A DNA stretch of 64,000 nucleotides from a virus. Each line of letters begins with the position of its first letter. Positions within the stretch are counted from its first letter, which is position 1. A program made the translations under genes and the position numbers. Location: IMG/VR virus record IMGVR_UViG_3300009157_000016, positions 1-64,000 of that record; one strand, given 5' to 3'. Below the pieces are notes generated by a model. That model ran no database searches. It worked only from the letters and a program-made list of their open reading frames with translations, and was not told the DNA's origin. This document shows, piece after piece, positions 1 to 64,000 of the stretch.

Positions 1-311
1 AAGGCCGCCGCCCGTGACTTCCGCACGTAGATGGTGACTTGCTCCTTGACGTGCGGGCCGTTCCCAACTCGCACAACGCCGCCGCCATCCACCCGTATGC
101 CGTATTTCCTATCGGCGTTGTTGCCACGTCCTCGGGAAATGTCCAAGGTCATGACGCACCATCCGATGGAGTCCGTCTTGTAGAAGGTCAACATCCCGTG
201 CTGACCCACATCGTGAACCATCGGGTCCTTCTGGAAGTCCGGGTAGCTCAGGTCAACCGCCAGCACGTTCGGCGGAAGAGCCTGAGGCTTCTTGCCTGTT
301 GCTCTTTTCAT
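1..311 (-). CDS. Unknown protein, 3' end cut by the window edge
   Basis: A reading frame starts at ATG 311 and runs open for 103 codons to the left edge, so the C-terminus is missing. It begins MKRATGKKPQALPPN and contains a DxSYPDFQKDP stretch. The start is preceded by the same CAGCAGGAG ribosome binding site used by the other genes of this operon, which supports coding on this strand. I do not recognise the family. Confidence 0.75.
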   Translation of the reverse strand, partial: MKRATGKKPQALPPNVLAVDLSYPDFQKDPMVHDVGQHGMLTFYKTDSIGWCVMTLDISRGRGNNADRKYGIRVDGGGVVRVGNGPHVKEQVTIYVRKSRAAA

Positions 312-390
312 GTTCTCTCTCCTGCTGTGAAGCACTCACGTTGAGCACTTCCCTATCCAGTCACTCTGACTGACTGGATGAGGCTGCGCT
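312..390 (-). promoter_or_regulatory. Intergenic cassette 1: hairpin plus conserved ribosome binding site
   Basis: On the minus strand this holds a perfect hairpin (355-379, stem ATCCAGTCA, loop CTCTGAC as read on plus), then GGGAAGTGCTCA, then CACAGCAGGAG just before the ATG at 311. The same layout recurs before four or five other genes of the operon. It may act as terminator, RNA-stability stem or translation control element; the role is inferred. Confidence 0.7.
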
Positions 391-471
391 CTACTGCTGT
401 AGAAGGTCGCGGATGCCTGCGATGACTGCTAGCGCAATCATCACAAGCAAGAAGACGTGGTCAGGCTGCAT
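391..471 (-). CDS. Possible 26-residue membrane peptide
   Basis: The ATG at 471 overlaps the end of the upstream gene (stop at 461). The product, MQPDHVFLLVMIALAVIAG followed by IRDLLQQ, is one hydrophobic segment with a short charged tail. There is no strong ribosome binding site, so translation would depend on coupling to the gene before it. It fills the gap before cassette 1. Plausible but weakly supported. Confidence 0.35.
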   Translation of the reverse strand: MQPDHVFLLVMIALAVIAGIRDLLQQ

Positions 472-778
472 CCGGCACCGCCTGATACTGCTTCGCGTAT
501 CCAAGTGAATGAAGATTGTGGATGATTGACACCGCCATTTCTTCGTTTGATGGCAGTATCTCGTGCCCAAAGATGGTGTGACGGTAGATGTCAAACGCCT
601 GCAAGAGCACCAGCGCGGCATATTCGTCACTGACCTTCTTCGCCGTGCTGCCAATGCCCATCGCCGTGAAGATGTCCATCCCATTGGGATATTCCGTTGG
701 GTAGCCATCTTCACTGCTGTAGTGGGCGCTCATCTCTTCCGCGATGAGCCGGATGCGCTTTCCTAAATTTGTGTCCAT
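461..778 (-). CDS. Unknown protein (105 aa)
   Basis: Starts at ATG 778 directly after the conserved CAGCAGGAGAGAGAAC ribosome binding site. The protein is soluble and mixed-charge and begins MDTNLGKRIRLIAEEMSAHY. It has a predicted helical central part with no motif I recognise. It is part of the cassette-separated minus-strand operon. Confidence 0.75.
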   Translation of the reverse strand: MDTNLGKRIRLIAEEMSAHYSSEDGYPTEYPNGMDIFTAMGIGSTAKKVSDEYAALVLLQAFDIYRHTIFGHEILPSNEEMAVSIIHNLHSLGYAKQYQAVPDAA

Positions 779-853
779 AGTTCTCTCTCCTGCTGTGAAA
801 TGCTTCCTAGCACTTCCCTATCCAGCCGCTCTGACCGGCTGGATGAGGCTGCG
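779..853 (-). promoter_or_regulatory. Intergenic cassette 2
   Basis: Hairpin at 820-844 with stem ATCCAGCCG and loop CTCTGAC, followed on the minus strand by GGGAAGTGCT and the CACAGCAGGAG ribosome binding site of the gene at 778. Compared with cassette 1 the loop is identical, while the stem differs at two positions and both changes are matched on the other arm. Confidence 0.7.
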
Positions 854-1309
854 CTACACTTGGATGTGGCTGGAAGTATCCAGCCGCTCCATTGGCAAAT
901 AGCTCTCAAGTGCCTCGAAGATCAGGTGATTGTAGAACTGCTCAATGATCTCCGGAGTGGCACCGTTGCCTTCCGTGAGGCCCTGCTGCATGTGCTCGGG
1001 GACATCGTCCCAGAGGAACGTGTCTTCCGTGGCCGCCACTTCGCCATCGCCGGCGCTGGAAGCAAGGGCGTAGGCTTTGCTGTTCCAATCCCAGCTTCCC
1101 ATGATGATCGTAATCGTGAGATCACGCTCATACACCAGCGTCATCGCAACGCCATGCTGCCGGAGTTCCCAGCCCTCGTTGAGAGGCCAGTTTTCCGCCA
1201 GCTTGAACGTCTCATGCTGCGCGTAGTCCTTGCTGTCCATTGTGTAACGGGGGTTGCCCATCCCATCCTGGAGCATGGTCACGCGCGGCAATGTGATCTT
1301 GTCACTCAT
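854..1309 (-). CDS. Unknown protein (151 aa)
   Basis: ATG 1309 follows CAGCAGGAGTGAGAACT and is preferred to an upstream in-frame start that would overlap that binding site. The protein begins MSDKITLPRVTMLQDGMG and is acidic, with a Trp-rich middle (GSWDWNSKAY). No family recognised. Separated from its neighbours by cassettes 2 and 3. Confidence 0.75.
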   Translation of the reverse strand: MSDKITLPRVTMLQDGMGNPRYTMDSKDYAQHETFKLAENWPLNEGWELRQHGVAMTLVYERDLTITIIMGSWDWNSKAYALASSAGDGEVAATEDTFLWDDVPEHMQQGLTEGNGATPEIIEQFYNHLIFEALESYLPMERLDTSSHIQV

Positions 1310-1390
1310 AGTTCTCACTCCTGCTGTGAAGTCCTCATCGTGAGCACTTCCCCTACCGGCGCAGTTCCCTGCGCCGGTAATGGCAGCGCT
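1310..1390 (-). promoter_or_regulatory. Intergenic cassette 3
   Basis: Perfect 10-bp hairpin at 1355-1378 (ACCGGCGCAG, loop TTCC), then GGGAAGTGCTCA and the CACAGCAGGAG binding site on the minus strand. The stem sequence is unrelated to those of cassettes 1 and 2 while the flanks are conserved. Confidence 0.7.
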
Positions 1391-1882
1391 CTAGCTGACA
1401 ATCATCTTCATGATGACCACATCCAAGCTTGGCTGCGCCTTGTAGAAGACACGCAGCTCGTCGCGTTCATAGGGTGTGGCATCCTCGCCAAGGCGGTTCT
1501 TGACTTCCGCCACAGCCGCTTCTTCGGTGGCATACGTTCCCGTGATGGGTTCCTCCACGGTCACGCCGCCATCCATGCTGACTTCGTAAACCAGCCACAC
1601 GGCCCAGTCTTCGCCGGGCTCCAGCGGGGGCTTGAACGTCCCTTCGCTCCGGTGCGGGTTGAACGGCCCGCCCAGCTTCTGGACGATCTCGCCCAGCCGG
1701 TAGTGGGCTTCCTCATCGCAGTCCAGGAAGCACTCCGTGCCGCCCTCTTCCGGGCTGTTGACATCCAGCGTGCCTCCCGGCGCTAACCAGATGTCTACGC
1801 CGTTGGCCTCCCGCATCAGCCATGACAGCTTCTCACGGAGGGCCTGCTCTTGGGCGTCAGTCAACTCAAGTATCTTGCTCAT
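1391..1882 (-). CDS. Unknown acidic protein (163 aa)
   Basis: Starts at ATG 1882 after CACAGCAGGAGAGAGAACT. The sequence begins MSKILELTDAQEQALREKL, a probable amphipathic helix, then contains a Gly/Pro/Glu-rich middle and a C-terminal half with YATEEAAVAEVKNRL and a Tyr/Val-rich end. No catalytic motif is apparent and the function is unknown. Confidence 0.75.
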   Translation of the reverse strand: MSKILELTDAQEQALREKLSWLMREANGVDIWLAPGGTLDVNSPEEGGTECFLDCDEEAHYRLGEIVQKLGGPFNPHRSEGTFKPPLEPGEDWAVWLVYEVSMDGGVTVEEPITGTYATEEAAVAEVKNRLGEDATPYERDELRVFYKAQPSLDVVIMKMIVS

Positions 1883-1963
1883 AGTTCTCTCTCCTGCTGT
1901 GTTGAAATGCTCCTAAGCACTTCCACATCTAACCGGGCTGGCCGGTTAGATGGGGCTGCGCTC
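1883..1963 (-). promoter_or_regulatory. Intergenic cassette 4
   Basis: Hairpin at 1927-1951 (ATCTAACCGG pairing with CCGGTTAGAT), then GGAAGTGCTTAG and the CACAGCAGGAG ribosome binding site before ATG 1882. The flank AGCGCAGCCCC on the upstream side is shared with cassettes 1 and 2. Confidence 0.7.
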
Positions 1964-2194
1964 TTATATGTTCTGTTGCACAAGCCGTTCCCGCACCATT
2001 TCTTGGGCGCGCAGGAGGCCAGCTTTATCCAAGGTGCTGACCATCCCGCTGAGCCTAAGCTCGTAGATGAACTGTCTTCTGTCATTGCTGACTTCCTTCA
2101 CGTAGCCCCTGTGGAGGGCAACGCGGAGGGCCGCCGGATCAGCGGCAATGAACGTGTCATCGTCAAGCTTGAGAAAGGCGGTGACTTTCTTCAT
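1964..2194 (-). CDS. Unknown protein (76 aa)
   Basis: ATG 2194 overlaps the stop of the preceding small gene (ATGA), so the two are translationally coupled. The product begins MKKVTAFLKLDDDTFIAAD and ends in an amphipathic helix rich in Arg and Glu. No family recognised. Confidence 0.7.
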   Translation of the reverse strand: MKKVTAFLKLDDDTFIAADPAALRVALHRGYVKEVSNDRRQFIYELRLSGMVSTLDKAGLLRAQEMVRERLVQQNI

Positions 2195-2316
2195 GACGTT
2201 ATCTCAAACGTCAAGCCCATCCCAGCCCGGAGGTTCCTCTCTTCGAGGGCTTCCAAGTAGGTTGCGCATTCTATGACCAACGGCTCTTCGTAGCCGTAAA
2301 AGGTGATCGTGATCAT
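2191..2316 (-). CDS. Unknown 41-residue protein
   Basis: This short gene lies in a gap between two longer ones and overlaps both by ATGA junctions (stop at 2191-2193, start at 2316). A good GGAGG site lies 6 nt before the ATG. The product begins MITITFYGYEEPLVIEC and is acidic. The tight double overlap makes it a convincing gene despite its size. Confidence 0.65.
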   Translation of the reverse strand: MITITFYGYEEPLVIECATYLEALEERNLRAGMGLTFEITS

Positions 2317-2543
2317 CTGCGCCTCCGGGGGCCAATCTTGCCGGTCACCGGATCCACAGGCTTTCCGTTCACCGTGACATTCCCTTGGCTCAGGGCGGCG
2401 AAGAAAGAGTTGGCCACGTTGGCTATCTCAGCCTTCGTTGCCGGCCTGCTTCTGCCAACCACTCCGTCAGCGTTTTCCACGGTGATCTTACCCACCTTGA
2501 AGTTATCCAGGTTCTTCAACCTTCGGGTTCTCTTTGCTGTCAT
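2313..2543 (-). CDS. Unknown basic protein (76 aa)
   Basis: ATG 2543 follows the conserved CAGCAGGAGTGAGAATC site. The product begins MTAKRTRRLKNLDNFKVGK and ends GKIGPRRRR, so both ends are strongly basic, which would suit nucleic-acid contact. This is inferred from charge only. Confidence 0.7.
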   Translation of the reverse strand: MTAKRTRRLKNLDNFKVGKITVENADGVVGRSRPATKAEIANVANSFFAALSQGNVTVNGKPVDPVTGKIGPRRRR

Positions 2544-2621
2544 GATTCTCACTCCTGCTGTGAAGTATCCTGCTGTGAACACTCCTGCATCCAGCGGCCA
2601 CGCCGCTGGATATAGTTGCCT
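2544..2621 (-). promoter_or_regulatory. Intergenic cassette 5, with a doubled CACAGCAGGA element
   Basis: Hairpin at 2589-2611 (ATCCAGCGGC, loop CAC). The CACAGCAGGA sequence occurs twice here, 13 nt apart, before ATG 2543, as if the binding-site part had been duplicated. Confidence 0.65.
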
Positions 2622-2894
2622 TCACTCTACTTTCATCTGACGCTGCCATTTTGTGGGAGTGTCATTGTACTTGTAGTATCTTGGATGCTGCTGCCTTTTC
2701 TTGAACCTTATCTTCGGCTTGCTATCATCCACGAAGTCATGCGTGCTGTGCTTCTCAGGTATTCCTCGGGGGAGGATACCGTAAAAGGAACACAGCGCTT
2801 CTTGCCTGCCGGGTTCCTTGTGCCTGCGTTCCCGCAATCTGCGGGGCAGCTTAGCTCTTGGAACCTTGCGGGCCTTACGCCAAGGTTTCTTCAT
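2622..2894 (-). CDS. Small basic protein (90 aa)
   Basis: ATG 2894 lies 7 nt after CAGCAGGAG; an in-frame start two codons earlier is less well placed. The N-terminal third is dominated by Lys and Arg (MKKPWRKARKVPRAKLPRR) and the C-terminal part is Lys/Tyr-rich. Probably binds nucleic acid, judging from charge alone. Confidence 0.65.
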   Translation of the reverse strand: MKKPWRKARKVPRAKLPRRLRERRHKEPGRQEALCSFYGILPRGIPEKHSTHDFVDDSKPKIRFKKRQQHPRYYKYNDTPTKWQRQMKVE

Positions 2895-2981
2895 GTTCAA
2901 CTCCTGCTGTGACGTGCTCTTGTGAACACCTCCCCAATGACTGAACGCGAAGTGCGCCCAGCCATTGAGATGACGTTCATC
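2895..2981 (-). promoter_or_regulatory. Intergenic cassette 6 (diverged)
   Basis: The CACAGCAGGAG site before ATG 2894 is preceded on the minus strand by an imperfect inverted repeat at 2935-2967 (CAATG..CTG arms). It is a weaker form of the cassette seen further left. Confidence 0.5.
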
Positions 2982-3635
2982 TTACCCCCTACCCTTCGCA
3001 GGGCTGCTTCCCCAACGGGCCACTTCCTTTTGCCTCAGCGGCCCATGCCGCTTTGCCTTCTTGGCCTTGGGTTTCTTTTGTGTTAGCTGCTCTTGCAAGT
3101 TGTCAGTGCCTACGCTGCGCATCTTGGGGAGCGCAACGTCACCATGATTCTCATTCATGGGGCCGCACTGGATGAGAAGCCACGTGATCACTTGGGATTG
3201 CAAGGCCACCGGGAGTGTGATCATCCACACCCCCTGACGCAGCCTGCGCCCTGAGATCATGAAGAGGCTATTCACCATGTGAGGCTGGAGCACCGGCTGC
3301 TTGCCCTTCATCTTGTAGCTCCAGCCAGCCGGCCGGCGTACAGTGAAGGGGAGTTTGACGCCACCTCTTTCAAGGCGGTCACCAAACCTCTTGCGAACAG
3401 CCTTGTCATTGAGAGTGACCGGCACATCCCGCGTGGGGTAGTGCGGCTTGCTCATCGCACGCTCATCCTGGCCCTTGGCTATCTCACGGAGCAGTGCCCG
3501 TGCTTCACCAAAGGCTAGGCCCTGCTCACTTAAGAGGAGCGTGCCTGCCGCCTCACGCCGTGCCCGCTGGGATGCGCGCCGCGCTTCCCGTAGGTCATGT
3601 TCAGCATGAAGCAGCTTTCTTACTGCCTTTTCCAT
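2982..3635 (-). CDS. Unknown protein with basic coiled-coil N-terminus (217 aa)
   Basis: First gene of the leftward operon. ATG 3635 follows AGGAGGTGGTTGAA; a GTG three codons earlier overlaps that site and is less likely. Residues 1-60 are a probable coiled coil rich in Arg and Glu (EARRASQRARREA). A central segment holds ten or so hydrophobic residues around QVITWLL. The C-terminus is Lys-rich (KKPKAKKAKRHG). Function unknown. Confidence 0.65.
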   Translation of the reverse strand: MEKAVRKLLHAEHDLREARRASQRARREAAGTLLLSEQGLAFGEARALLREIAKGQDERAMSKPHYPTRDVPVTLNDKAVRKRFGDRLERGGVKLPFTVRRPAGWSYKMKGKQPVLQPHMVNSLFMISGRRLRQGVWMITLPVALQSQVITWLLIQCGPMNENHGDVALPKMRSVGTDNLQEQLTQKKPKAKKAKRHGPLRQKEVARWGSSPAKGRG

Positions 3636-3744
3636 TTCAACCACCTCCTGTGTGATGCCCTACGCATCAGCAAATGGCCTTCTTGGAAGCCACTTGCTGA
3701 TGGGTAGGTGGCAGGCGCGCTTGTGACGGCGCGCCCGCCTACCC
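3636..3744 (-). promoter_or_regulatory. Leader with two strong hairpins
   Basis: Upstream of the first leftward gene there are two inverted repeats. One is at 3667-3699 (CAGCAA and TGGC arms around a 10-nt loop). The other is at about 3704-3744 (GGGTAGG and GGCGCGC arms). In a leftward transcript both would fold just ahead of the ribosome binding site, so they could control RNA stability or translation. Confidence 0.5.
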
Positions 3745-4512
3745 AACATTGCAGGAGGAGGAGAACAGCGTGGTGTGTGAGATGGCAGCTACTTGGCCCC
3801 TCACTTGAGATGCCTAAGAACCTTGCAGCATTGGCTGGTTGCTAGCGGCTTCACTTATCTTGCTGCCCTTGCGGCTTGACACCTACGTGCTGAACAGGAT
3901 CACGGGAACTGTTCAGGTTTCAGGGCGTCACTACACTTCCCTTTGCTGGCTTGCCTTGTGGGAGGGCTGCCGGTGCGTCACGTAGGCTGATTGCCGCCAG
4001 CCAGCCCTTGCGGGGCTGGCGGGATGCAAGATGTGGCTGATTGAGCTATGCAGGGTGCTATCATGGGTGCGGGAGTAGAAGCCCACACACCACGCTTGAA
4101 TTTGCCGCCCGGCTAATTGAGATGAGGAGTGCTACCCCTCACCCTAGGCGCGTTGAAAAGCGCCAAGCCTGTGAGATACGGAAGGGTTTTGCCCCCATGC
4201 CCCGCGCCGGTGACCGGCTGCAACACATGGGAAGACTTACTCACTGCCCCCTACAACGGGAGTTACAGGCCAGTGTCACCATCATCAGCGGTTACTCATC
4301 TCACCCCCTTGCCGTCAGGTGCCCCTCAGCAATCAAGATCACGCTAGATGACCCCTTTTGCCCGTGCCCGTGCGCCGCAGCTTAACAGCGGGATGAGAGT
4401 TTCACCAGCAGCGCAGTGGCTACCGGGTTACCCTCATGAGAGTTTGCGGTGCCTCACGGCGCTGCTCATCTCAGATGCCTTCACCTATGCCATAACGCAT
4501 AGCGGCAGCTAC

Positions 4513-4541
4513 ACGTTACCATAGGCGTTACACAGTGTCAA
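4513..4541 (-). promoter_or_regulatory. Candidate sigma70-type promoter reading left
   Basis: On the minus strand TTGACA (4541-4536) and TAACGT (4518-4513) are separated by 17 nt, a canonical arrangement. It would drive the leftward operon starting at 3635 with a leader of about 870 nt. The -35 box overlaps a GTGTAACGC motif copy, so a regulator bound there could control it. Predicted from spacing and sequence only. Confidence 0.4.
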
Positions 4542-4542
4542 C
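4525..4542 (-). repeat. GTGTAACGC operator-like motif, copy 1 (minus strand)
   Basis: Reads GTTGACACTGTGTAACGC on the minus strand. It shares CTGTGTAACGC with the three plus-strand copies near 5.93, 6.13 and 6.81 kb. Its overlap with a predicted -35 box suggests an operator or a phage-specific promoter element. Confidence 0.5.
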
Positions 4543-4682
4543 CTAGCCAAAAGGATAATTTTGAGCCTGTGCAAAAGATAAGGCAGCTCATCCTGCTACC
4601 ATCCTCGCACCCATCTTCATCGCATTCTTCATACCCATCTTATTCGTATATCTTCCCGCCCCTCATAGCAAAGAAGAAAGCA

Positions 4683-4705
4683 GATTCGAAAACAAATCTA
4701 GCAAA
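4683..4705 (+). repeat. TTCGAA-centred repeat, copy 1
   Basis: GATTCGAAAACAAATCTAGC followed by AAAC. A near-identical copy without the leading G lies at about 4798, and A/T-run variants lie at 5426, 5605 and 5773. Confidence 0.6.
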
Positions 4706-4797
4706 CGGGATTAAGAGCAAAACCCCCAACCCCGTCAAACGACATAAGTGCAACAATGCCCGCAAGAAGGGGACCAAACCGCATCCATGTGTAGGAG

Positions 4798-4822
4798 GAA
4801 TCGAAAACAAATCTAGCAACCA
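4798..4822 (+). repeat. TTCGAA-centred repeat, copy 2 (diverged start)
   Basis: AATCGAAAACAAATCTAGCA; 17 of the bases match copy 1 exactly in the AAAACAAATCTAGCAA part, which makes common descent likely. Confidence 0.55.
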
Positions 4823-5288
4823 AGGATCAGGAGCTAACTCCTTGTCCAGCCAACGAATAAACAACAAAGCCCCAAGGCCCAAGAGAAGCGGTTCCCAGTG
4901 TCCTAAGATGCAAACGTTCTAGCAGTCCTACGACTCTAAGAAAAGCCCCATCCAGCAACCTTACTCTTCCTACGTCCCACCCCCGTCACATAGAACAGGT
5001 TCCTAGGACAAAGCAAACCGACACCAAGAGGATAATCCTGCCAAAGACACCAAGAATGCAGCTTATGTGGACAGCACTCCCCATAGAGCCCACTGGACCC
5101 ACAATGCAGCTTAAGAAAACAGGAAACCCACGTAGTCCGTTGAAAAAGCCTGTCTAAGGCCGCCTCCCCTCAAGAAGAATTAATCGTGGACTGAGAAGAA
5201 CAGGACAGACTCTATCGTGTTCTTTCTTCCCCACAGTCCCCCATACCACATAAGGGGGTTTGCTAGAAGAACAAGATACTCTTCTTTG

Positions 5289-5425
5289 GCACGACCCGCA
5301 GGAATTATATGCACGACAGGACTCAATTCCCTTGCACGAGCAGGTTCAATTCTTGTGTGCGACGCTGGGTATTTCTTCACACCGACCATGTGGAATAGTG
5401 TAGCACGACTATCAGGATGAAAGTA
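5289..5425 (+). repeat. Iteron-like array, six units of 22-23 bp
   Basis: Units begin at 5289, 5311, 5334, 5357, 5380 and 5403, a steady 22-23 bp period (about two helical turns). Their first seven bases are GCACGAC, GCACGAC, GCACGAG, GTGCGAC, CACCGAC and GCACGAC. Several continue with CAGG and then AATT or TCAATTC. Such phased direct repeats are typical of initiator- or repressor-binding arrays. A TTCGAA repeat follows exactly in phase at 5426. No frame codes sensibly across the array. Confidence 0.65.
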
Positions 5426-5449
5426 GATTCGAAAAAATTTCTAGCAACC
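5426..5449 (+). repeat. TTCGAA-centred repeat, copy 3
   Basis: GATTCGAAAAAATTTCTAGC followed by AACC. It begins exactly one period after the last iteron unit. Confidence 0.6.
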
Positions 5450-5604
5450 GGGTTTTCGAACGACGTGGGGAATGCTCTAGCTGTCTTATTCATTGTGCTA
5501 CTTAGGTCGTCGTTCCTTGCGGAAGGGCTCTATCGTCTTCTTTCTTCTTCCGGGGGTCTCTTTCTTCTTCCCCATGCGGACATGCGGGGAAGAAGATGGA
5601 AGGC

Positions 5605-5628
5605 GATTCGAAAAAATTTCTAGCGAAG
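5605..5628 (+). repeat. TTCGAA-centred repeat, copy 4
   Basis: GATTCGAAAAAATTTCTAGC followed by GAAG; its first 20 bases are identical to copy 3. Confidence 0.6.
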
Positions 5629-5772
5629 GGGGTTTGATAGCGCGGGCCAACTATGAGAAGAAGAGTGCCCAAGAAATGGTTAATCGTCCTCTTTCTTCTT
5701 CCGGGGGTCTCTGTCTGCTTCTTTCTTCTTCCCCGCGCCGTGAAGGGAAGAGGGCGGGAAGAAGAGGGAGGA

Positions 5773-5793
5773 GATTCGAAAGCGATTATAGGA
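5773..5793 (+). repeat. TTCGAA-centred repeat, copy 5 (half)
   Basis: GATTCGAAAGCGATTATAGG keeps the first nine bases of the repeat and then diverges. Confidence 0.4.
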
Positions 5794-5928
5794 AGAAGAA
5801 TGAGGAGCGCCGGCGCGAGGAGGCCGGGAAGAGGGGTGCCGGCCGCCGGCCGCAAGGCGGCATGGTTAACGGGAGGTTTATTAACCATATGCCTGAAAGC
5901 GCCGCCGGCATTGTTGTTTTTTGTTGCC

Positions 5929-5945
5929 GTTACGCTGTGTAACGC
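5929..5945 (+). repeat. GTGTAACGC operator-like motif, copy 2
   Basis: GTTACGCTGTGTAACGC, identical to the copy at 6125. GTTAC and GTAAC form an imperfect palindrome, as expected for a dimeric regulator site. Confidence 0.5.
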
Positions 5946-6124
5946 CCATATTGACGTTGCACCGGGCTTGACCGGTCAGGGCGGCCCATGCCGCCCGCTT
6001 CACCGGGCCACGCGCGCTTGACGGCGCTTGCACGTGGTACCGCGGCGGCGCTAAGCGGCCGGGCTCACTTGCCCGTGCCATGCTGCGCAAGGTGACACGG
6101 CGCAAGCCGGTGCCGCGCTATGGC
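5946..6124. other. GC-rich spacer before the H1-like gene
   Basis: Very GC-rich with many short palindromes. Short frames exist on both strands, but none has a ribosome binding site or recognisable composition. I see no supported gene. Confidence 0.4.
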
Positions 6125-6141
6125 GTTACGCTGTGTAACGC
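6125..6141 (+). promoter_or_regulatory. GTGTAACGC operator-like motif, copy 3
   Basis: GTTACGCTGTGTAACGC lies 29 bp before the ATG of the H1-like gene at 6170, a position suited to an operator or promoter element. Confidence 0.5.
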
Positions 6142-6169
6142 TAGGCGCAAAGCCTGAAAGGTTGAAGCA

Positions 6170-6760
6170 ATGGCAAAGGGTATTGACTACGGTTTCACCG
6201 GCGTGAGCCGCGCGGCGCTTGACTACTGGCCCACGGGCAAGGCGGCGCAAGGCGGCATTGACTGCGGCCCACGGCCCACGCAAGCGCAGCTTGACGCGGC
6301 CGCCGTGCTACTGCCACGGCAGGGTACGGGCAAACACTTGGCGCTTGCCATGTACGGCCGTGAAGGCGGCGCGCTACAGGCGCAAGTGAGCCGCGTGACC
6401 GGTGACACGCAAGTGAACGTACTGCGCAACCTCATTGCCGCCGGCAAGGTTGTGGCGCGGCCGTTGCCGGGTGAGGGCAACGCCAAGCGCTACGCGTACG
6501 CGTTGCCGGGCGCGGCCAAGGGCAAGGGCAAGGGCGCGGCCAAGGTGACCGCCACGCCGGCCGCCAAGGTGACCGCCAAGGGCGCGGCCAAGCCGGCCGC
6601 CAAGGGCAAGGGCAAGGGCAACGTGCCCGCCGTGCCCGCCAAGCCTGACCGCGCGGCGCTTAAGCGCGCGGCTGACGCGCTTTTGGCCAAGCGCAAGCCG
6701 GCCGCCACGGTGGCCGCCACGCCGGCCGCCACGCCGGCCGGTGACAAGCCGGCCGCCTGA
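6170..6760 (+). CDS. Histone H1-like DNA-binding protein (196 aa)
   Basis: Residues 75-110 (GDTQVNVLRNLIAAGKVVAR, then a Gly-rich turn and KRYAYAL) look like the last helix and wing of a winged-helix domain. From about residue 115 the protein becomes a Lys/Ala/Gly/Pro tail with repeats such as KGKGKGAAK and TPAAK, the composition of histone H1 tails and bacterial H1-like proteins. It probably binds or compacts DNA. ATG 6170 follows AAAGGTTGAAGCA. The gene is much more GC-rich than the DNA to its left. A related winged-helix-plus-tail protein lies at 60344-61285. Function inferred from composition. Confidence 0.75.
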   Translation: MAKGIDYGFTGVSRAALDYWPTGKAAQGGIDCGPRPTQAQLDAAAVLLPRQGTGKHLALAMYGREGGALQAQVSRVTGDTQVNVLRNLIAAGKVVARPLPGEGNAKRYAYALPGAAKGKGKGAAKVTATPAAKVTAKGAAKPAAKGKGKGNVPAVPAKPDRAALKRAADALLAKRKPAATVAATPAATPAGDKPAA

Positions 6761-6773
6761 TAGCGGCTCACAT

Positions 6774-6801
6774 GCTAGGGCGCGCCACGGCGCGCCCTAG
6801 C
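6774..6801 (+). terminator. Stem-loop after the H1-like gene
   Basis: GCTAGGGCGCGCC pairs with GGCGCGCCCTAGC around a tiny loop. There is no T run, so it may be an RNA-stability stem rather than a full terminator. Confidence 0.5.
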
Positions 6802-6807
6802 GCCACG

Positions 6808-6824
6808 GTGACACTGTGTAACGC
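6808..6824 (+). promoter_or_regulatory. GTGTAACGC operator-like motif, copy 4
   Basis: GTGACACTGTGTAACGC, 15 bp before the ATG at 6840 region; the placement close to the start would block ribosomes or RNA polymerase if bound. Confidence 0.45.
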
Positions 6825-6838
6825 ATGAGGTTGCGGCA

Positions 6839-7027
6839 ATGATTGATGACACAACGCATAGGCAATGGGCCGGCATGAGTGCCGGTCACAAGCTGGTCAG
6901 CGGTACGCGTGACCAGCTAGCGCGCTACGCGCCGCGCAAGCGCTACAGCTTGACGCGCGCTTTTGCGCTGACGTTTGCCGCCGGCTTTGCGCTTTGCGGC
7001 TTTGCGCTTGCGCTTTACGCGCTTTGA
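6839..7027 (+). CDS. Small protein with C-terminal membrane helix (62 aa)
   Basis: A basic N-terminal half (YAPRKRYSLTRAF) is followed by a hydrophobic segment of about 22 residues (FALTFAAGFALCGFALALYA) that ends the protein. This is the layout of a tail-anchored inner-membrane protein. The ribosome binding site is modest (GAGGTTGCGGCA). It shares the GTGTAACGC element with the H1-like gene and may be an early host-interaction protein; this is inference. Confidence 0.6.
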   Translation: MIDDTTHRQWAGMSAGHKLVSGTRDQLARYAPRKRYSLTRAFALTFAAGFALCGFALALYAL

Positions 7028-7033
7028 TTGCAT

Positions 7034-7067
7034 GGGGGCGGGTACCCGTTTGCGGGTACCCGCCCCC
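7034..7067 (+). terminator. Very stable hairpin closing the rightward unit
   Basis: GGGGGCGGGTACCCG pairs with CGGGTACCCGCCCCC, a 15-bp perfect stem with a four-base loop. It separates the small plus-strand unit from the leftward operon ending at 7168 and could stop transcription from both sides, though it lacks a T run. Confidence 0.6.
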
Positions 7068-7167
7068 CTATTGCCGGGGGGCACCTTCCCTGCGAATTTC
7101 AGCACTCCAATACTCTAAGGAAGCGGTTCTCAGGACACCCCCATGCCCCCACTGAAACCCGCCATAG

Positions 7168-7392
7168 CTACGCGGTTTCACCAGAAGCCGATCCCGACAT
7201 TTCTCCACGGATTTCACGCAACAGAACCGGGTCACTCAGCAAGATGCATCGACCGCATAGTTCCCGCACCCGCACCGCCTCACCAAGCAGCAGGCGTAGG
7301 AAGTCTGACGCATTGCAGAACCCATTGCAGTCACGAATGATCACTCCGCATTCCACGCAGCGTCTCTCACCAATCCCATCCCACCCGCTCAT
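7168..7392 (-). CDS. Small Cys-motif protein (74 aa)
   Basis: The ATG overlaps the upstream stop (ATGA). CVECG near residue 12 and CGRC near residue 47 could bind a zinc ion as a split ribbon. Last gene of the 16.6 to 7.2 kb leftward operon. Function unknown. Confidence 0.65.
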   Translation of the reverse strand: MSGWDGIGERRCVECGVIIRDCNGFCNASDFLRLLLGEAVRVRELCGRCILLSDPVLLREIRGEMSGSASGETA

Positions 7393-7739
7393 GGGACGTT
7401 CCGCAGGTTCGACTTCCCCTGATCCGGTTGCGGCTCATCCTGGACTCCGGCGTCGGCTCCTCGATCAATCGAGAATTTCATCCCTCCCCGAACCGGATCG
7501 AAGTCGCCAGCCTGATTCCAAGCAGCAGATGCAATCGCCTTGTCAAACTGCACAACGTCGAACACCGCGCTCCGCTCAGTGAGGGTGCGAACGAATGCGT
7601 CACGAACTGTCTTTCTGATCTCTTCGGGACATGCTGCAATTCCCTTGGCGATCACGACATAGTGTCCGGAATCAAACTTCGCCATTCCCTTCGGCCTTCC
7701 TCGGTTCTTCACTATCGGTTTCAGGGGAGGTAGACTCAT
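7389..7739 (-). CDS. Unknown protein (116 aa)
   Basis: ATG 7739 has GGAG eight bases before it. The product begins MSLPPLKPIVKNRGRPKGMA, where GRPKG resembles an AT-hook-like basic turn. It then has a mixed helical part and a polar tail. It overlaps the preceding gene by 68 nt. Function unknown. Confidence 0.65.
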   Translation of the reverse strand: MSLPPLKPIVKNRGRPKGMAKFDSGHYVVIAKGIAACPEEIRKTVRDAFVRTLTERSAVFDVVQFDKAIASAAWNQAGDFDPVRGGMKFSIDRGADAGVQDEPQPDQGKSNLRNVP

Positions 7740-7962
7740 CGCAGATCTCCATTGTTGGAACTTCGCATCTGGCGTGGATCGTCAGAGCTTCTTCATCCAC
7801 CGTTTGCTGGATGATCTCTTCGTCCTCTCCCAAAGGATCACCGCAATGGGCGCAGAGGGCTCCTGCTAGGAACCTTCGCATTTGCCGGAGCATTGCTTCC
7901 AGTTCTCGCTCCCTATCCTCCCGCCGGATTTTCAGAAGCAGTTCTTCCACTCGTCCCGCCAT
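7672..7962 (-). CDS. Unknown protein with a CAHCG motif (96 aa)
   Basis: I chose ATG 7962 because GAGGAACCAA precedes it; the frame is open further upstream but without a site. Residues 1-30 form a charged helix (VEELLLKIRREDRERELEAM), followed by CAHCG and a downstream HARC, which may bind zinc. Function unknown. Confidence 0.6.
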   Translation of the reverse strand: MAGRVEELLLKIRREDRERELEAMLRQMRRFLAGALCAHCGDPLGEDEEIIQQTVDEEALTIHARCEVPTMEICDESTSPETDSEEPRKAEGNGEV

Positions 7963-8176
7963 TTGGTTCCTCGTTGCTTGGGAAGAGGACGCTCTCACAG
8001 AGCACGATTGTTTCTTCGTGTTCTGCAAGCGGTGGCGTCCCGAACCTATACTTGACCTTGTAGGATGGGAGGCCGTCGTCAGGACAGACGTTGTGGTAGC
8101 AGACTACTTCCCCTTTCCAGTATCCGGCCGTCCCTATGATCGCTACCTTGTCTCCCGTCTTGAACTTCGGCTTCAT
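7913..8176 (-). CDS. SH3/KOW-like small beta-barrel protein (87 aa)
   Basis: The pattern FKTGDKVAIIGTAGYWKGEV followed by YKVKYRF is that of a small SH3-like barrel. Similar folds occur in the protein at 60026-60256. The last 20 residues are polar and probably disordered. Its partner is unknown. Confidence 0.55.
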   Translation of the reverse strand: MKPKFKTGDKVAIIGTAGYWKGEVVCYHNVCPDDGLPSYKVKYRFGTPPLAEHEETIVLCESVLFPSNEEPNGGTSGRTASENPAGG

Positions 8177-8466
8177 GTGTCTTCCTCGAATGGGGTGAAG
8201 CTTCCGTCGTCAAGGACGCGGAGCCAGAGTTCGGGTTTGTTCTCGGAACTGAGGACCCTATCCCATCCCACCATCCAGTTCCGGTTCCCGGCGTCTTCTT
8301 CGCCGAAGTCGTCGAGGTAGATTTCGATGGTTGACCGGAAGGCGTCCTTGGATACTTCGACGTAGTATCCGCTCAGCCCTTCCACCGGGACGTAGACCTT
8401 GTCCATCTCCTGCAATTCTTCGAGCAGATCTTGCAGGTGGGACTTTTCAGACTTTATCCTTGTCAT
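8173..8466 (-). CDS. Unknown acidic protein (97 aa)
   Basis: ATG 8466 follows AGAGGAACTAATCT and lies inside the end of the upstream gene. The product is rich in Asp/Glu and aromatic residues, with a YYVEVSKDAF segment and a Trp pair. Function unknown. Confidence 0.65.
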   Translation of the reverse strand: MTRIKSEKSHLQDLLEELQEMDKVYVPVEGLSGYYVEVSKDAFRSTIEIYLDDFGEEDAGNRNWMVGWDRVLSSENKPELWLRVLDDGSFTPFEEDT

Positions 8467-8692
8467 AGATTAGTTCCTCTTCGTGGTAGATGCGGACCAG
8501 TCCTGGATGGTGCGATACGACGATCTCCGCTTCGTAAGGATAGCGGGCCAGATCCATCAAGGCGTGCTCAGCTCGGCCGAGCTCAGTCCAGTGTTCTGGC
8601 TTCGCTTCTAGGCCCAGCTCGATGACGCGCTCTCGAGCGTTCTTCCAATCCTCGAGCGCGTCAAGTATCTGTCTTGTCTTTAGCTGGATCAT
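8447..8692 (-). CDS. Unknown helical protein (81 aa)
   Basis: ATG 8692 is preceded by AGGAGGTTCC. Mostly helical and charged, beginning MIQLKTRQILDALEDWKN. It overlaps both neighbours slightly. Function unknown. Confidence 0.65.
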   Translation of the reverse strand: MIQLKTRQILDALEDWKNARERVIELGLEAKPEHWTELGRAEHALMDLARYPYEAEIVVSHHPGLVRIYHEEELIYDKDKV

Positions 8693-9119
8693 GGAACCTC
8701 CTCAGCGCCGCTTCCAGCACTTCCTTGGAATGCGGTTCTGTCACCACGTCGTCGATGACGGTGATCGTCTTCTTTGGCTCACCGTGTTCTGTCCAATCGT
8801 CCCGATCGTAGATCTTCCTGTCTCCTGCAAACAGGACTTGGACCTCAGTGCCGCATCCTGGACAGGTCATGTTGCTGTCAAGGTAGACCTTGAAGCAGGC
8901 GGGACAGATGATCCTATTCCCCGGTTCCTCTACCTGCGGCATGTCCTCACACCTGATCTTGCAGTTGCAGTTCCGCGCCATGAACCGGCAGTATTGGAAT
9001 GGTGTGCCAGAATCAATTCCCATGTGGCGTGCTCCTTCTATCCAGCAGTAGCAGAAGTGCAGCGGCATCCTGCACTTCTCACAGTAGGTGTATTTGTTCT
9101 GATCGTGGTAGCTAGTCAT
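8661..9119 (-). CDS. Multi-zinc-ribbon protein (152 aa)
   Basis: Three Cys clusters are visible: CEKC with CYC near the N-terminus, NCNCKIRC in the middle, and CPAC with CPGCG at about residues 73-93. The last pair is a standard zinc ribbon, so the protein probably binds at least one or two zinc ions. The C-terminal third is charged and helical. The role is unknown; such proteins often contact nucleic acid or RNA polymerase. Confidence 0.65.
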   Translation of the reverse strand: MTSYHDQNKYTYCEKCRMPLHFCYCWIEGARHMGIDSGTPFQYCRFMARNCNCKIRCEDMPQVEEPGNRIICPACFKVYLDSNMTCPGCGTEVQVLFAGDRKIYDRDDWTEHGEPKKTITVIDDVVTEPHSKEVLEAALRRFHDPAKDKTDT

Positions 9120-9273
9120 ACTCCATCCATTGCCTGCCGCAGCGCCGGCACCACCACTGCCACGAATGATGGACGGGCCAGCAGCGATGATAGGGAACGT
9201 GGTTCGTTTCGCAGTGACGGCGCTCCCGCCACTTCCTCCACGCCCTGCGGAAGTCCCTGAGGAACTTCTTCAC
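9112..9273 (-). CDS. Tiny basic zinc-motif protein (53 aa, GTG start)
   Basis: The GTG start at 9273 overlaps the upstream TGA (GTGA junction), and the stop overlaps the next gene by eight bases. The product is Arg/Trp/His-rich (FRRAWRKWRERRHCE) and ends with CRRCGRQW, which with the earlier Cys and His residues could bind zinc. The clean overlaps at both ends make it a likely gene. Confidence 0.6.
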   Translation of the reverse strand: MKKFLRDFRRAWRKWRERRHCETNHVPYHRCWPVHHSWQWWCRRCGRQWMEYD

Positions 9274-9479
9274 GTCTTTATCTCCCCGTGCAGCATCAGG
9301 AGGTAGGTGCGGCCGTTGGACAGCACGAGATGCAGCTCGCCCTTGTGCGGTAGGAAATAGACCGTGGCATCTGCGTCACCAAGATCTACCATCCCCTCAG
9401 GACGATGCTTCTTGTCAGTCGGTATCCAAGGAACGCCTTTGGCGAGGCATTCCAGATAGTATCTGAGAGCTTCGATCAT
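9270..9479 (-). CDS. Unknown protein (69 aa)
   Basis: ATG 9479 overlaps the stop of the small membrane gene upstream. It begins MIEALRYYLECLAKGVPWIP and has a beta-rich C-terminal half (VYFLPHKGELHLVLSNGRTY). Function unknown. Confidence 0.65.
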   Translation of the reverse strand: MIEALRYYLECLAKGVPWIPTDKKHRPEGMVDLGDADATVYFLPHKGELHLVLSNGRTYLLMLHGEIKT

Positions 9480-9595
9480 AGAAGCACCCCTGCGATGATT
9501 GTTACGAACCCGGTGAGGACGGAACCAATGACTACGCCAAGCACGAAGTAGAACTTGGCGACTTCTATGTCCGTCCCCGTGACTAGCAGTTTCAT
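9476..9595 (-). CDS. 39-residue single-span membrane protein
   Basis: The start overlaps the upstream TAA (TAATG) and the stop overlaps the next ATG (ATGA). A hydrophobic helix covers most of residues 15-39 (FYFVLGVVIGSVLTGFVTII). Translation is probably coupled. Function unknown. Confidence 0.6.
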   Translation of the reverse strand: MKLLVTGTDIEVAKFYFVLGVVIGSVLTGFVTIIAGVLL

Positions 9596-9930
9596 TATCT
9601 GTCCTCCAATCTCACGCGCACCTTGTCAGACGAAGCTTCCAGCCGCAGCTCGTCCAGCGCTGCTTGCAGCGTCTCATGGCGGGCGACGAAGTTGTCCACG
9701 GCTGCCTGCTCTGCCTTCGCCTTCTCATGGCTGATCATCACGGCTCGAACTTCCTCCAGCGCGCCCCGCGCAGTCGTGCGCCGGCCCTGATTGTCCACGT
9801 AGCGCGGCAAGGATAGGCTCTCAGGCAGGCGCGCGAACAGAGGCTCGAACAGACCGTTGATGTCTTGCTGGAGCTTCGCGAACGCCTTCCGGCGGATGAT
9901 CCCGTCTACTGTCTCTGTCTCAGTGGTCAC
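9595..9930 (-). CDS. Helical protein ending in the KVRVRLEDR peptide (111 aa)
   Basis: The GTG at 9930 follows AAAGGTAAAAGAC and overlaps the end of the previous gene. The protein is mostly helical with a coiled-coil-like C-terminal half. Its last nine residues, KVRVRLEDR, match the RVRL(D/E) peptide found at the ends of about ten proteins in this window. Function unknown. Confidence 0.65.
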   Translation of the reverse strand: MTTETETVDGIIRRKAFAKLQQDINGLFEPLFARLPESLSLPRYVDNQGRRTTARGALEEVRAVMISHEKAKAEQAAVDNFVARHETLQAALDELRLEASSDKVRVRLEDR

Positions 9931-10501
9931 GTCTTTTACCTTTCAGGTCGTAGTGATCGCGAAACCAGTCAATGCCCTTCTCTTTGTAGACCCCGCGCCA
10001 CAGATGGCCTTTGCGGAACAGGACATAGAGATCCCAGTCCTTGTCGTCCAGGATCTCTTTGAGGAAGGGATACAGCTCATCGTAGTTCTCAAGGACGTCC
10101 ATCATGGTGTCACCACCGCACCACGGCGCTTTGGTCGTGCTGGAGCCTCGGTAGTTGAGAACCCATTCTTTCTCTTCACGGGTAGCGCGGCGCAGGATCT
10201 TCGCATCCCGCCCGGTCTCTTCATTGAGTTTGCGCTCGCCCGTGGGCACGATGCGGCCTTCACACTGGAGAGTGTTGACGGCACCTGAGATTGGATCTTG
10301 ATAGAGGGTCTCACCACGGCGCTTTGCGCGGCGGATCATCTCAATGGTGAGATCCCATAGCGTGCATGGTTCAATGTCAAGAAAGACGCTCCACACATCC
10401 TCCTTGAAGGCCCGCTTTAGATTTCGGGCTGCTTCACGAGATGTCTCAGGCCCGACGCTGCGGGCGTAGCTGTCATATGTCTCCCGGTCCCTGTTCGCCA
10501 C
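9920..10501 (-). CDS. Unknown protein, possibly DNA-binding (193 aa)
   Basis: GTG 10501 has AAGGAG seven bases before it and is preferred over a TTG two codons earlier, which would be too close to that site. The middle section (TLWDLTIEMIRRAKRRGE, then NTLQCEGRIVPTGERKL) could be a winged helix. The C-terminal part is rich in Trp, Tyr and Asp. Function unknown. Confidence 0.6.
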   Translation of the reverse strand: MANRDRETYDSYARSVGPETSREAARNLKRAFKEDVWSVFLDIEPCTLWDLTIEMIRRAKRRGETLYQDPISGAVNTLQCEGRIVPTGERKLNEETGRDAKILRRATREEKEWVLNYRGSSTTKAPWCGGDTMMDVLENYDELYPFLKEILDDKDWDLYVLFRKGHLWRGVYKEKGIDWFRDHYDLKGKRRDH

Positions 10502-10730
10502 CGTCAAGCTCCTTCATGGGCAGCACCCCCTGATCGGATGGGGGATTGGGGTACACCCTGACGCAGCCCTTGCGGCGGATGAGGCCGAAGGATCTGCCGT
10601 CAGAGAACGTCACACCCATAACATACCCGAGAGGCTTTGATCTCATGTAGTCAAGATAGTCGCCGCCAGCGCGAACTTGCCCCCACAAGTCAGGATGGTC
10701 GGCGTCAAGGATGAGGCGAAACTTGGCCAA
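10473..10730 (-). CDS. Unknown protein (85 aa, probable TTG start)
   Basis: The frame is open to 10808 but that part reads across the end of the methyltransferase gene. TTG 10730 has CAGGAG ten bases before it and gives a sensible N-terminus (AKFRLILDADHPDLWG). The product is beta-rich with GLIRRKGCVRVYPNPP. Function unknown and the start is uncertain. Confidence 0.5.
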   Translation of the reverse strand: MAKFRLILDADHPDLWGQVRAGGDYLDYMRSKPLGYVMGVTFSDGRSFGLIRRKGCVRVYPNPPSDQGVLPMKELDGGEQGPGDI

Positions 10731-11301
10731 AGGCTGGTACTCCTGCAATGGTCTTGTCGAATTCTGTGCGGTGGCACATGAAGCCGCGAAGCAGGATGAG
10801 GGAAGCAACTGGCGGATCTGCGTCGATAGCGGCTACGTCGGTGAACTGCACGAACTCAGACGGGTGCCAGTTCGAGACGTGCGCCTCAGACAGCACTCCG
10901 CCGGCGTCGTTCTGGATGTAGCCGTAGGGCACCACGATCATGATGTATTCGCAGCGGTAGAGAAAGAAGTGGATCAGGTCGACCGCTTCTGACTTGTACA
11001 TGTGCTCCAATACGTCACCAAATATCACCATCGACCACCGCTCGTTGATCCCTTCGTGCGTGCCCATGTGGTCGTAGATATCGTGCAGTCGCACTTCGTC
11101 ATAGATCTCCGTCAGCTTGAATCGCTTGACGTAGGCTTCCTCCTTCTCATAGGCCACGCGCCGGCACTGAGCGCCCCTGATGGACTTGAGCATGGTCCCA
11201 TACTTGCCCATGCCCGCGCCTACGTCCAGCGCCGCCGTGGGCTGCGCTGCGGTGATGATTTGGGCAGCGGCCAAGTCAAACAGGCTCCACGATGTCGGCA
11301 T
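10705..11301 (-). CDS. Class I SAM-dependent methyltransferase (198 aa)
   Basis: ALDVGAGMGKYG at about residues 24-35 is the SAM-binding motif I. FGDVLEHM at about residue 92 matches the motif IV region of Methyltransf_11/23-like enzymes. No NPPY or DPPY motif is present, so DNA base methylation is less likely than small-molecule, sugar or protein methylation. ATG 11301 follows AAAGGAATTGTGAC; the upstream extension overlaps the previous gene. Confidence 0.75.
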   Translation of the reverse strand: MPTSWSLFDLAAAQIITAAQPTAALDVGAGMGKYGTMLKSIRGAQCRRVAYEKEEAYVKRFKLTEIYDEVRLHDIYDHMGTHEGINERWSMVIFGDVLEHMYKSEAVDLIHFFLYRCEYIMIVVPYGYIQNDAGGVLSEAHVSNWHPSEFVQFTDVAAIDADPPVASLILLRGFMCHRTEFDKTIAGVPAFGQVSPHP

Positions 11302-11302
11302 G

Positions 11303-11620
11303 TCACAATTCCTTTCCGATAACGAACTCTTGGAAGGCGAGGCTGGGGCGCACACAGTGGGCCACTAGGTAGTGCATGTACCCATCGGGCCATTCCCAGC
11401 CTTCGTAGAAGAACGTCGAGCTGCCGTTGTGAGCGCCGCACAGGCGGCACGTTGAGAAGCCTCTGTAGGTTCGCATTGAGCCGCCGCGCTTCTTGCGAAG
11501 TATATCCTCTAAGCCAGCAAGGGCTGAGATGAGCTCTTGCTGCCCATCCCACGGTTTGCCCATGATGGGCTCCGGCAACTGCGGGTGATGGCGCTCCATC
11601 CAAAAGCCTTCGCGAGGCAT
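11303..11620 (-). CDS. Cys/His-motif protein (105 aa)
   Basis: ATG 11620 overlaps the upstream TGA (TGATG). CRLCG at about residue 58, then an aromatic stretch and HYLVAHC, form a CxxC...HxxxxHC pattern that probably binds zinc. Function unknown. Confidence 0.6.
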   Translation of the reverse strand: MPREGFWMERHHPQLPEPIMGKPWDGQQELISALAGLEDILRKKRGGSMRTYRGFSTCRLCGAHNGSSTFFYEGWEWPDGYMHYLVAHCVRPSLAFQEFVIGKEL

Positions 11621-11874
11621 CAGTCCCACTCCTCGTGTTTGGCGGGTTTCGTGTCCCACTTGGCCAACTGAGAGCGCTCGTACTGCTTGCGGCGCTGCTC
11701 ATCCGGGTGGCCGGGCTTCCAGTCCTCAATGCCGTAGTTGTCAACTTCGAAGACACGGGACTTCGCATAGCGGTTGAGACTCATCGGCCGGTACCGATAA
11801 GCCCCGGTTGCCATGTTGAACTGGACTTCGAACTCGCTCTGCACTGTGGTAATGTCAATCCAGTCGTCGTCCAT
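11620..11874 (-). CDS. Unknown protein (84 aa)
   Basis: ATG 11874 is preceded by GGGGGTGACG; the frame extends further upstream but only across the previous gene. The product is acidic at the N-terminus and basic and polar at the C-terminus (HPDEQRRKQYERS). Function unknown. Confidence 0.6.
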   Translation of the reverse strand: MDDDWIDITTVQSEFEVQFNMATGAYRYRPMSLNRYAKSRVFEVDNYGIEDWKPGHPDEQRRKQYERSQLAKWDTKPAKHEEWD

Positions 11875-12130
11875 CGTCACCCCCTGCTTCGTAGTCAACG
11901 AAGAAGATCTGACCGGTTGCCGTATCCGCTCCGTACTTTCGGTCCTCCGGTAAGCCATGCTCCAACGCTGCTTGACGGACCCAATGGTGCGGCGGCGCTG
12001 GCCGCTCTACAATGGTCTGACCCTTTGCAAGGTCCATGCTGATCGTAGGGCCGCGTTTCGCCGCTTCAATCCGTTTCGTTTGTTCAGGTGTGAGACGCTT
12101 TCCCGTATCCGTCAACTTTGGCGTAGCCAT
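11855..12130 (-). CDS. Unknown protein (91 aa)
   Basis: ATG 12130 follows GAGGATAGGATC; a GTG six codons earlier lies inside the end of the MazG-like gene. The product begins MATPKLTDTGKRLTPEQTKR and is polar, with a WVRQAALEHGLPEDR helix. Function unknown. Confidence 0.6.
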   Translation of the reverse strand: MATPKLTDTGKRLTPEQTKRIEAAKRGPTISMDLAKGQTIVERPAPPHHWVRQAALEHGLPEDRKYGADTATGQIFFVDYEAGGDDGRRLD

Positions 12131-12134
12131 GATC

Positions 12135-12584
12135 CTATCCTCGCACACTTCGCCTGTACATCAGGCCGTCCACCATGACCATCTGCTTCGCCTCAACCCA
12201 TTCGCGCAGTTTGACGGCCTTGCCTATGGCGTGGTCTTCAAGCTTAGGATGAGATATACCGGCGAGCTGGCAAAGGTGTTCTATCTGCAACACCATGTCA
12301 GCCAATTCTTGGAGCCGATCAAAGGTGTCGCCCAGCGGCTTCATGTTGGAGGGATAGACGCCGGCCTTCTTGGCTTCGTTGTAGATGGCGTCCATGACGT
12401 GCTTGAGAATGTCGGCAGGCGGCAGACCAAAGATCAGCGCCAGCTCCACCGCCTCCTCAAGCATACGGCCGGCTGAGCGCGCATGAAGATGCGACTTGCG
12501 AATGTTGTCGTACTGCTTGGGGTCCACGAATCGTACGGTTTGCTGGATGTGTAAGCCAAGGTCATTCATGGTGGGCTTCGGCAT
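12135..12584 (-). CDS. MazG-like NTP pyrophosphohydrolase family protein (149 aa)
   Basis: The protein is all-helical. RMLEEAVELALIFG (about residues 40-53) supplies the EExxE pattern and LQELADMVLQIEHL (about 92-105) the second acidic pair, as in the MazG-like superfamily that hydrolyses nucleoside triphosphates to monophosphates using Mg2+. Phage members may remove aberrant nucleotides or lower alarmone levels; which applies here is not known. Strong AGGAGGTAAGA site before ATG 12584. Confidence 0.7.
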   Translation of the reverse strand: MPKPTMNDLGLHIQQTVRFVDPKQYDNIRKSHLHARSAGRMLEEAVELALIFGLPPADILKHVMDAIYNEAKKAGVYPSNMKPLGDTFDRLQELADMVLQIEHLCQLAGISHPKLEDHAIGKAVKLREWVEAKQMVMVDGLMYRRSVRG

Positions 12585-12605
12585 TCTTACCTCCTACCTG
12601 TAGAG

Positions 12606-12634
12606 AGGGCCGGGGTGTCGCATTCCACCCCGGC
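12606..12634 (-). terminator. Rho-independent-type terminator
   Basis: Stem GGGCCGGGGTG with CACCCCGGCCC around an 8-nt loop, followed on the minus strand by TCTCTAC. It lies directly after the small disordered gene at 12642. Confidence 0.65.
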
Positions 12635-12641
12635 CCCTAGT

Positions 12642-12800
12642 TCACCGGCGGTCCCGCTTGTCGCTGCCGCCGCTCTTGCCGCCCTTGTGCGCGGTGTCCA
12701 TCTGCCGGTCCTGATAGCCGGCAGGGCTGCCAGACTTCTTCTGGCCGCCAGCGGGCTGCTTGCCCTTGCTCTCCTTGCGCCTGTCCTTGTCTTTGGCCAT
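12642..12800 (-). CDS. Small disordered charged protein (52 aa)
   Basis: ATG 12800 has AAGGAGAG in front. The product, beginning MAKDKDRRKESKGKQPAGG, is almost entirely Lys, Arg, Asp, Gly and Ser and should be unfolded. It resembles in style the small protein at 15812-16000 and the tails of other proteins here. Role unknown. Confidence 0.6.
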   Translation of the reverse strand: MAKDKDRRKESKGKQPAGGQKKSGSPAGYQDRQMDTAHKGGKSGGSDKRDRR

Positions 12801-12851
12801 TTCTGCTCTCTCCTTCTGCCCGAAGCGCGGGCCACGCAAGCGGATGATCCG

Positions 12852-13511
12852 CTATTCTGTTGCGTAGGTCACCAGAAGCGGCCGACGCCGTGGTGCCTCA
12901 CTGAAATCGTCCCGGTCCATTCCATAGGCCCACATGAGGTCTACAGGCGAACGATAGTAGCTCAATTCGTTGAGATTGAGCGTGAGAATGCGTGCAGCAC
13001 GCGAATTATGGGCGATTTCCTTGTTTCTGCCCTCGATATGGCGGTCAACGGTGGTCAGAAACACGTTCTTTTTGTGCCCTCTCGTGCCCAATCTCTTGCG
13101 GAATCGCACTAGCTGATCACGAATCGCGGTGGAATTCGCCACGGATTCGGTGACTCCTTTGAGCGATTCAGTCATCCCAATTTTCATAGCCTCAATCAAA
13201 TCCGCCTTGTCCAGCTCCTTTCCGCACCCTGCGAGGGCCGAATCGAAGGCTTCGACCAGCACTTTCATGTACAGCTCTTCGGCTGTCTTGAAGGATTCCT
13301 CATCCTTGTTGCCGGTGGTGTCGTAGATGTGACGGGAATCCGGGTCCATGAGGATCCGGTATGCCCGGTTGATTTCAAGATAGGCGTCTTCGTCGCCCGT
13401 GACCTTGTTGTCAGGGTGCAGGGCCTTCGCCTTCTTGCGGAACGCCTTTTTGATGACTGTCTCAGTCGCGTCTTCGTCGACTCCTAGCAGCTCGTAAAAT
13501 TCCTTTGCCAT
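12852..13511 (-). CDS. J-domain (DnaJ-like) co-chaperone (219 aa)
   Basis: Residues 4-65 form a J-domain: FYELLGVDEDA, a basic helix KKAFRKKAKALHPDN with the obligatory HPD at 32-34, and YLEINRAYRILMDPDSR. J-domains stimulate Hsp70 ATPase. The remaining 150 residues are helical and unlike the Gly/Phe or zinc domains of host DnaJ, so this is a type III protein. It may redirect host DnaK to phage replication or assembly proteins, as host DnaJ does in lambda. Confidence 0.85.
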   Translation of the reverse strand: MAKEFYELLGVDEDATETVIKKAFRKKAKALHPDNKVTGDEDAYLEINRAYRILMDPDSRHIYDTTGNKDEESFKTAEELYMKVLVEAFDSALAGCGKELDKADLIEAMKIGMTESLKGVTESVANSTAIRDQLVRFRKRLGTRGHKKNVFLTTVDRHIEGRNKEIAHNSRAARILTLNLNELSYYRSPVDLMWAYGMDRDDFSEAPRRRPLLVTYATE

Positions 13512-13526
13512 TGCCTGCCTGCCTAC

Positions 13527-13835
13527 CTAGTGTCTCTGCGGCCTCATGACCATGCGCGCCGGATTGAGCGGTGCCGCCTCACGGCTGAGCCCTGCGGCGC
13601 AAAGCTCGTCATACGTCGCTTGATGCCCGCCAGCGCACTCCACCTCCACGTAGCGGATCACGCTATGGTCGTAGGGCGGGTTCCAGCTCGTGAACATCTC
13701 CACGGCTTGGTCCACCGTGTCAAATACCGGGACCGACTCCTGCCCGGCGTCCTCCACGAAGGAGAAAAACGCGAGGCCCAAACCCGTGCCGACAAAAACC
13801 CCATCGGTCGGATGCACTGCGACCAGCTTCTTCAT
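13527..13835 (-). CDS. Unknown protein (102 aa)
   Basis: ATG 13835 has GAGGGTTCCC upstream. Begins MKKLVAVHPTDGVFVGTGLG and has an alternating beta/helix pattern, with a C-terminal AGGHQATYDELCAAGLSREA. Function unknown. Confidence 0.6.
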   Translation of the reverse strand: MKKLVAVHPTDGVFVGTGLGLAFFSFVEDAGQESVPVFDTVDQAVEMFTSWNPPYDHSVIRYVEVECAGGHQATYDELCAAGLSREAAPLNPARMVMRPQRH

Positions 13836-13864
13836 GATTAGGGAACCCTCAGTTGCCTACAGAC

Positions 13865-14488
13865 CTATACGGTTCTGGCGGCGTTCTCAAGCCTACGAAA
13901 TATCGTCACCATACGAACCCGGTGATTGGTAGATTTGACCATCCCGATGTAGGCTTCAACTGCCCACTCATCCTTGCGATACATGGGCAGCACTTGATCC
14001 AGCCAGACAAGGTGAGCGCCGGCCTTCAACTTGCGCGCCAAGGTGCGGAGAACGGTGTTCCGGTTGATCATGGATGCCTGATAGTGCTCCGCGTCCTCAA
14101 CGCTGTAGGGCGGATCAGCCAGAACAAGGTCTATCCCGTCAAAAGGCACCAAATCCAGCGATTCGGCGTTATCCACGTAGTCAGGACACCTATCGGGGTT
14201 GATATCCACCGTAATTCCGGGGAATTCGTCAACATTCACCGCCCCGGCGAACAGATGCAGGCACTTTCGCTTGTCAGGAAACATGCATCTGACCCGCCGT
14301 AGGTAGGTTGGCGGGTATCCACCGTAAAAGCCGGATTTCACGCTGTAGTCGTTCCCCATGACCCAAGTTCCCACGATTCGGCCGTCTCCAGCCAAGAATA
14401 GGCTCTCAGGGAAGCCAGATCGGGCCGAATAGCACGAAATCCGGTCAGAAGGGGTCAAATCTAGCCGAATTCGCCGAATTCCGCTCAT
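13865..14488 (-). CDS. DNA adenine/cytosine-N4 methyltransferase-like protein (207 aa)
   Basis: LVLADPPYS at about residues 128-136 is the DPPY catalytic motif of N6-adenine and N4-cytosine DNA methyltransferases. LHLFAGAVNV at about 90-99 is in the position of the SAM-binding motif. The N-terminus (MSGIRRIRLDLTP) contains a form of the RVRL peptide. It may protect phage DNA from restriction. Overlaps the upstream gene by ATGA. Confidence 0.8.
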   Translation of the reverse strand: MSGIRRIRLDLTPSDRISCYSARSGFPESLFLAGDGRIVGTWVMGNDYSVKSGFYGGYPPTYLRRVRCMFPDKRKCLHLFAGAVNVDEFPGITVDINPDRCPDYVDNAESLDLVPFDGIDLVLADPPYSVEDAEHYQASMINRNTVLRTLARKLKAGAHLVWLDQVLPMYRKDEWAVEAYIGMVKSTNHRVRMVTIFRRLENAARTV

Positions 14489-14799
14489 TTTCGCGGTTCT
14501 CCACGTCTTTTTGTGTTGTACGGCTCATTATACTTCTGCATCCCCTCAATATAGGAATTGAGCGGGCCAAGAATGGCGAAGCCGTCCATGAAGGGCAATC
14601 TGCCGTATTCCGTGCGGCTAAGGTTGGTCGCAGCGCACGCAAGCAGGACCCCAAACTCAGGATGGCCGGCAAAAGGCAGAATGTCGTCAGTGAGCGGCAT
14701 CCTGACCTCCATCCTTGCGCCGTTGCTGAGCGTGAGTGTGGTAAGCAGTTCCCGTTCCTTGTATTCCGCTTCGGGCAGCGGTTTGTATTCTGCTCTCAT
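14485..14799 (-). CDS. Unknown protein (104 aa)
   Basis: Begins MRAEYKPLPEAEYKERELLT, contains ARMEVRMPLTDDILPFAGH and ends in a basic tail (NTKRRGEPRK). Overlaps both neighbours by ATGA-type junctions. Function unknown. Confidence 0.65.
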   Translation of the reverse strand: MRAEYKPLPEAEYKERELLTTLTLSNGARMEVRMPLTDDILPFAGHPEFGVLLACAATNLSRTEYGRLPFMDGFAILGPLNSYIEGMQKYNEPYNTKRRGEPRK

Positions 14800-15005
14800 A
14801 CCAGCCCTTTCTCCTCCGCTAAGTCCTGCGGCATGGTGGCAATGATGATGGTGCCTTCACGCGTCTGCTTCTTAACCTCCCACTCCACCGGTTCCTTGGG
14901 AATCCAGACCGCCGTAGCGCGCACGCCGTCAGTTGAGACGAGCAACGCCTTGGGGCGCTCAAAGTGGAGGCACAGTTCCAGGTCGCAAAGGTTTGATCTA
15001 GCCAT
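14796..15005 (-). CDS. Unknown protein (69 aa)
   Basis: ATG 15005 is preceded by GAAAGGTATAGGTGCAAC, a sequence element that recurs elsewhere on the minus strand. The product begins MARSNLCDLELCLHFERPKA and is beta-rich. Function unknown. Confidence 0.6.
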   Translation of the reverse strand: MARSNLCDLELCLHFERPKALLVSTDGVRATAVWIPKEPVEWEVKKQTREGTIIIATMPQDLAEEKGLV

Positions 15006-15012
15006 GTTGCAC

Positions 15013-15390
15013 CTATACCTTTCTCAGCTCTCGGTTTAGCCGCTTCTTTAACGTGTCGGCAAGCACACCGATCTCCTCAGCCCATTCTGTGAGGGTTTTA
15101 GTTCTACCGTCAAGCGTCACCAGTCGATTGCGGCGCGTGTTTCGAGCTTGTTGGCGTGCGGTTGCCCAATGGCAATTCTTTTTGAAGTAGCCGCGTTCGT
15201 TGTTCTTTCGCTCAAGGGTTAGGCCGTGCGGGGCCTCACCCATGTCAGCTAGGAAGTTTTCAAAGTTGTTCCAGCGCTCACAAATCACTAGGCCGCGCCC
15301 GCCGTAGTCCTTGAACTTCGGGTGATTGGGATTGAGGCACCGCTGCCGCATGTTAAGCCAGCAACGGTAGGTTCTGGTTTCTTGTGCCAT
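15013..15390 (-). CDS. HNH-like (homing-endonuclease-related) phage protein (125 aa)
   Basis: The layout is TYRCWLNMRQRCLNPNH, YGGRGLVICERW, FENFLADMG and LTLERKNNERGY, followed by NCHWATARQQARN. It matches a widespread phage family predicted to have an HNH-like fold and often found as mobile inserts. The last 30 residues (TLTEWAEEIGVLADTLKKRL) could be a DNA-binding helix-turn-helix. It sits just after a terminator and has no clear ribosome binding site, consistent with an inserted, weakly expressed gene. Confidence 0.65.
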   Translation of the reverse strand: MAQETRTYRCWLNMRQRCLNPNHPKFKDYGGRGLVICERWNNFENFLADMGEAPHGLTLERKNNERGYFKKNCHWATARQQARNTRRNRLVTLDGRTKTLTEWAEEIGVLADTLKKRLNRELRKV

Positions 15391-15407
15391 GCACAATCAT
15401 ACCGTTC

Positions 15408-15443
15408 GGGATAAAAAAAAAGCGGCTTCGCAGCCGCTTCAAG
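15408..15443 (-). terminator. Classic rho-independent terminator
   Basis: On the minus strand AAGCGGCT and AGCCGCTT form a stem with a GCGA loop, followed by an uninterrupted run of T. It ends transcription coming from the genes at 15493-16592. Confidence 0.85.
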
Positions 15444-15492
15444 TTCTGCCTCGGGGTGATAGGATGAGGCAGTTCGCAGGGAGGAGGGAACA

Positions 15493-15768
15493 TCAGAGCT
15501 TGTTGAGGTCCTCCTGAATACCTTCGAGGACCTTGTTCACGCTCCGGTTCATGCTCATGCCGAGAGCAACACCGACACGCTCCTTGATCCGTGCAAGCAC
15601 GGTAGCGTTGTCTTCGGCCACCTCGGCTTCGGCAGGGGCGGCGGCTGCGGCTGTGGCAGCGGTCTTTGCCTGTTCAGGCGTCTTCGCTGCCGCAGGACTT
15701 GCCTTACCGCCCGGTTCGGGTGTCTTGGCTGCGCCCCCTGCGGCGGCAGCCGTTCCCTGTTCGCTCAT
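15493..15768 (-). CDS. Ala/Pro-rich protein with C-terminal helix (91 aa)
   Basis: ATG 15768 follows GGAAGGACATAGC; the frame is open further right but without a site and with unnatural composition. Residues 1-50 are Ala, Pro, Gly and Glu (AAAAGGAAKTPEPGGKASPA), probably disordered. The end (VLARIKERVGVALGMSMNRS) is an amphipathic helix. Function unknown. Confidence 0.6.
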   Translation of the reverse strand: MSEQGTAAAAGGAAKTPEPGGKASPAAAKTPEQAKTAATAAAAAPAEAEVAEDNATVLARIKERVGVALGMSMNRSVNKVLEGIQEDLNKL

Positions 15769-15811
15769 GCTATGTCCTTCCGTTTGTTGGTGCTTCGGTG
15801 TGGAGCTGGTC

Positions 15812-16000
15812 TCAGCCGCTCGAGCCGGGCCGCTGCTGGCCGGGAGCCTTGCCGGCCTCACGCTCGCCTTCGTCGGTCTGGCGCTGGTCCTGACCGGGCT
15901 TGCGGGAGGGATCCTCCTTGCCCTGCTCACCGGGCTTCCGGCGGTCCACGTTTTCCTTGTCCTGCGACTGGTCGCCCTTGCCTTTGTCGTGCTCACTCAT
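15812..16000 (-). CDS. Small disordered mixed-charge protein (62 aa)
   Basis: ATG 16000 has AAAGGAACTACCA in front. The product, starting MSEHDKGKGDQSQDKENVDR, is nearly all polar and charged residues with no hydrophobic core, so it should be intrinsically disordered. Compare 12642-12800. Function unknown. Confidence 0.6.
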   Translation of the reverse strand: MSEHDKGKGDQSQDKENVDRRKPGEQGKEDPSRKPGQDQRQTDEGEREAGKAPGQQRPGSSG

Positions 16001-16022
16001 TGGTAGTTCCTTTCTTCGGGTT

Positions 16023-16592
16023 TCACAAGAAGCCGGGGTCTTTCGTTCCCAGCTCTATCACTATACTGCCGCTCAACCTATGCACTGGCAAGACGCCCGG
16101 TTCTTGGAACTTGCCGCGTCGGTTCCAGACTTCTGCCTGTTGCGTCACGGCATCGGCCCAAATGACGTGGTCGAGTTGTTCGCCACGATACCAAACCGAC
16201 ATCCTTCGCCAATCCAAAGGCCAGCCTTGGCGCACGTACGGTACCAGATTCTCCGCGCGCAGGGCAGCTATAAGGCTGCCCTGTAACGCAAAGCGAGCCA
16301 TCTTGGTTGCACTGAGGCTGTTAGAGGGGTCGACCAGCGCCGGCCCGCCGTCAGGTCGGTGCCATATCAGGGCGTGGAGGCCATTGAGGGGAAGGTCGGG
16401 GGAGCCCATGAGAAGAGCGTTTTCAACAGATCCCCATCCGGTGTTCCAGATGCGATCAATGCGGTCAGGTGATGCAAGGTCGTTCGCCGTGCATCCCAGC
16501 GCCTCAGCGGTCACCTTGGTCCAATCCTCATCCGCCTGATTAACCAAAAGCAGGTACCGCAGTGCTGAGACTTTGACCGATTCTATCTGCAT
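16023..16592 (-). CDS. Unknown protein (189 aa), first gene of the leftward operon
   Basis: ATG 16592 follows GGAGGATTTATCC; the frame continues upstream across the divergent gene's start but that part is not protein-like. The product has many Trp residues (RIWNTGWGSVENALL, HALIWHRPDGG, RQGWPLDWRRMSVWYRGEQ) and mixed helix/strand. It does not resemble a portal, terminase or other packaging protein. Confidence 0.6.
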   Translation of the reverse strand: MQIESVKVSALRYLLLVNQADEDWTKVTAEALGCTANDLASPDRIDRIWNTGWGSVENALLMGSPDLPLNGLHALIWHRPDGGPALVDPSNSLSATKMARFALQGSLIAALRAENLVPYVRQGWPLDWRRMSVWYRGEQLDHVIWADAVTQQAEVWNRRGKFQEPGVLPVHRLSGSIVIELGTKDPGFL

Positions 16593-16677
16593 GGATAAAT
16601 CCTCCGGTTGACTTTTGACGAAATCGGGGCTTTTGTCCACGGTTATACCTTTCCCACGCAAGCAGGGTGTAATCCCG
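16593..16677. promoter_or_regulatory. Divergent gap that must hold promoters for both units
   Basis: This 85-bp gap separates the leftward early operon from the rightward virion operon. It contains TTGACT and TTGACG on plus (16608-16619) and the TATACCTTTC element at 16644, but no -35/-10 pair with consensus spacing that I would trust. Confidence 0.4.
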
Positions 16678-18531
16678 ATGAGCAAAAAGACGCTACAGCG
16701 CGAAGCGCCAGTTAAGGGGGAGCCGGAGCGCAAGTCGTATCCAAGCGTCATCAAATCAATCGACCAAGCGACACGGAGGATTGACTTCATCATTTCGACG
16801 GAGTCAGTTGACCGCTACGGCGATGTCATTCGTGTCAAGGGGTGGAGCCTCAAACCCTACAAGGCGAACCCGGTTGTCCTCTTCGGTCACCAGAACCGCG
16901 AACCGCCTGTCGCGCAGGCCGTGCGCGTGTGGAAGGAAGATGGAGCGCTGCGGGCAACCGCTCAGTTCATGTCTGAGGATCTGAGCCCGTTCGCGCACAG
17001 CATTTTCCGCATGTACGAGGAGCGCTTCCTGCGCGCCACGTCCGTCGGCTTCATGCCCCGCGAATGGGACTTCATTCAGGACGCGGACGGGAACATCACC
17101 GGCTACGACTTCGTGAAGTCGGAGCTTCTGGAATTCAGCGCCGTGCCTGTGCCGGCCAACCCGGAGGCCCTTGTCAACGCACGGGCGAAGGGGATCAACA
17201 CCGCTCCGTTCAAGAAGTGGGCGGAGCACATGCTCGACGAGTGGCCCGAGCGTGAGTCGCAACTTCGTGGCCTCTACGGCATTGACCGGAAGGGGCTCGA
17301 GTCTATCCGCCGTAAGGCGGCAGGAACCGGCGCAGTGTACCGCTTGTCCGCCGAGGAGACGGAAGAACTCCGTCGCCGGAACTTCGGGGACATCATCATC
17401 AACATTGGTGGGGCCGACGCCGTTGAGAAGGACGCGCAGCGCTCCTTCGCCAACTCCGGAATGAGCGAGGACCAGGATCACAAGGAGAGCACGATGAAAG
17501 TGAAGCAGGGAATCTTCGGCGTTTCGGCCGCAGAGGTCGAAGAGTTGAAGGAGGCTTGCAAAGAAGCGGAGCTGTACGCAATCCCGCTGCCCGACAAGGA
17601 CGGCAAGAAGCAGTTCCTGCTTGTCCCGGAGATCGACTCGGGGATGATGGAAGGCACGAAGGGCATCCAGATGTCCGTCGAGGAGCACAACGGCAAGCGG
17701 TCATTCGTGATCGACAAGGCCCCGAAGCTCGCCGTCATCGCCCCCGAGGTCCTCGGCAAGGACGCCAACCTGTTCGAGTTCAAGATGGACGACAAGGCGT
17801 CGCACGTCTTGCTCACCATCAAGGGAGCGAACTTCGCCGCCACCTACAAGCTTCACGGCATGGTGGACGCGGACGCCGAACTCATGGCCGAGCTGGTCGG
17901 AACCAAGGACCAGAAGCAGCCCAACGAGAAGGGCGACGACGCCGACAAGGGCACCAAGAAGCCCGACACCAAGGACACCAAGAAGGAGTCCAAGGACGGT
18001 GAGGAGTCCAAGGACGAGTCGAAGGACGAGTCCAAGGGTGGCGACGACGCCGAGGGCGAGAAGAAGGCCACGAAGGACGGCGACGACGAGCCGCTGGAAA
18101 TCGGCGGCAAGAAGATCCCGGCCGAGGCCGCCAAGGAAATCCGTCGGCTCATTGCAGCCGCCGTGAAGAAGGAGGAAGACGAGGCCGCGAAGGGTCCCAT
18201 CGACCTCATGAAGGAAATCGAGAAGGCCGAGGCGCTGATGTCCTCCCTCGAGGAGGCTCTTGCCAAGGCGAAGAAATCCGGGCAGTTTGTCTCCAAGCTT
18301 GCTGGGCGGAAGCTCAAGACGCTTGGGGCCTACCTGCGCGAGCTGGCCGACGACCTCGACCCGGAGGGGAAGGTCAAGGTCAATACCAACGGGCACGATG
18401 AGTCCAAGTCCGACGACAAGGACGAAATCGACCTGAAAGATCTCGGTTCGTTCTTGGCCAAGGAGGTTCAGCCCCAACTTGCCGCCCTGATCGCGACCGA
18501 AGTGAAGAAGGCACGGGGGGCGCTCGACTAG
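16678..18531 (+). CDS. HK97-type prohead protease fused to scaffold region (617 aa)
   Basis: Residues 20-180 are a peptidase S78/U35 prohead protease: His in LFGHQN at about 71 and Ser in RATSVGF at about 122 are at the catalytic positions. The enzyme digests the scaffold inside the procapsid. From about residue 272 the protein becomes a Lys/Asp/Glu/Ser-rich, partly coiled region of 345 residues, like a scaffold. A separate ribosome binding site for that part lies at 17484-17490. I chose ATG 16678 (GCAGGGTG upstream) over an in-frame codon 63 bases earlier. Confidence 0.88.
   Translation: MSKKTLQREAPVKGEPERKSYPSVIKSIDQATRRIDFIISTESVDRYGDVIRVKGWSLKPYKANPVVLFGHQNREPPVAQAVRVWKEDGALRATAQFMSEDLSPFAHSIFRMYEERFLRATSVGFMPREWDFIQDADGNITGYDFVKSELLEFSAVPVPANPEALVNARAKGINTAPFKKWAEHMLDEWPERESQLRGLYGIDRKGLESIRRKAAGTGAVYRLSAEETEELRRRNFGDIIINIGGADAVEKDAQRSFANSGMSEDQDHKESTMKVKQGIFGVSAAEVEELKEACKEAELYAIPLPDKDGKKQFLLVPEIDSGMMEGTKGIQMSVEEHNGKRSFVIDKAPKLAVIAPEVLGKDANLFEFKMDDKASHVLLTIKGANFAATYKLHGMVDADAELMAELVGTKDQKQPNEKGDDADKGTKKPDTKDTKKESKDGEESKDESKDESKGGDDAEGEKKATKDGDDEPLEIGGKKIPAEAAKEIRRLIAAAVKKEEDEAAKGPIDLMKEIEKAEALMSSLEEALAKAKKSGQFVSKLAGRKLKTLGAYLRELADDLDPEGKVKVNTNGHDESKSDDKDEIDLKDLGSFLAKEVQPQLAALIATEVKKARGALD
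17494..18531 (+). CDS. Nested scaffold protein from an internal in-frame start (345 aa)
   Basis: AAGGAGAG followed by CACG and an in-frame ATG at 17494 forms one of the best ribosome binding sites in the window, in the middle of the protease gene. Translation there gives only the scaffold-like part: MKVKQGIFGVSAAEVEELK, a folded 100-residue section, a Lys/Asp/Glu repeat region (KDESKDESKGGDD) and C-terminal helices. In lambda, protease C and scaffold Nu3 are made in the same nested way. The product itself is inferred. Confidence 0.65.
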   Translation: MKVKQGIFGVSAAEVEELKEACKEAELYAIPLPDKDGKKQFLLVPEIDSGMMEGTKGIQMSVEEHNGKRSFVIDKAPKLAVIAPEVLGKDANLFEFKMDDKASHVLLTIKGANFAATYKLHGMVDADAELMAELVGTKDQKQPNEKGDDADKGTKKPDTKDTKKESKDGEESKDESKDESKGGDDAEGEKKATKDGDDEPLEIGGKKIPAEAAKEIRRLIAAAVKKEEDEAAKGPIDLMKEIEKAEALMSSLEEALAKAKKSGQFVSKLAGRKLKTLGAYLRELADDLDPEGKVKVNTNGHDESKSDDKDEIDLKDLGSFLAKEVQPQLAALIATEVKKARGALD

Positions 18532-18588
18532 TTCGAGCCTTCCTTCAACAGCGGCCTGAGCGCCGCAAGTTTGCAAGGCTGTAAAGGA

Positions 18589-19842
18589 ATGAGCAAAGTC
18601 ACGAAGCAAGAGCTGCGGGAAGTCGTCAACGACTCGCTGGCTCCCATTGTCGCCGCCGCAATCTCGAAGGCTCTCGGCCGACCGGAAAGCGACGACGACA
18701 GCAATCTGCCGTCGACTCGGTCTTCGCAGTCGCGTGAGTTGCAACTGTACCGGACCCCCGGTGCAATCATCCGCGCACGGAAGTTCGAGATCAAGCCGGA
18801 ACAGAAGGGCATCGCTGCTGCCCGCTACGTTCGCGCCCTTGCGGCGTCGCGTGGCGACGTGGGCCGCGCACGGCACTTCCTCAAGACCCTGTACGACGAC
18901 GAACTGAGCGTGGAAATCCAGCGCGCCATGATGGCGGGCGAACTGATTTCCGGCGGTGCCTTGATTCCTCCCGAATACGCGGCGGAGATCATCGAACTGC
19001 TTCGCTCCCGGACCGTCGTTCGTGCGGCCGGTGCGCGGCGCCTCGACATGGACAGCGGTTCGCTGACCATCCGGAAGCAGACGGCCGGCACCACGGCCTC
19101 GTACGTTGGTGAGTCGCAGGACATTCCGGTGACCGAACCGGAAGTCGGCCTGATCAACCTCGTGAGCAAGAAGCTTGCGGCAATCGTTCCCATCTCGAAC
19201 GACCTGCTCAAGTTTACGAGCTCGCCGGCCGCCGACGAGTTCGTGCGTGACGACCTTGTCCTGGAGATCTCGATCCGCGAGGATCGTGCGTTCCTCCGTG
19301 ACGACGGCACGCAGAACACCCCGAAGGGTCTCAGGCATTGGGCGCTGCCCGGCAACCTGATCCCGATGGAGGGCACCGGCACCGCGACGGACATTGAAAC
19401 GGACTTCCGCGATCTGGTCAACGCACTGGAAAGCGCTGACGTTCGTCTCATCCGCCCGGCGTGGTTCATGCATCCGACCCGCAAAAACTACCTGCGGACC
19501 TTGCGTGACTCGAACGGCAACCTGATCTACCCCGAGATTCGGACTTCCAGCCCGACGCTCTACGGGTGGCCGGTCTTCACCACGACGTCGCTTCCCGCCA
19601 ACCTTGGCGGCGGCGGCAACGAGTCGGAAATCATGCTCGTCGATATGGTCGACGCGATCATCGGCGAAGCCACTTCGCTGGAGATCGTCGTGGACGCTTC
19701 GGCTTCCTACGTCGAGGGCGGCGTGATGAAGTCGGCGTTCAGCCGCGACGAGACGCTCATCCGTGCCATCAGCCGGCACGACTTCGCAATGCGCCATGCA
19801 GAGTCCGTCGCCGTCAAGACCGGCGTGACTTGGGGCGGCTGA
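18589..19842 (+). CDS. Major capsid protein, HK97 fold (417 aa)
   Basis: Residues 1-110 resemble the helical delta region removed by the protease. GGALIPPEYAAEIIELLRS begins the mature HK97 core, followed by ASYVGESQDIPVTEPEVGLI (E-loop and P-domain region), LVLEISIREDRAFLRDDGT and RPAWFMHPTRKNYLRTL. These are typical of phage_capsid family proteins. The gene lies right after the protease as usual. It shares no Lys conservation I can use to predict cross-linking. Confidence 0.9.
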   Translation: MSKVTKQELREVVNDSLAPIVAAAISKALGRPESDDDSNLPSTRSSQSRELQLYRTPGAIIRARKFEIKPEQKGIAAARYVRALAASRGDVGRARHFLKTLYDDELSVEIQRAMMAGELISGGALIPPEYAAEIIELLRSRTVVRAAGARRLDMDSGSLTIRKQTAGTTASYVGESQDIPVTEPEVGLINLVSKKLAAIVPISNDLLKFTSSPAADEFVRDDLVLEISIREDRAFLRDDGTQNTPKGLRHWALPGNLIPMEGTGTATDIETDFRDLVNALESADVRLIRPAWFMHPTRKNYLRTLRDSNGNLIYPEIRTSSPTLYGWPVFTTTSLPANLGGGGNESEIMLVDMVDAIIGEATSLEIVVDASASYVEGGVMKSAFSRDETLIRAISRHDFAMRHAESVAVKTGVTWGG

Positions 19843-19910
19843 GCCTAGGAGGCTCCCGTAGCAGGACCATGAGGGAAGGCTAAGACCCTTCTCAACTGAA
19901 AGGAAATGAA

Positions 19911-20387
19911 ATGAGCTCGATTGCTTTCTTGAAGAACGCGGGAGCACTTATCACTCCGGTTGCCGCGTTCCCCTCGACCCCCGCCACGGCGGGCGGCTCC
20001 GGGGATGCCACGGAAGTGAACGGCTTCTCGGTCGATCTGCTTGCCTATGGCACGCGGTTCCGCTCGGCGAAGCTGTGCATTCCTGTGGCCGCCGTCTTGG
20101 CGTCCGGCGCAACCATTTCGGTCGCGGCGAACTTCCAGGACTCGGCGAATGACTCCGACTGGTCGGACTACGCTACGGCGTTGGCGGCCACCACGCTTCT
20201 CACCGGCCCCTCGGGCGGCGGCGCGGCGCGTGGGGTGGCGGAGTTGGAAGTGGACATCACGGGCGCTCGCCGATACATCCGTGCTCAGGCCACGCCCAAT
20301 ATGTCCGCCGCCGGTACCGACACCGCCGTCATGGGAGCCGGTATGCTGCTCCTTTGCGGTCCGCAGGAACTTCCGGCCCCGTACTAA
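19911..20387 (+). CDS. Probable head decoration protein (158 aa)
   Basis: AAAGGAAATGAA precedes ATG 19911. The protein is Ala/Gly/Thr-rich and beta-strand dominated (VAAVLASGATISVAANFQDS), without charged patches. It lies between the capsid gene and a terminator, the usual place of a decoration protein made in large amounts. The assignment rests on position and composition. Confidence 0.5.
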   Translation: MSSIAFLKNAGALITPVAAFPSTPATAGGSGDATEVNGFSVDLLAYGTRFRSAKLCIPVAAVLASGATISVAANFQDSANDSDWSDYATALAATTLLTGPSGGGAARGVAELEVDITGARRYIRAQATPNMSAAGTDTAVMGAGMLLLCGPQELPAPY

Positions 20388-20416
20388 ACGGGAACCAGTT
20401 CCGGTAGCGCGTAGGG

Positions 20417-20441
20417 AAAGGGCGGCCTTGTGCCGCCCTTT
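20417..20441 (+). terminator. Rho-independent terminator after the capsid genes
   Basis: GGGCGGC pairs with GCCGCCC around CTTGT, followed by TTTCTTAT. It would reduce transcription of downstream genes relative to the capsid genes. Confidence 0.85.
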
Positions 20442-20474
20442 CTTATCTCAGGCAACAGGTAAGAGGAACGCAAC

Positions 20475-21182
20475 ATGGCCACATTGAATCTTAACGGCAT
20501 TGGCGTGGTGATTGGAGTTCCCACGTGGCAGCAATGCATCAACGCTCAGTTTGTGAACTCCCTCTATTCCACAATCAACTATCTTACCGCACAAGGCGTG
20601 CGCCACGGCTTCATCTGCTTCGACGGAGCGTGCGTTGAGAAGTCACGCAACGCCATTGTCGCGAAGTTCATGACGAGCGGTTACTCACACTTGCTCTTCA
20701 TTGATCCCGACCAAGGGTGGCAGCCGCCTGACGTTGTGCGCCTGCTGGCGCACCAGAAGGATTTCGTAGGCGCAGCCATTCGCAAGAAGAGCGAGGATGT
20801 GCGCTGGAACGTCAATTTCACCGAAGGGGCGGAGGTGAGCGAGGAGGGCCTCCTCCTTGTGGACGAGATTGGCACCGGCTTCGCAATGATGTCACGTCGC
20901 GTGTTTGAGCGCACCGCCATTGCCATGCCGGAACAGCGGATCATTGACAAGACCGTCGAAGGTCCGTTCTACCGCTGGTACTACCCTGAGGTCGTGAACG
21001 GTGACTACTTAGGGGAGGACATCAACTTCGCCCGGAAGTGGCGTCAGCTCTGCAACGGTGCAATCTATGTGGACGTGACGCTGAGCCTTTCGCACTTCGG
21101 CAGCTACGACTACAAGGGCTGCCTAGGCGAGCACCTTCTTGAAGCGCAGGAAGCTTCGATGAGTAGCGGCGATGCTCGTTAA
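20475..21182 (+). CDS. Glycosyltransferase-like protein, GT-A type (235 aa)
   Basis: SRNAIVAKFMTSGYSHLLFI is followed by DPDQGW, a DxD-type metal/nucleotide-sugar motif at about residues 76-78, and then FVGAAIRKK. This is the usual pattern of small phage GT-A glycosyltransferases. It also has EDINFARKW and a C-terminal HFG. Its place among head genes suggests a capsid or decoration protein as the acceptor, though DNA or host surface sugars are possible. AAGAGGAACGCAAC precedes the ATG. Confidence 0.65.
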   Translation: MATLNLNGIGVVIGVPTWQQCINAQFVNSLYSTINYLTAQGVRHGFICFDGACVEKSRNAIVAKFMTSGYSHLLFIDPDQGWQPPDVVRLLAHQKDFVGAAIRKKSEDVRWNVNFTEGAEVSEEGLLLVDEIGTGFAMMSRRVFERTAIAMPEQRIIDKTVEGPFYRWYYPEVVNGDYLGEDINFARKWRQLCNGAIYVDVTLSLSHFGSYDYKGCLGEHLLEAQEASMSSGDAR

Positions 21183-21489
21183 GCTGAATAACGGGACGGG
21201 AGGATGGCACCTTGTTGACGGCGTTGAGCGCTGCAATCTTCCAGGTAGCCGCCCCTCAGTCCGAGATCCGCAGGGCCTAGCGAGGCTAGTTCAGGCTGGA
21301 TATGAGATGATCAACCTGATCCCAAAAGAAGCGTTCACCGGCAAGCAGCCGGTAGACGTCGGGGTTGTCGAATTTCTACGCGCCGGGCAGTGGCATACTG
21401 CCTTGTTCACATCCGTCGCATACATTTGCAACGATCAGGGTGATACGTTAGAAATTGAGCGCGTCAAGTTCCAGTCAAACAGGAGATGA
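21172..21489 (+). CDS. Unknown protein (105 aa)
   Basis: ATG 21172 overlaps the end of the glycosyltransferase-like gene by 11 nt. The product begins MLVKLNNGTGGWHLVDGVER and has a short helix QGLARLVQAGYEMIN. Possibly a cofactor of its neighbour; this is a guess from coupling only. Confidence 0.6.
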   Translation: MLVKLNNGTGGWHLVDGVERCNLPGSRPSVRDPQGLARLVQAGYEMINLIPKEAFTGKQPVDVGVVEFLRAGQWHTALFTSVAYICNDQGDTLEIERVKFQSNRR

Positions 21490-21495
21490 ATTCCA

Positions 21496-22278
21496 ATGCC
21501 CAGCGAGAGAGTCAATATCACTTTCACGGGTTCGGCGAGCCCGTACACGTCCGGTGACAAGGCCAGCTTCCCGATGGCCAAGGCCAAGGCGTTCATCCGA
21601 CGCGGCGTTGCTCATTTCACGAACCCCGACCTTCGTGACAATGAGAAGGCTATCCGCCGCGTTCGCCTTGGCGACGTTCAGGACCGTATGCACAGCGTCC
21701 ACGGCAACGTCACGTCCGGCAAAGACTTCCAATCGCCGCCCGACGAGTTCGACCGTGCCATGCGCGGCGGTGCCGTTGACGTGGACGAACGCGGTGAGCC
21801 GCTTCTGGACAAGGACGGCATTCCGCTCGACGAGACGGGTGAGCGGAGCAAGCCTATCGATCCGCGCCTGCGTCCGGGCGGCACGGGCACGGGGGCGGGA
21901 CGACTTGGCACGCAGGACTCGGCCGGTCACTCGATGAACGTGGGCGAGCACGGCGGCGATCCTTCCTTGACGAAGGAGACGGGCGTGAAAACGGCTGCGG
22001 AAGCCGAAGCCCGCCGTACCGGTACCGACCCGGTGGAAGCCGGCGCGACGGCCGAGCGCGAGAAGCAGGCGGCTGAGGGTGACGCCATCAAGGAGGCGAA
22101 TCGTGACGCCGCCGCCGAGGCCAAGGGACCCGACGCCGTTGCCAAGCGCGAGGAGCAGAAGGCCGAGACGGTGAAGAAGGAGATCGCCGAGCAGGCTGAG
22201 GCCGACAAGGCGGCTGCTGACGCGGCGGCTGAGGCAGAGGCGGCCAAAGCCAAGAGCAAGACCCGGACCCGCCTGTAG
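21496..22278 (+). CDS. Unknown head-region protein with Ala/Glu/Lys-rich tail (260 aa)
   Basis: Residues 1-60 are compact (VNITFTGSASPYTSGDKASF). Residues 60-150 are Gly/Asp/Arg-rich. From about 150 to the end the protein is a long charged helix or disordered tail (AEREKQAAEGDAIKEANRDA) ending KSKTRTRL. It lies between capsid and connector genes, so it may be a minor head protein. No family recognised. Confidence 0.6.
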   Translation: MPSERVNITFTGSASPYTSGDKASFPMAKAKAFIRRGVAHFTNPDLRDNEKAIRRVRLGDVQDRMHSVHGNVTSGKDFQSPPDEFDRAMRGGAVDVDERGEPLLDKDGIPLDETGERSKPIDPRLRPGGTGTGAGRLGTQDSAGHSMNVGEHGGDPSLTKETGVKTAAEAEARRTGTDPVEAGATAEREKQAAEGDAIKEANRDAAAEAKGPDAVAKREEQKAETVKKEIAEQAEADKAAADAAAEAEAAKAKSKTRTRL

Positions 22279-22321
22279 GCCCGGCCGCAGCCCCGAGAAA
22301 CGCTAAGGAACAGGTGCGCCA

Positions 22322-23029
22322 ATGAGGTCCGGTGGAACCATTGTGGTCGTCACGCCGCCGCAGAGCACGCTCCTCACCACGATGGCGATGGTGCGGGCTT
22401 ATCTGAACGCGCCGGCTAACCCCGATGCGAATGACCTGACCGTCATGGAGCACCTGCTCCAGATGTCGTCTGACTTCATCTGCAACTACTGCGGACGACA
22501 ATTCGCCCGGCAGACCGTCACTGAGCATTTGCCCGGTGATGGCCTGCCGGACCTTCTTGTCAGCATCACTCCCATTATCACGGTGTCGGAAGTGGATTGG
22601 GACGACGGCAGCATTATTACCGACTACACGATCTATGATGCTGAGATGGGGTGCCTGCAACGTGAGGCGGGATGGACGGACAGCGGGTTCTATTCCAACT
22701 ACCTGAACCGCAGCCCGACCAGCTACAATATGCGGAAGTGGGCAATCACCTACGAAGGTGGATACATCCTGCCCGGTTGGGTAGACGGGGCTGGTGCGCC
22801 TATGACGCGCACGCTTCCCTATGATCTCGAGCGGGCGTGCATTGAGATGATCCGCAGCGGCTACAAGCAGATCAAGACGGGGGCAGACCCCGCCATGACG
22901 AGCTACAAGATTGGTGAGACGATGGCCGCGTGGAAGCAGGACGCGGAGTTCCTTGGCGGTGACGTGGCAGCGCTAGGTGTCCCGGCTTCGGCTATGGGCA
23001 TCTTGCAGCACTACCGCCGCGCCTACTAG
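22322..23029 (+). CDS. Head-tail connector (head completion) protein (235 aa)
   Basis: LTTMAMVRAYLNAPANPDAN, then VMEHLLQMSSDFICNYCGRQ, is the helical start of HK97 gp6/SPP1 gp15-like connectors, which form a ring under the portal. The beta middle (ITVSEVDWDDGSIITDYTIY) and the ACIEMIRSGYKQI helix agree. It is followed by the expected closure, tail-completion and terminator genes. Confidence 0.75.
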   Translation: MRSGGTIVVVTPPQSTLLTTMAMVRAYLNAPANPDANDLTVMEHLLQMSSDFICNYCGRQFARQTVTEHLPGDGLPDLLVSITPIITVSEVDWDDGSIITDYTIYDAEMGCLQREAGWTDSGFYSNYLNRSPTSYNMRKWAITYEGGYILPGWVDGAGAPMTRTLPYDLERACIEMIRSGYKQIKTGADPAMTSYKIGETMAAWKQDAEFLGGDVAALGVPASAMGILQHYRRAY

Positions 23030-23038
23030 GGGGGTGGG

Positions 23039-23371
23039 ATGAGCTTCCTAACCATGTATCTCAACCAAGTTACGACTTGGTGGAGGAAGACAGGAACAGA
23101 CGGCTTCGGGAACGTGACGTTTGCGCCGCCTGTGCCGCTGCCTTGTCGTTGGGAGGATAGCTCGCGTTTGATTACGAACGCCGAAGGTCAGCAAATCCCG
23201 TCACGGTCGCGTGTTTGGCTGGACAGGGACATCAGCATTGGTGACTGGCTCTATCTTGGGAACAGTTCCACGACTGACCCGCAGGACGTTGACATGGCTT
23301 TCATCGTTCAGGATTTCAGGAAAGTCCCGTCACTGGACGCAACCGACTTCGAGAGATTGGCATATCTCTGA
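23039..23371 (+). CDS. Head closure protein (110 aa)
   Basis: A beta-barrel pattern (TTWWRKTGTDGFGNVTFAPP, CRWEDSSRLITNAEGQQI, SRSRVWLDRDISIGDWLYLG) with VQDFRKVPSLD near the end is that of head-tail joining proteins of the SPP1 gp16/HK97 gp7 kind. Position in the neck gene order supports it. Confidence 0.7.
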   Translation: MSFLTMYLNQVTTWWRKTGTDGFGNVTFAPPVPLPCRWEDSSRLITNAEGQQIPSRSRVWLDRDISIGDWLYLGNSSTTDPQDVDMAFIVQDFRKVPSLDATDFERLAYL

Positions 23372-23820
23372 TGGCACGGCAGACCCCTTTCGCAACAGGC
23401 AAATCGGGCCGGAAGGATGTCCGTCAGGTAGGCCGTGTTCTCACTGACTACAAACGCTTCGTGCAAGTGGTGGAGGATGAGGCGCTGCGCATCATGGAGG
23501 AAGCTGCCTACATGGTGCTGGAAGCGACTATCCCCCACACACCGCTCCAGTTTGGCGGCTTGCGTGAGAGCGGCCGTGCCTATGCTGAGATGGGTCCCAA
23601 AGGCCCGCGTGGCATCGTTACTTTCGGCGGCGACTCGAACCCGGTGACGCCCACTCCGAACGCTCCTACTGGCATCGTGACGTACGCGCTCAAGGTTCAC
23701 GAAGACCTGGAGCGCACCTACAACGTCGGCGGTCCAAAGTTCTTAGAGAACGGCGGCCTTGACGCCAAACAGGAAGTGGACGAGTTCATTATCAGGGAGC
23801 TCAGGAAGATCAAGCCATGA
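23371..23820 (+). CDS. Tail completion/neck protein, HK97 gp10-like (149 aa)
   Basis: The ATG overlaps the previous stop. EEAAYMVLEATIPHTPLQFG followed by GLRESGRAYAEMG is the usual motif region of gp10-like proteins (helix, then TPxxTGxLRxS-like). The C-terminus is helical. Joins the head connector to the tail. Confidence 0.7.
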   Translation: MARQTPFATGKSGRKDVRQVGRVLTDYKRFVQVVEDEALRIMEEAAYMVLEATIPHTPLQFGGLRESGRAYAEMGPKGPRGIVTFGGDSNPVTPTPNAPTGIVTYALKVHEDLERTYNVGGPKFLENGGLDAKQEVDEFIIRELRKIKP

Positions 23821-24248
23821 GCGCGCCGACCATCGATATGAAGAACCTTATGCTGACCGCGCCGGCCTTGGGCACGTTCGGTGAGAATCCCAACAAGGCT
23901 CTTTTCTCAATCTACATCGGCAAGGAGCCTGCGATACCCGACAACACCGTGACTCTCTACGACACGGCGGGTGAGGCACCGAATCCGAAGTGGTTGCTAG
24001 ACTTCCCTCGCTTGCAAGTGCGGGTAAGGGCGAAGGCATACGAGGCCGCGTACAATCAGTGTGAGGCTGTGAAAAGCCGTCTCCTCGGTTTGCCAAGCCA
24101 AGACTTAGGTGGTATCCGTTATATCGGAGTCTATATTGTGATGGACACGGCCTTCTTGATGGTGGATGAGAACCAGCGGTTCATCTTCACCACCACGTAT
24201 CGCATCACAAGGGAGCCGATAGTCGGGCAGCACCGGAGGCCACTGTAA
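23817..24248 (+). CDS. Tail terminator protein (143 aa)
   Basis: Overlaps the previous gene by ATGA. The sequence (FSIYIGKEPAIPDNTVTLYD, FPRLQVRVRAKAYEAAYNQC, ESVKSRLLG-like helix, TYRITREP end) has the pattern of minor capsid/tail terminator proteins that cap the tail tube. Confidence 0.75.
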   Translation: MSAPTIDMKNLMLTAPALGTFGENPNKALFSIYIGKEPAIPDNTVTLYDTAGEAPNPKWLLDFPRLQVRVRAKAYEAAYNQCEAVKSRLLGLPSQDLGGIRYIGVYIVMDTAFLMVDENQRFIFTTTYRITREPIVGQHRRPL

Positions 24249-24263
24249 CAAGGAGACTGACAG

Positions 24264-25319
24264 ATGACTGTGGCGAAAGAAGTCCTGATTTCGGGTGACG
24301 GGGGAACCACCTATTTCACGCTCCCCGGCGGTTCCGGTGAATGGAACGACGAAGCGGACCAGATCGAGGATACCATCTTCGGTCAAACGTTTGCCTCCAC
24401 GCAACCGGGTCTGATCACTTGGACGTCAAACGCGAACGCTCTCTACAAGGGCTTCGCCGGCTACGTCGCCAAGCTGATGTCCAGCGGCACCGCCACGGCC
24501 ATGACGGCGGAAGCGATGTCGCTTGTTACCGGCAAGACCTACCGGGTGACCGACAACACGAAGAGCGTCATTTCGTTCGCTCATGCCTACACGTTCAAGG
24601 ACAACGGCGTCGCCGTGGACGTGGACGACCCGGCTGAGGTCGAGTCGGTGAACCTCCTGTTCGGCCGCATCACCTTCGCAGCCGCCTACACGGTCACCGG
24701 ACCGGTCACCGTGGACGCCAGCTACCTGCCCATGACGGAAATCGGGAAGGGCTCCAGCTTCACGCTCACGCAGACCGTGGAACCGCTGGACAAGACCGAC
24801 TTTCCCACGGCGCGGGCGAACAACGGCTACCGGATCTTCGACCCCGGCCTGCGAACCGTCAATCTTGAGATTGGCGGCTTCTACGACACGGCGTCGGAGT
24901 TCTGGACGGTCCTTGAAGCCCGTGAGAACATCGTCATTGAGATCAACCCGGATGGTTCCAATCTCAGCCGGGCTCGTGGCGTGTTCAAGCTGGTCACCCG
25001 TTCTCAGTCCGGCGACGTGGGCGCGCTGGAGGAAGAGACCAGGAACTTCAATCTGGCCGTGCCGGAAGGACTGCCCCTTCCGTTCGACTGGCTGCACGAC
25101 GCGGCGACCACGCTTTCGCAGGGCATCCGCATCGCACTGGACTCGTTCATCGACCAGACGCACATTGACGTTCGCTACTTGCCGGAAGGGCCGACCATCC
25201 TCGGCTTCGAAGGCGACGGCATCGTCACCGACCTGTCGCTCAGCTCGTCGCTCGACGCGATGAACGAATTCACCGTCAACGTTCAGGGGTCCGGAGCGCC
25301 GACCCGCGCCGTGTTCTAG
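24264..25319 (+). CDS. Tail tube (major tail) protein (351 aa)
   Basis: It begins MTVAKEVLISGDGGTTYFTL and has two repeated beta-rich halves ending with VTDLSLSSSLDAMNEFTVNV, the pattern of tube proteins (a target sequence, then a DxxSLSxSxDxxxEFSxxVQG-like end). It directly precedes the tail chaperones and tape measure, as expected. Good ribosome binding site (AAGGAGACTGACAG). Confidence 0.8.
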   Translation: MTVAKEVLISGDGGTTYFTLPGGSGEWNDEADQIEDTIFGQTFASTQPGLITWTSNANALYKGFAGYVAKLMSSGTATAMTAEAMSLVTGKTYRVTDNTKSVISFAHAYTFKDNGVAVDVDDPAEVESVNLLFGRITFAAAYTVTGPVTVDASYLPMTEIGKGSSFTLTQTVEPLDKTDFPTARANNGYRIFDPGLRTVNLEIGGFYDTASEFWTVLEARENIVIEINPDGSNLSRARGVFKLVTRSQSGDVGALEEETRNFNLAVPEGLPLPFDWLHDAATTLSQGIRIALDSFIDQTHIDVRYLPEGPTILGFEGDGIVTDLSLSSSLDAMNEFTVNVQGSGAPTRAVF

Positions 25320-25368
25320 TTGCGTGGCGGCATAGGGCCGCCACATAGGTAGGAAGGGAAGAGGAAAG

Positions 25369-25746
25369 ATGACACAGGCAATGACGAGAAACGAACTCCG
25401 TGCGGCAATCTTTGCGGCGGAGAACAAAAAGCCGAAGAGCAAGGAGATCACGCTCTTCGGACAGAAGGTGGACATCCGCCAACCCACGGTTGGCGAAGTG
25501 ACGGCGATGGTTGACAAGGCGGGGAAGCCCAACGTGTCGGCCATCGTCACCATCTTGATCACGTACTGCTACGTGCCGGGCACTGACGAGAAAGTGTTCG
25601 AAGAGGCGGACCGCGAAGGTCTCCTATCCATGCCGACGGGCCAGTGGCTCACAGACCTCAACAACACGATTGAGGAACTGACCGGCGTGAACGTGAAGGA
25701 ACAGGAAAAAAACTCCGACGCAGCCCCCTCCGACTCGCCGTTATAG
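25369..25746 (+). CDS. Tail assembly chaperone G (125 aa)
   Basis: Short helical protein after the tube gene (ITLFGQKVDIRQPTVGEVTA). Chaperones of this type coat the tape measure during tail assembly. The zero-frame product ends at 25746. A slippery site at 25707-25713 near its end allows production of the longer GT form. Confidence 0.8.
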   Translation: MTQAMTRNELRAAIFAAENKKPKSKEITLFGQKVDIRQPTVGEVTAMVDKAGKPNVSAIVTILITYCYVPGTDEKVFEEADREGLLSMPTGQWLTDLNNTIEELTGVNVKEQEKNSDAAPSDSPL

Positions 25747-25937
25747 CGGTCGCAGAGGCGTTTGGGAAGCTCCCAAACGAGATAGCTGACATTCTCAGCT
25801 CTGAGGAACTCGGAGAGCTATTGGCGTACTTCAACATCAAGACCGCCGACCAGAAGAAAGCCATTGAGGACGCCAAGCGCAAGCAAGGCAAGGGTGGCAA
25901 TCAGGGCGGAAGGCGGGGACGGGGAAGACGACGGTGA
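25369..25937 (+). CDS. Tail assembly chaperone GT, made by -1 frameshift (about 189 aa)
   Basis: At 25707-25713 the zero frame reads A AAA AAC (codons GAA AAA AAC), the canonical -1 slippery heptamer. After slippage the frame stays open for 74 more codons to TGA 25935-25937. It encodes AVAEAFGKLPNEIADILSSE, LLAYFNIKTADQKKAI and a basic Arg/Gly tail. The T part is helical with a tape-measure-binding-like basic end. Lambda and most long-tailed phages use this arrangement. The stop overlaps the GTG start of the tape measure. Confidence 0.85.
25707..25713 (+). promoter_or_regulatory. Programmed -1 ribosomal frameshift slippery site
   Basis: AAAAAAC in the phase A AAA AAC relative to ATG 25369. 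The following -1 frame is protein-like and has no other start. Confidence 0.85.
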
Positions 25938-28900
25938 CCACTCTTCGAGACCTCGAATATCAGATCGCGGCAAACACGGACGGCCTCAACAAAGCCTTCC
26001 CTGTTCTGGACAAGCTTGTCAAGTCGCTTGAGAAGCTTGAAACGACTGTTGAGAAGCTCGCGCAGAGCTACGATCAGTCCATGAACCAGATGGCGCGGTC
26101 AACCGTGACCGCGCAGGCTGCGACGACGAGGTCGGCGAACTCAAACCGCCAGAGTATGCGGAAGCAGGCGGACGCCGTCAAGGACATGAAGGTTCGCGTG
26201 GACGAGCTGAACGCCCGTCTACGCACGAACAACCTAACAAGCTGGATGGGCGGGACAACCCGCTCATTCACATCCTTTGAGCGTGCCATGAAGAGCGGCA
26301 CGCTGAGCGCCTATGACTTCCAGCGTGCCAAGAAGCGCCTGACTGATACGCTCGGCCGTGCCAACACCGCCTTGCGCGAGACGGAACGGAACCACCGGGC
26401 TGCCGCTTCTGCTGTGCGTATGGGCGACACTCAGATGATCCGGCAGGAGAACACGGTTGACCGGCTAAGGCACAAGTACGAGGACACTCAGGCGGCGCTC
26501 CAGAAGTACACGCGGTCGATGGATCCTGCCATCATGCAACGCCTGCATACCGCGTTCCAGCAATTGAACACGGATATGACCGCTGGTCCCATGTCCGCGC
26601 GCAGGTACGCGGCGGCGCAGCGCGATTTCAACAATGTCATTCGTCAGACCTATGCTGACGCGAAGGTCACGCATCCTATCTTGCGGCTGCTCGGCTCGGA
26701 AGTGGACGACCTGACAAAGGCCGTTCAGGTCGCTCTTGGCCCGCTCTCCGGCGTCGCTTCCCGTATTACCGCCACCGCTGCATTGTTCAAGACGAACGCT
26801 GCGGCTATCGCGTTCATGATCTCTGGCATCATCGCTCTAGGTGTCGGCTTCGGCATGGCCGTCAATGCTGGCGCTCAGTGGGAGCAAGAACTGCTCCGCA
26901 TTGACGCGGTGCTCAAAGCGACAGGACGTTCGTCCGATGGCGCTGCCGACACTTTGGATAGGCTGGCCGGTGAAATCGGCCGACTGACTTCCGCTACCGA
27001 CAATCAAGCGCGTGCCGCCATTGCGAACCTCCTGACGTTGGATAACGTTACTTCGGACCTCTACAAGGGGGCGTTGCTTGCCGCGCAAGGCTTGAGCCTG
27101 ATCGGCCGAGGCACGCTGGAGTCACAAATCCGCCGCGTCGGTAAGGCGCTGGATGATCCCATCAACAACCTGACTGAGCTCGGTGAGTCCGGCGTGTTCT
27201 TCAACGCTACGGAAAAGGAGACGATTGAGATCCTGCAAAGGAGCGGCAAGCTCCACGACGCACAAGCGCTTGTCATGGCGAAGCTGTCCGACGTCACTGC
27301 GGCGGCCACGGGTGAGACGGGCGGCCTTATGGGCGCTTGGCACCGGCTGACTGAGTCGCTGGACGACTTCCTGACTGAGTCCGTTGCCGCGACTGGTGTG
27401 CTCACGACCTTGACCGCTGGCCTCAACGAACTGACTGAGGACTTCGAGCAGCTTAACCGGGACATGGACCTCGCGAGGAACATCGGCAGTATCTTCTACT
27501 ACTCAATGGTCATCCTTGGCGGTGTGCTCAAAGTGCTTGCCACGCATCTTGACACAGTTCTGATGCTGCTTGGCGGGTTCATCACGCTAAAGATCGCGAC
27601 GTGGGTTCTTGCCGCTGTCAAGAACTTTAGATTGCTGATTAGCGCGATGGGAATGGTGGCGGCGCAGGCTGCCATCATGTCTCGTGTCTTGGGAGCTACC
27701 TATCTTGGCCTAGCCGCCGCTGCCGTTATGGCGATTACTCGCATCGTAACGTCGCAGAAGATTCTATCTGCTGAGACGTCTACGTTTGCGAACGAACACA
27801 CGCGGGCGTTTGATCAGGTTCGCAAGAACTACGAGGACTCCATCAACGCTACGTCGCGGTTTGGAAGCTTCCTTGACGAAGTTCTCAACAGCACCGTTCT
27901 GGTGTTCGGCAAGTCCGTCAATGAGATGCGCTTCGACCGGGTGATGAACAATCTCCATGATCTCATGGAGAACGTGACCGGACTGGTCCAGTCGCGGGCT
28001 CTCAAATTCATCAACGCGCCGGAACTCAATCCTTCGTCACAGGAGAAGCTTAAGGAACAGTACCGGACGCTCGTGCAAGCTATTGTCGCCATGCAGTCCG
28101 AGTTCTTGCGGGCGGCGCGTGAAGGCACGACCCCTGACATTGATCCCGCGCCTCTGGAGAACGCTCTCAGGGTGCTTGAGACCATTGGCCTCGAGCCGAC
28201 CATTGAGAACGTCAAGCAGCTTGAGACGGTCATGGAGGCGCTCAATCGGGAGTATGCGCCACTACTCGAGCATATGCGGAAGACCGGAACTATCGCCGAC
28301 TCGCTGAACGCGCCGCTGCGCCAAGCGCTGGACCGCTTCACGCAGATGCGGGATCAGTTCATGCCGTTCATCAAGGACGAGAAGCTGGCCGGTGCCAGCA
28401 TCACCGACCTGACAGACAACATTGAGAAGATGCGTGAAGCACTTCGTCAGACCGGCGACCTTGAGGGATTGGCTCTTCTTGACGACATGCAGCGTGTCGT
28501 GGAAGAGAACGGCACGGCCGCGCGCAAGTTTGTCAGCGACTTGGGCCGCCAGACGAAGGCTATGGAACGGTCGATCAAGATTGCCGGCGCGTTGGGCAAG
28601 GAACTGTATGACCTAACCCTTGCTGAGGAGATCAATCAGAACGTCTTGTCGCAATTCCCCACGCTTGGTGAGAACTGGCGCGACACGATGAAGTTCCAGA
28701 GTGAGGAGATCCGCAAGCAGATTGAGGCGATCATCGCCCTGACGACTGCTATGGCCGGTTTCCGGCAGCAAGCCGCTCAGGTGACGATGCAGAAGGATCT
28801 CACTGAGGAACTGGCCCGCCAGTCCAGCGAGCTTGGGAACATTGGCAAGTCCGATCGTGAGCGCGCCATCATTGCGGCTGAGCTCGCCAAGAAGCAGGAG

Positions 28901-31114
28901 ATGCTCAACAACAAGGTTGAGGAAGGAAGCGAGTCGTGGAAGGAACAGCTTCGCATTGTGCGGCAGTTGGTTGAGGTCGACTTCGCAACGCAGCAGGAAG
29001 AGGCGCTCATCGCGCTTCGTGATAATGTCAAGGTTCTCGAGCGTGGTGTCAGCACGGCGCGGGGCCTCACTGCCATCCATGACGAAGAGATTGCGCAGTT
29101 GCGTGACCGGCTAGAGCTGGAGCGCCAGTACGGCAAGGCGTCGGAAGAGGAACTGCAACTGCGGAAGCAGATCCGTACGCTGGAGCGGGCTGAGGCGCAG
29201 GAGCAGTCGATCAAGGCGCTGGGCGACGAGATCTTCCTCCTTGAGAAGCAGGTCCAGCTTGGCAACGCTTCCACGGCGGTCATGAACGAGCAGGTCGCGC
29301 AGTGGCGCGACATGATCGAGCTGGCGAACACCTATGGCGTCATCAGCGAAGAGGAATTGCAGCGCCGGCAGAAGATCCGGCAACTGAACATGCTGGTCCA
29401 GCACAACGCTGAGATCAAGGCTCTCCAGACGCAGCTTAGTTTGCAGGATGCACTGGTCGAGTCCTACTTCCAGTCTGAGACGACGCAGCGCCATATGCTT
29501 GCCCTGCGGCAAAAGGAACTGGAGCTGATTGAGAAGTATGGGTCCATGCAGGATCCAATGGCGCAGCGTGAGATGGCTCTGTTCAAGGCCATCCAAGACC
29601 GCGTGGCGTGGATTGAGCGTAACCTTGCGCCCATTGCGGACGCTTTTGATAGCATGTTCCAGAGCATGGAGGACGGGCTGGTTGAGTTCCTGTCCACCGG
29701 CAAGATGGACGTCGTGGCGTGGGGCCAGTCCTTGGCTGAGGACGTGTTCCGCACCATGTACAAGTCCCTTGTCACCGACCCGCTCAAAGATGCGCTTGGC
29801 GGTATGCTGAGCAACTTCCTGAAAGGCGGACTGCCGAGTATCCCCGGTCTCGGTGGCGGCCTAGGCGAGCTTGGCACCATGAACAATCCCATGTGGGTTC
29901 GCGTGTCTGGTGGCATTCCCGGTCTAGGCGGGGCTGCGAATCCTCTTGCTGCGGCTACTGCGTTGACTGGAACTGCCGCTACCGCTGCGACTGCGGCTGC
30001 GGCCGTTCCTGCCGGCGTCACGGGCGCGGGCAGTGCGGTGGATACGGCCACGCAGTTGATTGGCTTGAATGAGAGCGCGAACACGGCCCAAATCAACTCC
30101 TTCCTCAAAGCAGGCGGCGTGGACATCAACAGTGCTCAGACGGCATGGTGCGCGGCCTTCGTGAAATCCAGCCTTGCGCAAGTAGGCATTGACGCGCAGG
30201 GGGCAACTCTCACTGCTACGTCCTTCTTGAATGTCGGCACAGCGGTCAAACCCGAGGACGTTCTCAAGGGTGACATTCTTGTGCAAGCGCGCGGGCTGGC
30301 GGCCGGGCAGAGTGGAGGCCACGTTGGCTTCGCTACCGGCGCTACGCGCATGGCCGAATCCGGCTTGCAGCTTGAGATGCTTGGTGGCAATCAAGGGCCT
30401 ACCGGAATGGGAGGCGTGAGCAAACAGTGGATTGACGCGGCGGAACTGAACGTCCAGCGTCTCACGGCGTCCACCGAGTCGCTCGCCGGCGCTCAGACCG
30501 CTGCGGTCACTTCCTTGCAGACGGTTCCGGGGGCGGCCAACAGTCTCACGTCCTCTGTCAATACGCTGGCGACGGGAGCCGTTCCGGCCACGACGCAGGC
30601 CATGCAGCAAATGACCACGTCCGGCGTTGTGAGCGCCACGACGGGCATGACCACCACCGGCACCGCTGCTCTCACTACAGCGGCCAGTCTGAACGCCCTA
30701 GGGGCTGCCGCAGGCGGAGCGGCTATCAGTGCTCAGGCACAGGCCGCGATGGCGGCTGCTCCGATGGGCGGTCTCTGGCACGAAGGCGGTGTGGTTGGCG
30801 CAGGCGGTGCGCTAACATCGATGTGGACAGGTGGATTCTCAGGTCCGCGCCTAGCCAAGGGCCTCATGCCGGACGAATTCCGCGCCGTGCTGCATCGCAA
30901 CGAAGCGGTGTTCAACGAGGATCAGTTGAACGCGCTCGGCAACGGCCTTCGTGCGCGCAACGAATTTGATGACGACGGGCAGCCGTCAATGGGCGGTGAG
31001 AACCACTTCCACTTCCACGGCGTCAAGGACGTCAGCGGCTTCAACAAGAGCAAGTCGCAGATGGCGGCGTGGGCAGCGCAGGCGAACCGCAAAGCGGATT
31101 ACTACGAGAACTGA
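25934..31114 (+). CDS. Tape measure protein with internal peptidoglycan hydrolase domain (1,726 aa)
   Basis: GTG 25934 overlaps the chaperone stop. The N-terminal 250 residues are coiled coil. Hydrophobic segments lie at about 289-310 (FMISGIIALGVGFGMAV), 518-562 and 575-600, suited to insertion into host membrane at DNA entry. Long coiled coils fill 700-1260. A CHAP/NlpC-type hydrolase domain (TIGR02594-like) lies at about 1370-1500, with Cys in TAWCAAFVKSSL (about 1406) and His in GGHVGFATG (about 1462). The end (FRAVLHRNEAVFNEDQL) is typical of tape measures. By the usual ratio of about 0.15 nm per residue, the tail would be roughly 250 nm. Confidence 0.92.
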   Translation: MTTLRDLEYQIAANTDGLNKAFPVLDKLVKSLEKLETTVEKLAQSYDQSMNQMARSTVTAQAATTRSANSNRQSMRKQADAVKDMKVRVDELNARLRTNNLTSWMGGTTRSFTSFERAMKSGTLSAYDFQRAKKRLTDTLGRANTALRETERNHRAAASAVRMGDTQMIRQENTVDRLRHKYEDTQAALQKYTRSMDPAIMQRLHTAFQQLNTDMTAGPMSARRYAAAQRDFNNVIRQTYADAKVTHPILRLLGSEVDDLTKAVQVALGPLSGVASRITATAALFKTNAAAIAFMISGIIALGVGFGMAVNAGAQWEQELLRIDAVLKATGRSSDGAADTLDRLAGEIGRLTSATDNQARAAIANLLTLDNVTSDLYKGALLAAQGLSLIGRGTLESQIRRVGKALDDPINNLTELGESGVFFNATEKETIEILQRSGKLHDAQALVMAKLSDVTAAATGETGGLMGAWHRLTESLDDFLTESVAATGVLTTLTAGLNELTEDFEQLNRDMDLARNIGSIFYYSMVILGGVLKVLATHLDTVLMLLGGFITLKIATWVLAAVKNFRLLISAMGMVAAQAAIMSRVLGATYLGLAAAAVMAITRIVTSQKILSAETSTFANEHTRAFDQVRKNYEDSINATSRFGSFLDEVLNSTVLVFGKSVNEMRFDRVMNNLHDLMENVTGLVQSRALKFINAPELNPSSQEKLKEQYRTLVQAIVAMQSEFLRAAREGTTPDIDPAPLENALRVLETIGLEPTIENVKQLETVMEALNREYAPLLEHMRKTGTIADSLNAPLRQALDRFTQMRDQFMPFIKDEKLAGASITDLTDNIEKMREALRQTGDLEGLALLDDMQRVVEENGTAARKFVSDLGRQTKAMERSIKIAGALGKELYDLTLAEEINQNVLSQFPTLGENWRDTMKFQSEEIRKQIEAIIALTTAMAGFRQQAAQVTMQKDLTEELARQSSELGNIGKSDRERAIIAAELAKKQEMLNNKVEEGSESWKEQLRIVRQLVEVDFATQQEEALIALRDNVKVLERGVSTARGLTAIHDEEIAQLRDRLELERQYGKASEEELQLRKQIRTLERAEAQEQSIKALGDEIFLLEKQVQLGNASTAVMNEQVAQWRDMIELANTYGVISEEELQRRQKIRQLNMLVQHNAEIKALQTQLSLQDALVESYFQSETTQRHMLALRQKELELIEKYGSMQDPMAQREMALFKAIQDRVAWIERNLAPIADAFDSMFQSMEDGLVEFLSTGKMDVVAWGQSLAEDVFRTMYKSLVTDPLKDALGGMLSNFLKGGLPSIPGLGGGLGELGTMNNPMWVRVSGGIPGLGGAANPLAAATALTGTAATAATAAAAVPAGVTGAGSAVDTATQLIGLNESANTAQINSFLKAGGVDINSAQTAWCAAFVKSSLAQVGIDAQGATLTATSFLNVGTAVKPEDVLKGDILVQARGLAAGQSGGHVGFATGATRMAESGLQLEMLGGNQGPTGMGGVSKQWIDAAELNVQRLTASTESLAGAQTAAVTSLQTVPGAANSLTSSVNTLATGAVPATTQAMQQMTTSGVVSATTGMTTTGTAALTTAASLNALGAAAGGAAISAQAQAAMAAAPMGGLWHEGGVVGAGGALTSMWTGGFSGPRLAKGLMPDEFRAVLHRNEAVFNEDQLNALGNGLRARNEFDDDGQPSMGGENHFHFHGVKDVSGFNKSKSQMAAWAAQANRKADYYEN

Positions 31115-31123
31115 GGATGAGCT

Positions 31124-31771
31124 ATGGCATACCGCGACGCATTGTTCCCGACGGGGCTGGCCTACGGGTTCCGTGGCGGCCCCATGTTCAACACGACGGT
31201 CTTGGAGCTGGCAAGCGGCTTTGAGAAGCGGAACATCAACTGGAGCCAAGCCCGCGCTCAATATGACGTTTCGCATCTAGTCAAGAAGCCGGACACCTTT
31301 GCCGCGCTGCTTGACTGGTTCTTTGTCATGGAAGGCAGGGGCCACTCCTTCAAATTCTGGGACAACAAAGATGATACCATTACTGCGCAGTCGCTTGGTG
31401 ATGGTGACGGCGCGAAAACCGTCTACCAAATCTACAAAGAATACCGTGTCCAAGGCGTCTCCCAAGTCTTCACCTACCACCGCTGGATCACCAAAATCCA
31501 GCCGGCCCTCATCACCGGGGTCACGGTAGGCGGTGCGGCAAGAACTGAGAACGCGGTCGGTTCCACCGGTTTCACCGTAGACCGGAACACCGGCAAGATC
31601 ACGTTCAACAGCGCACCGGCACTGGACGCTGAGATCATCTTGGGCAGCGTGAAGTTCTACGTCCACGTGCGGCTCAACATTGACTACATGGACACGGAAT
31701 ACACGAATTGGGAAGCTATCTCGTGGGGTAGCATCCTGTTTCAGGAAGTCAGGGAGAAGGTCACCCCATGA
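31124..31771 (+). CDS. Distal tail protein, DUF2460 (215 aa)
   Basis: The start FPTGLAYGFRGGPMFNTTVL, then SGFEKRNINWSQARAQYDVS and WFFVMEGRGHSFKFWDNKDD, are hallmarks of DUF2460, the gp12 distal tail protein of gene transfer agents. It forms the ring at the tube tip that holds the hub. Confidence 0.88.
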   Translation: MAYRDALFPTGLAYGFRGGPMFNTTVLELASGFEKRNINWSQARAQYDVSHLVKKPDTFAALLDWFFVMEGRGHSFKFWDNKDDTITAQSLGDGDGAKTVYQIYKEYRVQGVSQVFTYHRWITKIQPALITGVTVGGAARTENAVGSTGFTVDRNTGKITFNSAPALDAEIILGSVKFYVHVRLNIDYMDTEYTNWEAISWGSILFQEVREKVTP

Positions 31772-33855
31772 AGTCCATCTCAGGAGCAATGGCGGCGCAC
31801 CTCCTCGAGGTCACCACCACCCTTTGCAATTGCTGGCGGCTCACTCGCAAGGACGGTGTCGTCCTTGGCTTTACTGATCTGGACGCCGACCTTGTGATTG
31901 ACGGCCTGACCTATGCGTCGGAGACCGGCTTCTTCCGCAGTGCCATCACCAATAGCGCCACGGTGGCGGTGGGCAGCATGGAGGTGCGTGGCTTCCTTGA
32001 CAGCGAAATGATCACGGCCAACGACCTCAAGAACGGTCGCTATGACTACGCGGAAGTGGAAGTGTTCGCAGTCAACTACCGCGACCTTACGATGGGCGTG
32101 ATCCGGCTGCGCTACGGCTACTTCGGTGAGAGCGTCCGCTATCCCAGCGGTCTGTTCAGCATTGAACTTCGCGGCCTCACGCAACTGCTCCAGCAGAAGG
32201 TGGGAAGGACCATCGTGCCTGAGTGTGATGCTGACCTTGGCGATGATCGCTGCAAGGTCGTCCTCCAGCCGGAGGAAGTCCATCGCAATCACCAGTACAG
32301 CGTAGGCGATCGCGTACTCGTTCCTGTTGACGGCGTAGGCGTTGCGCGCCGGTTACCCTTGCTCAACCCGTCCTTTGAGGATGCATCTTCAAGCGCTGTC
32401 TTTGGCTGGAGCCTGACCGACTGCTTGGCGCAGAACTTGCCGCCCTACATTGCCAAAGAAGGTCGCGTCTACATCCTGCCTGAGGATGAGGAAGGCAAGG
32501 TTGAGCAGCTTGTGGATGAGAACGCCATTGGCGACACGACCACGCTGGCTACGTTCGTGTTCAACCAGTTCCAGCTTAATGCCGACTGGCAGGCGCGCGG
32601 CGTGGTAGAGATCCTGGACGCAGGCGGCCTTGTGGCGGTTACGAAGACCACCACGTGGGCGGCCACCACGCTCAATACGTGGGTTACAAGAACGCTGGAC
32701 TGCGACGACGAGGACATCACGCCCGGAGGCTTCCGCGTGCGGATCGAGTGGCGGCCTGATCCGGTGGAGCTTCCCACCGGGGCGGCGCAAATCCTGTTCG
32801 ATGATTGCAGCATCACGCACAACGGGACTGCGGAAGCCGGCGCAGCGCTCCAGTCACCGGGGTTCGAGCTGACCTATCAGGCTGACCTTGGCATCATATC
32901 TTGGGGCGGCGGCTTCGGTCCCGTCAGGCGTCTTGCCAACATCAACTTCCAGCCGTATGAGGGGGAAGCCTATCTCCTCATTAGCACGTTCGATGCCACC
33001 ACGCAGGTCGTGGTTTTCACTGACGCTGACGGCGTTGAGGAAGTGGACATTGACGCCGGCGAGTTCGAGGTCCAAGTCAAGGGCCGCGTGGGCGCTGAGG
33101 AGTGGGGATACGTCTATGAGGTACGGCTTGACTTCCTGACCGCCGCTGACGGCCTTATCTCAACGCTGACCACGGGTGAGATCGAAGTGCGCCCGGAGCG
33201 GGTGTGGCGGGACTTCACCTTGCGCGGCCCTGTGCCGGCCACGGCGCGCAAGGTCAGGGTGGAGCTGGATGGTGGACCGGGGCCGCGCAACACAAGCACG
33301 CGGCAGAAGGTGGTCTATGACGCGGTCTATCTTGACCTCTACGATTCCAACTATCAGGCGAACCGCTTTGACGCTTATGGCGGGATTGAGTTCGTGGCTC
33401 TCACAAACGGCTACACCGCCGGTACCCAGCCCACGTTCGACACGGACCTCGGGGATGAGACGATTGATGGAACGGTCGTGTGGGACGCCGTGGTGCCGAC
33501 ATTCACCTTCCTGGGAACAGTGGTGACCGTCACCGACCACACTCACTTTACCATCTCTGGCGCTGAGAGCGCCGTGGACCAGTGGTTCCAGTTTGGCATC
33601 ATTGAGTTCCTTGACGGTGAGAATGCCGGCCGCATGGTTGAGATCGTGTCGTGGGTCCAGTCCACGGGCGCGCTGGAGATTCTGCTTCCCATGCTGTGGG
33701 AGCCTGAGGTCGGCGACCTCTGCAAGGTCGTGGTAGGATGCGACAAGTCAACGGATATGTGCTTCACGCGGTTCAACAACATCCTCAACTTCCGCGGCTT
33801 CCCGGCAGTGCCGGGGACAGATGAGTACTTCAAGGTAGGAGGCGTTTCAACATGA
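31768..33855 (+). CDS. Tail hub protein, DUF2163, with a large inserted region (695 aa)
   Basis: Residues 1-175 match DUF2163 (GTA gp13 hub: HLLEVTTTLCNCWRLTRKDG, SVRYPSGLFSIELRGLTQLL, CDADLGDDRCKV). The C-terminal FTRFNNILNFRGFPAVPGTD is the conserved end of the same family. Usual members have about 300 residues. The extra part, about 190-530, reads as beta-sandwich modules (LLNPSFEDASSSAVFGWSL, then LQSPGFELTYQADLGIISW), like carbohydrate-binding domains. Overlaps the DUF2460 gene by ATGA. Confidence 0.85.
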   Translation: MKSISGAMAAHLLEVTTTLCNCWRLTRKDGVVLGFTDLDADLVIDGLTYASETGFFRSAITNSATVAVGSMEVRGFLDSEMITANDLKNGRYDYAEVEVFAVNYRDLTMGVIRLRYGYFGESVRYPSGLFSIELRGLTQLLQQKVGRTIVPECDADLGDDRCKVVLQPEEVHRNHQYSVGDRVLVPVDGVGVARRLPLLNPSFEDASSSAVFGWSLTDCLAQNLPPYIAKEGRVYILPEDEEGKVEQLVDENAIGDTTTLATFVFNQFQLNADWQARGVVEILDAGGLVAVTKTTTWAATTLNTWVTRTLDCDDEDITPGGFRVRIEWRPDPVELPTGAAQILFDDCSITHNGTAEAGAALQSPGFELTYQADLGIISWGGGFGPVRRLANINFQPYEGEAYLLISTFDATTQVVVFTDADGVEEVDIDAGEFEVQVKGRVGAEEWGYVYEVRLDFLTAADGLISTLTTGEIEVRPERVWRDFTLRGPVPATARKVRVELDGGPGPRNTSTRQKVVYDAVYLDLYDSNYQANRFDAYGGIEFVALTNGYTAGTQPTFDTDLGDETIDGTVVWDAVVPTFTFLGTVVTVTDHTHFTISGAESAVDQWFQFGIIEFLDGENAGRMVEIVSWVQSTGALEILLPMLWEPEVGDLCKVVVGCDKSTDMCFTRFNNILNFRGFPAVPGTDEYFKVGGVST

Positions 33856-34268
33856 CACGCGATGAGATTGTCGCCGAAGCGCGCAGCTACCTGGAGGTCC
33901 ATTTCAAGCTGCACGGCCGCAGTCGTGTCGGCATTGACTGCATTGGCCTTCTCATCGCGGTGGCCAAGTCCTTCGGCCAGACGATTGAGGACCGGGTCGA
34001 CTACTCGCTTCGCAGCCCGTTCGAGGTAATGCTGAACAAGCATCTGCGGGCACACTGCAATCCTGCCCCCATCACGCCTATCCGGCATGGGCAGATCCTC
34101 AAGTTCCGGCAGTCGCAGATTCCCATGCACGTAGGCATCCTGACGATGGACGGCAGGGTGCCTACGGTCATCAACGCCAATCTGCGTAAGCGCAAGGTCG
34201 TGGAAGAGCCGCTGACCGAGTGGAAGAACTTGCTGATGGAAATTCGCGAGTTCAAGGGAGTCGTCTGA
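33852..34268 (+). CDS. NlpC/P60-type tail peptidase (138 aa)
   Basis: Equivalent of GTA gp14. Catalytic Cys lies in GIDCIGLLIAVAKSFG (about residue 33) and His in MHVGILTMDGR (about 94), followed by the usual polar third residue region (VINAN). The enzyme cuts peptidoglycan peptides during DNA entry. ATGA overlap with the hub gene. Confidence 0.85.
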   Translation: MTRDEIVAEARSYLEVHFKLHGRSRVGIDCIGLLIAVAKSFGQTIEDRVDYSLRSPFEVMLNKHLRAHCNPAPITPIRHGQILKFRQSQIPMHVGILTMDGRVPTVINANLRKRKVVEEPLTEWKNLLMEIREFKGVV

Positions 34269-37200
34269 TGCAACTAGCTGTAGCCTTCGGCGCGCAAGGG
34301 CTTCTCAGCTCGGCCGGGTTGCTGCGGATTGGCCTTGGGGTCGGTTCCGCAGTTGCCATGTACATGCTTGGCAGCCGGGACAGTGAGAGCAACCGGCTCA
34401 ACGACCTCAAGGTGTCTTGCAGCACCTACGGGAAGGGTCTGCCCATTGTGTTCGGCACGATGCGCACGACCGGGAATATGATTTGGGCCACCGACTTTGA
34501 GGAGGAAAAATCCTACTTCGACTCCAAGGGCAAGGACATCACCGACAAGAAAAAGGCGGAGAAGAAGGGAACTGAGTTCTACGAATACTTCGCCAATTTC
34601 GCAATGGCCTTGTGTGAAGGTCCGGTTGATGAACTCCTGCGCGTATGGGCAGATGGGAACCTTATCTACGACAAGTACAACCCTGACAACGAGGACCTGG
34701 TCGGCCCCGGCTTCTCAACTGACGAAGAGGACGGCGGCAAGAGCGGCAAGACCGCCGGCAAGGGCAAGGGCAGTGAAGGCGGCGACTCAGGCCGCTTCGC
34801 TTTCCGCTTCTATGACGGCAGTGAGGAGCAGCTACAGGACCCGTTCATGGTGTCCAAGGAGGGCGTTGAGAAGGTCCCCGGCTACCGTGGTTGCTGCTAC
34901 ATCTTCTTTGAGCACTTCGCCCTGATGGACTTCGGCAACCGCTGCCCCACCATCACGGCCGAGGTCTCGGTCTTGAAGAAGCGGGCGGTCAGCTATGTCT
35001 ACGCCAAGCCCATCATGGATGAGGATGCGCCGCAGCCGGTTGACAACAATCTGGAAGACGCGGTGTACGTTGATCCCAATCGCTACCGCTGCTACGTGAT
35101 CAAGGACTCGGTGGAAGGCGGCCGGCTGGTTCAGGTCTACGACATCAGCACGCTGGAGGAAGTGACACGCGCCCGCATCACCGGCGAAGTGGACAGCATC
35201 CCGCAGTACAACGGCTTGGGCCAGTTCATAGGCTACGCGTCGCTCGACCTGGAGGCCCTGCATATCATTGGCGTCTCGGCCGAGGGTGATCTGGTAGGCG
35301 TGCCGGGCGGCGGCAACAGTCAGCCCATCGTCTTCCTTGATCCCAACACGTTCACTGCAAAGTTCGTGTTTGGTGCTTCGTCGGCCGACCTCAGCAACAC
35401 CGACTTAAGCATCCAGCACGCGGAATGGGCGGTGCCGCTTATGACGATGAGCGTGGACCCGGTGAGCGGGGAAACCACGCCTTACTTCGTGACCGGTATC
35501 ATCAGCCAGTTCGGTGACTTGGCGTTCTTCCAGAACGTCGGCGGGGTGTACAACTACACCTACCAGAACACTGCCATTCCCGGCAGCAGCCATTTTATCT
35601 TCCCCGGCCTGCCTGACGTGGACAGCTCGTTCATGTATGTGCAGACAGAAGGTAAGATCTATCGCTGCAACACGGTCGGCGCTCCCGTTGAAGGGACAAT
35701 GTTCGGTCAGGCTGACACAAGCGTCCTGATCTATGAGCCTACGCTGCTCCCGGCTGACATAAGCATCAGCGCGACGACTGTCCCGTCGGTGTTCGTGGGG
35801 GCTGAGTGCATTGGCTTCTTGGAGCAGATCAGCTCCAACGATCCGGCACGCGACGGCCTGTGGGCGGTCAAGCTGGACCCGTTTGACGGGACGGAACTGT
35901 GGCGCGGCAAGATCACCGACTCCAGCGGGTGGTACTACAGCGGCAGGATGCAGCAGACGCCTATCATCACCGGCAACAAGATCATGTGGCTGGGGCAGAC
36001 GGTGTCCTCAACCTACACCGTGTTCGAGGTGGACTACCGCACGCTGGAAATCAACAGCTTCATCCTACCCGAGGAGGGTTCCCCCAACGACGGCTTCGCC
36101 GGTCAGTTTCAGGCGTACTGGGCACCGGGCGGCTACATCCTGATTGGCGGCCTCATTGAGGATGGCTCTGAGTTTGACGGCGAGTGGTCAATCTTCCTTG
36201 CCAAGGTTGACAAGCTGTCTCAAGTGGCCGTGGGGGTGCGGGACATCTGCTCCGGCTTGTGTGAGCGCGTGGGCCTGCCGCCTGAGCGCTTCAATCTGTC
36301 GTCGCTGACGGACGACGAGATCATCGGCTACATCATTGAGGAACCGACCGGGGCGCGCAACGTCATTGAGGATCTGACGAAGATCTTCATGTTTGACGTG
36401 GTTGAGAGCGACTACGCGCTGAAATTCGTCACGCGCGGCGGTCCGTCCATCTTGACCATCCCGCAGGAGGACTTGGGCATCATCATTGAGGATACCCATG
36501 AGCCCTACAAGGAGACGACCGTCCAAGCCATTGACTGTCCCATGACGGTCAACATTGGATACGTCAACCCGGAGGAAGACTACAAGAACGGGATGCAGCA
36601 CTACAAGCGCCCGCGCAGCCCCATGCCGGTCATGCATTCCCGTGACGTGCTTGAGATCTCGTATCCTATGGCCATGACACCTGACTTCGCCAAGCAGACG
36701 GCGCAGAAGGTGTGCGTCAGCATTTGGGCAGAGCGCACGAACTACGACACGCTCCTGCCTTGGGAATACCTTGCCTACGACCCGGCTGACGTGGTGACGT
36801 TCGTGATGGATGATGGCTTCTCATTCGTCACGCGCTTGCTCAAGATGGACTTGGGCGGTGACTTCTCAATTGAGTCTGAGGCGTGCGGCTACCAGCCGGG
36901 CTCCTACAGCAGCGACATCCTTGCGGTGAAGCCCGGCCATACCTTCCCCATTCCCAGCCGGCCAGCGCCGGTTGTCTTCCCCATCGTGCTTGACGTGCCG
37001 TTCCTTAGTGACGGCGACGCCTCGGCGGGTGGTGGTGGCTTCTCATACTATTGGGGAGCGGGTGCCTACAGCCCCGGCCTCAAGTACGCTGCCCTAGAAC
37101 GGCGCGTGACACCGGGCGACTGGGAGCTTATGGACGCGACCAGCCATGAGGCTATCTACGGAACGGTTTTTGACACCGTGCCGCCGCCTCCCAACGGGCC

Positions 37201-37999
37201 GTTCGCAACGGATGATCAGACAGTGCTCACCCTAGCGCAGGCCCACAGTTTCCAGTTCGGCACGCAACAGTTCGAGTGGGTAAGCATTCCTGCTGCCAAC
37301 TGGCCGTCAGAGGACAACATGGTCATCATCGGAGACGAGGTGATCTTGTTCCGTGACGTGAACGAACTAGGCGACGGGCGGGTTGAGATCAGTCACCTGA
37401 TCCGTGGCTGGCGCGGCACTGAGAACGCCGCCTATGCTCACGTCGGGAAGTTCAATGAGACGTGGATCGTGGTGACGACCAACGGCGTGCGGGACGTGGC
37501 TGAGGACATCAATCTGATCAACACGCAGTTCCAGTTCAAGGCGGCCTCACCGGGTCTCATGATTAGCATCCCGCAAGTCTATCCCAAGGTGCTGACCGGT
37601 GCGTCCTTGAAGCCCTATGCGCCCGGCTATTTCAACCGGCTGGAGGACACGCCGGGGGCGGGTGACATCCGCATCACGTGGCAGCGTCGCACGCGCTACG
37701 GCGGCGGTCTCAAGAACGGGACGGCGGTGGTGCCGCTGAATGAGGAAGCGGAGGTCTATGACGCCTACATCCTTGCCGCACCATTTGACGCGACAACCTT
37801 CGACCCGGCCGACCCTGAAACCTTCGTGCGTGAGTTCCCCGGCCTGACCAGTCCGCAGTTGGACTACCTAGCGGCTGACTTGGCTACGGACGGCTTCACG
37901 CTGGCGAGCCCGCTGCACGTTGTAGTCTTCCAAATCAGTGCTACGGTAGGGCGTGGATTCCCCGGTAGCACTACCCTGTATCATTCCGTCGTGACGTGA
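34268..37999 (+). CDS. Tail tip/host-recognition protein, GTA gp15-like, with inserted propeller-like region (1,243 aa)
   Basis: ATG 34268 overlaps the peptidase stop (TGATG). The N-terminal hydrophobic segment, CSTYGKGLPIVFGTMRTTGN and YRGCCYIFFEHFALMDFGNR (fGNRxP motif) are typical of the gp15 'megatron' family. The C-terminal half has the tail-protein signature region (DICSGLCERVGLPPERFNLS, TAQKVCVSIWAERTNYD). Residues about 240-640 look different: repeated strand-turn units with DPxTF/DPFDG turns (WAVKLDPFDGTELWRGKITD), suggesting a beta-propeller inserted between the two halves, perhaps the receptor-binding part. Confidence 0.85.
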   Translation: MQLAVAFGAQGLLSSAGLLRIGLGVGSAVAMYMLGSRDSESNRLNDLKVSCSTYGKGLPIVFGTMRTTGNMIWATDFEEEKSYFDSKGKDITDKKKAEKKGTEFYEYFANFAMALCEGPVDELLRVWADGNLIYDKYNPDNEDLVGPGFSTDEEDGGKSGKTAGKGKGSEGGDSGRFAFRFYDGSEEQLQDPFMVSKEGVEKVPGYRGCCYIFFEHFALMDFGNRCPTITAEVSVLKKRAVSYVYAKPIMDEDAPQPVDNNLEDAVYVDPNRYRCYVIKDSVEGGRLVQVYDISTLEEVTRARITGEVDSIPQYNGLGQFIGYASLDLEALHIIGVSAEGDLVGVPGGGNSQPIVFLDPNTFTAKFVFGASSADLSNTDLSIQHAEWAVPLMTMSVDPVSGETTPYFVTGIISQFGDLAFFQNVGGVYNYTYQNTAIPGSSHFIFPGLPDVDSSFMYVQTEGKIYRCNTVGAPVEGTMFGQADTSVLIYEPTLLPADISISATTVPSVFVGAECIGFLEQISSNDPARDGLWAVKLDPFDGTELWRGKITDSSGWYYSGRMQQTPIITGNKIMWLGQTVSSTYTVFEVDYRTLEINSFILPEEGSPNDGFAGQFQAYWAPGGYILIGGLIEDGSEFDGEWSIFLAKVDKLSQVAVGVRDICSGLCERVGLPPERFNLSSLTDDEIIGYIIEEPTGARNVIEDLTKIFMFDVVESDYALKFVTRGGPSILTIPQEDLGIIIEDTHEPYKETTVQAIDCPMTVNIGYVNPEEDYKNGMQHYKRPRSPMPVMHSRDVLEISYPMAMTPDFAKQTAQKVCVSIWAERTNYDTLLPWEYLAYDPADVVTFVMDDGFSFVTRLLKMDLGGDFSIESEACGYQPGSYSSDILAVKPGHTFPIPSRPAPVVFPIVLDVPFLSDGDASAGGGGFSYYWGAGAYSPGLKYAALERRVTPGDWELMDATSHEAIYGTVFDTVPPPPNGPFATDDQTVLTLAQAHSFQFGTQQFEWVSIPAANWPSEDNMVIIGDEVILFRDVNELGDGRVEISHLIRGWRGTENAAYAHVGKFNETWIVVTTNGVRDVAEDINLINTQFQFKAASPGLMISIPQVYPKVLTGASLKPYAPGYFNRLEDTPGAGDIRITWQRRTRYGGGLKNGTAVVPLNEEAEVYDAYILAAPFDATTFDPADPETFVREFPGLTSPQLDYLAADLATDGFTLASPLHVVVFQISATVGRGFPGSTTLYHSVVT

Positions 38000-38008
38000 G
38001 GACCTGAC

Positions 38009-38809
38009 ATGGCTGACAGCCCCATCCTTGGTATCCCTGAGGTCCTGCCGAACCAAGCGGCAAAAGAAGTAACGATAAACGATGGCTTTTCCATCTCTGA
38101 GCGCGCGGCCAACGCGACCGGTGTGGTGGATATGACTGCCGGCAACGTGGACCTGACAGCATCTCCCAACGACTTCAAGCATCACATGGTGCTGCGGTGC
38201 GAAGGCCACACTGTTCCGCGCACGCTTACCATTCCAGCACAGGAGCGGTGGTTCGCTGTCCACAACGCTGGAACGGGGGTGGTGACCGTGGACCCCGGCG
38301 CTGGCGCTTCTGTGAACGTAGCTGTTGGTTCTAAGTGCCTCCTTGCTTGCGACGGCGTAGACGTGGAACTGATTGCCGACAGCGCGGCGGTGACAATTCC
38401 CGGATTGGATGGCCTTACCGACGTTACCATCACGACGCCGGTAGCTGGTCAGATTCTGGAATACAATGGTTCTGCGTGGGTGAATGGCAGTCGCTATCCC
38501 GCGCCGGTCAACATCACGGCGACTGGGGAAATCAACGCCGCTTCGCACGCCGGAAAGTTCCTGCACGTCAGCAGTGCGACGGACGTTACTTTGACCATTG
38601 ACGCGGAAGCTGACGGCGCATGGCCGGCTGATACTGAGATGAGCGGTGTCCAGTACAATACTGGAAAGGTTATTTTCGCTGTGCAGACGGGCAGCCTGCG
38701 AGTTCCTACAGGCTGCGAACCGAACACACGCGATCAGTATTCCAGCTTTGCGCTCAAGCGGCTTGCTTCCAATGAATGGCTTCTTACGGGGGATTTGGAA
38801 CTGACATGA
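38009..38809 (+). CDS. Tail fibre-type protein (266 aa)
   Basis: Beta-rich and without long helices. LDGLTDVTITTPVAGQILEY followed by NGSAWVN is a repeat unit common in phage fibres and appendages. It directly follows the tip protein, which suits an adhesin. No lytic motif visible. Confidence 0.7.
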   Translation: MADSPILGIPEVLPNQAAKEVTINDGFSISERAANATGVVDMTAGNVDLTASPNDFKHHMVLRCEGHTVPRTLTIPAQERWFAVHNAGTGVVTVDPGAGASVNVAVGSKCLLACDGVDVELIADSAAVTIPGLDGLTDVTITTPVAGQILEYNGSAWVNGSRYPAPVNITATGEINAASHAGKFLHVSSATDVTLTIDAEADGAWPADTEMSGVQYNTGKVIFAVQTGSLRVPTGCEPNTRDQYSSFALKRLASNEWLLTGDLELT

Positions 38810-39582
38810 GCATACATCCCTTTCCTCTGGGAATTGTTTCCAGTCCTCTCATCGGGAGCGCGGGTGGCGGCGGCGGGCCGGCAACGGACCCGTTCTTCGC
38901 CAACGTCCTTGCGTTGCTCAACTTCCAGACGTCGGTTATCACGAATAGCGGACCTTCCGGGTTCACCTTCACGTCCTCCCTTGTCGCACTGACGACAGGA
39001 TCAGGCGGTAAGTTTGGGGAAGGTGTGCATCAGCCTACCGGAGCGGTCGGCAGCCACACCTTCCAGGGTGTGAACACCGACAATTGGGATTTCACCACGG
39101 TAGACTTCACGGTCGAAGCTTGGGTTTATCGTGAGAACGCTGTGACCAAAGCTTTGCTCTCTCATTGGCGCAATGCCAGCTCGCAGCAAGCGTGGTGGAT
39201 GGGCATTGATGGCACTGGCCATCTTCGCGTTGATTTCAACGCGCCGGTCTCGACGCCGCTTAATATCGTGGATACCGGCGTGATGTCGAACTCTGCTTGG
39301 GATCACGTGGTCTTTGAGCGCGCCAGCACTACGTTCCGCCTCTACAGGAACGGGGCTATGGTCGGTACCAAGATCACTGGCAATTCCAGCTCCCTAGCGG
39401 CCGTGACAAACGCCGCTGACGACTTCCTGCGGATCGGCATTCTCGCAGGTGCGGCTCAGAATTTCTTCGACGACGACTTTCCGAACCAACGCATGGACGA
39501 GATTCGCATCACGCGCGGCACGGCGCGCTACGCTAGCGATGCCGGCTATACGGTGCCCAGCGCTCCCTTCCCGACCTCATAG
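38806..39582 (+). CDS. Concanavalin A/LamG-like lectin domain protein (258 aa)
   Basis: ATG 38806 overlaps the previous stop (ATGA). After a Gly-rich start, the pattern FTVEAWVYRENAVTKALLSH, WDHVVFERASTTFRLYRNGA and MDEIRITRGTARYASDAGYT is that of LamG/ConA-like jelly rolls, which usually bind glycans. Probably a tail-associated receptor-binding protein. Confidence 0.75.
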   Translation: MSIHPFPLGIVSSPLIGSAGGGGGPATDPFFANVLALLNFQTSVITNSGPSGFTFTSSLVALTTGSGGKFGEGVHQPTGAVGSHTFQGVNTDNWDFTTVDFTVEAWVYRENAVTKALLSHWRNASSQQAWWMGIDGTGHLRVDFNAPVSTPLNIVDTGVMSNSAWDHVVFERASTTFRLYRNGAMVGTKITGNSSSLAAVTNAADDFLRIGILAGAAQNFFDDDFPNQRMDEIRITRGTARYASDAGYTVPSAPFPTS

Positions 39583-39589
39583 GTGACGG

Positions 39590-39612
39590 CATACGGCTTC
39601 ATGCCGTATGCT
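39590..39612 (+). terminator. Stem-loop after the tail genes
   Basis: GCATACGG pairs with CCGTATGC around a short loop. No T run follows, so termination may be weak. Confidence 0.5.
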
Positions 39613-39639
39613 ACTCCGATAGGTTAGAAGGAGATGACG

Positions 39640-40281
39640 ATGCACAGGAACTACATCATCACAATCATCGCCGTGCTGGTCTTGGCGGCAATGCCGGTCG
39701 GCATGGTCAAAATGGGCCGCGCCGTGGCTCAGACAGCCCCGACAGCAGCCGAAGCGCCTAGCGCCGGCCCTGTGCCGCTGGTCGGCCTTGACAGCGCTGC
39801 GACGCCCGCCTCACAGGCCACCGAAGCTGTTCCCGTTGTGAGCGTGCCAAGCGGCGAACCGATGAGCGTCACCGGCGATGCCCTGATTGACAAAATCGTG
39901 GGGTATCTCATCGCGCTCACGTCAGCGCTGGTACCGGTACTCATCACGATGATCACCTTGTCGTTCCAGAAGCGAACGGGCATCAAGGTCGACGAGGACC
40001 TGCGTGCGAGCTTCCAGTCAGCGCTCAATAACGGTGCCGGCCTGCTCATCCAGCGGTTGGGCAAGGAAGCGGCGGCCATGACGAACTTGGACACCGCCAA
40101 TCCGAACGTGAAGGACGCAATTGCGCTCGTGAAAGCGGGTGCCGGCGAGGCTATTGACCACTGGAAGATTCCTCCCAACGAAGTCATCAAGCGGCTGGAA
40201 GCCAAGATTGGTATCCAGACCGGCATGACCGACGACCTCGGCATCCCACTGACTGCAAAGTTCCCTGCGCCGATTGCGTAG
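39640..40281 (+). CDS. Possible holin-type membrane protein (213 aa)
   Basis: ATG 39640 is six bases after AAGGAG. An N-terminal hydrophobic segment (IITIIAVLVLAAMPVGMV) may be a signal or anchor, followed by a Pro/Ala linker and a second membrane segment at about 86-108 (IGYLIALTSALVPVLITMIT-like). The C-terminal part (DLRASFQSALNNGAGLLIQR) is amphipathic. The layout and place resemble LLH-type holins; not certain. Confidence 0.45.
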   Translation: MHRNYIITIIAVLVLAAMPVGMVKMGRAVAQTAPTAAEAPSAGPVPLVGLDSAATPASQATEAVPVVSVPSGEPMSVTGDALIDKIVGYLIALTSALVPVLITMITLSFQKRTGIKVDEDLRASFQSALNNGAGLLIQRLGKEAAAMTNLDTANPNVKDAIALVKAGAGEAIDHWKIPPNEVIKRLEAKIGIQTGMTDDLGIPLTAKFPAPIA

Positions 40282-40294
40282 GTAGGAGTGGTCG

Positions 40295-40768
40295 ATGGCC
40301 GAAGTGGTTTCTGGGACGGGCTTCGACACGTTGATCCTTGAGCTCGTCAAGTACGGCGTTTTCGGTGTTCTATTCGGGTTGTTGATCATCGCCTATCGCG
40401 AAAAGCTTAAGGAGTTGAATACGCTTTGGAAGGAGCGTATTGAGGACAACAAGCAGGTTGCGCAGGTCGCCACCACCACGAACAAAATGTATGAGGAGCT
40501 GGCACGCTCCATGAACTCTCGTGGTCAGACGATGGAACATATGGGTGAGGCCCAATCCATTGCCGCCAAGGCTTTGGAGAAGCAAGCCGAGCTCCTTGAT
40601 CTTATCCGTCGCATTGCAGAAGCTAACGGCAATGAGATGCGACGGATAACTGAGACACAAGAACGCACACGGCGGGATTTGGAAGCACTTACAGTAAGAA
40701 CAGAAGAACTTCTTCGTCAAGTGACTATCTTGCTTGAGAATCCGCCAAAGCGCGTGACTGTTAGATGA
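40295..40768 (+). CDS. Membrane-anchored coiled-coil protein (157 aa)
   Basis: One membrane span near the N-terminus (YGVFGVLFGLLIIAY) followed by about 120 residues of charged coiled coil. The layout is that of an inner-membrane spanin, but no outer-membrane partner overlaps it, so this is only one possibility. Structure class resembles 42386-42832. Confidence 0.5.
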   Translation: MAEVVSGTGFDTLILELVKYGVFGVLFGLLIIAYREKLKELNTLWKERIEDNKQVAQVATTTNKMYEELARSMNSRGQTMEHMGEAQSIAAKALEKQAELLDLIRRIAEANGNEMRRITETQERTRRDLEALTVRTEELLRQVTILLENPPKRVTVR

Positions 40769-41085
40769 GCTTCGTCCAAAGAATCTTGGACCGTTGGCTA
40801 GGCGAGCCCGGTACCGCCGATCTGCCGGCTGAGGCTGCGGCTTCGTCTGAGGAGGCCAAGCAAAAGGTAAAGGAGCTTCGAGGGAGCACTGCCGGCATAC
40901 TCAAGCAAGTGCGCAGCGAACGCCGTGAGGCGGATAAGGTGCTTGACGTGGTGCATGAAACAACTGACATTCTTAAGGGAGTTGAGGAGCGCGCGGAATC
41001 TCGAGATCAGGAAACAATGACCAAGCTTTTGGAAGACACACTCGACCTTCTGAGAAGGAGGAAAGACAACAATGAGCACCGTTAA
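40765..41085 (+). CDS. Coiled-coil protein (106 aa)
   Basis: Overlaps the previous gene by ATGA and the next by 14 nt. Residues 30-106 form a charged coiled coil (EEAKQKVKELRGSTAGILKQ). No membrane span. Probably partners its neighbours. Confidence 0.55.
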   Translation: MSFVQRILDRWLGEPGTADLPAEAAASSEEAKQKVKELRGSTAGILKQVRSERREADKVLDVVHETTDILKGVEERAESRDQETMTKLLEDTLDLLRRRKDNNEHR

Positions 41086-41563
41086 GAAGCATTGGCGCTG
41101 GATAGCGTTCGTAACGGTCCTCGTGTCGAGCTATCTTGGCTTAGTTGCGCTGCTCGGATTCGAGAACATTGCGATCCCGAATCACTTCGCGCGGGTTGCT
41201 CTTGTTACGGCCGGCTTCATTCTTTTCGTGCGTGAGATTGCTGGAGTGTTCCATGAAATACCCGCTCCTCGTCGAGACTACCTGCTAGCAGGGATCATTT
41301 GCAATTCCGCATCTGGTCTCGGGTTTTCTCTTTGGAACGAAACGAGCCGATTGTTTGATGTCGACTCTAATGTTTTCACCAGTCCGGTTGCTGGTTTTTT
41401 CAGCCTCCTCTTGACGCTTAGCTATGTGTTCTTCATTCTTGCTGTACCGGGTTATGAAGGCGAAGACGGTAATTGGTTTTCACGGCACTGGAAGACAATT
41501 TCCATTGTAATCGGCTGTTTAGTTGGGTTAGCAATCGCTCTTGTCGCACCGATGTTTCGGTAG
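41072..41563 (+). CDS. Polytopic membrane protein (163 aa)
   Basis: Four hydrophobic segments are visible (WIAFVTVLVSSYLGLVALLG; VALVTAGFILFV; SPVAGFFSLLLTLSYVFFIL; ISIVIGCLVGLAIALVAPMF). Located with other small membrane genes after the tail module; may be a holin or a superinfection factor. Confidence 0.55.
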   Translation: MSTVKKHWRWIAFVTVLVSSYLGLVALLGFENIAIPNHFARVALVTAGFILFVREIAGVFHEIPAPRRDYLLAGIICNSASGLGFSLWNETSRLFDVDSNVFTSPVAGFFSLLLTLSYVFFILAVPGYEGEDGNWFSRHWKTISIVIGCLVGLAIALVAPMFR

Positions 41564-41585
41564 GTGAAAAACGAAGGAGACTGAC

Positions 41586-41744
41586 ATGACACTTGGAACG
41601 ATCTTACTTATCATTCTCATCCTGTTGCTGATTGGCGCTATCCCCCGTTGGGGATACAACAGCAGTTGGGGTTACGGTCCCGGTGGCATCGTGGGCGTGC
41701 TCTTGATCATCGTCCTCATTTTGTTCCTCACCGGGCATATCTGA
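41586..41744 (+). CDS. DUF3309 family small membrane protein (52 aa)
   Basis: MTLGTILLIILILLLIGAIP, then WGYGPGG and a second hydrophobic segment ending FLTGHI, matches the DUF3309 family closely. It is a bacterial family common in Rhizobiales and other alphaproteobacteria. Two short membrane spans around an aromatic loop. AGGAGACTGAC precedes the ATG. Probably acquired from the host. Confidence 0.8.
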   Translation: MTLGTILLIILILLLIGAIPRWGYNSSWGYGPGGIVGVLLIIVLILFLTGHI

Positions 41745-41803
41745 CCCTCTGGACGTCCTAGGTCTGTGAGGCTAAGCTTGGTTGCTCGTAAGGAGAGTTA
41801 ACC

Positions 41804-42061
41804 ATGCATCGTATTCTTGTCTTGGCGTTCGCCCTGCCGCTTGCTGGCTGCACCACATTCGCCGCAAATCAAGGTCCGGGCTGTGCCGCTGGAACCATTG
41901 TCGGTGCCACTGCCGGCGGTCTTGCGGGGAGTGCCATCGGGGCCGGGTCCGGTCAGCTCGCGGCAATAGGTGCCGGCGTAGCGCTTGGAGGCGCTGCCGG
42001 CTATGCGGTCACACCCGCCTGCCGACGGAACGAAGTGGTGCTCATCGAATCTCTGAAATAG
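41804..42061 (+). CDS. Small lipoprotein with glycine zipper (85 aa)
   Basis: A signal peptide with lipobox LAGC (Cys at residue 16) is followed by a Gly/Ala-rich segment (GATAGGLAGSAIGAGSGQLA) like glycine-zipper 2TM domains of outer-membrane lipoproteins. Could be an outer-membrane spanin or a superinfection-exclusion protein. Good AGGAGAGTTAACC site. Confidence 0.7.
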   Translation: MHRILVLAFALPLAGCTTFAANQGPGCAAGTIVGATAGGLAGSAIGAGSGQLAAIGAGVALGGAAGYAVTPACRRNEVVLIESLK

Positions 42062-42098
42062 CTTTAGCCTCAACTGAGGCAGGAAGGAGGTGAAAGGA

Positions 42099-42323
42099 AT
42101 GATCAACATTGGACAGGCTGTTACGTATGTTGATCCGCGCGGGCAGGATCGCCCGGCGGTCGTCACGAACGTTTTCGGGAAGGACGACACGCCGAGCATC
42201 AACGTCGTTTTCGTGAACGACGATGAAAGCCAGTCGGACAACTACGGAAGGAAGATCGAGCGTGCGACTTCAGTGCCGCACGGCGATCAGCAGAAGGCTC
42301 ACGGGAACTACTGGACCCCGTGA
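42099..42323 (+). CDS. Conserved phage protein of unknown function (74 aa)
   Basis: ATG 42099 lies seven bases after AAGGAGG. The pattern INIGQAVTYVDPRGQDRPAV and RATSVPHGDQQKAHGNYW is one I associate with small hypothetical phage proteins. It is probably a small beta-barrel. Function unknown. Confidence 0.65.
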   Translation: MINIGQAVTYVDPRGQDRPAVVTNVFGKDDTPSINVVFVNDDESQSDNYGRKIERATSVPHGDQQKAHGNYWTP

Positions 42324-42385
42324 GCCTAAAGCTGCCAAAGCCCGACCCGCGAGCGACGGTGGAAGCAGCCGATCAGGAGTTTAAC

Positions 42386-42832
42386 ATGGTTGAATTAGAT
42401 CTGAAGTCTGAGAAGATCAGTCTGACGGTCTTGATTGGTTTTCTCACCATGTTCGCATCCTTGATATTGGCTTATGCCGATCTAAGGAATGGTCTTGGTG
42501 ACGCAGATGCTTTTATTGAGAACCAACGAAGTGAAAACACGCGAATGTTTCGCAAGATAGATGATCACATTGAGCTATTGACTGCCACTATCGCACGGGT
42601 CGACAGGTTGGAGTTTCAGATCGAGCAGATGCAGCAAAATGCCACGAATACGACTGAGCGCATTGGTGTCGTTACCGAGAGCTTCTCCAATCAGATGAGC
42701 AGCGCGAACACTTTGATCAGTCGCATCAATATCGAGCTGGCTATTGTCAATCAGATGCTTAGGCAGCTAGGATATAGGAACGACGATGATCGAGGACTGA
42801 GTGGTCTGGCTCCGGATGAAGTTGGTCGCTAA
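42386..42832 (+). CDS. Membrane-anchored coiled-coil protein (148 aa)
   Basis: ATG 42386 is six bases after AGGAG; the frame opens earlier at a GTG overlapping the previous stop, but that start lacks a site. A membrane span at about 12-30 (VLIGFLTMFASLILAYA) is followed by a polar coiled coil. Last rightward gene: its TAA overlaps the TAG of the convergent gene by two bases. Confidence 0.6.
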   Translation: MVELDLKSEKISLTVLIGFLTMFASLILAYADLRNGLGDADAFIENQRSENTRMFRKIDDHIELLTATIARVDRLEFQIEQMQQNATNTTERIGVVTESFSNQMSSANTLISRINIELAIVNQMLRQLGYRNDDDRGLSGLAPDEVGR

Positions 42833-43560
42833 GGAATGACTGTGATGGGGCGGTCCACGCCCTTGCCAGTCAGAAGTTCTTCATCACGCTCTTGCAGCAC
42901 TTTCTGCAAGCGCCGCGTTCCTTCCACAATCAGATCATTCTCAACGAACTCAGAGGCGGTAGGCGCTAGGCCCATCTGCATGAGTTCCTTGGCGCGCTCA
43001 GACGGCTCGTAGATGGGACCCTGTGGCTTCTTGCGCTGATGCTGATACTTCCCGTCGTAGGGCTTGTTGGTAGGATGGTCCAGCCAGTCAAAGATCATCT
43101 GGCAGACCGGATCACCCTTCTTGTAGGTCACGTTGGCGGTTCCAAGGTTGACCAGCTCCAACGTGCCGTTGCCCCAAAAGCCGGGATCAAAGAACGTGTT
43201 GAAGGCGGACACGAAGACCCGCGCGTAGGTGCTTTTGTCGCACACGCCGCCTGACACTTGGTCGGGCATGTAGAAGTCTTCCAGTGTGTAGGCCAGCGCC
43301 GCCATAGGCGGGTTGTTGCTCAGCTTGTCCTTGAGCAGCTCCACGTTTGCGAAGCCGTGCTCCAGGATGTGGTCGGAGATGATATGGGCGGGATTGATCC
43401 CAAGGATCAGATCGTGGTCAATGTGGCAGTCGTAGGAAGCCGAGCTGAGCCCGCCTGACTTGCCGTTGATCACGACCTTCTCTCGCCGGAACGGAGAGAT
43501 CATCGGCTGGTTTGTGTCTGCGCACAACGCTAGAATGCTTTGATGGGACAGCCGAGCCAT
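42829..43560 (-). CDS. dCTP deaminase/dUTPase family protein (243 aa)
   Basis: SSASYDCHIDHDLILGIN, VCDKSTYARVFVSAFNTFFD, GFWGNGTLELVNLGTANVTY and KKGDPVCQMIFDW follow the motif order of the trimeric Dcd/Dut family. The enzyme would remove dCTP or dUTP and feed dTTP synthesis. The usual catalytic Glu of Dcd is not clearly placed, so the exact reaction is uncertain. ATG 43560 follows AGGAGAAGGTA and is chosen over an upstream frame inside the next gene. Confidence 0.78.
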   Translation of the reverse strand: MARLSHQSILALCADTNQPMISPFRREKVVINGKSGGLSSASYDCHIDHDLILGINPAHIISDHILEHGFANVELLKDKLSNNPPMAALAYTLEDFYMPDQVSGGVCDKSTYARVFVSAFNTFFDPGFWGNGTLELVNLGTANVTYKKGDPVCQMIFDWLDHPTNKPYDGKYQHQRKKPQGPIYEPSERAKELMQMGLAPTASEFVENDLIVEGTRRLQKVLQERDEELLTGKGVDRPITVIP

Positions 43561-43877
43561 TACCTTCTCCTCTTGCTCCGGTAGACCTTCTCCGGGCTTG
43601 CTAGGACCCGCGTGCAAAGCTTGTGATGCTTCTCGCACCAACTCTTACCCGGCAAAACGGGGTCTCCGCAATAGCGTGCTTTGGGGTCCCGCAGTTCACC
43701 GTAGATGTACTTGCATTCGTCAAAGTTGGGTATGTTGCCTAGACGGAACTTGGCAAGCTTCTTCGCTTTGCGTTCTTTGTAAGCTTCCAAGTTGAAATCA
43801 GGCGGCAGGCGTTCCCGGTGCTTAGGCGGCCATAGCCGCGCAATGTCCTCCTCAGTGAGGCGAACCCGGTGTTTCAC
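43560..43877 (-). CDS. GcrA-like Cys/His motif protein with RVRL N-terminus (105 aa)
   Basis: The GTG at 43877 overlaps the SbcC stop (GTGA). Residues 55-90 read C-x-Y-x-YG...YCGDPVLPG...WCEKHH, the pattern of the C-terminal zinc-like motif of alphaproteobacterial cell-cycle regulator GcrA (CxxPxG...FCG...YCxxH). GcrA acts with sigma70 at methylated promoters. The N-terminal DNA-binding helix set of GcrA is only partly recognisable (LTEEDIARLWPP). Begins MKHRVRL. Function inferred. Confidence 0.6.
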   Translation of the reverse strand: MKHRVRLTEEDIARLWPPKHRERLPPDFNLEAYKERKAKKLAKFRLGNIPNFDECKYIYGELRDPKARYCGDPVLPGKSWCEKHHKLCTRVLASPEKVYRSKRRR

Positions 43878-45730
43878 GCAAGAATCTCCTCGTACTCAAG
43901 CGAGGAGCTTTCCTCCGCCATGACGGCCGTGAGCACGCCGGCAAATTCACCGCTGTCGAAGGCATGGTGATCTACCAGCCATACCTTCTTGTTCTCCCGG
44001 TCAGCCCGTTCGCGTAGGTTGTCAATGAGGTCGGCCATCCCCTCAGCGCTCAGGTGCTCAGAAGGCTCGTCATGCATCTCAATGCCGCTTGTGAGCCCCA
44101 CGCGCTCAAGGATCATATTCGACACGGCCAAGTCGCCGGCCAGCCTGATCCGCTGGATCTCGCCGCCGCTAAAGGCTTCGTATGGTACCGGCTCAGTGTG
44201 GCGCGGTGAGTAGATGAGAACGGTGAAACCCTTCGTGATCCCGCCTGACTTGTTCTCACGTTCAATGTCAAGCTGGATCTCCCAGCCAATGAGGCCGAGC
44301 TGCGTCAGGTTGTTGTTCGTCTCAATCTCAAGCTGCTTGAGAGTGCGCTCAATAACGAACAGGCGAATGCGCTTGAAGCCGGCGACCCAATAGAACACCG
44401 CATCATAGTGTTCCTTGAGCCGGGCAATCTCATCCTGCGACTCCTCAATGTCCTTCTCATAAGCATTGATGTCGTCACGGCGCTTATCCAGCAGCGCCTC
44501 AAAGGGGTCCTGCGCCGCCTGTAGCGTGTCGTAGTCCAGTTGCGCCTTCTTCAAGTCGCGCTCAGCTTGCGTCAGGGCGTTGTCGCAGTCCACGCGGGCA
44601 TGGTGCGTCCCGGTGACCTTGTCGCTCGCCAATCTCAGGAGGCCGTCCGACTCTTCCATCTGACGCTTCAACTTCTTGCGGCGGCCCTTGGCGCGCTCAA
44701 GCCGCTCATAGATGTCGTCAGCCTCCTGCTCATCCTTCTCGCGCAACGCTTCTATCTTGTCACCCTGCTTCTTAAGGTGATCACCGTCCACGACCTGTAG
44801 GCACGTGGGGCAGATCTTGCCGCGCAGACTGTCGAAGTGCTTGTGGTCGTCTTGCAGCGCCGCCAGCTTGGCGGTCACGCGGTCGTAGTCGCCCTGCAAG
44901 GAAGCTGCGTCCCGGCGTTCGTCGAAGTAGGTCAGCTCCAATCCCTGCCGCCCCTGTTTCAAGCTGTCCAGCGAACGCGCGGCGGCCTGCTCAGCTTTGC
45001 GCAGCGCCGGCAGCGCATCCTTAAGGTCGGTCACGCGCTCATCGTGTTTGCTGATCTGCTTCTTTAGGGCTTTCAGGCTGACCTTCCTGTCGTCTACGAA
45101 CTGGTCCGACTTGCGCCTCAGCTCTTTCAAGCCGGCAATGGCTTCCTCACGCCGCCCCTCAGCGCGGTTCAGTTCTGCTTCCTCCTTGCGCATGTCAGTT
45201 GAGATGCGCTCAGCTTTGGACGAAGCGCGCTTGCTGCGCTCAAGCCAGAAGTCAAGCTGCATGATGGACGCGAACAGTGACAGCTTGGCGGCCGGCAGCA
45301 AGTCAAAGAACGACGTGCCAAACTGCGGGATGAAGATGGCGTACTTGAACGCCTCATCGTTCATGCGCAGGAGCTTGTCAACTTGATCCTGCGTTGCCTT
45401 CTGTCCGTCAATGGTCAGGAAGTTCGGGTTTTGCCCGCGCGCTATGGTGAAGGTGCCGAGTCCAACGGTTACGTCGACTTCCACCTTGCACGACTGCGTG
45501 CCCCAATGGACGACGTTCGCCGCTTTGATCCCCCGCGTGCTAGTGCCGTAGAAGCACCAATATATGGCGTCCACAAGAGACGTCTTGCCGCAGGCGTTCG
45601 CCCCAAGGCCGGGGCTGTCCTCGTTGCGGCCGGTGAGATAGTAGAGGCCAATGCCTTCCGGGAACCAGAACTCGTGTTCGCCGTAGTAGGACTTGAACCA
45701 CCACATGCAGATGCGCAGGATGTCGAACAT
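43874..45730 (-). CDS. sbcC: SbcC/Rad50-type recombination ATPase (618 aa)
   Basis: Walker A GANACGKTSL at about 43-52, a long coiled coil with zinc hook CPTC at about 305, signature FSGGEIQRIRLAGDLA at about 515 and Walker B region GIEMHDEPSEHLS at about 547. It is shorter than bacterial SbcC (about 1,050) and similar to T4 gp46. With SbcD it processes double-strand ends and hairpins during recombination-dependent replication. Confidence 0.9.
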   Translation of the reverse strand: MFDILRICMWWFKSYYGEHEFWFPEGIGLYYLTGRNEDSPGLGANACGKTSLVDAIYWCFYGTSTRGIKAANVVHWGTQSCKVEVDVTVGLGTFTIARGQNPNFLTIDGQKATQDQVDKLLRMNDEAFKYAIFIPQFGTSFFDLLPAAKLSLFASIMQLDFWLERSKRASSKAERISTDMRKEEAELNRAEGRREEAIAGLKELRRKSDQFVDDRKVSLKALKKQISKHDERVTDLKDALPALRKAEQAAARSLDSLKQGRQGLELTYFDERRDAASLQGDYDRVTAKLAALQDDHKHFDSLRGKICPTCLQVVDGDHLKKQGDKIEALREKDEQEADDIYERLERAKGRRKKLKRQMEESDGLLRLASDKVTGTHHARVDCDNALTQAERDLKKAQLDYDTLQAAQDPFEALLDKRRDDINAYEKDIEESQDEIARLKEHYDAVFYWVAGFKRIRLFVIERTLKQLEIETNNNLTQLGLIGWEIQLDIERENKSGGITKGFTVLIYSPRHTEPVPYEAFSGGEIQRIRLAGDLAVSNMILERVGLTSGIEMHDEPSEHLSAEGMADLIDNLRERADRENKKVWLVDHHAFDSGEFAGVLTAVMAEESSSLEYEEILA

Positions 45731-46056
45731 TAGCCGAAGGGCTCCGGATCGTGGTCGCCGTCACGCCATTGCTGGAAGGCTGCCTTGTCGCGCTCGTTGA
45801 GCTTCCCGTGGCCCATCATGCCCACGCTGTCGGTGATCTCGAAGCGGCCGTCAAGGAGCTGACGGATAGCGCGGGTGAACGGTACCGGCGACTCGCTGGA
45901 TGTGTAGAAGCCATCCCATTCGTCCGTCTTGGCGTTCCACACGTAGTCGCTCAGCACGTAGTAGGTGTCACGTTCCTTGTGGTGGAGGACGTGGTAAAGC
46001 AAACTCATGTCCGGCACGTCACCGTTCTTGTCCGGCGTGTCGTAGTTGATCGGCAT
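45730..46056 (-). CDS. Unknown protein, possibly DUF1653-like (108 aa)
   Basis: ATG 46056 follows GGAGGAAGGAA. LLYHVLHHKERDTYYVLSDY and PFTRAIRQLLDGRFEI recall DUF1653 (a Y/H-rich start, later RP..F). It sits between the SbcC and SbcD genes, overlapping both, so it may act with them. Function unknown. Confidence 0.55.
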   Translation of the reverse strand: MPINYDTPDKNGDVPDMSLLYHVLHHKERDTYYVLSDYVWNAKTDEWDGFYTSSESPVPFTRAIRQLLDGRFEITDSVGMMGHGKLNERDKAAFQQWRDGDHDPEPFG

Positions 46057-47047
46057 TTCCTTCCTCCAGCAGTAAGGCCCCCTCACGCTTGAAAGGGGCG
46101 GATACCTTCTCGACGACAGTGAACTCTTCAAACACGACCTTGGGATCTTTTGAGGCGATCTCCTTGGCGCTGGCTCTGCGCCGCTCCTTGGCCTTTTGGA
46201 CCTTCATCTCAACACCATACACTTCCAGGTCCAATCTGCGGCATTCGTCAAGAACTGCTTTCTTGACACGCTGCCATTCAAAGGCTTCCTCGCGTGTGAG
46301 ATCCACGGTGATCTTGACGTGGTCGCCTTGCTTCACCTGACCGTCAATCTCCCCCACTTCCCTGATTGTGAGGCTGCGCTTGGCGGGCGCTTCAAAGTGG
46401 ATGTCGTCAAGCAGGTCGTGCTTCGTATCCAGCAAGACGCAGCGCGGCTGAAAATCGTCGCCAAAGCGCACATGATAGGGCGCGCCAACGTAGGCGACAG
46501 CGCCGACGTCCTGCGGGCGGTGTATGTCACCGGCCAATATGCGTTTGGCGCGTAGGCGCTCAATTGTCGCGGTCTCTAGGCCGTTCAGACGTGCCCCGGA
46601 CTCAGCTATGGCCCCTTCAATGCATTGGTGAATGAGGATGTAGTCCGGTCGACCCTCCAGCCAGTTAAAATCAGGCCATCCGTCCCATTGGTGCGGCACG
46701 CACAGAAAGTGGATGCCAGCGATTTTGAGCAGCATTGGCGTGGTGATGAAGCTGATCCCTTCCAGCCCGCTGAGGAACTTGAAGAAGGGATTCGCAGGGT
46801 CAACGTAGTCGTGGTTCCCTTGCAGCACGTAAACCGGTGGAATTAGGTGCTGCAATCCTTCCACGATCGCGTTGACAAGCTTCGCGCTATGCTTGTCTTT
46901 CTTGTCAGTGAGGTCGCCAAGGATGAACGTGAAGTCGACATCGTGTTGCCGCTGTTGCTTGCGCAGCCACGGCCATAAATCGAAACGATACTTATCCTTC
47001 GGCCGGTCAGTCATGTGCAAGTCACTCGCGAAAAGACCTATGCTCAT
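46019..47047 (-). CDS. sbcD: SbcD/Mre11-type nuclease (342 aa)
   Basis: Metallophosphoesterase motifs are in order: SDLHMTD (about 7-13), FILGDLTDKKD (about 42), LQGNHDYV (about 84), ILIHQ and AGDIHRP (about 177). These bind two Mn2+ and cut DNA ends. ATG 47047 overlaps the upstream stop (ATGA). The last 100 residues form the capping and SbcC-binding region. Confidence 0.88.
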   Translation of the reverse strand: MSIGLFASDLHMTDRPKDKYRFDLWPWLRKQQRQHDVDFTFILGDLTDKKDKHSAKLVNAIVEGLQHLIPPVYVLQGNHDYVDPANPFFKFLSGLEGISFITTPMLLKIAGIHFLCVPHQWDGWPDFNWLEGRPDYILIHQCIEGAIAESGARLNGLETATIERLRAKRILAGDIHRPQDVGAVAYVGAPYHVRFGDDFQPRCVLLDTKHDLLDDIHFEAPAKRSLTIREVGEIDGQVKQGDHVKITVDLTREEAFEWQRVKKAVLDECRRLDLEVYGVEMKVQKAKERRRASAKEIASKDPKVVFEEFTVVEKVSAPFKREGALLLEEGNADQLRHAGQER

Positions 47048-47610
47048 ATGTTGGGGATCCATTTTTGGAGGGGGGTGGAGCCATCCACGTATAGCGGGTG
47101 GCGGGGATGGCGGTCCTTGGTCGTGCCAAGGCAGTACACGTCCTTGCCTGAGTGTTCCAGGATGCCGGCTACCGCGTCAGCGTAGTGCTGGAGCTTATTT
47201 GGAACCTTCCCCCACGCCGCTATGATGAAGCTTGCCTTGGCCGCATACTTCTTGATCAGGAAGTGATTGTCGGCCGAGCAGGGTTCCTTGCCTATCAGGT
47301 CCTCCGGGTGCGTGAACCGCAGATCCATGACGTTCATCTTCATGTAGGAAGTCATGATCAGCTTGTCGGTGAACAGGCACTCCCGCGCAATGGTGGGGTC
47401 GTTCATGGTGGCAATGGCGGTGCTTGGATTCATGCCTATCCACAAGGCAAAGCGGTCGTCCTCAAACCGCCTTTGTCTGTTCCACCAACGGCGCAGTGTC
47501 AGTCGGTATTCCTGATTGCGGCCGGCGAACGAGGCGTCGCCGCCCATGCCGGCCGGCATCCTTAGGAGCTTCTTTCCGCCGGGGTCGTGCTTTGGAGCGA
47601 AGAACGTCAT
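47044..47610 (-). CDS. DUF1643 family protein (188 aa)
   Basis: LWIGMNPSTAIATMNDPTIA, NVMDLRFTHPEDLIG, AWGKVPNKL and PRHPLYVDGSTPLQKW follow the DUF1643 pattern closely. The biochemical role of the family is not known to me. ATG 47610 follows GGAAAGGTGCGTC. Confidence 0.8.
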   Translation of the reverse strand: MTFFAPKHDPGGKKLLRMPAGMGGDASFAGRNQEYRLTLRRWWNRQRRFEDDRFALWIGMNPSTAIATMNDPTIARECLFTDKLIMTSYMKMNVMDLRFTHPEDLIGKEPCSADNHFLIKKYAAKASFIIAAWGKVPNKLQHYADAVAGILEHSGKDVYCLGTTKDRHPRHPLYVDGSTPLQKWIPNI

Positions 47611-47830
47611 GACGCACCTTTCCACGTTCTTTTAGTTTCACTTTCCTTCCCAACGACCAGTAGACGACCAAGACCCTCTTCGATTGTCGCCACTTGACTA
47701 TGTGGCAGGGAGCGAGGACACGTCTCATCTGCCAGACTTGTTCGAGAAGCTCCTTCAACGTGCAGCCGGGCTCACGGCGGAACTTCCCTTTTATGGGAAT
47801 GCGGAAGAGGGTCGGGTCGTCATCCTTCAT
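47462..47830 (-). CDS. Unknown protein with a long overlap into DUF1643 (122 aa)
   Basis: ATG 47830 overlaps the upstream stop (ATGA), so its start is credible. Residues 1-72 look like a protein (FREPGCTLKELLEQVW-like helix, HIVKWRQSKRVLVVYWSL). The last 50 residues, which overlap DUF1643 by 149 nt, are Arg/Pro-rich as expected from out-of-frame reading. A lost stop codon is likely. Confidence 0.5.
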   Translation of the reverse strand: MKDDDPTLFRIPIKGKFRREPGCTLKELLEQVWQMRRVLAPCHIVKWRQSKRVLVVYWSLGRKVKLKERGKVRHDVLRSKARPRRKEAPKDAGRHGRRRLVRRPQSGIPTDTAPLVEQTKAV

Positions 47831-48345
47831 AGGCGCACGCGATCACGCAGCGGCCGGCACTTGAGAAAATCATCCCAAAAGATGACTTGCAGATTGAGTT
47901 GTGGGTAGATGGCTTCAATGCGGAAGATGCCCAGCAAATGGAAGCCCTTCTTGGTGCTGAGGACCAGTATGGGGAAATTGTTCTGGCGGGCAATGAGGAA
48001 CGGTATCTTGTCGAACTTCTCAGCATCCCGGCACAAGGCAAGCCAGAAGTTGACAAGGTTCCCCCTGCGCTTAATCAGCGCATCAATGTCCAAGTTCTTG
48101 AAATGCTTTGAGTCGACGAGGAAGTTGTCGACGAATTTCATGCCGGCTGGATCAATGGCGCTTATGTCACCGGCTTGCGCAGAGAGGATTGTGCCGGACT
48201 TGAAGGCAATGCTGGCCCGGCCTCCTGACATGGCGGTGCGCCAGAATATGTCCTCACGCTTGCCGCGCGTGACCCATTTGGATAGCTCACGGCAACAGTA
48301 GCGTTCGAACGTAGCGCCCTTTTTCTGACTACCGCCCTTCCTCAT
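47827..48345 (-). CDS. PD-(D/E)XK nuclease-like protein ending in RDRVRL (172 aa)
   Basis: GATFERYCCRELSKWVTRGK, then FWRTAMSGGRAS, GDISAIDPAG (about 60) and FLVDSKHFKNLDID (about 76) give the E...GDI...D-x-K pattern of restriction-type and resolvase nucleases. It may process recombination intermediates along with the SbcCD and RecA-like genes around it. The C-terminus, RDRVRL, matches the recurrent terminal peptide. Confidence 0.7.
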   Translation of the reverse strand: MRKGGSQKKGATFERYCCRELSKWVTRGKREDIFWRTAMSGGRASIAFKSGTILSAQAGDISAIDPAGMKFVDNFLVDSKHFKNLDIDALIKRRGNLVNFWLALCRDAEKFDKIPFLIARQNNFPILVLSTKKGFHLLGIFRIEAIYPQLNLQVIFWDDFLKCRPLRDRVRL

Positions 48346-48679
48346 CTACCCGCTCCCCTTTATCGTTGATAGGCCACTTCTCACCGCTGATAAGACGGAT
48401 AGTGACCATTTCCTGATGACGGTTCATCATGTCGACTTCGTATTCCGCCTTGCCGTTGGCGACCTCAATGGTGAACCGCATTCCCCTTAGCTTCTCGGGG
48501 TCGCTGATGTCCAAGCCGAACTCACGAAGCATTGCGAACGTCGTCGTGGTGGAGTGCATCCACGGAGTGTCTATTGTGGTGTAGCGCTGGCCGTAGATGG
48601 GCTCCACATCTTTGCCGAATGCGGTATCAGGAACCTCGCCGGTGTGCAGCGAGAATTGCATCCTGCGTAGCTCAACCAT
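48329..48679 (-). CDS. Unknown protein (116 aa)
   Basis: ATG 48679 follows AGGAGGAAGT, inside the end of the RecA-like gene. Begins MVELRRMQFSLHTGEVPDTA and is beta-rich in the C-terminal half (YEVDMMNRHQEMVTIRLISG). Function unknown. Confidence 0.65.
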   Translation of the reverse strand: MVELRRMQFSLHTGEVPDTAFGKDVEPIYGQRYTTIDTPWMHSTTTTFAMLREFGLDISDPEKLRGMRFTIEVANGKAEYEVDMMNRHQEMVTIRLISGEKWPINDKGERVDEEGR

Positions 48680-49724
48680 ACTTCCTCCTCTTGGGTATGA
48701 ACTCGTCCTCGATCTCATTCCAGAGACGACGGACGACCTTGTTGACGCGACGTGTCTCGCGGTCAAACTCCTTGTCGCTCATGTCGTTCAGCGCGTCGCG
48801 GTACTGAGTGAACTCCTTCTTCTCCGCCGGTATGTCAGCCGCCTTGAGACGCTTGATGGACTTGAGCCAGTCCAGCGAAGCCCCAAGGTCATCAATCCCG
48901 TAGCCAAAGATGAAGTCCATGTCGCACGACCTGAACGGGAAGCCGACCTTGTTCTTCTTGCATAGGGCTTTGATGCCGATCCCGTAGACGCGCTCAACGC
49001 CGCGAATGGTGCGCTTAAGCTGCTCCTTGTGGGACAGCCAGAGGATGTGCGTGGCGTAGAAGTCAAGCGCTTTGCCGCCAGCGCGGCGGTGCTTCTCCCC
49101 AAAGCTGACGTTGATGTTGTCCCGCACCTGTGAGACGATAACAAGGCAGACGCGGGCCTTGCCGATCTTCTTGGTCAGCTTGCGGAACAATTCAGACGCC
49201 ATCTTGGCCTTTGCCATGCCGTAGGTGGCGTCACCAATCTCACGCTCCAGTTCCTTCTCGTCGCTGAGGCCGTCATAGCTGTCCAGCACGTACATGCCGG
49301 GCACGTCGTCTTTGATGCAGTCGTCGCAGAAGCGTTCCAAGTCCCGTGCAAACGCTTCAATGGTGGTGATGGGGGCGTCCGGATCGCCGAAGTCTATGTC
49401 GTCAACCGGCGCGCCCATAGCCTGCGCATAGTCCATGTCGTAGGCTTCTTCTGTCTCCCGGTAGGCTGCCTTTCCCTTCGGGTAGTCCATGCAGAAGTTT
49501 GTCAGCCCCTCAGTGGCAAGCGCCGTCTTGGCCGTGCTCTTGTCGCCCACGATGTTGATCATACGTCCTAGGACGTAGCCGCCGCTGAGAACGTTATCAA
49601 GCAGCCCGCAGCCGCTTGACGTGAATTCCAGCTTCTCCTTTTCGGAGGTGAAATAGAGGTTGTCCTCTTTTCTCAGCTTGTCATAAGCCGTTTCATCCTC
49701 AAGCTTTACGCGCCGCTTTGCCAT
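48672..49724 (-). CDS. RecA-like recombinase (350 aa)
   Basis: ATG 49724 follows TGGAGGCCAG. Walker A is GDKSTAKT at 60-67, with Ala where cellular RecA has Gly. YVLDSYDGLSDEKE supplies the Walker B region, and VCLVIVSQVRDNINVSFG the loop L1-like segment. It should form filaments on ssDNA with the nearby gp32-like protein. Begins MAKRRVKLEDE, a form of the terminal peptide. Confidence 0.85.
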   Translation of the reverse strand: MAKRRVKLEDETAYDKLRKEDNLYFTSEKEKLEFTSSGCGLLDNVLSGGYVLGRMINIVGDKSTAKTALATEGLTNFCMDYPKGKAAYRETEEAYDMDYAQAMGAPVDDIDFGDPDAPITTIEAFARDLERFCDDCIKDDVPGMYVLDSYDGLSDEKELEREIGDATYGMAKAKMASELFRKLTKKIGKARVCLVIVSQVRDNINVSFGEKHRRAGGKALDFYATHILWLSHKEQLKRTIRGVERVYGIGIKALCKKNKVGFPFRSCDMDFIFGYGIDDLGASLDWLKSIKRLKAADIPAEKKEFTQYRDALNDMSDKEFDRETRRVNKVVRRLWNEIEDEFIPKRRKYG

Positions 49725-49860
49725 CTGGCCTCCAGTTGTAGACACGGCGCTGCTTGGGAAGGGGGTTGACCGCCAGATAATCCTGCCAGCCCTCGTATCC
49801 CATCGCCCGTATCTGACTTTGATCTCTGTCCAACCTTGCCCAAGGGATTTCGTCATCCAT
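49699..49860 (-). CDS. Possible small protein before the recombinase (53 aa)
   Basis: ATG 49860 opens a 53-codon frame overlapping the recombinase start by 26 nt. The product, beginning MDDEIPWARLDRDQSQIRAM and containing YEGWQDYLAVNPLP, has protein-like composition. The ribosome binding site is weak. It would otherwise leave a 200-bp gap in a tightly packed operon. Confidence 0.45.
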   Translation of the reverse strand: MDDEIPWARLDRDQSQIRAMGYEGWQDYLAVNPLPKQRRVYNWRPDGKAARKA

Positions 49861-49865
49861 CTGCT

Positions 49866-49917
49866 CTGCAAGAGGGCGGTTATCTAGCTGGTGGGCGTAG
49901 ATGACGCCCTCTTGCAG
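49866..49917 (-). terminator. Perfect 13-bp inverted repeat between two recombination genes
   Basis: CTGCAAGAGGGCG (49866-49878) is exactly complementary to CGCCCTCTTGCAG (49905-49917), with a 26-nt loop and no T run. It lies just after the ssDNA-binding protein stop. It may limit readthrough, protect the abundant upstream mRNA, or bind a protein. Confidence 0.55.
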
Positions 49918-49931
49918 GAGGTAGGCAGCCC

Positions 49932-51503
49932 TTAGTCCCGGTCGCGCCTCCGGCGGTCCCGGTCGTCGTCCGGGTCGTCATAGCGGGTGCGCTTCTTGTC
50001 ACCGCGATCGTCGTCACGGTCGCGCTTGCGGTCACGGTCGTCGTCATCATCCCGACCGCCGCGCTTCTCGCCGACGTCACGTTTGCGGTCGTCGTCCTTG
50101 TCCCGGTCCTTGCTGCGCTCACGCATCTCAGCAAGACGGTCCTTCACGTTGCGGCGCTCACCCTTGTCGTCGTCATCGCGCTTCCGGTCCCGGTCCCGGT
50201 CATCGTCATCACGGTCGCGACTGCGGCTGCCACGGTCAACGTCATCCCGGTCACGGCTGCGGCGGTCGTCCTTGTCGTCGTCACGGTCACGCCCGCGCCG
50301 GTCATCACGGTCGTCATCCCGGTCACGGCTGGCACGACGATCATCCCGGTCATCATCACGGTCACGCCGGCCACGACGATCGTCGTCGTCTTCGCTCCTC
50401 TTCCGTGACGACCCACGGTCATCATCACGATCGTCGTCCCGGCCACGGCCGCGCACCGAACCACGATCATCATCATCCCGGTCACGCCGGCCACGGCCTG
50501 AGCCGCGTTCGTCATCATCCCGGTCACGGCTGCGCCCGCCGCGCCGGTCGTCATCCCGGTCACGGTCACGGCTACGGCCACCACGACGATCGTCTTTGTC
50601 GTCGTCGTCCGTTTCAACGCGGACGTGGCCGCCGAAGGCCGCTTCAATGTGGTCGTAGTCGTGGTATTGCAGGACATCAGGGATGGGATTTTCCTTGATG
50701 TAGTCCAGCACGTCCTGCATGTCACGCTTGTTGTCCAAGATGGGACCGCTGGGGAGGATCTTCATCTTGGACGCCGGGTACTTGGTATTGCGGCCGGTGC
50801 CTTCACGGTAGAAGCGGATGTCGTTCCCGTCGTAAGGGTCATCAATGTAGATGAGCGCCTTGGTGTCCTCGTCAACCGTCAGGTTGGCGATGTCCTTGTC
50901 GAACGTCCACGCCATTGCCCAAAACTGAGCGCCTTCGTCAGGAGCGTTCTTGTCAAGGACCCACACGCCCTTCCGCTTCTTGGGCGTCAGGGCTTTGGCC
51001 AGCTTCTCGTCGCCGTCCTTTTCAGCATCACGGCGGGCCTCATCCAGCGGGTCCCTCTTGCCCAGCATCTTGCTGAGGCTGAGGTACGTCTGCGAGTCGA
51101 CGCCAATGCCGTAGTTGCAGTAGATGTCGTAGCAGTAGTACTTCGCATCGTCCCACGTGGGCGGCAGGATGCGGATCGTGTTCTTGCCTTCCTTTGGCTT
51201 GAACACCTTGATCCCATCCTTTACGATGGAGTCGAAGTTCCCTCCGCTTTGGTTGGCGGCTTCCCGCACGGCTTCACGCGACGTGCGCTTGTAGACAAAG
51301 CTACCACCACGACTGGAGCCGCGATCATCATCACGGTCACGATCACGCGAACGACCACGGTCACGATCCCGGTCATCGTCGTCCCTCCCACGGCTTGAGC
51401 GCCTGTCGTCATCATCCCGGCCACGGCGACGATCGTCGTCCCGGTCACGGTCGCGATCCCGGTCATCATCCCGGTCACGGCGTCTATCGTCATCACGTGC
51501 CAT
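49932..51503 (-). CDS. gp32-like ssDNA-binding protein with huge Asp-Arg tails (523 aa)
   Basis: The core, about residues 68-297, has NTIRILPPTWDDAKYYCYDI, WVLDKNAPDEGAQFWAMAW, YIDDPYDGNDIRFYREGTG and TKYPASKMKILPSGP, the pattern of T4 gp32-like phage ssDNA-binding proteins. It is flanked by an N-terminal tail of about 67 residues and a C-terminal tail of about 225 residues made almost only of Asp, Arg, Gly, Ser and Lys (DDDRDRDRDRDDDRRRG). The end contains KKRTRYDD, close to the terminal peptide. T4 gp32 has a short acidic tail only. The tails are surely disordered and may drive condensation. Confidence 0.8.
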   Translation of the reverse strand: MARDDDRRRDRDDDRDRDRDRDDDRRRGRDDDDRRSSRGRDDDDRDRDRGRSRDRDRDDDRGSSRGGSFVYKRTSREAVREAANQSGGNFDSIVKDGIKVFKPKEGKNTIRILPPTWDDAKYYCYDIYCNYGIGVDSQTYLSLSKMLGKRDPLDEARRDAEKDGDEKLAKALTPKKRKGVWVLDKNAPDEGAQFWAMAWTFDKDIANLTVDEDTKALIYIDDPYDGNDIRFYREGTGRNTKYPASKMKILPSGPILDNKRDMQDVLDYIKENPIPDVLQYHDYDHIEAAFGGHVRVETDDDDKDDRRGGRSRDRDRDDDRRGGRSRDRDDDERGSGRGRRDRDDDDRGSVRGRGRDDDRDDDRGSSRKRSEDDDDRRGRRDRDDDRDDRRASRDRDDDRDDRRGRDRDDDKDDRRSRDRDDVDRGSRSRDRDDDDRDRDRKRDDDDKGERRNVKDRLAEMRERSKDRDKDDDRKRDVGEKRGGRDDDDDRDRKRDRDDDRGDKKRTRYDDPDDDRDRRRRDRD

Positions 51504-51518
51504 ACACTTCTCTCCTCG

Positions 51519-51689
51519 TCAGGCGCTCTCGGCGCGGGTTTCTTTCTGCCCATGCTGGATAAGGCTCAGGAGTCCCTGAACGTATGCCAGCTTGGCGCGG
51601 TAGTATGCGATGAACACGAAGTTCAAGAAGCAATACAGCAGCGCCAGAACAAGGATCAGGACTGCTACGCCCAGTACGTCCTCAGTCAT
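51519..51689 (-). CDS. Small membrane protein (56 aa)
   Basis: ATG 51689 lies inside the end of the upstream gene and follows GTGAGGTACG. A single membrane span at about 5-30 (VLGVAVLILVLALLYCFLNF) is followed by a polar helix. It lies between replication genes, and could tether something to the membrane. Function unknown. Confidence 0.6.
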   Translation of the reverse strand: MTEDVLGVAVLILVLALLYCFLNFVFIAYYRAKLAYVQGLLSLIQHGQKETRAESA

Positions 51690-52182
51690 CGTACCTCACC
51701 CTTCGTTTGGAACGGCCTTCAATGATCCGCTCCATGTTGCGCTTGGAACGATACTCGTCAGCCCGGCCGCCTTTGGTGGCGTCCGTCTGATAGTAGTTCG
51801 CTACGTACAGCCCTGCCAGATCCTTGAGCATGTAGGACCGCATTGAGAAGGACTCCTTCAACGTCTGGCACCTGTCCGCCCATTCCTTGGCGTCAAGGTA
51901 GCTCTTGGTGGCCTCAATGTGGTCGTCATGTATCTCAATGGCGTTCTTGATAGCCGCCTCACTGGCCTTGCCGTCCGACCGTTCCAGTTCCCTCCTGCAC
52001 TCAAAGTATAGGCGCGCGTCGATTTGGGACAGTTCCTCTTTGGCTGTGTCCCGGTCAGCGTTTGCCGCTGCCAATAGATCGCCGGCTTCATAGAACAATT
52101 CTGGTTGCCTGACCAATTCCATGTCTAGGTCAAGGCGGTCAATTTGCAGCGCACGGCGCAGTTCGCTAGGTTTTGCGGGCAT
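51682..52182 (-). CDS. Helical replication-region protein ending in KRRVRYDD (166 aa)
   Basis: All-helical (LRRALQIDRLDLDMELVRQP, AAANADRDTAKEELSQIDAR, SYMLKDLAGLYVANYY). I associate the pattern with phage proteins encoded beside ssDNA-binding proteins, and a UvsY-like mediator role is possible but unproven. Its C-terminal KRRVRYDD is nearly the same as KKRTRYDD in the ssDNA-binding protein. Good GGAGGGGTGAACC site. Confidence 0.65.
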   Translation of the reverse strand: MPAKPSELRRALQIDRLDLDMELVRQPELFYEAGDLLAAANADRDTAKEELSQIDARLYFECRRELERSDGKASEAAIKNAIEIHDDHIEATKSYLDAKEWADRCQTLKESFSMRSYMLKDLAGLYVANYYQTDATKGGRADEYRSKRNMERIIEGRSKRRVRYDD

Positions 52183-52214
52183 GGTTCACCCCTCCGTTTT
52201 CACATATACCTTTC

Positions 52215-53192
52215 CTAGGCCCGGTGGAGTTCCAGAACCAAGCCAATGGAAACGTAGAGGGGAGCGTACTTGGCGGAATTGTCATAGGGCGTTGAGAAGC
52301 ATTCGATGATCCTCAGCAGGCTCGCAGCGCGGCGGTGATCAGTCGTCTTGGCCGCCACCTTCGCCATGTAGTGGCACGTAACGATGCGAATGCTTTCAGC
52401 GTCCTGATTGGCTTCCTCCATGTCCTTGCAGATGCGCATGGCGTCCTTCCATGTGCCCTTGGGCTTCATGAGGAACTGGCAGAAGTCATTGATTTCCTTC
52501 GTCTCACCGGCCAGCCTTAGCGCCTCACGCGCGTCGGTCACCGTTTCGCAGTACTCAACCTTCTCAAGGTAGGTCAAAGCCTGCCGTGGTGAGCCGCCGC
52601 TGTTCTCAGCAATCAGCTCTAGTATCTCATCCTCCACCTTGAGGTCCGCCTTGTCCATGACCTCGGCAAGGATGAGCAGAATTTCATCCTCACTGAGCGG
52701 CTTGAGATGGTAGTCAATGCACCGCGTCTTGATGGTGGCAGGAACCTTGCCGGGCAGCGTGGTGCAGAAGAACCAGTACACGTGCTTGGGCGGTTCCTCC
52801 GTGGCCTTGAGAATGCTGTCCCATGCGTTGCTGGACAGCTTGTGGCACTCATCCACGATGATTCCTTTGACCGGACTGTCGCCAATTGCCCGGTAGTTGG
52901 CCTTCTGGACAATGCTGCGCATGGCGTCCACACCGGTATGCGTGGCAGCGTCCACGTCGAGGATGTTCGCCAGCGTGATAGTGGCATCGTCGCTCTTGGC
53001 CCCAAGCAGGGCAAACTCGTTCGCCACAATGCGGGCAAGCGTCGTCTTGCCAAGGCCGGAGCCGCCCGTGAACAGGAAGGTGTGGGCACGCCCCTCCTTC
53101 ACGACCTTGCGCAAGGACTTCACGACGGCGTCGTGTCCAATGACGTCCTTGAATACGTTCGGCCGATAGGCGGTGTGTAGTGACGTGCTCAT
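52215..53192 (-). CDS. Clamp loader ATPase (325 aa)
   Basis: AAA+ protein of the DnaX/RFC small-subunit kind: Walker A GGSGLGKT at 43-50, Walker B IIVDECHKL at about 110-118, sensor 1 WFFCTT, arginine-finger region IKTRCI (the SRC motif changed to TRC) and sensor 2 GGSPRQAL at about 210. It loads the sliding clamp encoded at 56423-57478. Confidence 0.88.
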   Translation of the reverse strand: MSTSLHTAYRPNVFKDVIGHDAVVKSLRKVVKEGRAHTFLFTGGSGLGKTTLARIVANEFALLGAKSDDATITLANILDVDAATHTGVDAMRSIVQKANYRAIGDSPVKGIIVDECHKLSSNAWDSILKATEEPPKHVYWFFCTTLPGKVPATIKTRCIDYHLKPLSEDEILLILAEVMDKADLKVEDEILELIAENSGGSPRQALTYLEKVEYCETVTDAREALRLAGETKEINDFCQFLMKPKGTWKDAMRICKDMEEANQDAESIRIVTCHYMAKVAAKTTDHRRAASLLRIIECFSTPYDNSAKYAPLYVSIGLVLELHRA

Positions 53193-53512
53193 CTTCGTTT
53201 ATCCTTTCGCTTCCCCTGTTGGCTCATGTGAAATATACCGTTCGCACAGTCAGGGCGCTCCCCATTGCACGGCCTCCAGTAGATGTGTCCGCACAACGTA
53301 CACTCAGTTGGCTTGTCACCGGGGAACGCTGGATACATCGTTCGGTGGTCACCGGCTTTGTACTCGGTCATGACCTCTATGGGTCCGTCGTCCAGCCTCA
53401 CCCGCTGACGGTGCGGCGGCGGGGCGGGCTCAGGCAGTATCAGGTCATCTTCGTCAAGCCTGACCCGTTTGCGGGGCACGACGGGCTCATCTAAACGCAC
53501 TCGCTTTTTCAT
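53189..53512 (-). CDS. Protein with three RVRLD repeats and a Cys motif (107 aa)
   Basis: The N-terminal half is a chain of three near-copies: KKRVRLDE, RKRVRLDED and RQRVRLDDG, joined by Pro-rich linkers. The second half has CTLCG and later Cys residues plus His, a probable zinc site. If the RVRL peptide is a docking motif, this protein is a multivalent binder of the same partner. It overlaps the clamp loader start. Confidence 0.65.
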   Translation of the reverse strand: MKKRVRLDEPVVPRKRVRLDEDDLILPEPAPPPHRQRVRLDDGPIEVMTEYKAGDHRTMYPAFPGDKPTECTLCGHIYWRPCNGERPDCANGIFHMSQQGKRKDKRR

Positions 53513-53548
53513 CTGTTACCTCCATACGCCCCCGCAGGGCGCGGAGGC

Positions 53549-56266
53549 TTAGATACCCTGAGAATCGAATGACTTGTAGTTCTCGCTCCAGTACTTGCCC
53601 ACGGGCTCAAGCTTGTTCCACTTCTTGCCAATGGACACTTCCACGCTCATAGGCACGTTGATGAAATCATACGGGAGCAGAAGCAGTTCGCGTGCCAAGT
53701 AGCTGATCTCATCTGCCAGTATGCTGTCCTTGTCAGGCATCATGAACGTCAGGTCGTCATGGATTTGCATGATGGGATGACGGTAGCGGATCTTATGCTT
53801 GAGAGAGCTGCGGCTGATCCTCACCATGCCGTCGTTCACAATGTCAGCCGCCAAGGACTGGATGGGGCTGTTGTACAGTTCGTGTCGGCTCATGGGATAG
53901 TAGCGGCGGCGGCCGGTGAACGTTTCCACGTAACCCACGTCGTAGTAGGTCCGCATGGTCTCGTCCTGCCACTCCTTGAGGCCGGAGAACGTTTCCCAAA
54001 ACTCCTCAAAGATGTCCTGCGCCACGTTGTCAGGCATGGCCTCGCCAAGGAAGGGTAGGAAGTAGCTGGCAACCGACGGCTCAGCCGCACCAAAGATAAC
54101 AGGGAACACCATCTTGTTCTTGACCAGTGAGCGCGCACCCTTCAATGCGTCCTCGTCATTCTTCCCCTGCTTCTCCTTAAAGTAGTCGAACAGCCACGGC
54201 CAGCGCTTGCCAATTTTGAGCGCCCATTCCTTGTGAACGTCGTATTCCTTCCACGTAGCACCGACCATGTTCTTGTCATTGCAGAACATGCAGGCGGTAC
54301 ACCACTCCAACTGCCCAAAGTCCACGCTAACGAAGACGTGGCCTTCCAGCGCTTCAACTTGCTCCCTGATCCAAGCGTCCTTGTGCTTGGGCCAGTTCTG
54401 CATGTTGGGGTCGTCCGAACTGAGTCGGGCGGTGGTGGTGAAGGTCGTGTTGAAGGAAGTGTGGAGCTTGCCGTCGGGAAAGATGAGCGTGCCGTCAGGC
54501 AGGATCATCTGGTCGACGTACGTGCTCTTCATCTTCACTTTGTTGCGCAGCTTGATAATCAGCGGCGCAAGCGGATGGTCTATCTTCTCAAGGACGGCTT
54601 TGTCAACCTTCTCAGTGACTTTATCTGAGTCCTTTTTGTCCTTGACGAAGACCTCAGGCCGCTTTAGGTAGTCACGGAATATGGTAAGGACCTGCGGCTG
54701 CGACTCAGGATTGAATTCCCCTTTATGCTCACTGACATACTTCTTGACCACTTTGAGGCCAAGGATGTCATTTACGATACCCTTGACTTCGTCTTCCAGC
54801 TTGCCTTGCAGGCGCTTGGCGGTCTTCTGGTTGATGGGGACGCCGTAGTGCTGCATGAGAGCCACCGCGCCCTGACGCGGCATGGCCATCTCATAGACAT
54901 GCTCCTGCCTGATGTCCCTGATAAGCTTGTCCTGATGGAACCAGAGTTGCAGCGTGGCGCGCGTGTCAGCGCCATTGTAGATGAGGACCTGATCGTAGGG
55001 GCTTTTGCGCAGGTCCTTCTTGTCCAGCTTGAACTGGCTCTTGATGTCTATGCCGAAGTGCTGGCGTGTGAGGAAGCCTAGCTTTTGGTATTGCGAAGCG
55101 TGATCGTCCTGACCCTTCTCGTTTGGCCCTTTGCGGCCGTCAAGGATGTAGGCTTGGACCATTGTGTCTTCCCACGAGTTGTGGTGAACAATGTCTTCGC
55201 CAAAGTAGAAGATGTACCACTCCATCTCAAATGGAGAGTTGTGCGCAATCTTGGGGATGTCACGGCGGCGTATCAACGCCTCAAGCCGGTCAAGGATCTT
55301 CTGCCGCTGCGCTTTGGACCAGTTGGCCTTGGGATGGTCGACTCCGAACGAAAACGTTCTTAGTTTTAGGTGCCTGTCATAGTAGGAAAAGGCGGCCGTC
55401 AGAATGATAGCGCCGGTGCGGTAGGGTCTGAGAGGCCACGTCTCAAGGTCGGTGGCGTAGCAGGCAACTCCTCTCTCAATGTCGTCGAACTCCCGCATCA
55501 GGGAGTCAAAGTCATCCTCGGGGCGCTCACCGCTGTAGGTGTTGACGTCCTTCTTGACAGTCTGCTGAGTCCATACTTCCGGCCACGGCGGATCGTCGTC
55601 CATGAACCGCCATATCTGCTCAAAGTCCAGCTTCCACGCGCCACCTACTCGGCCGTTCAGCGGGCGTCTGTCATCCTTGGCCGACCGCAGGACGTAGGCA
55701 GGGTGATTGGTGGGGAAGAACCAGCACTCATGCTTTCCAATGGTGACCGCAAAGAAGCGGCCCCGCATACCTTGCATGTCTTTCGTGCCAAGCATCCACT
55801 GCAAGGCTGGGATGCCAAGGCCCACGATCAGCTTGGGGGCAGCTTCCTCAATGGCGGCGGTGACGTAGCCGCGACAGCACTCCTGCTCAATCCACTCCGG
55901 CGGCCGTATCTTACCCTCAGCGTTTTTGGGGAAGTGCCTGACTGTGTTCCCGTAACCGCAGTTGTCATAGTATTCGTTGGGGATCATGGACTTGAGAAGC
56001 TTGCCTGACTTCCCAATGAACGGTACGCCCTCCTGTTCCTCCTGCGGACCCGGTGCCTCACCTAGGAAGAAAATGTCGCATCTGCGTGGTACGTCTTCAC
56101 GGACCTCATTGCCGGCACGTGAGAGGGGGCAAGCGCGACAGCCTAGGCGTTGCAGCGTTTCCGAGCTTTGCTTCGTTTGCTGGCCTACCGAAGACCGGCG
56201 GGGGCCGGTTTTGTCGGCGCCCTTTTTCGCGTTCGCCTTATCTGCTTTCTGGTAGAAGAAGCCCAT
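53549..56266 (-). CDS. polA: Uracil-DNA glycosylase (family 4-like)/DNA polymerase I fusion (905 aa)
   Basis: ATG 56266 overlaps the upstream TGA (TGATG). Residues about 40-220 are a UDG4-like domain: CRACPLS, FLGEAPGPQEEQEGVPFIGK, NHPAYVL. The polymerase follows: 3'-5' exonuclease with DLETW (about 271), AHNSPFEMEW and YNGADTRATLQLW; motif A SVDFGQLEWC (about 647); O-helix region VKNKMVFPVIFG (about 718); motif C QIHDDLTF (about 835). There is no 5'-3' exonuclease. In the glycosylase the place of the third Fe-S cysteine appears as VRHF (His). Likely the replicative polymerase, with uracil removal attached. Confidence 0.88.
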   Translation of the reverse strand: MGFFYQKADKANAKKGADKTGPRRSSVGQQTKQSSETLQRLGCRACPLSRAGNEVREDVPRRCDIFFLGEAPGPQEEQEGVPFIGKSGKLLKSMIPNEYYDNCGYGNTVRHFPKNAEGKIRPPEWIEQECCRGYVTAAIEEAAPKLIVGLGIPALQWMLGTKDMQGMRGRFFAVTIGKHECWFFPTNHPAYVLRSAKDDRRPLNGRVGGAWKLDFEQIWRFMDDDPPWPEVWTQQTVKKDVNTYSGERPEDDFDSLMREFDDIERGVACYATDLETWPLRPYRTGAIILTAAFSYYDRHLKLRTFSFGVDHPKANWSKAQRQKILDRLEALIRRRDIPKIAHNSPFEMEWYIFYFGEDIVHHNSWEDTMVQAYILDGRKGPNEKGQDDHASQYQKLGFLTRQHFGIDIKSQFKLDKKDLRKSPYDQVLIYNGADTRATLQLWFHQDKLIRDIRQEHVYEMAMPRQGAVALMQHYGVPINQKTAKRLQGKLEDEVKGIVNDILGLKVVKKYVSEHKGEFNPESQPQVLTIFRDYLKRPEVFVKDKKDSDKVTEKVDKAVLEKIDHPLAPLIIKLRNKVKMKSTYVDQMILPDGTLIFPDGKLHTSFNTTFTTTARLSSDDPNMQNWPKHKDAWIREQVEALEGHVFVSVDFGQLEWCTACMFCNDKNMVGATWKEYDVHKEWALKIGKRWPWLFDYFKEKQGKNDEDALKGARSLVKNKMVFPVIFGAAEPSVASYFLPFLGEAMPDNVAQDIFEEFWETFSGLKEWQDETMRTYYDVGYVETFTGRRRYYPMSRHELYNSPIQSLAADIVNDGMVRISRSSLKHKIRYRHPIMQIHDDLTFMMPDKDSILADEISYLARELLLLPYDFINVPMSVEVSIGKKWNKLEPVGKYWSENYKSFDSQGI

Positions 56267-56421
56267 CACTTTTCCGCTTTGAGTTGGTCGAGTCGCTTGC
56301 GGCATGTGGCAAGCAAGTCACGGTTCGCGAAGTCACCGTGACGCTTGAGTTCTGCCTCCTGCACCGCCAGCATGACGTCGACGATTTCGATCAGGGCGTT
56401 AACCTTCTGCACATCCGGCAT
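56266..56421 (-). CDS. Small helical protein (51 aa)
   Basis: ATG 56421 follows GGAGACTGAC. A single long amphipathic helix (VNALIEIVDVMLAVQEAELK) ending in a basic segment. Placed between sliding clamp and polymerase with overlaps at both ends, so a polymerase accessory is possible. Function unknown. Confidence 0.6.
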   Translation of the reverse strand: MPDVQKVNALIEIVDVMLAVQEAELKRHGDFANRDLLATCRKRLDQLKAEK

Positions 56422-56422
56422 G

Positions 56423-57478
56423 TCAGTCTCCGAAGTTGGACAAGATTTGGAAGAGGTCCGCCCCCTTCCGGTAGACCGTGAAGCCTTCCAGCACGGCCAT
56501 CTCTGAGCATACGTCAATGCTGCGCGCCATCAAAGCCGCGTTGACCTTGATCTCGACGTCTGGATGATCCCCTTGAAGGTTGACCAGATCGCGCACCTCG
56601 CCCATGTCGGTGTTCGTGTATAGGCGCATCCGGCCTTCCTTGATGCTGATCTCAGTGGGCTGCGATTTGGGCTCAGCCACGACACGCGCCCGGCTCAGAG
56701 CGTGCTCAAGTCCTTTGGGGACCTTCATCCACGGGATCTCATCCCGCGTGGTCTTTTCGACCCACATGGCGTGGTCCACCGGGTCTTCTGGTTTGATGAC
56801 GCGGCCGTAGACCTTGTAGTCCTTCTCAAGCTCGGCCAACACCCATTCGTCAGAAGCGTGCAGCCGGCCGTTCATGGACTTGTCGCTCTTGCAAATGCGC
56901 AGGACCGACTCGCAGAAGGAGTTGGGCATGACGAAGCTGTGCGGGTCGTTGTAGTTGGCTCCGTCGATCAGGTAGTGCGTGAGGCTGTCTGAGTCGCAGG
57001 AGTAGAAGCTGATCCCGTCACCGGTATCCAACGTGATGCCCATGAGCGCCTGTTGGCTGCTGTCCTTGCTGGTCGTGGTGAGGCAAATTTCCATCGCCTC
57101 AATCAGGCTGTCATCCAGGTCCAGCACCACGTCCCACGACTCGTCAGACGGTTCTTTGAACAGGAACTCTGACTCTGGCAAGTAGGGCAGGCGCATCTTG
57201 GACCGGCCGGCAATGAACACGACTTCGTGTTGCTGGTCGTCGAACTCAATCTCCACTTCCTCGGTGCGGCAGTTGCGCAGCAAGCCGAGCATGGTGTCGC
57301 CGTGGCAGGCGAAGGGCGCTACGCCGGACGTGCATTTGGCCACGATGCCTAGGTGGTCGTCCGTCGCGTACAGGGTGTCCCCTGTGAACACGAAGTTCTG
57401 GTAGACGGGAACCAAGTCCTGATCGGCCAAGGCGGGCTTGATCAGTTCCAACATCGTGACCAGTGCTTTGCGTCTCAT
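56423..57478 (-). CDS. Sliding clamp, DnaN-like (351 aa)
   Basis: The pattern LVPVYQNFVFTGDTLYATDD, ACHGDTMLGLLRNC, RLPYLPESEFLF and, near the end, GFTVYRKGADLFQILS fits the repeated clamp domains of the beta type. It would tether the polymerase encoded beside it. ATG 57478 overlaps the stop of the HNH gene (ATGA). Confidence 0.75.
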   Translation of the reverse strand: MRRKALVTMLELIKPALADQDLVPVYQNFVFTGDTLYATDDHLGIVAKCTSGVAPFACHGDTMLGLLRNCRTEEVEIEFDDQQHEVVFIAGRSKMRLPYLPESEFLFKEPSDESWDVVLDLDDSLIEAMEICLTTTSKDSSQQALMGITLDTGDGISFYSCDSDSLTHYLIDGANYNDPHSFVMPNSFCESVLRICKSDKSMNGRLHASDEWVLAELEKDYKVYGRVIKPEDPVDHAMWVEKTTRDEIPWMKVPKGLEHALSRARVVAEPKSQPTEISIKEGRMRLYTNTDMGEVRDLVNLQGDHPDVEIKVNAALMARSIDVCSEMAVLEGFTVYRKGADLFQILSNFGD

Positions 57479-57918
57479 AGCCTCACCCTTCTTGCTAGTT
57501 TCCAACGGCGCTTGGCCGATTGCTGCATCTTTGCGATAGATTCGGATGTGTGCCGCGTACCATACCTTATGTGACCTATACCTTTCTGCGTGACGCCGGA
57601 GTGACCCTTCTGAGATTTATGTTTGGCGTGACAAGAAGGATAGAGTTGATTCTGACTGTTGGTTCCATCAAGTAAGTGCGCGGCGTTGCAGCACGGATGA
57701 AATTCGCAGTCATGGAGAACCATTCTTGGCCATGCTGGCACGTAACCGTTCTCTAAGAAGAACGCCACGCGATGGGCAGTGTACTGTATGCTGTGACGAA
57801 CTGAGAATACTCCATGCCCACTGGTTTGCGTTCCGCCTAACCAAGGCCAGCATTCGTCGGGGCCGCGTCGGTCAACTTTGGACCAGAAGCGCGCTATGTC
57901 TTTAGCGCTGAGGATCAT
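57475..57918 (-). CDS. HNH homing endonuclease-like protein ending in ARRVRL (147 aa)
   Basis: HRVAFFLENGYVPAWPRMVL, then HDCEFHPCCNAAHLLDGTNS and QN, is the HNH_3-type nuclease motif (H...H.C....C.N..HL..GT..N). The N-terminal FWSKVDRRGPDECWPWLGG is typical of the same family. The C-terminal 40 residues are basic and end ARRVRL. Probably a mobile gene. Confidence 0.8.
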   Translation of the reverse strand: MILSAKDIARFWSKVDRRGPDECWPWLGGTQTSGHGVFSVRHSIQYTAHRVAFFLENGYVPAWPRMVLHDCEFHPCCNAAHLLDGTNSQNQLYPSCHAKHKSQKGHSGVTQKGIGHIRYGTRHTSESIAKMQQSAKRRWKLARRVRL

Positions 57919-58799
57919 TCTGGCTTCCTGAAAATCAAAAGGTGCTCGTGTCTCGGCACGAGCTTCTTACCGCGCCATGCGTTGCCTGCTCTCTTGGCGG
58001 CGCTGGCGAAGTTTTTGGACAGGATAATGTCCTGCCAAAACAGGAAGCCTGCTTCACGGAAGTTCTCAACGGTATGGCTGCGGAAGTCGACCAGCTCCCC
58101 GGTCTTGTCACGGAAGTTGCCGACCACAATGCAGACGAACGCTCCCGGCTTCATGAGCGGCCAATGCGCGTAGGCGCACAGCATCATGGAAGCGTTGAAT
58201 TCTGCGTAAGAGATGGAGTTTGAGACATCGTCCCGCTGTTCGCTATACACCTCGAGATCAAAATAAGGGGGACAGGTGACAGCACAGTCAAAATCAGACT
58301 CGTCGATATCAAGATAGCGAGCGTCATCAAGGTGGTAATGCACGCGGTCAAGATTAAGGTCGGCGATAACCTTTTCGTTCTCATCTAACTGCTCCTGCCT
58401 GACGTCTACCCCGTGGTAGATGTGGCCCATGAGGGAAGCGGCTATGGCACGGGGCGGCCCGCCGCAGAAGGCGTCAAGGACCTTCGCCCTGCGCTCCTTG
58501 CCAGCGTAGCGTAGGTAAATCCATTCAGCCAAGGGAAGGGGGAACACGCTGTACGTGCCGGTGTAGACGCTGTCATGGTCAGCCCGGAACTTCTCAGCGC
58601 GTTCCCCGGTGTGGCCGTCCTCGTCAGTGACGCGACGCCAATCCCGCACGCGGCGCTTGATAGCCTCATCCACGTGCCAGATAGTCATGCTGGTCGAGAA
58701 GTCGAGCGTGGGGCGGACATACCCTTGCTTGAAGTCGGTCAGGGTCGGCCGAGTGATTTCCCGCACGCGGCCGTCAGGGAGAGTCTTCTTAAATAACAT
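57915..58799 (-). CDS. DNA N6/N4-type methyltransferase (294 aa)
   Basis: VLDAFCGGPPRAIAASLMG at about 106-124 is the SAM motif and AVTCPPYFDLEVY at about 168 the catalytic (D/N/S)PPY motif, here with Cys in the first place. The last part (FWQDIILSKNFASAAKR) matches the target-binding end of such enzymes. It may modify phage DNA against restriction. Flanked on both sides by homing-endonuclease genes. Confidence 0.8.
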   Translation of the reverse strand: MLFKKTLPDGRVREITRPTLTDFKQGYVRPTLDFSTSMTIWHVDEAIKRRVRDWRRVTDEDGHTGERAEKFRADHDSVYTGTYSVFPLPLAEWIYLRYAGKERRAKVLDAFCGGPPRAIAASLMGHIYHGVDVRQEQLDENEKVIADLNLDRVHYHLDDARYLDIDESDFDCAVTCPPYFDLEVYSEQRDDVSNSISYAEFNASMMLCAYAHWPLMKPGAFVCIVVGNFRDKTGELVDFRSHTVENFREAGFLFWQDIILSKNFASAAKRAGNAWRGKKLVPRHEHLLIFRKPE

Positions 58800-59178
58800 T
58801 CTGGCTACTCCTGTAACCCATGCGGCGGTTCAGCACGTGGTAGGCGTGTTCGATGTTCTTGCCGTGAGTTCCCCATTCAAGGTTATCCTCACAGTTATTC
58901 GACCGGTCGCCGTCGTCGCTCTTATGATTGACTTCGTGATCTGGACTCGGAGGGGGACCGTGAAAGGCTGTGCAGACGAGAACGTGAACAAGGAATTGCT
59001 TCGTCACTCCGTTCTTGCTGAGCACGACAGGTACATACCCACCCTTGCGTGGACGCAGACTTAGCAATTTGCCAGCCTGCGTCCCGATAGCTTGGCGGTC
59101 GCGCCGCACGCGCCCAAGACTGGAAACGCTGTACCAGCCTTCGTAGCCGACCACTGGCTTCCAGACTTCACGGCGCAT
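58789..59178 (-). CDS. NUMOD4-HNH homing endonuclease (129 aa)
   Basis: EVWKPVVGYEGWYSVSSLGR is a NUMOD4 domain, followed by VHVLVCTAFHGPPPSPDHEV, NHKSDDGDRSNNCEDNLEWG and THGKNIEHA, the HNH nuclease. Size and order are typical of free-standing phage homing endonucleases. ATG 59178 follows the previous gene; the longer frame crosses it. Confidence 0.88.
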   Translation of the reverse strand: MRREVWKPVVGYEGWYSVSSLGRVRRDRQAIGTQAGKLLSLRPRKGGYVPVVLSKNGVTKQFLVHVLVCTAFHGPPPSPDHEVNHKSDDGDRSNNCEDNLEWGTHGKNIEHAYHVLNRRMGYRSSQNVI

Positions 59179-59189
59179 GACTGGCTCGC

Positions 59190-59447
59190 TTATGTAAGAG
59201 CGATGGGGGCGACGGCGGTAGTGCGGAGTTCGTGCTCCCGCGTGTAGGCCACCGCCTGTGCAAAGATGTCGGCTGCCCAAGCGTCAACCGTCTCCGCGTC
59301 CGTGAGCGGCTGGCCGTCCACCCCCGGTCCATACTTGATGCGGTGCGCGGCTACGAACCGTCCAAGGTCGGTAGCGTTGACAGTCTTGGTGACCGTCCTT
59401 CTGGTTGCCGGCGTCCCGCCGTTCACGTCAATGCTAATCGTCGCCAT
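59190..59447 (-). CDS. Unknown protein (85 aa)
   Basis: AAAGGAGGCTGAC precedes ATG 59447. Begins MATISIDVNGGTPATRRTVT and has helix WAADIFAQAVAYTREHEL. Function unknown. Confidence 0.65.
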   Translation of the reverse strand: MATISIDVNGGTPATRRTVTKTVNATDLGRFVAAHRIKYGPGVDGQPLTDAETVDAWAADIFAQAVAYTREHELRTTAVAPIALT

Positions 59448-59448
59448 G

Positions 59449-59961
59449 TCAGCCTCCTTTCAGGCTATCCTCACGCCGCATCATCTGGTCGTAGATGCGG
59501 GTGTCCATGTTCATCCAGCGGTCACCGCCACCCCGATCAAGATGATTGGATAGGACGGCAGTGTCGTTGGAACCAAACAAGGCTTCAAGGCTGCCTGCGA
59601 ACACCACATACGCCGGCTCACCACGTTCCTTGTCGTAGCATGGTAGCAGCTTGTAGCGGTTCCGGACAACCAGTGTTCCGGAACGGTTTAGCATGAACGG
59701 GCTGACGATGCATCCGAGGGGGCGTTCGGGCAACCGCCAGAGGCCGCATAGGTGCCCCGCTGTCTTGGCCGGACAAAGGCGACAACCGGGCTCTGGCTGT
59801 ATGAAGCCGCCACGAGCTTTGATGCCTATGCGGTGCAGCCTGCGGGCCTCAGACGGGCTCACGTGAACGCGGATGCCAGTGGGGCTCGTAGGGGCGTCGC
59901 AGCATTTGGCCGTGCAGCCCTTCTTGGCGATGCACTCTGGGCCGCATTGGATGAAACGCAA
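59449..59961 (-). CDS. Cys-rich, possibly metal-cluster-binding phage protein (about 170 aa, uncertain start)
   Basis: Cysteines at the N-terminus (CGPECIAKKGCTAKCCDAP) recall the CxxxCxxC-C pattern of YkgJ-like metal-chelating domains. CRLCPAKTAGHLCGLW and RPLGCIVSPFMLNRSGTLVV follow, then RNRYKLLPCY. The frame runs further upstream, but two hairpins at 59972-60025 lie there, so I favour a TTG at 59961. Function unknown. Confidence 0.6.
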   Translation of the reverse strand: MRFIQCGPECIAKKGCTAKCCDAPTSPTGIRVHVSPSEARRLHRIGIKARGGFIQPEPGCRLCPAKTAGHLCGLWRLPERPLGCIVSPFMLNRSGTLVVRNRYKLLPCYDKERGEPAYVVFAGSLEALFGSNDTAVLSNHLDRGGGDRWMNMDTRIYDQMMRREDSLKGG

Positions 59962-59971
59962 CCGACAAGAA

Positions 59972-60025
59972 GGGGCGGACACCCTTACAGGAGTCCGCCC
60001 CGGTTGCGCGAAGAGTCCGCGCAAC
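59972..60025 (-). terminator. Two adjacent hairpins
   Basis: GGGGCGGAC pairs with GTCCGCCCC (about 59972-60001), followed on the minus strand by TTCTTGT. GTTGCGCG pairs with CGCGCAAC (60003-60025). They directly follow the stop of the small barrel gene at 60026. Confidence 0.65.
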
Positions 60026-60256
60026 TCAGTCCCGTTCGCGGTCGCGGTCGTTGTCGTTGTCGCCGGCGTCCTCGTCCTCGGTGATGGCGTCTTCGTCCCA
60101 CCAGTTCTCGCAGGGCGTGCCGGTGCCGTCGGCGTAGCGGATCAGGTACTTGTTGTCGGCGCTGAGATACTCGGCGCGGCCAATGACGACGCCTTTGATC
60201 TCGATGTTGTCCTCGAAGATCACTTTGGCTTCGAGGTCGTACTTGAACTTCGCCAT
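60026..60256 (-). CDS. SH3-like barrel with an acidic Asp/Arg tail (76 aa)
   Basis: ATG 60256 follows AGGAGTTGAA. Residues 1-55 look like a small Tudor/KOW-type barrel (EIKGVVIGRAEYLSADNKYL, RYADGTGTPCENWW). The last 20 are DEDAITEDEDAGDNDNDRD plus RERD, a short version of the mixed-charge tails seen in other proteins here. Function unknown. Confidence 0.65.
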   Translation of the reverse strand: MAKFKYDLEAKVIFEDNIEIKGVVIGRAEYLSADNKYLIRYADGTGTPCENWWDEDAITEDEDAGDNDNDRDRERD

Positions 60257-60298
60257 TTCAACTCCTGTTGGTTGTGGCTGCATGATGACTATACGCAA

Positions 60299-60328
60299 AC
60301 GGCCAGCCTTCGCAGGCTGGCCGTCAGT
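60299..60328 (-). terminator. Rho-independent-type terminator
   Basis: ACGGCCAGCC pairs with GGCTGGCCGT around TGCGAA, followed on the minus strand by TTTGCG. It closes the gene at 60344-61285. Confidence 0.7.
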
Positions 60329-60343
60329 TTCCTGGAAGGTCGA

Positions 60344-61285
60344 TCAGTCGTCGCGGCGGCGGCGGCTGCCCTTCCGGTCGTCATCGTCATCCTTGCGGCT
60401 GGACCGCTTGGAGTCCTTGGCATCGTCGTCGTCACGGCTGCGGCGCTTGGACGAGGAAGCCTCCTTGTCGTCGTCGCGGCTGCGGCGCTTGCCCTTGTCG
60501 TCATCGTCGTCACGGGAGCGGCGCTTGCTGCTGCCCTTGTCGTCGTCATCACGGGACCGCTTCCGGTCGCCGTCGTCGGAGTCACGCTCCTTGTTCGAAG
60601 CGGTGGTCATTTTCCGCTTCTGCGCCGAGGACAGGTCATCCTTGTGCGTGACCTTGATCAGACCGTCGTAGCGCTCGACAAGGTGCCCATCCTTGGTCAG
60701 CTTCTTGAGCACGTTGTTCTGCGGGCCGCCGGTCTTGTCCTTGATGGTCTTCATGGACGCGCCGCCCTCGAAGAGCTTCACGGCGTCGGAGACCTTGGTG
60801 CCGACGACGAGCCCGTAGCGGTCGCGCTTCGCACCCTCGTAGTCACGGGGCGACTTCTTTTTGGAGCCCTTGTCGTCGTCCTTGTCACGGCCGCGGATGG
60901 ATTTGCGGTCGTCCTTGTCGTCGTCCTTGGAGGAACGACGGCCGCGCCGGTCATCCTTGTCCTCGTCCTTGTCCTTCGACTTGGCCGACTTGCGGTCATC
61001 GTCGTCGTCCTTGGACGAACGCTTGCCGCCCTTGCGGTCGTCGTCCTTGCCGCCCTTCTCCTCCTCGAAGTCCTCGATATCCTGGTCGGTCTTCAAGGCG
61101 TCCAGCGCGTTGTTCGCCCAGTCGGTCGCCGGGTCTGAGACCGCGTTGAACTCGTCGTCGGGAAGCTTGTTGACTTCCTTGGCGAGCGCGGCAAGGTAGT
61201 CCTGCCGGGTCTTGTAGTCGTCCTCGTCCTTCTTGAAGCCGGTCGCCTTGATCAGCTCCTTCTCGATTGCATGGAGTTTGGCCAT
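60344..61285 (-). CDS. Winged-helix protein with mixed-charge disordered regions (313 aa)
   Basis: The N-terminal 75 residues are helical. A first Lys/Asp/Arg/Ser stretch follows (about 80-140). Next comes a compact segment at about 150-205 (GTKVSDAVKLFEGGASMKTI, NNVLKKLTKDGHLVERYDGL) that looks like a winged helix. The last 100 residues are repeats such as KRRSRDDDDDKG. The winged-helix part resembles that of the H1-like protein at 6170. Likely an abundant DNA-binding or DNA-organising protein; this is inferred. Confidence 0.7.
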   Translation of the reverse strand: MAKLHAIEKELIKATGFKKDEDDYKTRQDYLAALAKEVNKLPDDEFNAVSDPATDWANNALDALKTDQDIEDFEEEKGGKDDDRKGGKRSSKDDDDDRKSAKSKDKDEDKDDRRGRRSSKDDDKDDRKSIRGRDKDDDKGSKKKSPRDYEGAKRDRYGLVVGTKVSDAVKLFEGGASMKTIKDKTGGPQNNVLKKLTKDGHLVERYDGLIKVTHKDDLSSAQKRKMTTASNKERDSDDGDRKRSRDDDDKGSSKRRSRDDDDDKGKRRSRDDDKEASSSKRRSRDDDDAKDSKRSSRKDDDDDRKGSRRRRDD

Positions 61286-61302
61286 TTCCTACTGCCTTCC
61301 TT

Positions 61303-61875
61303 TCAAGCTGTTAACCACTCACGAAACGCGGCCACCAAGTCAGCGTCGCTATCCAGACCAAGAATGCGCTTGATCCTTGTGTTGAAGCTGGGGCGTGGAA
61401 GCCCACGGTGTCTCCTACTTGGTTTCCTAAGCTCTTGCAAGTGGCGGTCACTGGCGAACACGCTGAGAAGCAAAAGCACTTCCGGAGGCGCGTTCGCCAA
61501 GACAATAGACACTGACCCTTCGTCGGCAAGATTGCAAGCTAATTCGCTCACATCTTCTACGCCGTCAACGAAGGCGGACTTGCGTTCAATGTTCTTGTTT
61601 GCTAGGTCAATCAGCTCGTTCAGGAGAGCCGTCTTGTAGAGCGCCATGAAATGGGGCGCGTGCATGACGCGCGGATACTTGACTGTGCAGCGCTCGAATA
61701 CAATGTAGGCGTCTTGCAGGAGGTCGTCCATGCCACATAGGACTGGATCATAGCGCCATAGGTTTTCACGTAAGAACTTGATCGTGTAGGCTTTTATCAC
61801 CCCGTCCCATTCAGGATACCATTCAAGACGGACACGACTGGACAACTTTTCAAGCCGCACACGGCGCTTCGGCAT
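61303..61875 (-). CDS. Sigma-factor-like protein with RVRL N-terminus (190 aa)
   Basis: ATG 61875 follows GGGGAGAGGGCC. CGMDDLLQDAYIVFERCTVK, followed by FMALYKTALLNELIDLANK, resembles sigma70 region 2 (DLxQEa...F..a...R). The C-terminal 60 residues are helical (VLLLLSVFASDRHLQELRK) in the place of region 4. It could redirect host RNA polymerase to phage promoters. It starts MPKRRVRLEKLSSRVRLEW, two copies of the terminal peptide. Confidence 0.7.
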   Translation of the reverse strand: MPKRRVRLEKLSSRVRLEWYPEWDGVIKAYTIKFLRENLWRYDPVLCGMDDLLQDAYIVFERCTVKYPRVMHAPHFMALYKTALLNELIDLANKNIERKSAFVDGVEDVSELACNLADEGSVSIVLANAPPEVLLLLSVFASDRHLQELRKPSRRHRGLPRPSFNTRIKRILGLDSDADLVAAFREWLTA

Positions 61876-62010
61876 GGCCCTCTCCCCGACATAGAGCAGC
61901 GCCCCATTGCCCGGCTGCACTTCGATGTGGGTAATGGGAGCTCTAGCTGCGAAAAGTGAGCCAAGCACTTTCACGTTTCAGAGGCAAATGGAATCTTGTC
62001 ATCCACACAG

Positions 62011-62577
62011 CTAGTCATCAAGCAGCCGGCGCAGCCTCATTTGTCCGGTCTCCATGAACTGGACTTCGAAGCCCTTTTCGTCCCCATACGCCTCATAGAT
62101 GATAGGACCCTCGTGCGGAAGCTCGCCCCGAATGTAAACACCGTGGCGCTTGCAAAGCTTCTCAAGGTCCTCAGTGAACTTGCGAATGCGGTCGCGGGTT
62201 TGCGACTCGCGTTTGTTCAGGCAATGAGCGGGATACATAAGCTCCAATTCAAATTCAGCTTTGCGAATTAACTCTTCGGTGATCTTGGGATCACACCTGA
62301 GAAGCTCCTCCTCAGTGGTCAGTCTGACGTCGCATCCAGACCAACCATCCGTGAATTCGACACTGCGCATGAACCCACGCACGTCAAAGAACATCCCGTT
62401 GGAACGGTTGCCCGCGTGCATGAGTTCGTCGCCACGAAATATCCCGTAAAGTTCGCCGTATCGAAGCTTGCGTTGGATGGCAATTGCGAAGGCCACGCAA
62501 AGCCCCATCATGTACTTTCCGGAGAAGATCCGGCGCGCCAGCTTTTGCCCGGTGTCATCCAGTTCCTTGAATCTCAT
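62011..62577 (-). CDS. Unknown protein (188 aa)
   Basis: AGGAGAGCGGT precedes ATG 62577. Contains SGKYMMGLCVAFAIAIQRKL, a Cys/Trp-containing middle, a helix (TRDRIRKFTEDLEKLCKRHG) and VYIRGELPHEGPIIYEAYGD. I have no function for it. Confidence 0.65.
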   Translation of the reverse strand: MRFKELDDTGQKLARRIFSGKYMMGLCVAFAIAIQRKLRYGELYGIFRGDELMHAGNRSNGMFFDVRGFMRSVEFTDGWSGCDVRLTTEEELLRCDPKITEELIRKAEFELELMYPAHCLNKRESQTRDRIRKFTEDLEKLCKRHGVYIRGELPHEGPIIYEAYGDEKGFEVQFMETGQMRLRRLLDD

Positions 62578-62872
62578 ACCGCTCTCCTGTCAACCAATCA
62601 CGCTCCCCGGCCTTGATTTCCCGGTAAGTCATGACAGCCTCACGAATTTCGAAGTCGAAGTCGAGTATCCTGTCCACTGTCAACGGCTCAACTTGTTCTG
62701 TGAACGCTTTGTGGATGCTCGCAATGGCATAGCACTCTCGCGCGTCGCGCGGCTGTGACTTGATAGGGGAATCAACCATGATCTGCCGCTCCATGAGAAC
62801 GCCATACCAAAGGACGCCGCCATAAGGAAGGTTGTACTTGCGCGCGATGTCAAGATAGACTGCTTTCGCCAT
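62555..62872 (-). CDS. Unknown protein (105 aa)
   Basis: ATG 62872 overlaps the primase stop (TAATG) and has CAGGAGCTTCTTGTA upstream. Begins MAKAVYLDIARKYNLPYGGV and has a helix with acidic residues (VDRILDFDFEIREAVMTYR). Function unknown. Confidence 0.65.
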   Translation of the reverse strand: MAKAVYLDIARKYNLPYGGVLWYGVLMERQIMVDSPIKSQPRDARECYAIASIHKAFTEQVEPLTVDRILDFDFEIREAVMTYREIKAGERDWLTGERYEIQGTG

Positions 62873-63873
62873 TACAAGAAGCTCCTGACTAAGCGTTGCG
62901 TCAGCGTAGGCGTGAGCGCCCCCACGTCCTCAGTCACGAAGGACGGGTACTCACCTACTTCGAAGCCAGCCCCCATCAACAGGTCGCTGGCAAGAAAGAC
63001 GGTCTCGACCTCAGTGGGGTCGTAAAGCAGGATGCGCCGCCTGTAGCGGCGTCCAATCCTGCCAATGATGTACGCCTGATCCGTGCTCATCCTTGTTCCC
63101 AACGGGCAACACGCATTGACGTTGTAGTTGACTCCATAGAAGTCCAGCTTGAGCACGTCAATGGGGCCTTCAACTACGAACAGGATGTCACCGCCGCGAC
63201 ACTCATCCGCGTTGTAGACAAGCTGATTGCGGTCCACCGTAGCTGACGGCCCCACTTCCTCTTCCATACCGAGGATCTTGTAGCGGGGTGCGTCCACCAC
63301 GTGCATGATGGCGCGGCCGGTCCAGCTTACCAATTCCCCATCCTGATAGATGGGGAATATGATCCGGTCCTTGTGCGGTCCAGTGGTCGCGTATTTGAGG
63401 TTGTACTCGCTGACAATGCCACGGACGTCGTCAAAGCCACGGCGCTCGAGGTAGTGCCAGAATCGCTTGGCTGTCCCGGTGCGGACAATGCGGTTGAAGT
63501 TGTCGGGCATGTGCAGGCGGCTGCGCCGCCTAGGGCCGCTTGTCGGGGCGCTGTCGTGGCCCTGTAGCAGCGCCACGGCGTCCTCAAAGGTCTCAGGATC
63601 CGCTTGGCTGTATTGAGCCGCTATCAGCTTGCTCTGTCCGAAGCTGCAACCCAACAAAGCACGGATGAGATTGTGTGGTTTCTTGCCTGCGTGAGCCGCT
63701 GAGCGCCAGCACCCATACAGCTCTTGCGACAGGTGGATACCCATGTGCTCAGATGGATCGTCTGAGCCGCAGAAGGGGCACTTGACGTTTATGTGTCCCT
63801 TCTTGACGTTGCGCCCCTTGCTGACATAGGGGATGTTGTGGTCCTCAAGGAACCTAATCCAGTCGATTTGCAT
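62872..63873 (-). CDS. DNA primase, zinc-ribbon plus Toprim (333 aa)
   Basis: Residues 30-60 are the zinc-binding domain (CPFCGSDDPSEHMG...YGCWRSAAHAG, C-C-C-H). Residues about 160-300 hold the catalytic part: RIIFPIYQDGELVSWTGRAI and the Toprim Glu in FVVEGPIDVLKLDFYG. The second Toprim motif is LLYDPTEVET rather than DxD. No helicase domain is attached, unlike T7 gp4. ATG 63873 is chosen because the longer frame reads through the upstream gene. Confidence 0.82.
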   Translation of the reverse strand: MQIDWIRFLEDHNIPYVSKGRNVKKGHINVKCPFCGSDDPSEHMGIHLSQELYGCWRSAAHAGKKPHNLIRALLGCSFGQSKLIAAQYSQADPETFEDAVALLQGHDSAPTSGPRRRSRLHMPDNFNRIVRTGTAKRFWHYLERRGFDDVRGIVSEYNLKYATTGPHKDRIIFPIYQDGELVSWTGRAIMHVVDAPRYKILGMEEEVGPSATVDRNQLVYNADECRGGDILFVVEGPIDVLKLDFYGVNYNVNACCPLGTRMSTDQAYIIGRIGRRYRRRILLYDPTEVETVFLASDLLMGAGFEVGEYPSFVTEDVGALTPTLTQRLVRSFL

Positions 63874-64000
63874 AGAGCGTCTGCACCGTTTCGTCGTTAG
63901 TGCAATTTTTCCCGCACCTGTCCATCCACATAGTGTGTTGGTGCTGCGCGCATTTGACGAAGTAGAACGTTTTGCGAAGGCCGTCCCTGACACGCCAGAT
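63854..64000 (-). CDS. Cys/His protein, 5' end cut by the window edge
   Basis: An open frame enters from the right edge and stops at 63854-63856, overlapping the primase start by 20 nt. The visible 48 residues include FVKCAQHQHTMWMDRCGKNC, a possible zinc site. Family unknown. Confidence 0.55.
   Translation of the reverse strand: MWRVRDGLRKTFYFVKCAQHQHTMWMDRCGKNCTNDETVQTLYANRLD

Follow-up and report, generated by a model that had tools for sequence, protein, structure and literature searches.

The window analysed here is a stretch of 64,000 nucleotides (positions 1 to 64,000 of IMG/VR virus record IMGVR_UViG_3300009157_000016). On its minus strand lies an open reading frame whose product is the replicative ssDNA-binding protein (SSB) of the phage (Table 1). 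The frame opens with an ATG that follows ACGAGGAGAGAAGTGT and is preceded by a good Shine-Dalgarno sequence (ACGAGGAGAGAAGTGTATG). The SSB gene sits between a RecA-like gene on one side and the genes of a 166-aa protein, a clamp loader and a polymerase fused to uracil-DNA-glycosylase (UDG) on the other. The polymerase gene was present in 59 of the 81 relative loci, a count that refers, as do those of the RecA-like and clamp-loader genes in Table 1, to the few kilobases fetched at each locus. The same gene order, with small insertions, was seen in Vibrio phage MAR10 and Edwardsiella phage ZHS. The UDG-polymerase gene adjoins clamp loader and sliding clamp genes, and a dCTP-deaminase-like protein is encoded at 42829-43641 on the minus strand; together with the polymerase fusion, it may reflect an unusual handling of pyrimidines.

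No nucleotide-level relatives were found among phage records, and the sole match in a search of genome contigs was a contig of a MAG labelled Deltaproteobacteria. A hint of an alphaproteobacterial host comes from the tail genes at 31768-37999 (plus strand), whose type (Phage_phiJL001_Gp84_N, Rcc01698_C) is that of phiJL001 and the Rhodobacter gene-transfer agent.

Table 1. Features of the SSB gene, its neighbours and the second mixed-charge gene, in positions of the window (FCR, fraction of charged residues)
Feature	Position	Strand	Evidence or remark
ssDNA-binding protein gene, gp32-type, two polyampholyte tails	49932..51503	-	523 aa
gp32-type OB-fold core, residues 69-302	50598..51299	-	Pfam PF08804, PDB profile match, AF2, Foldseek, alignment
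N-terminal mixed-charge tail, residues 1-68	51300..51503	-	FCR 0.79
C-terminal mixed-charge tail, residues 303-523 (221 aa)	49935..50597	-	FCR 0.81, net charge per residue -0.02
Basic amphipathic tip motif NVKDRLAEMRERSK, residues 452-465	50109..50150	-	within C-terminal tail
Degenerate 36/39-bp tandem array in C-terminal tail coding DNA	50240..50381	.	TRF, 74-76% matches
Degenerate 24-bp tandem array in N-terminal tail coding DNA	51405..51494	.	TRF, 67% matches
RecA/UvsX-like recombinase, syntenic	48672..49871	-	78/81 relative loci
166-aa protein, no assigned function, syntenic	51682..52182	-	57/81 relative loci
Clamp-loader ATPase, syntenic	52215..53192	-	71/81 relative loci
Family A DNA polymerase, N-terminal uracil-DNA-glycosylase domain	53549..56305	-	UDG PF03167, 66.5 bits
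Second protein of mixed charge (313 aa), short conserved domain between D/K/R tails	60344..61285	-	

The first-pass annotation had proposed a gp32-like core of about 230 residues. A core of ordinary composition (FCR 0.34) is indeed present at about residues 68-302 (~235 aa), and it matches Pfam gp32 (PF08804) with 30.6 bits against a cut-off of 26.8. Among the PHROGs, the SSB matches phrog_1192 (SSB) and phrog_34306 (function listed as unknown). A profile of six relatives matched the T4 and RB69 gp32 chains in the PDB with E values of about 1e-7 to 1e-6. An AlphaFold2 model of the core, obtained from 30 aligned relatives, reached a mean pLDDT of 89, and gp32 structures were its only significant matches in Foldseek (2a1k, 8gme, 1gpc and 2atq), the best of them (2a1k, 8gme and 1gpc) with E values of 7e-8 to 4e-7 and TM scores of 0.52-0.63. 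Sequence and predicted structure together show the fold of the core to be the gp32 OB-fold, and cooperative binding to ssDNA is predicted from this type. The family phrog_34306 can be annotated as the gp32-type SSB of Mardecavirus-like phages.

At the four alignment positions that we take to be the zinc ligands of gp32, the window protein has N, S, D and D in place of H-C-C-C, so that all four are changed. The zinc knuckle is retained in ZHS and others and is lost also in MAR10 and L012; because it varies within the family, its loss is, judging from the alignment, not decisive for membership of the gp32 type. The acidic C-terminal domain expected of a gp32-type SSB is likewise absent from the window, and for this reason the protein is filed as a gp32-type variant.

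The core is flanked by an N-terminal tail of 41% Asp and 38% Arg (net charge per residue -0.03) and a C-terminal tail of 38.5% Asp and 33.5% Arg, with Gly, Ser and Lys besides. The first-pass annotation had counted nearly 300 residues of Asp-Arg tails, and the total is 289. Its description of a D/R/G/S/K polyampholyte of the disordered type at both ends was borne out as well: both tails are ~80% charged, their disorder being read from composition. Their near-neutral net charge sets them apart from the tails of T4 gp32 and E. coli SSB, which are acidic, and the likeness to splicing-factor tails that it had remarked on holds in that they resemble eukaryotic Arg-rich mixed-charge domains (R-MCDs). 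Like these, they are dominated by Asp and Arg, have a high FCR and a near-zero net charge, and are well mixed in their charge patterning (kappa-like values of 0.05 and 0.08, not exceeding shuffles). In the 108-kb contig, the SSB frame is the charge outlier, with 44% of both charge signs per 50-aa stretch against 28% for the next best among the frames retained by a greedy scan, which discarded the frame of the second charged protein (60344-61285) on account of overlap.

The GAN codons of the C-terminal tail are almost all GAC or GAT (85 Asp against 6 Glu), and the third base of its CGN codons is free (CGT 30, CGC 22, CGG 20). Because the Asp codons vary between GAC and GAT, Glu is rare and the third base of the Arg codons varies, the pattern points to selection on the protein and not to a non-coding repeat. 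Origin of the tails by chance or from a non-coding repeat is ruled out by the codon patterns, the Shine-Dalgarno sequence and the homologues. Other open frames over the tail (e.g. 49987-50658 on the plus and 50144-50725 on the minus strand) are side effects of the GC-rich repeats, and nothing marks them as genes.

Alignment searches yielded 82 SSB relatives, the window protein included, which fell into 47 clusters at 60% core identity; they come from IMG/VR contigs and a few isolates, unequally sampled. Their cores are often only about 40% identical across the clade. The C-terminal tails measure 40-231 aa (median 118), have a median FCR of 0.58 against 0.32 for the cores (47 clusters), and reach an FCR of at least 0.5 in 33 of the 47 clusters. 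On these sequences, a long charged C-terminal tail is the usual trait of the family. Tails of at least 60 aa with at least 20% of both charge signs occur in only 21 of the 47 clusters, and the C-terminal tail of the window protein is the richest in Asp and Arg of all 82 (72%). Most of the relatives' tails are strongly charge-segregated, unlike those of the window, and no significant correlation was found between tail composition and charge segregation across the relatives.

Syntenic homologues without tails had been named beforehand as one of the findings that would speak against the first-pass proposal, and the survey went part of the way in this direction. L114, with clamp-loader and polymerase genes upstream, falls with the window protein in a subclade of six members that has full support, yet its tail measures only 79 aa with an FCR of 0.34 and it has no N-terminal tail; the FCR of the C-terminal tail of L161 is 0.08. 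Elsewhere, long charged tails are usual. Since L114 and L161 have little of it, the D/R composition is, on the sequence comparison, not indispensable. The N-terminal tail is absent from the five nearest relatives (L108, L111, L113, L114 and L115; group support 100/100), and a separate group of 12 rows around ZHS (support 88/95) has N-terminal tails of 28-124 aa with similar composition; the bootstrap behind these support values had not settled, and the figure of 124 aa, from L028, counts in some upstream sequence that probably stays untranslated. The N-terminal tail of the window protein probably arose separately from that of the ZHS group, which makes at least two gains, with repeated loss as a possible alternative. 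In 16 of the 47 clusters, the window not among them, the C-terminal tail contains a helical module of ~50 aa, modelled as three helices (pLDDT 79). An HeH/SAP identity was considered for it; Pfam gave nothing meaningful and Foldseek nothing significant, and we claim only a helical module. In place of the D/R tail of its relatives, the annotated SSB of Vibrio phage BH21-A1 (L007, 3082-4194) has a hydrophobic, V/A/M-rich end, an apparent frameshift in the tail that may be an error or real.

In T4 gp32, T7 gp2.5 and E. coli SSB, the tip at the C-terminus is acidic. An acidic tail has been regarded as a hallmark of every prokaryotic and phage SSB (PMC5686142), and a full-text search of one open-access library found no phage SSB with a polyampholyte tail or a basic tip. 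Many relatives of the window protein carry a basic amphipathic motif, which usually stands at or near the extreme C-terminus; neither this motif nor the leaning of the clade towards a basic end had been remarked on in the first-pass annotation. The pattern [RK][LM]xx[ML][RK] was found within the last 25 aa in 17 of the 47 clusters against 0.09 expected from shuffled tails, and a looser form in 24 of 47 against 1.6, an expectation that overstates the independence of related sequences and is corrected only in part by the 60% clustering. About half of the clusters have no motif even in the looser form. The fuller form is L-x-x-M-R-x-R-R, as in LREMRNRR (L014), LGEMRRRR (ZHS), LAAMKNRR (L025), LERMKKRR (L030) and LDRMRARR (L108). 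Net charge over the last 20 residues is positive in 35 of the 47 clusters (median +4); in the outgroup, which belongs to the same superfamily, all 39 of 39 flavobacterial-type proteins end acidic with an FDDLFNE-like tip (net -4 to -2). The window motif reads RLAEMRER at residues 456-463 (LAEMRERS at 457-464) and is not terminal, being followed by 58 more D/R-rich residues. The SSBs of L117 and L161 end SEDIPY and EFGDVPY instead of in a basic tip. These ends resemble DDDIPF, the tip of host SSB, and may mimic its docking.

We consider that the C-terminal tail is best read as a flexible, net-neutral tether that presents a basic docking tip, and we give this reading an even chance, with condensation as its main rival. 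The tail would be soluble and extended and would hold the tip out to a partner, for which a replisome protein, the RecA-like protein and DNA are candidates. The acidic C-domain of gp32 blocks the ssDNA site (PMC5892887). Because the window tail has almost no net charge, it would be unable to serve as an acidic strip folding back over the ssDNA groove as in T4 gp32, and DNA binding should be little salt-gated. Acidic gating may persist in some relatives because strongly acidic blocks precede the basic end, for example in L015 (net -0.39). The added D/R length and the N-terminal tail could provide weak multivalent contacts between tails and help SSB-coated ssDNA to cluster, which would tune a tendency to condense already present in SSBs.

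The support for a tether comes from the gp32 core, the synteny, the family-wide charge of the tails, the tip enrichment, the basic ends, the N-terminal tails in two subclades and the contrast with the acidic tails of the literature. The C-terminal tail is also as conserved as the core or more so in L004/L093 (87% against 80%) and L004/L028 (81% against 73%), which argues for the same reading. The non-terminal tip of the window, the motif-free clusters and the acidic blocks kept by some relatives argue against it, as do the tails that outpace their cores in some pairs, being less conserved in L098/L100 (82% against 96%) and L123/L129 (77% against 98%).

The DNA that encodes the tails had been described as minisatellite-like and the tail length as variable, and each claim stood in part. 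TRF detected the arrays in Table 1 and also some arrays of 12-24 bp in the SSB gene, and 12-15-mers recur in the C-terminal tail DNA above the level of synonymous-codon shuffles; the arrays are degenerate, and no exact repeat of at least 24 nt was found. Tail length varies among relatives but not between two near-identical contigs: the sister contig L001, from another metagenome, is 99.87% identical over 9.9 kb and has exactly the same tail lengths. The two SSBs differ by a single amino acid in the tail (V against D at residue 422) and another in the core (D against E at residue 118). The N- and C-terminal tail DNAs have 22 pairs of 15-mers in common against 5.0 expected, a number that none of 300 synonymous shuffles reached. 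This is consistent with tail DNA having been copied between the two ends, with a codon-context effect as a possible alternative. The tails also use other codons (CGT, GAT) than the polymerase and the core do. The tails might be a product of drift: slippage or recombination would expand short D/R-coding units and copy them from tail to tail, the resulting polyampholyte being tolerated as soluble and neutral. We think this quite unlikely. Drift would account for the 12-15-mers that recur within the C-terminal tail and between the tails, for the codon use and for the range of tail lengths among relatives (40-231 aa), but it sits poorly with the high charge kept over most of a clade with such divergent cores, the scarcity of GAY-to-Glu changes among the codons of the window, the tail lengths that are stable between L004 and L093, and the conserved tip and helical module inside the tail.

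The first-pass annotation had suggested that a mixed-charge tail could bring about phase separation or a replication compartment, a suggestion not supported in that form. The main rival to a tether is that the Arg-rich mixed-charge tails act as the scaffold of a condensate, gathering SSB-coated ssDNA and like-tailed proteins (e.g. that of 60344-61285) into a replication compartment from which the host SSB is excluded by tail incompatibility. We regard this as doubtful but as a real possibility. The tail composition matches that of R-MCDs, which partition into nuclear speckles (PMC9324279), and two tails per monomer would bring multivalency. E. coli SSB condenses, and its linker decides the co-condensation compatibility of variants (PMC12143593); T4 gp32 forms droplets with a crowder (PMC11951158). 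Because of these two precedents, a tail-based role in the identity or tuning of condensates is credible by analogy. However, T4 gp32 condenses without such tails, so that condensation would not need them. In peptides, phase separation was seen with segregated D12R12 but not with alternating (DR)12, and localisation was diffuse when the net charge was clearly negative, although (DR)50, which is longer, could still be found in the nuclear speckles of cells (PMC9324279). The window tails are well mixed and slightly net negative; by this analogy, condensation of the protein is possible but not favoured by its patterning.

The presence of a second polyampholyte protein in the same phage would also suit a condensate, and this protein is a possible co-partitioning partner of the SSB. 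Its domain resembles a winged helix by eye only and gave no match in Pfam, the PDB or phage records, and its one relative is L107 (40%). L107 has G/E- and A/K/P-rich tails and not D/R tails, although its phage carries the charged-tail SSB L108 (R/D/E-rich), and ZHS is without a second such protein; both points weigh against a condensate. The single pair available does not support the idea that the SSB and this protein co-vary in tail type. The product of 6170-6760 (plus strand) has an Ala/Lys/Pro-rich, histone-H1-like C-terminus of low complexity, with 12/24-bp DNA repeats.

Some defence systems respond to phage SSBs. A further reading, which we hold to be highly improbable, is evasion: the acidic tip would have given way to the unusual tail under recognition of canonical SSBs, or of their acidic tips, by host factors or defence systems. 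The fast and variable evolution of the tail in some pairs, the fact that much of the clade has lost the acidic tip and the host-like DIPY/DVPY ends of L117 and L161 would suit evasion, whereas a family that spans very different metagenomes and hosts would not.

In its widest form, a tether with a basic tip would define an unnamed, widespread class of gp32-type phage SSBs with reversed tail polarity, in which a charge-balanced disordered tether, almost pure Asp/Arg at its most extreme, and a conserved basic docking helix recruit the replisome and gather SSB-ssDNA in a phase specific to the phage. The tether would then be a natural D/R mixed-charge domain by which replication inside a bacterium is organised; we judge this extension unlikely. 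Acidic C-termini explain both partner docking and the gating of DNA binding, and the rule that all prokaryotic and phage SSBs have them (PMC5686142) is broken by a clade with charge-balanced tails and basic tips. The clade lends itself to testing which functions of an SSB depend on an acidic tail. The window protein offers a clean D/R mixed-charge domain in a prokaryotic virus, outside splicing and on an easily assayed protein, and its relatives, which differ in tail length, charge pattern and presence of the N-terminal tail, form a ready series for the study of mixed-charge disorder.

Among known systems, T4 and RB69 gp32 share with the window protein the core fold and sequence profile, a disordered C-terminal extension and a RecA/UvsX-type recombinase in the same phage. 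In gp32 the N-domain is short (residues 1-21) and the 48-aa C-domain (254-301) is acidic (PMC5892887), whereas the window protein has near-neutral D/R tails of 68 and 221 aa, no zinc ligands and a basic tip motif in place of the acidic tip. The Mardecavirus SSB (MAR10 gp073, phrog_34306) has the same gene order, a 42% identical core, a C-terminal tail with R/D/S/G stretches and the basic tip VRGMRRNRR; it differs in having almost no N-terminal tail, a shorter and less charged C-terminal tail (FCR 0.5) and a helical tail module that the window lacks. The ZHS SSB (UNA00810) agrees in gene order, in D/R tails at both ends and in the tip KLGEMRRRR, but it belongs to another subclade, has the helical module in its C-terminal tail, keeps the zinc knuckle and is less extreme in composition. 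The Arg-enriched mixed-charge domains of nuclear speckles (U1-70K, NELFE) are likewise D/R-rich, near-neutral and of low complexity; the likeness is by composition alone, without homology, and the window sequence is that of a bacterial virus, with a gp32 fold instead of an RNA-binding protein. With E. coli SSB the window protein shares the layout of an OB core, a low-complexity or disordered linker and a short conserved tip, whereas the OB family, the oligomer and the linker composition are different, and the tip is acidic in E. coli SSB and mostly basic in the clade.
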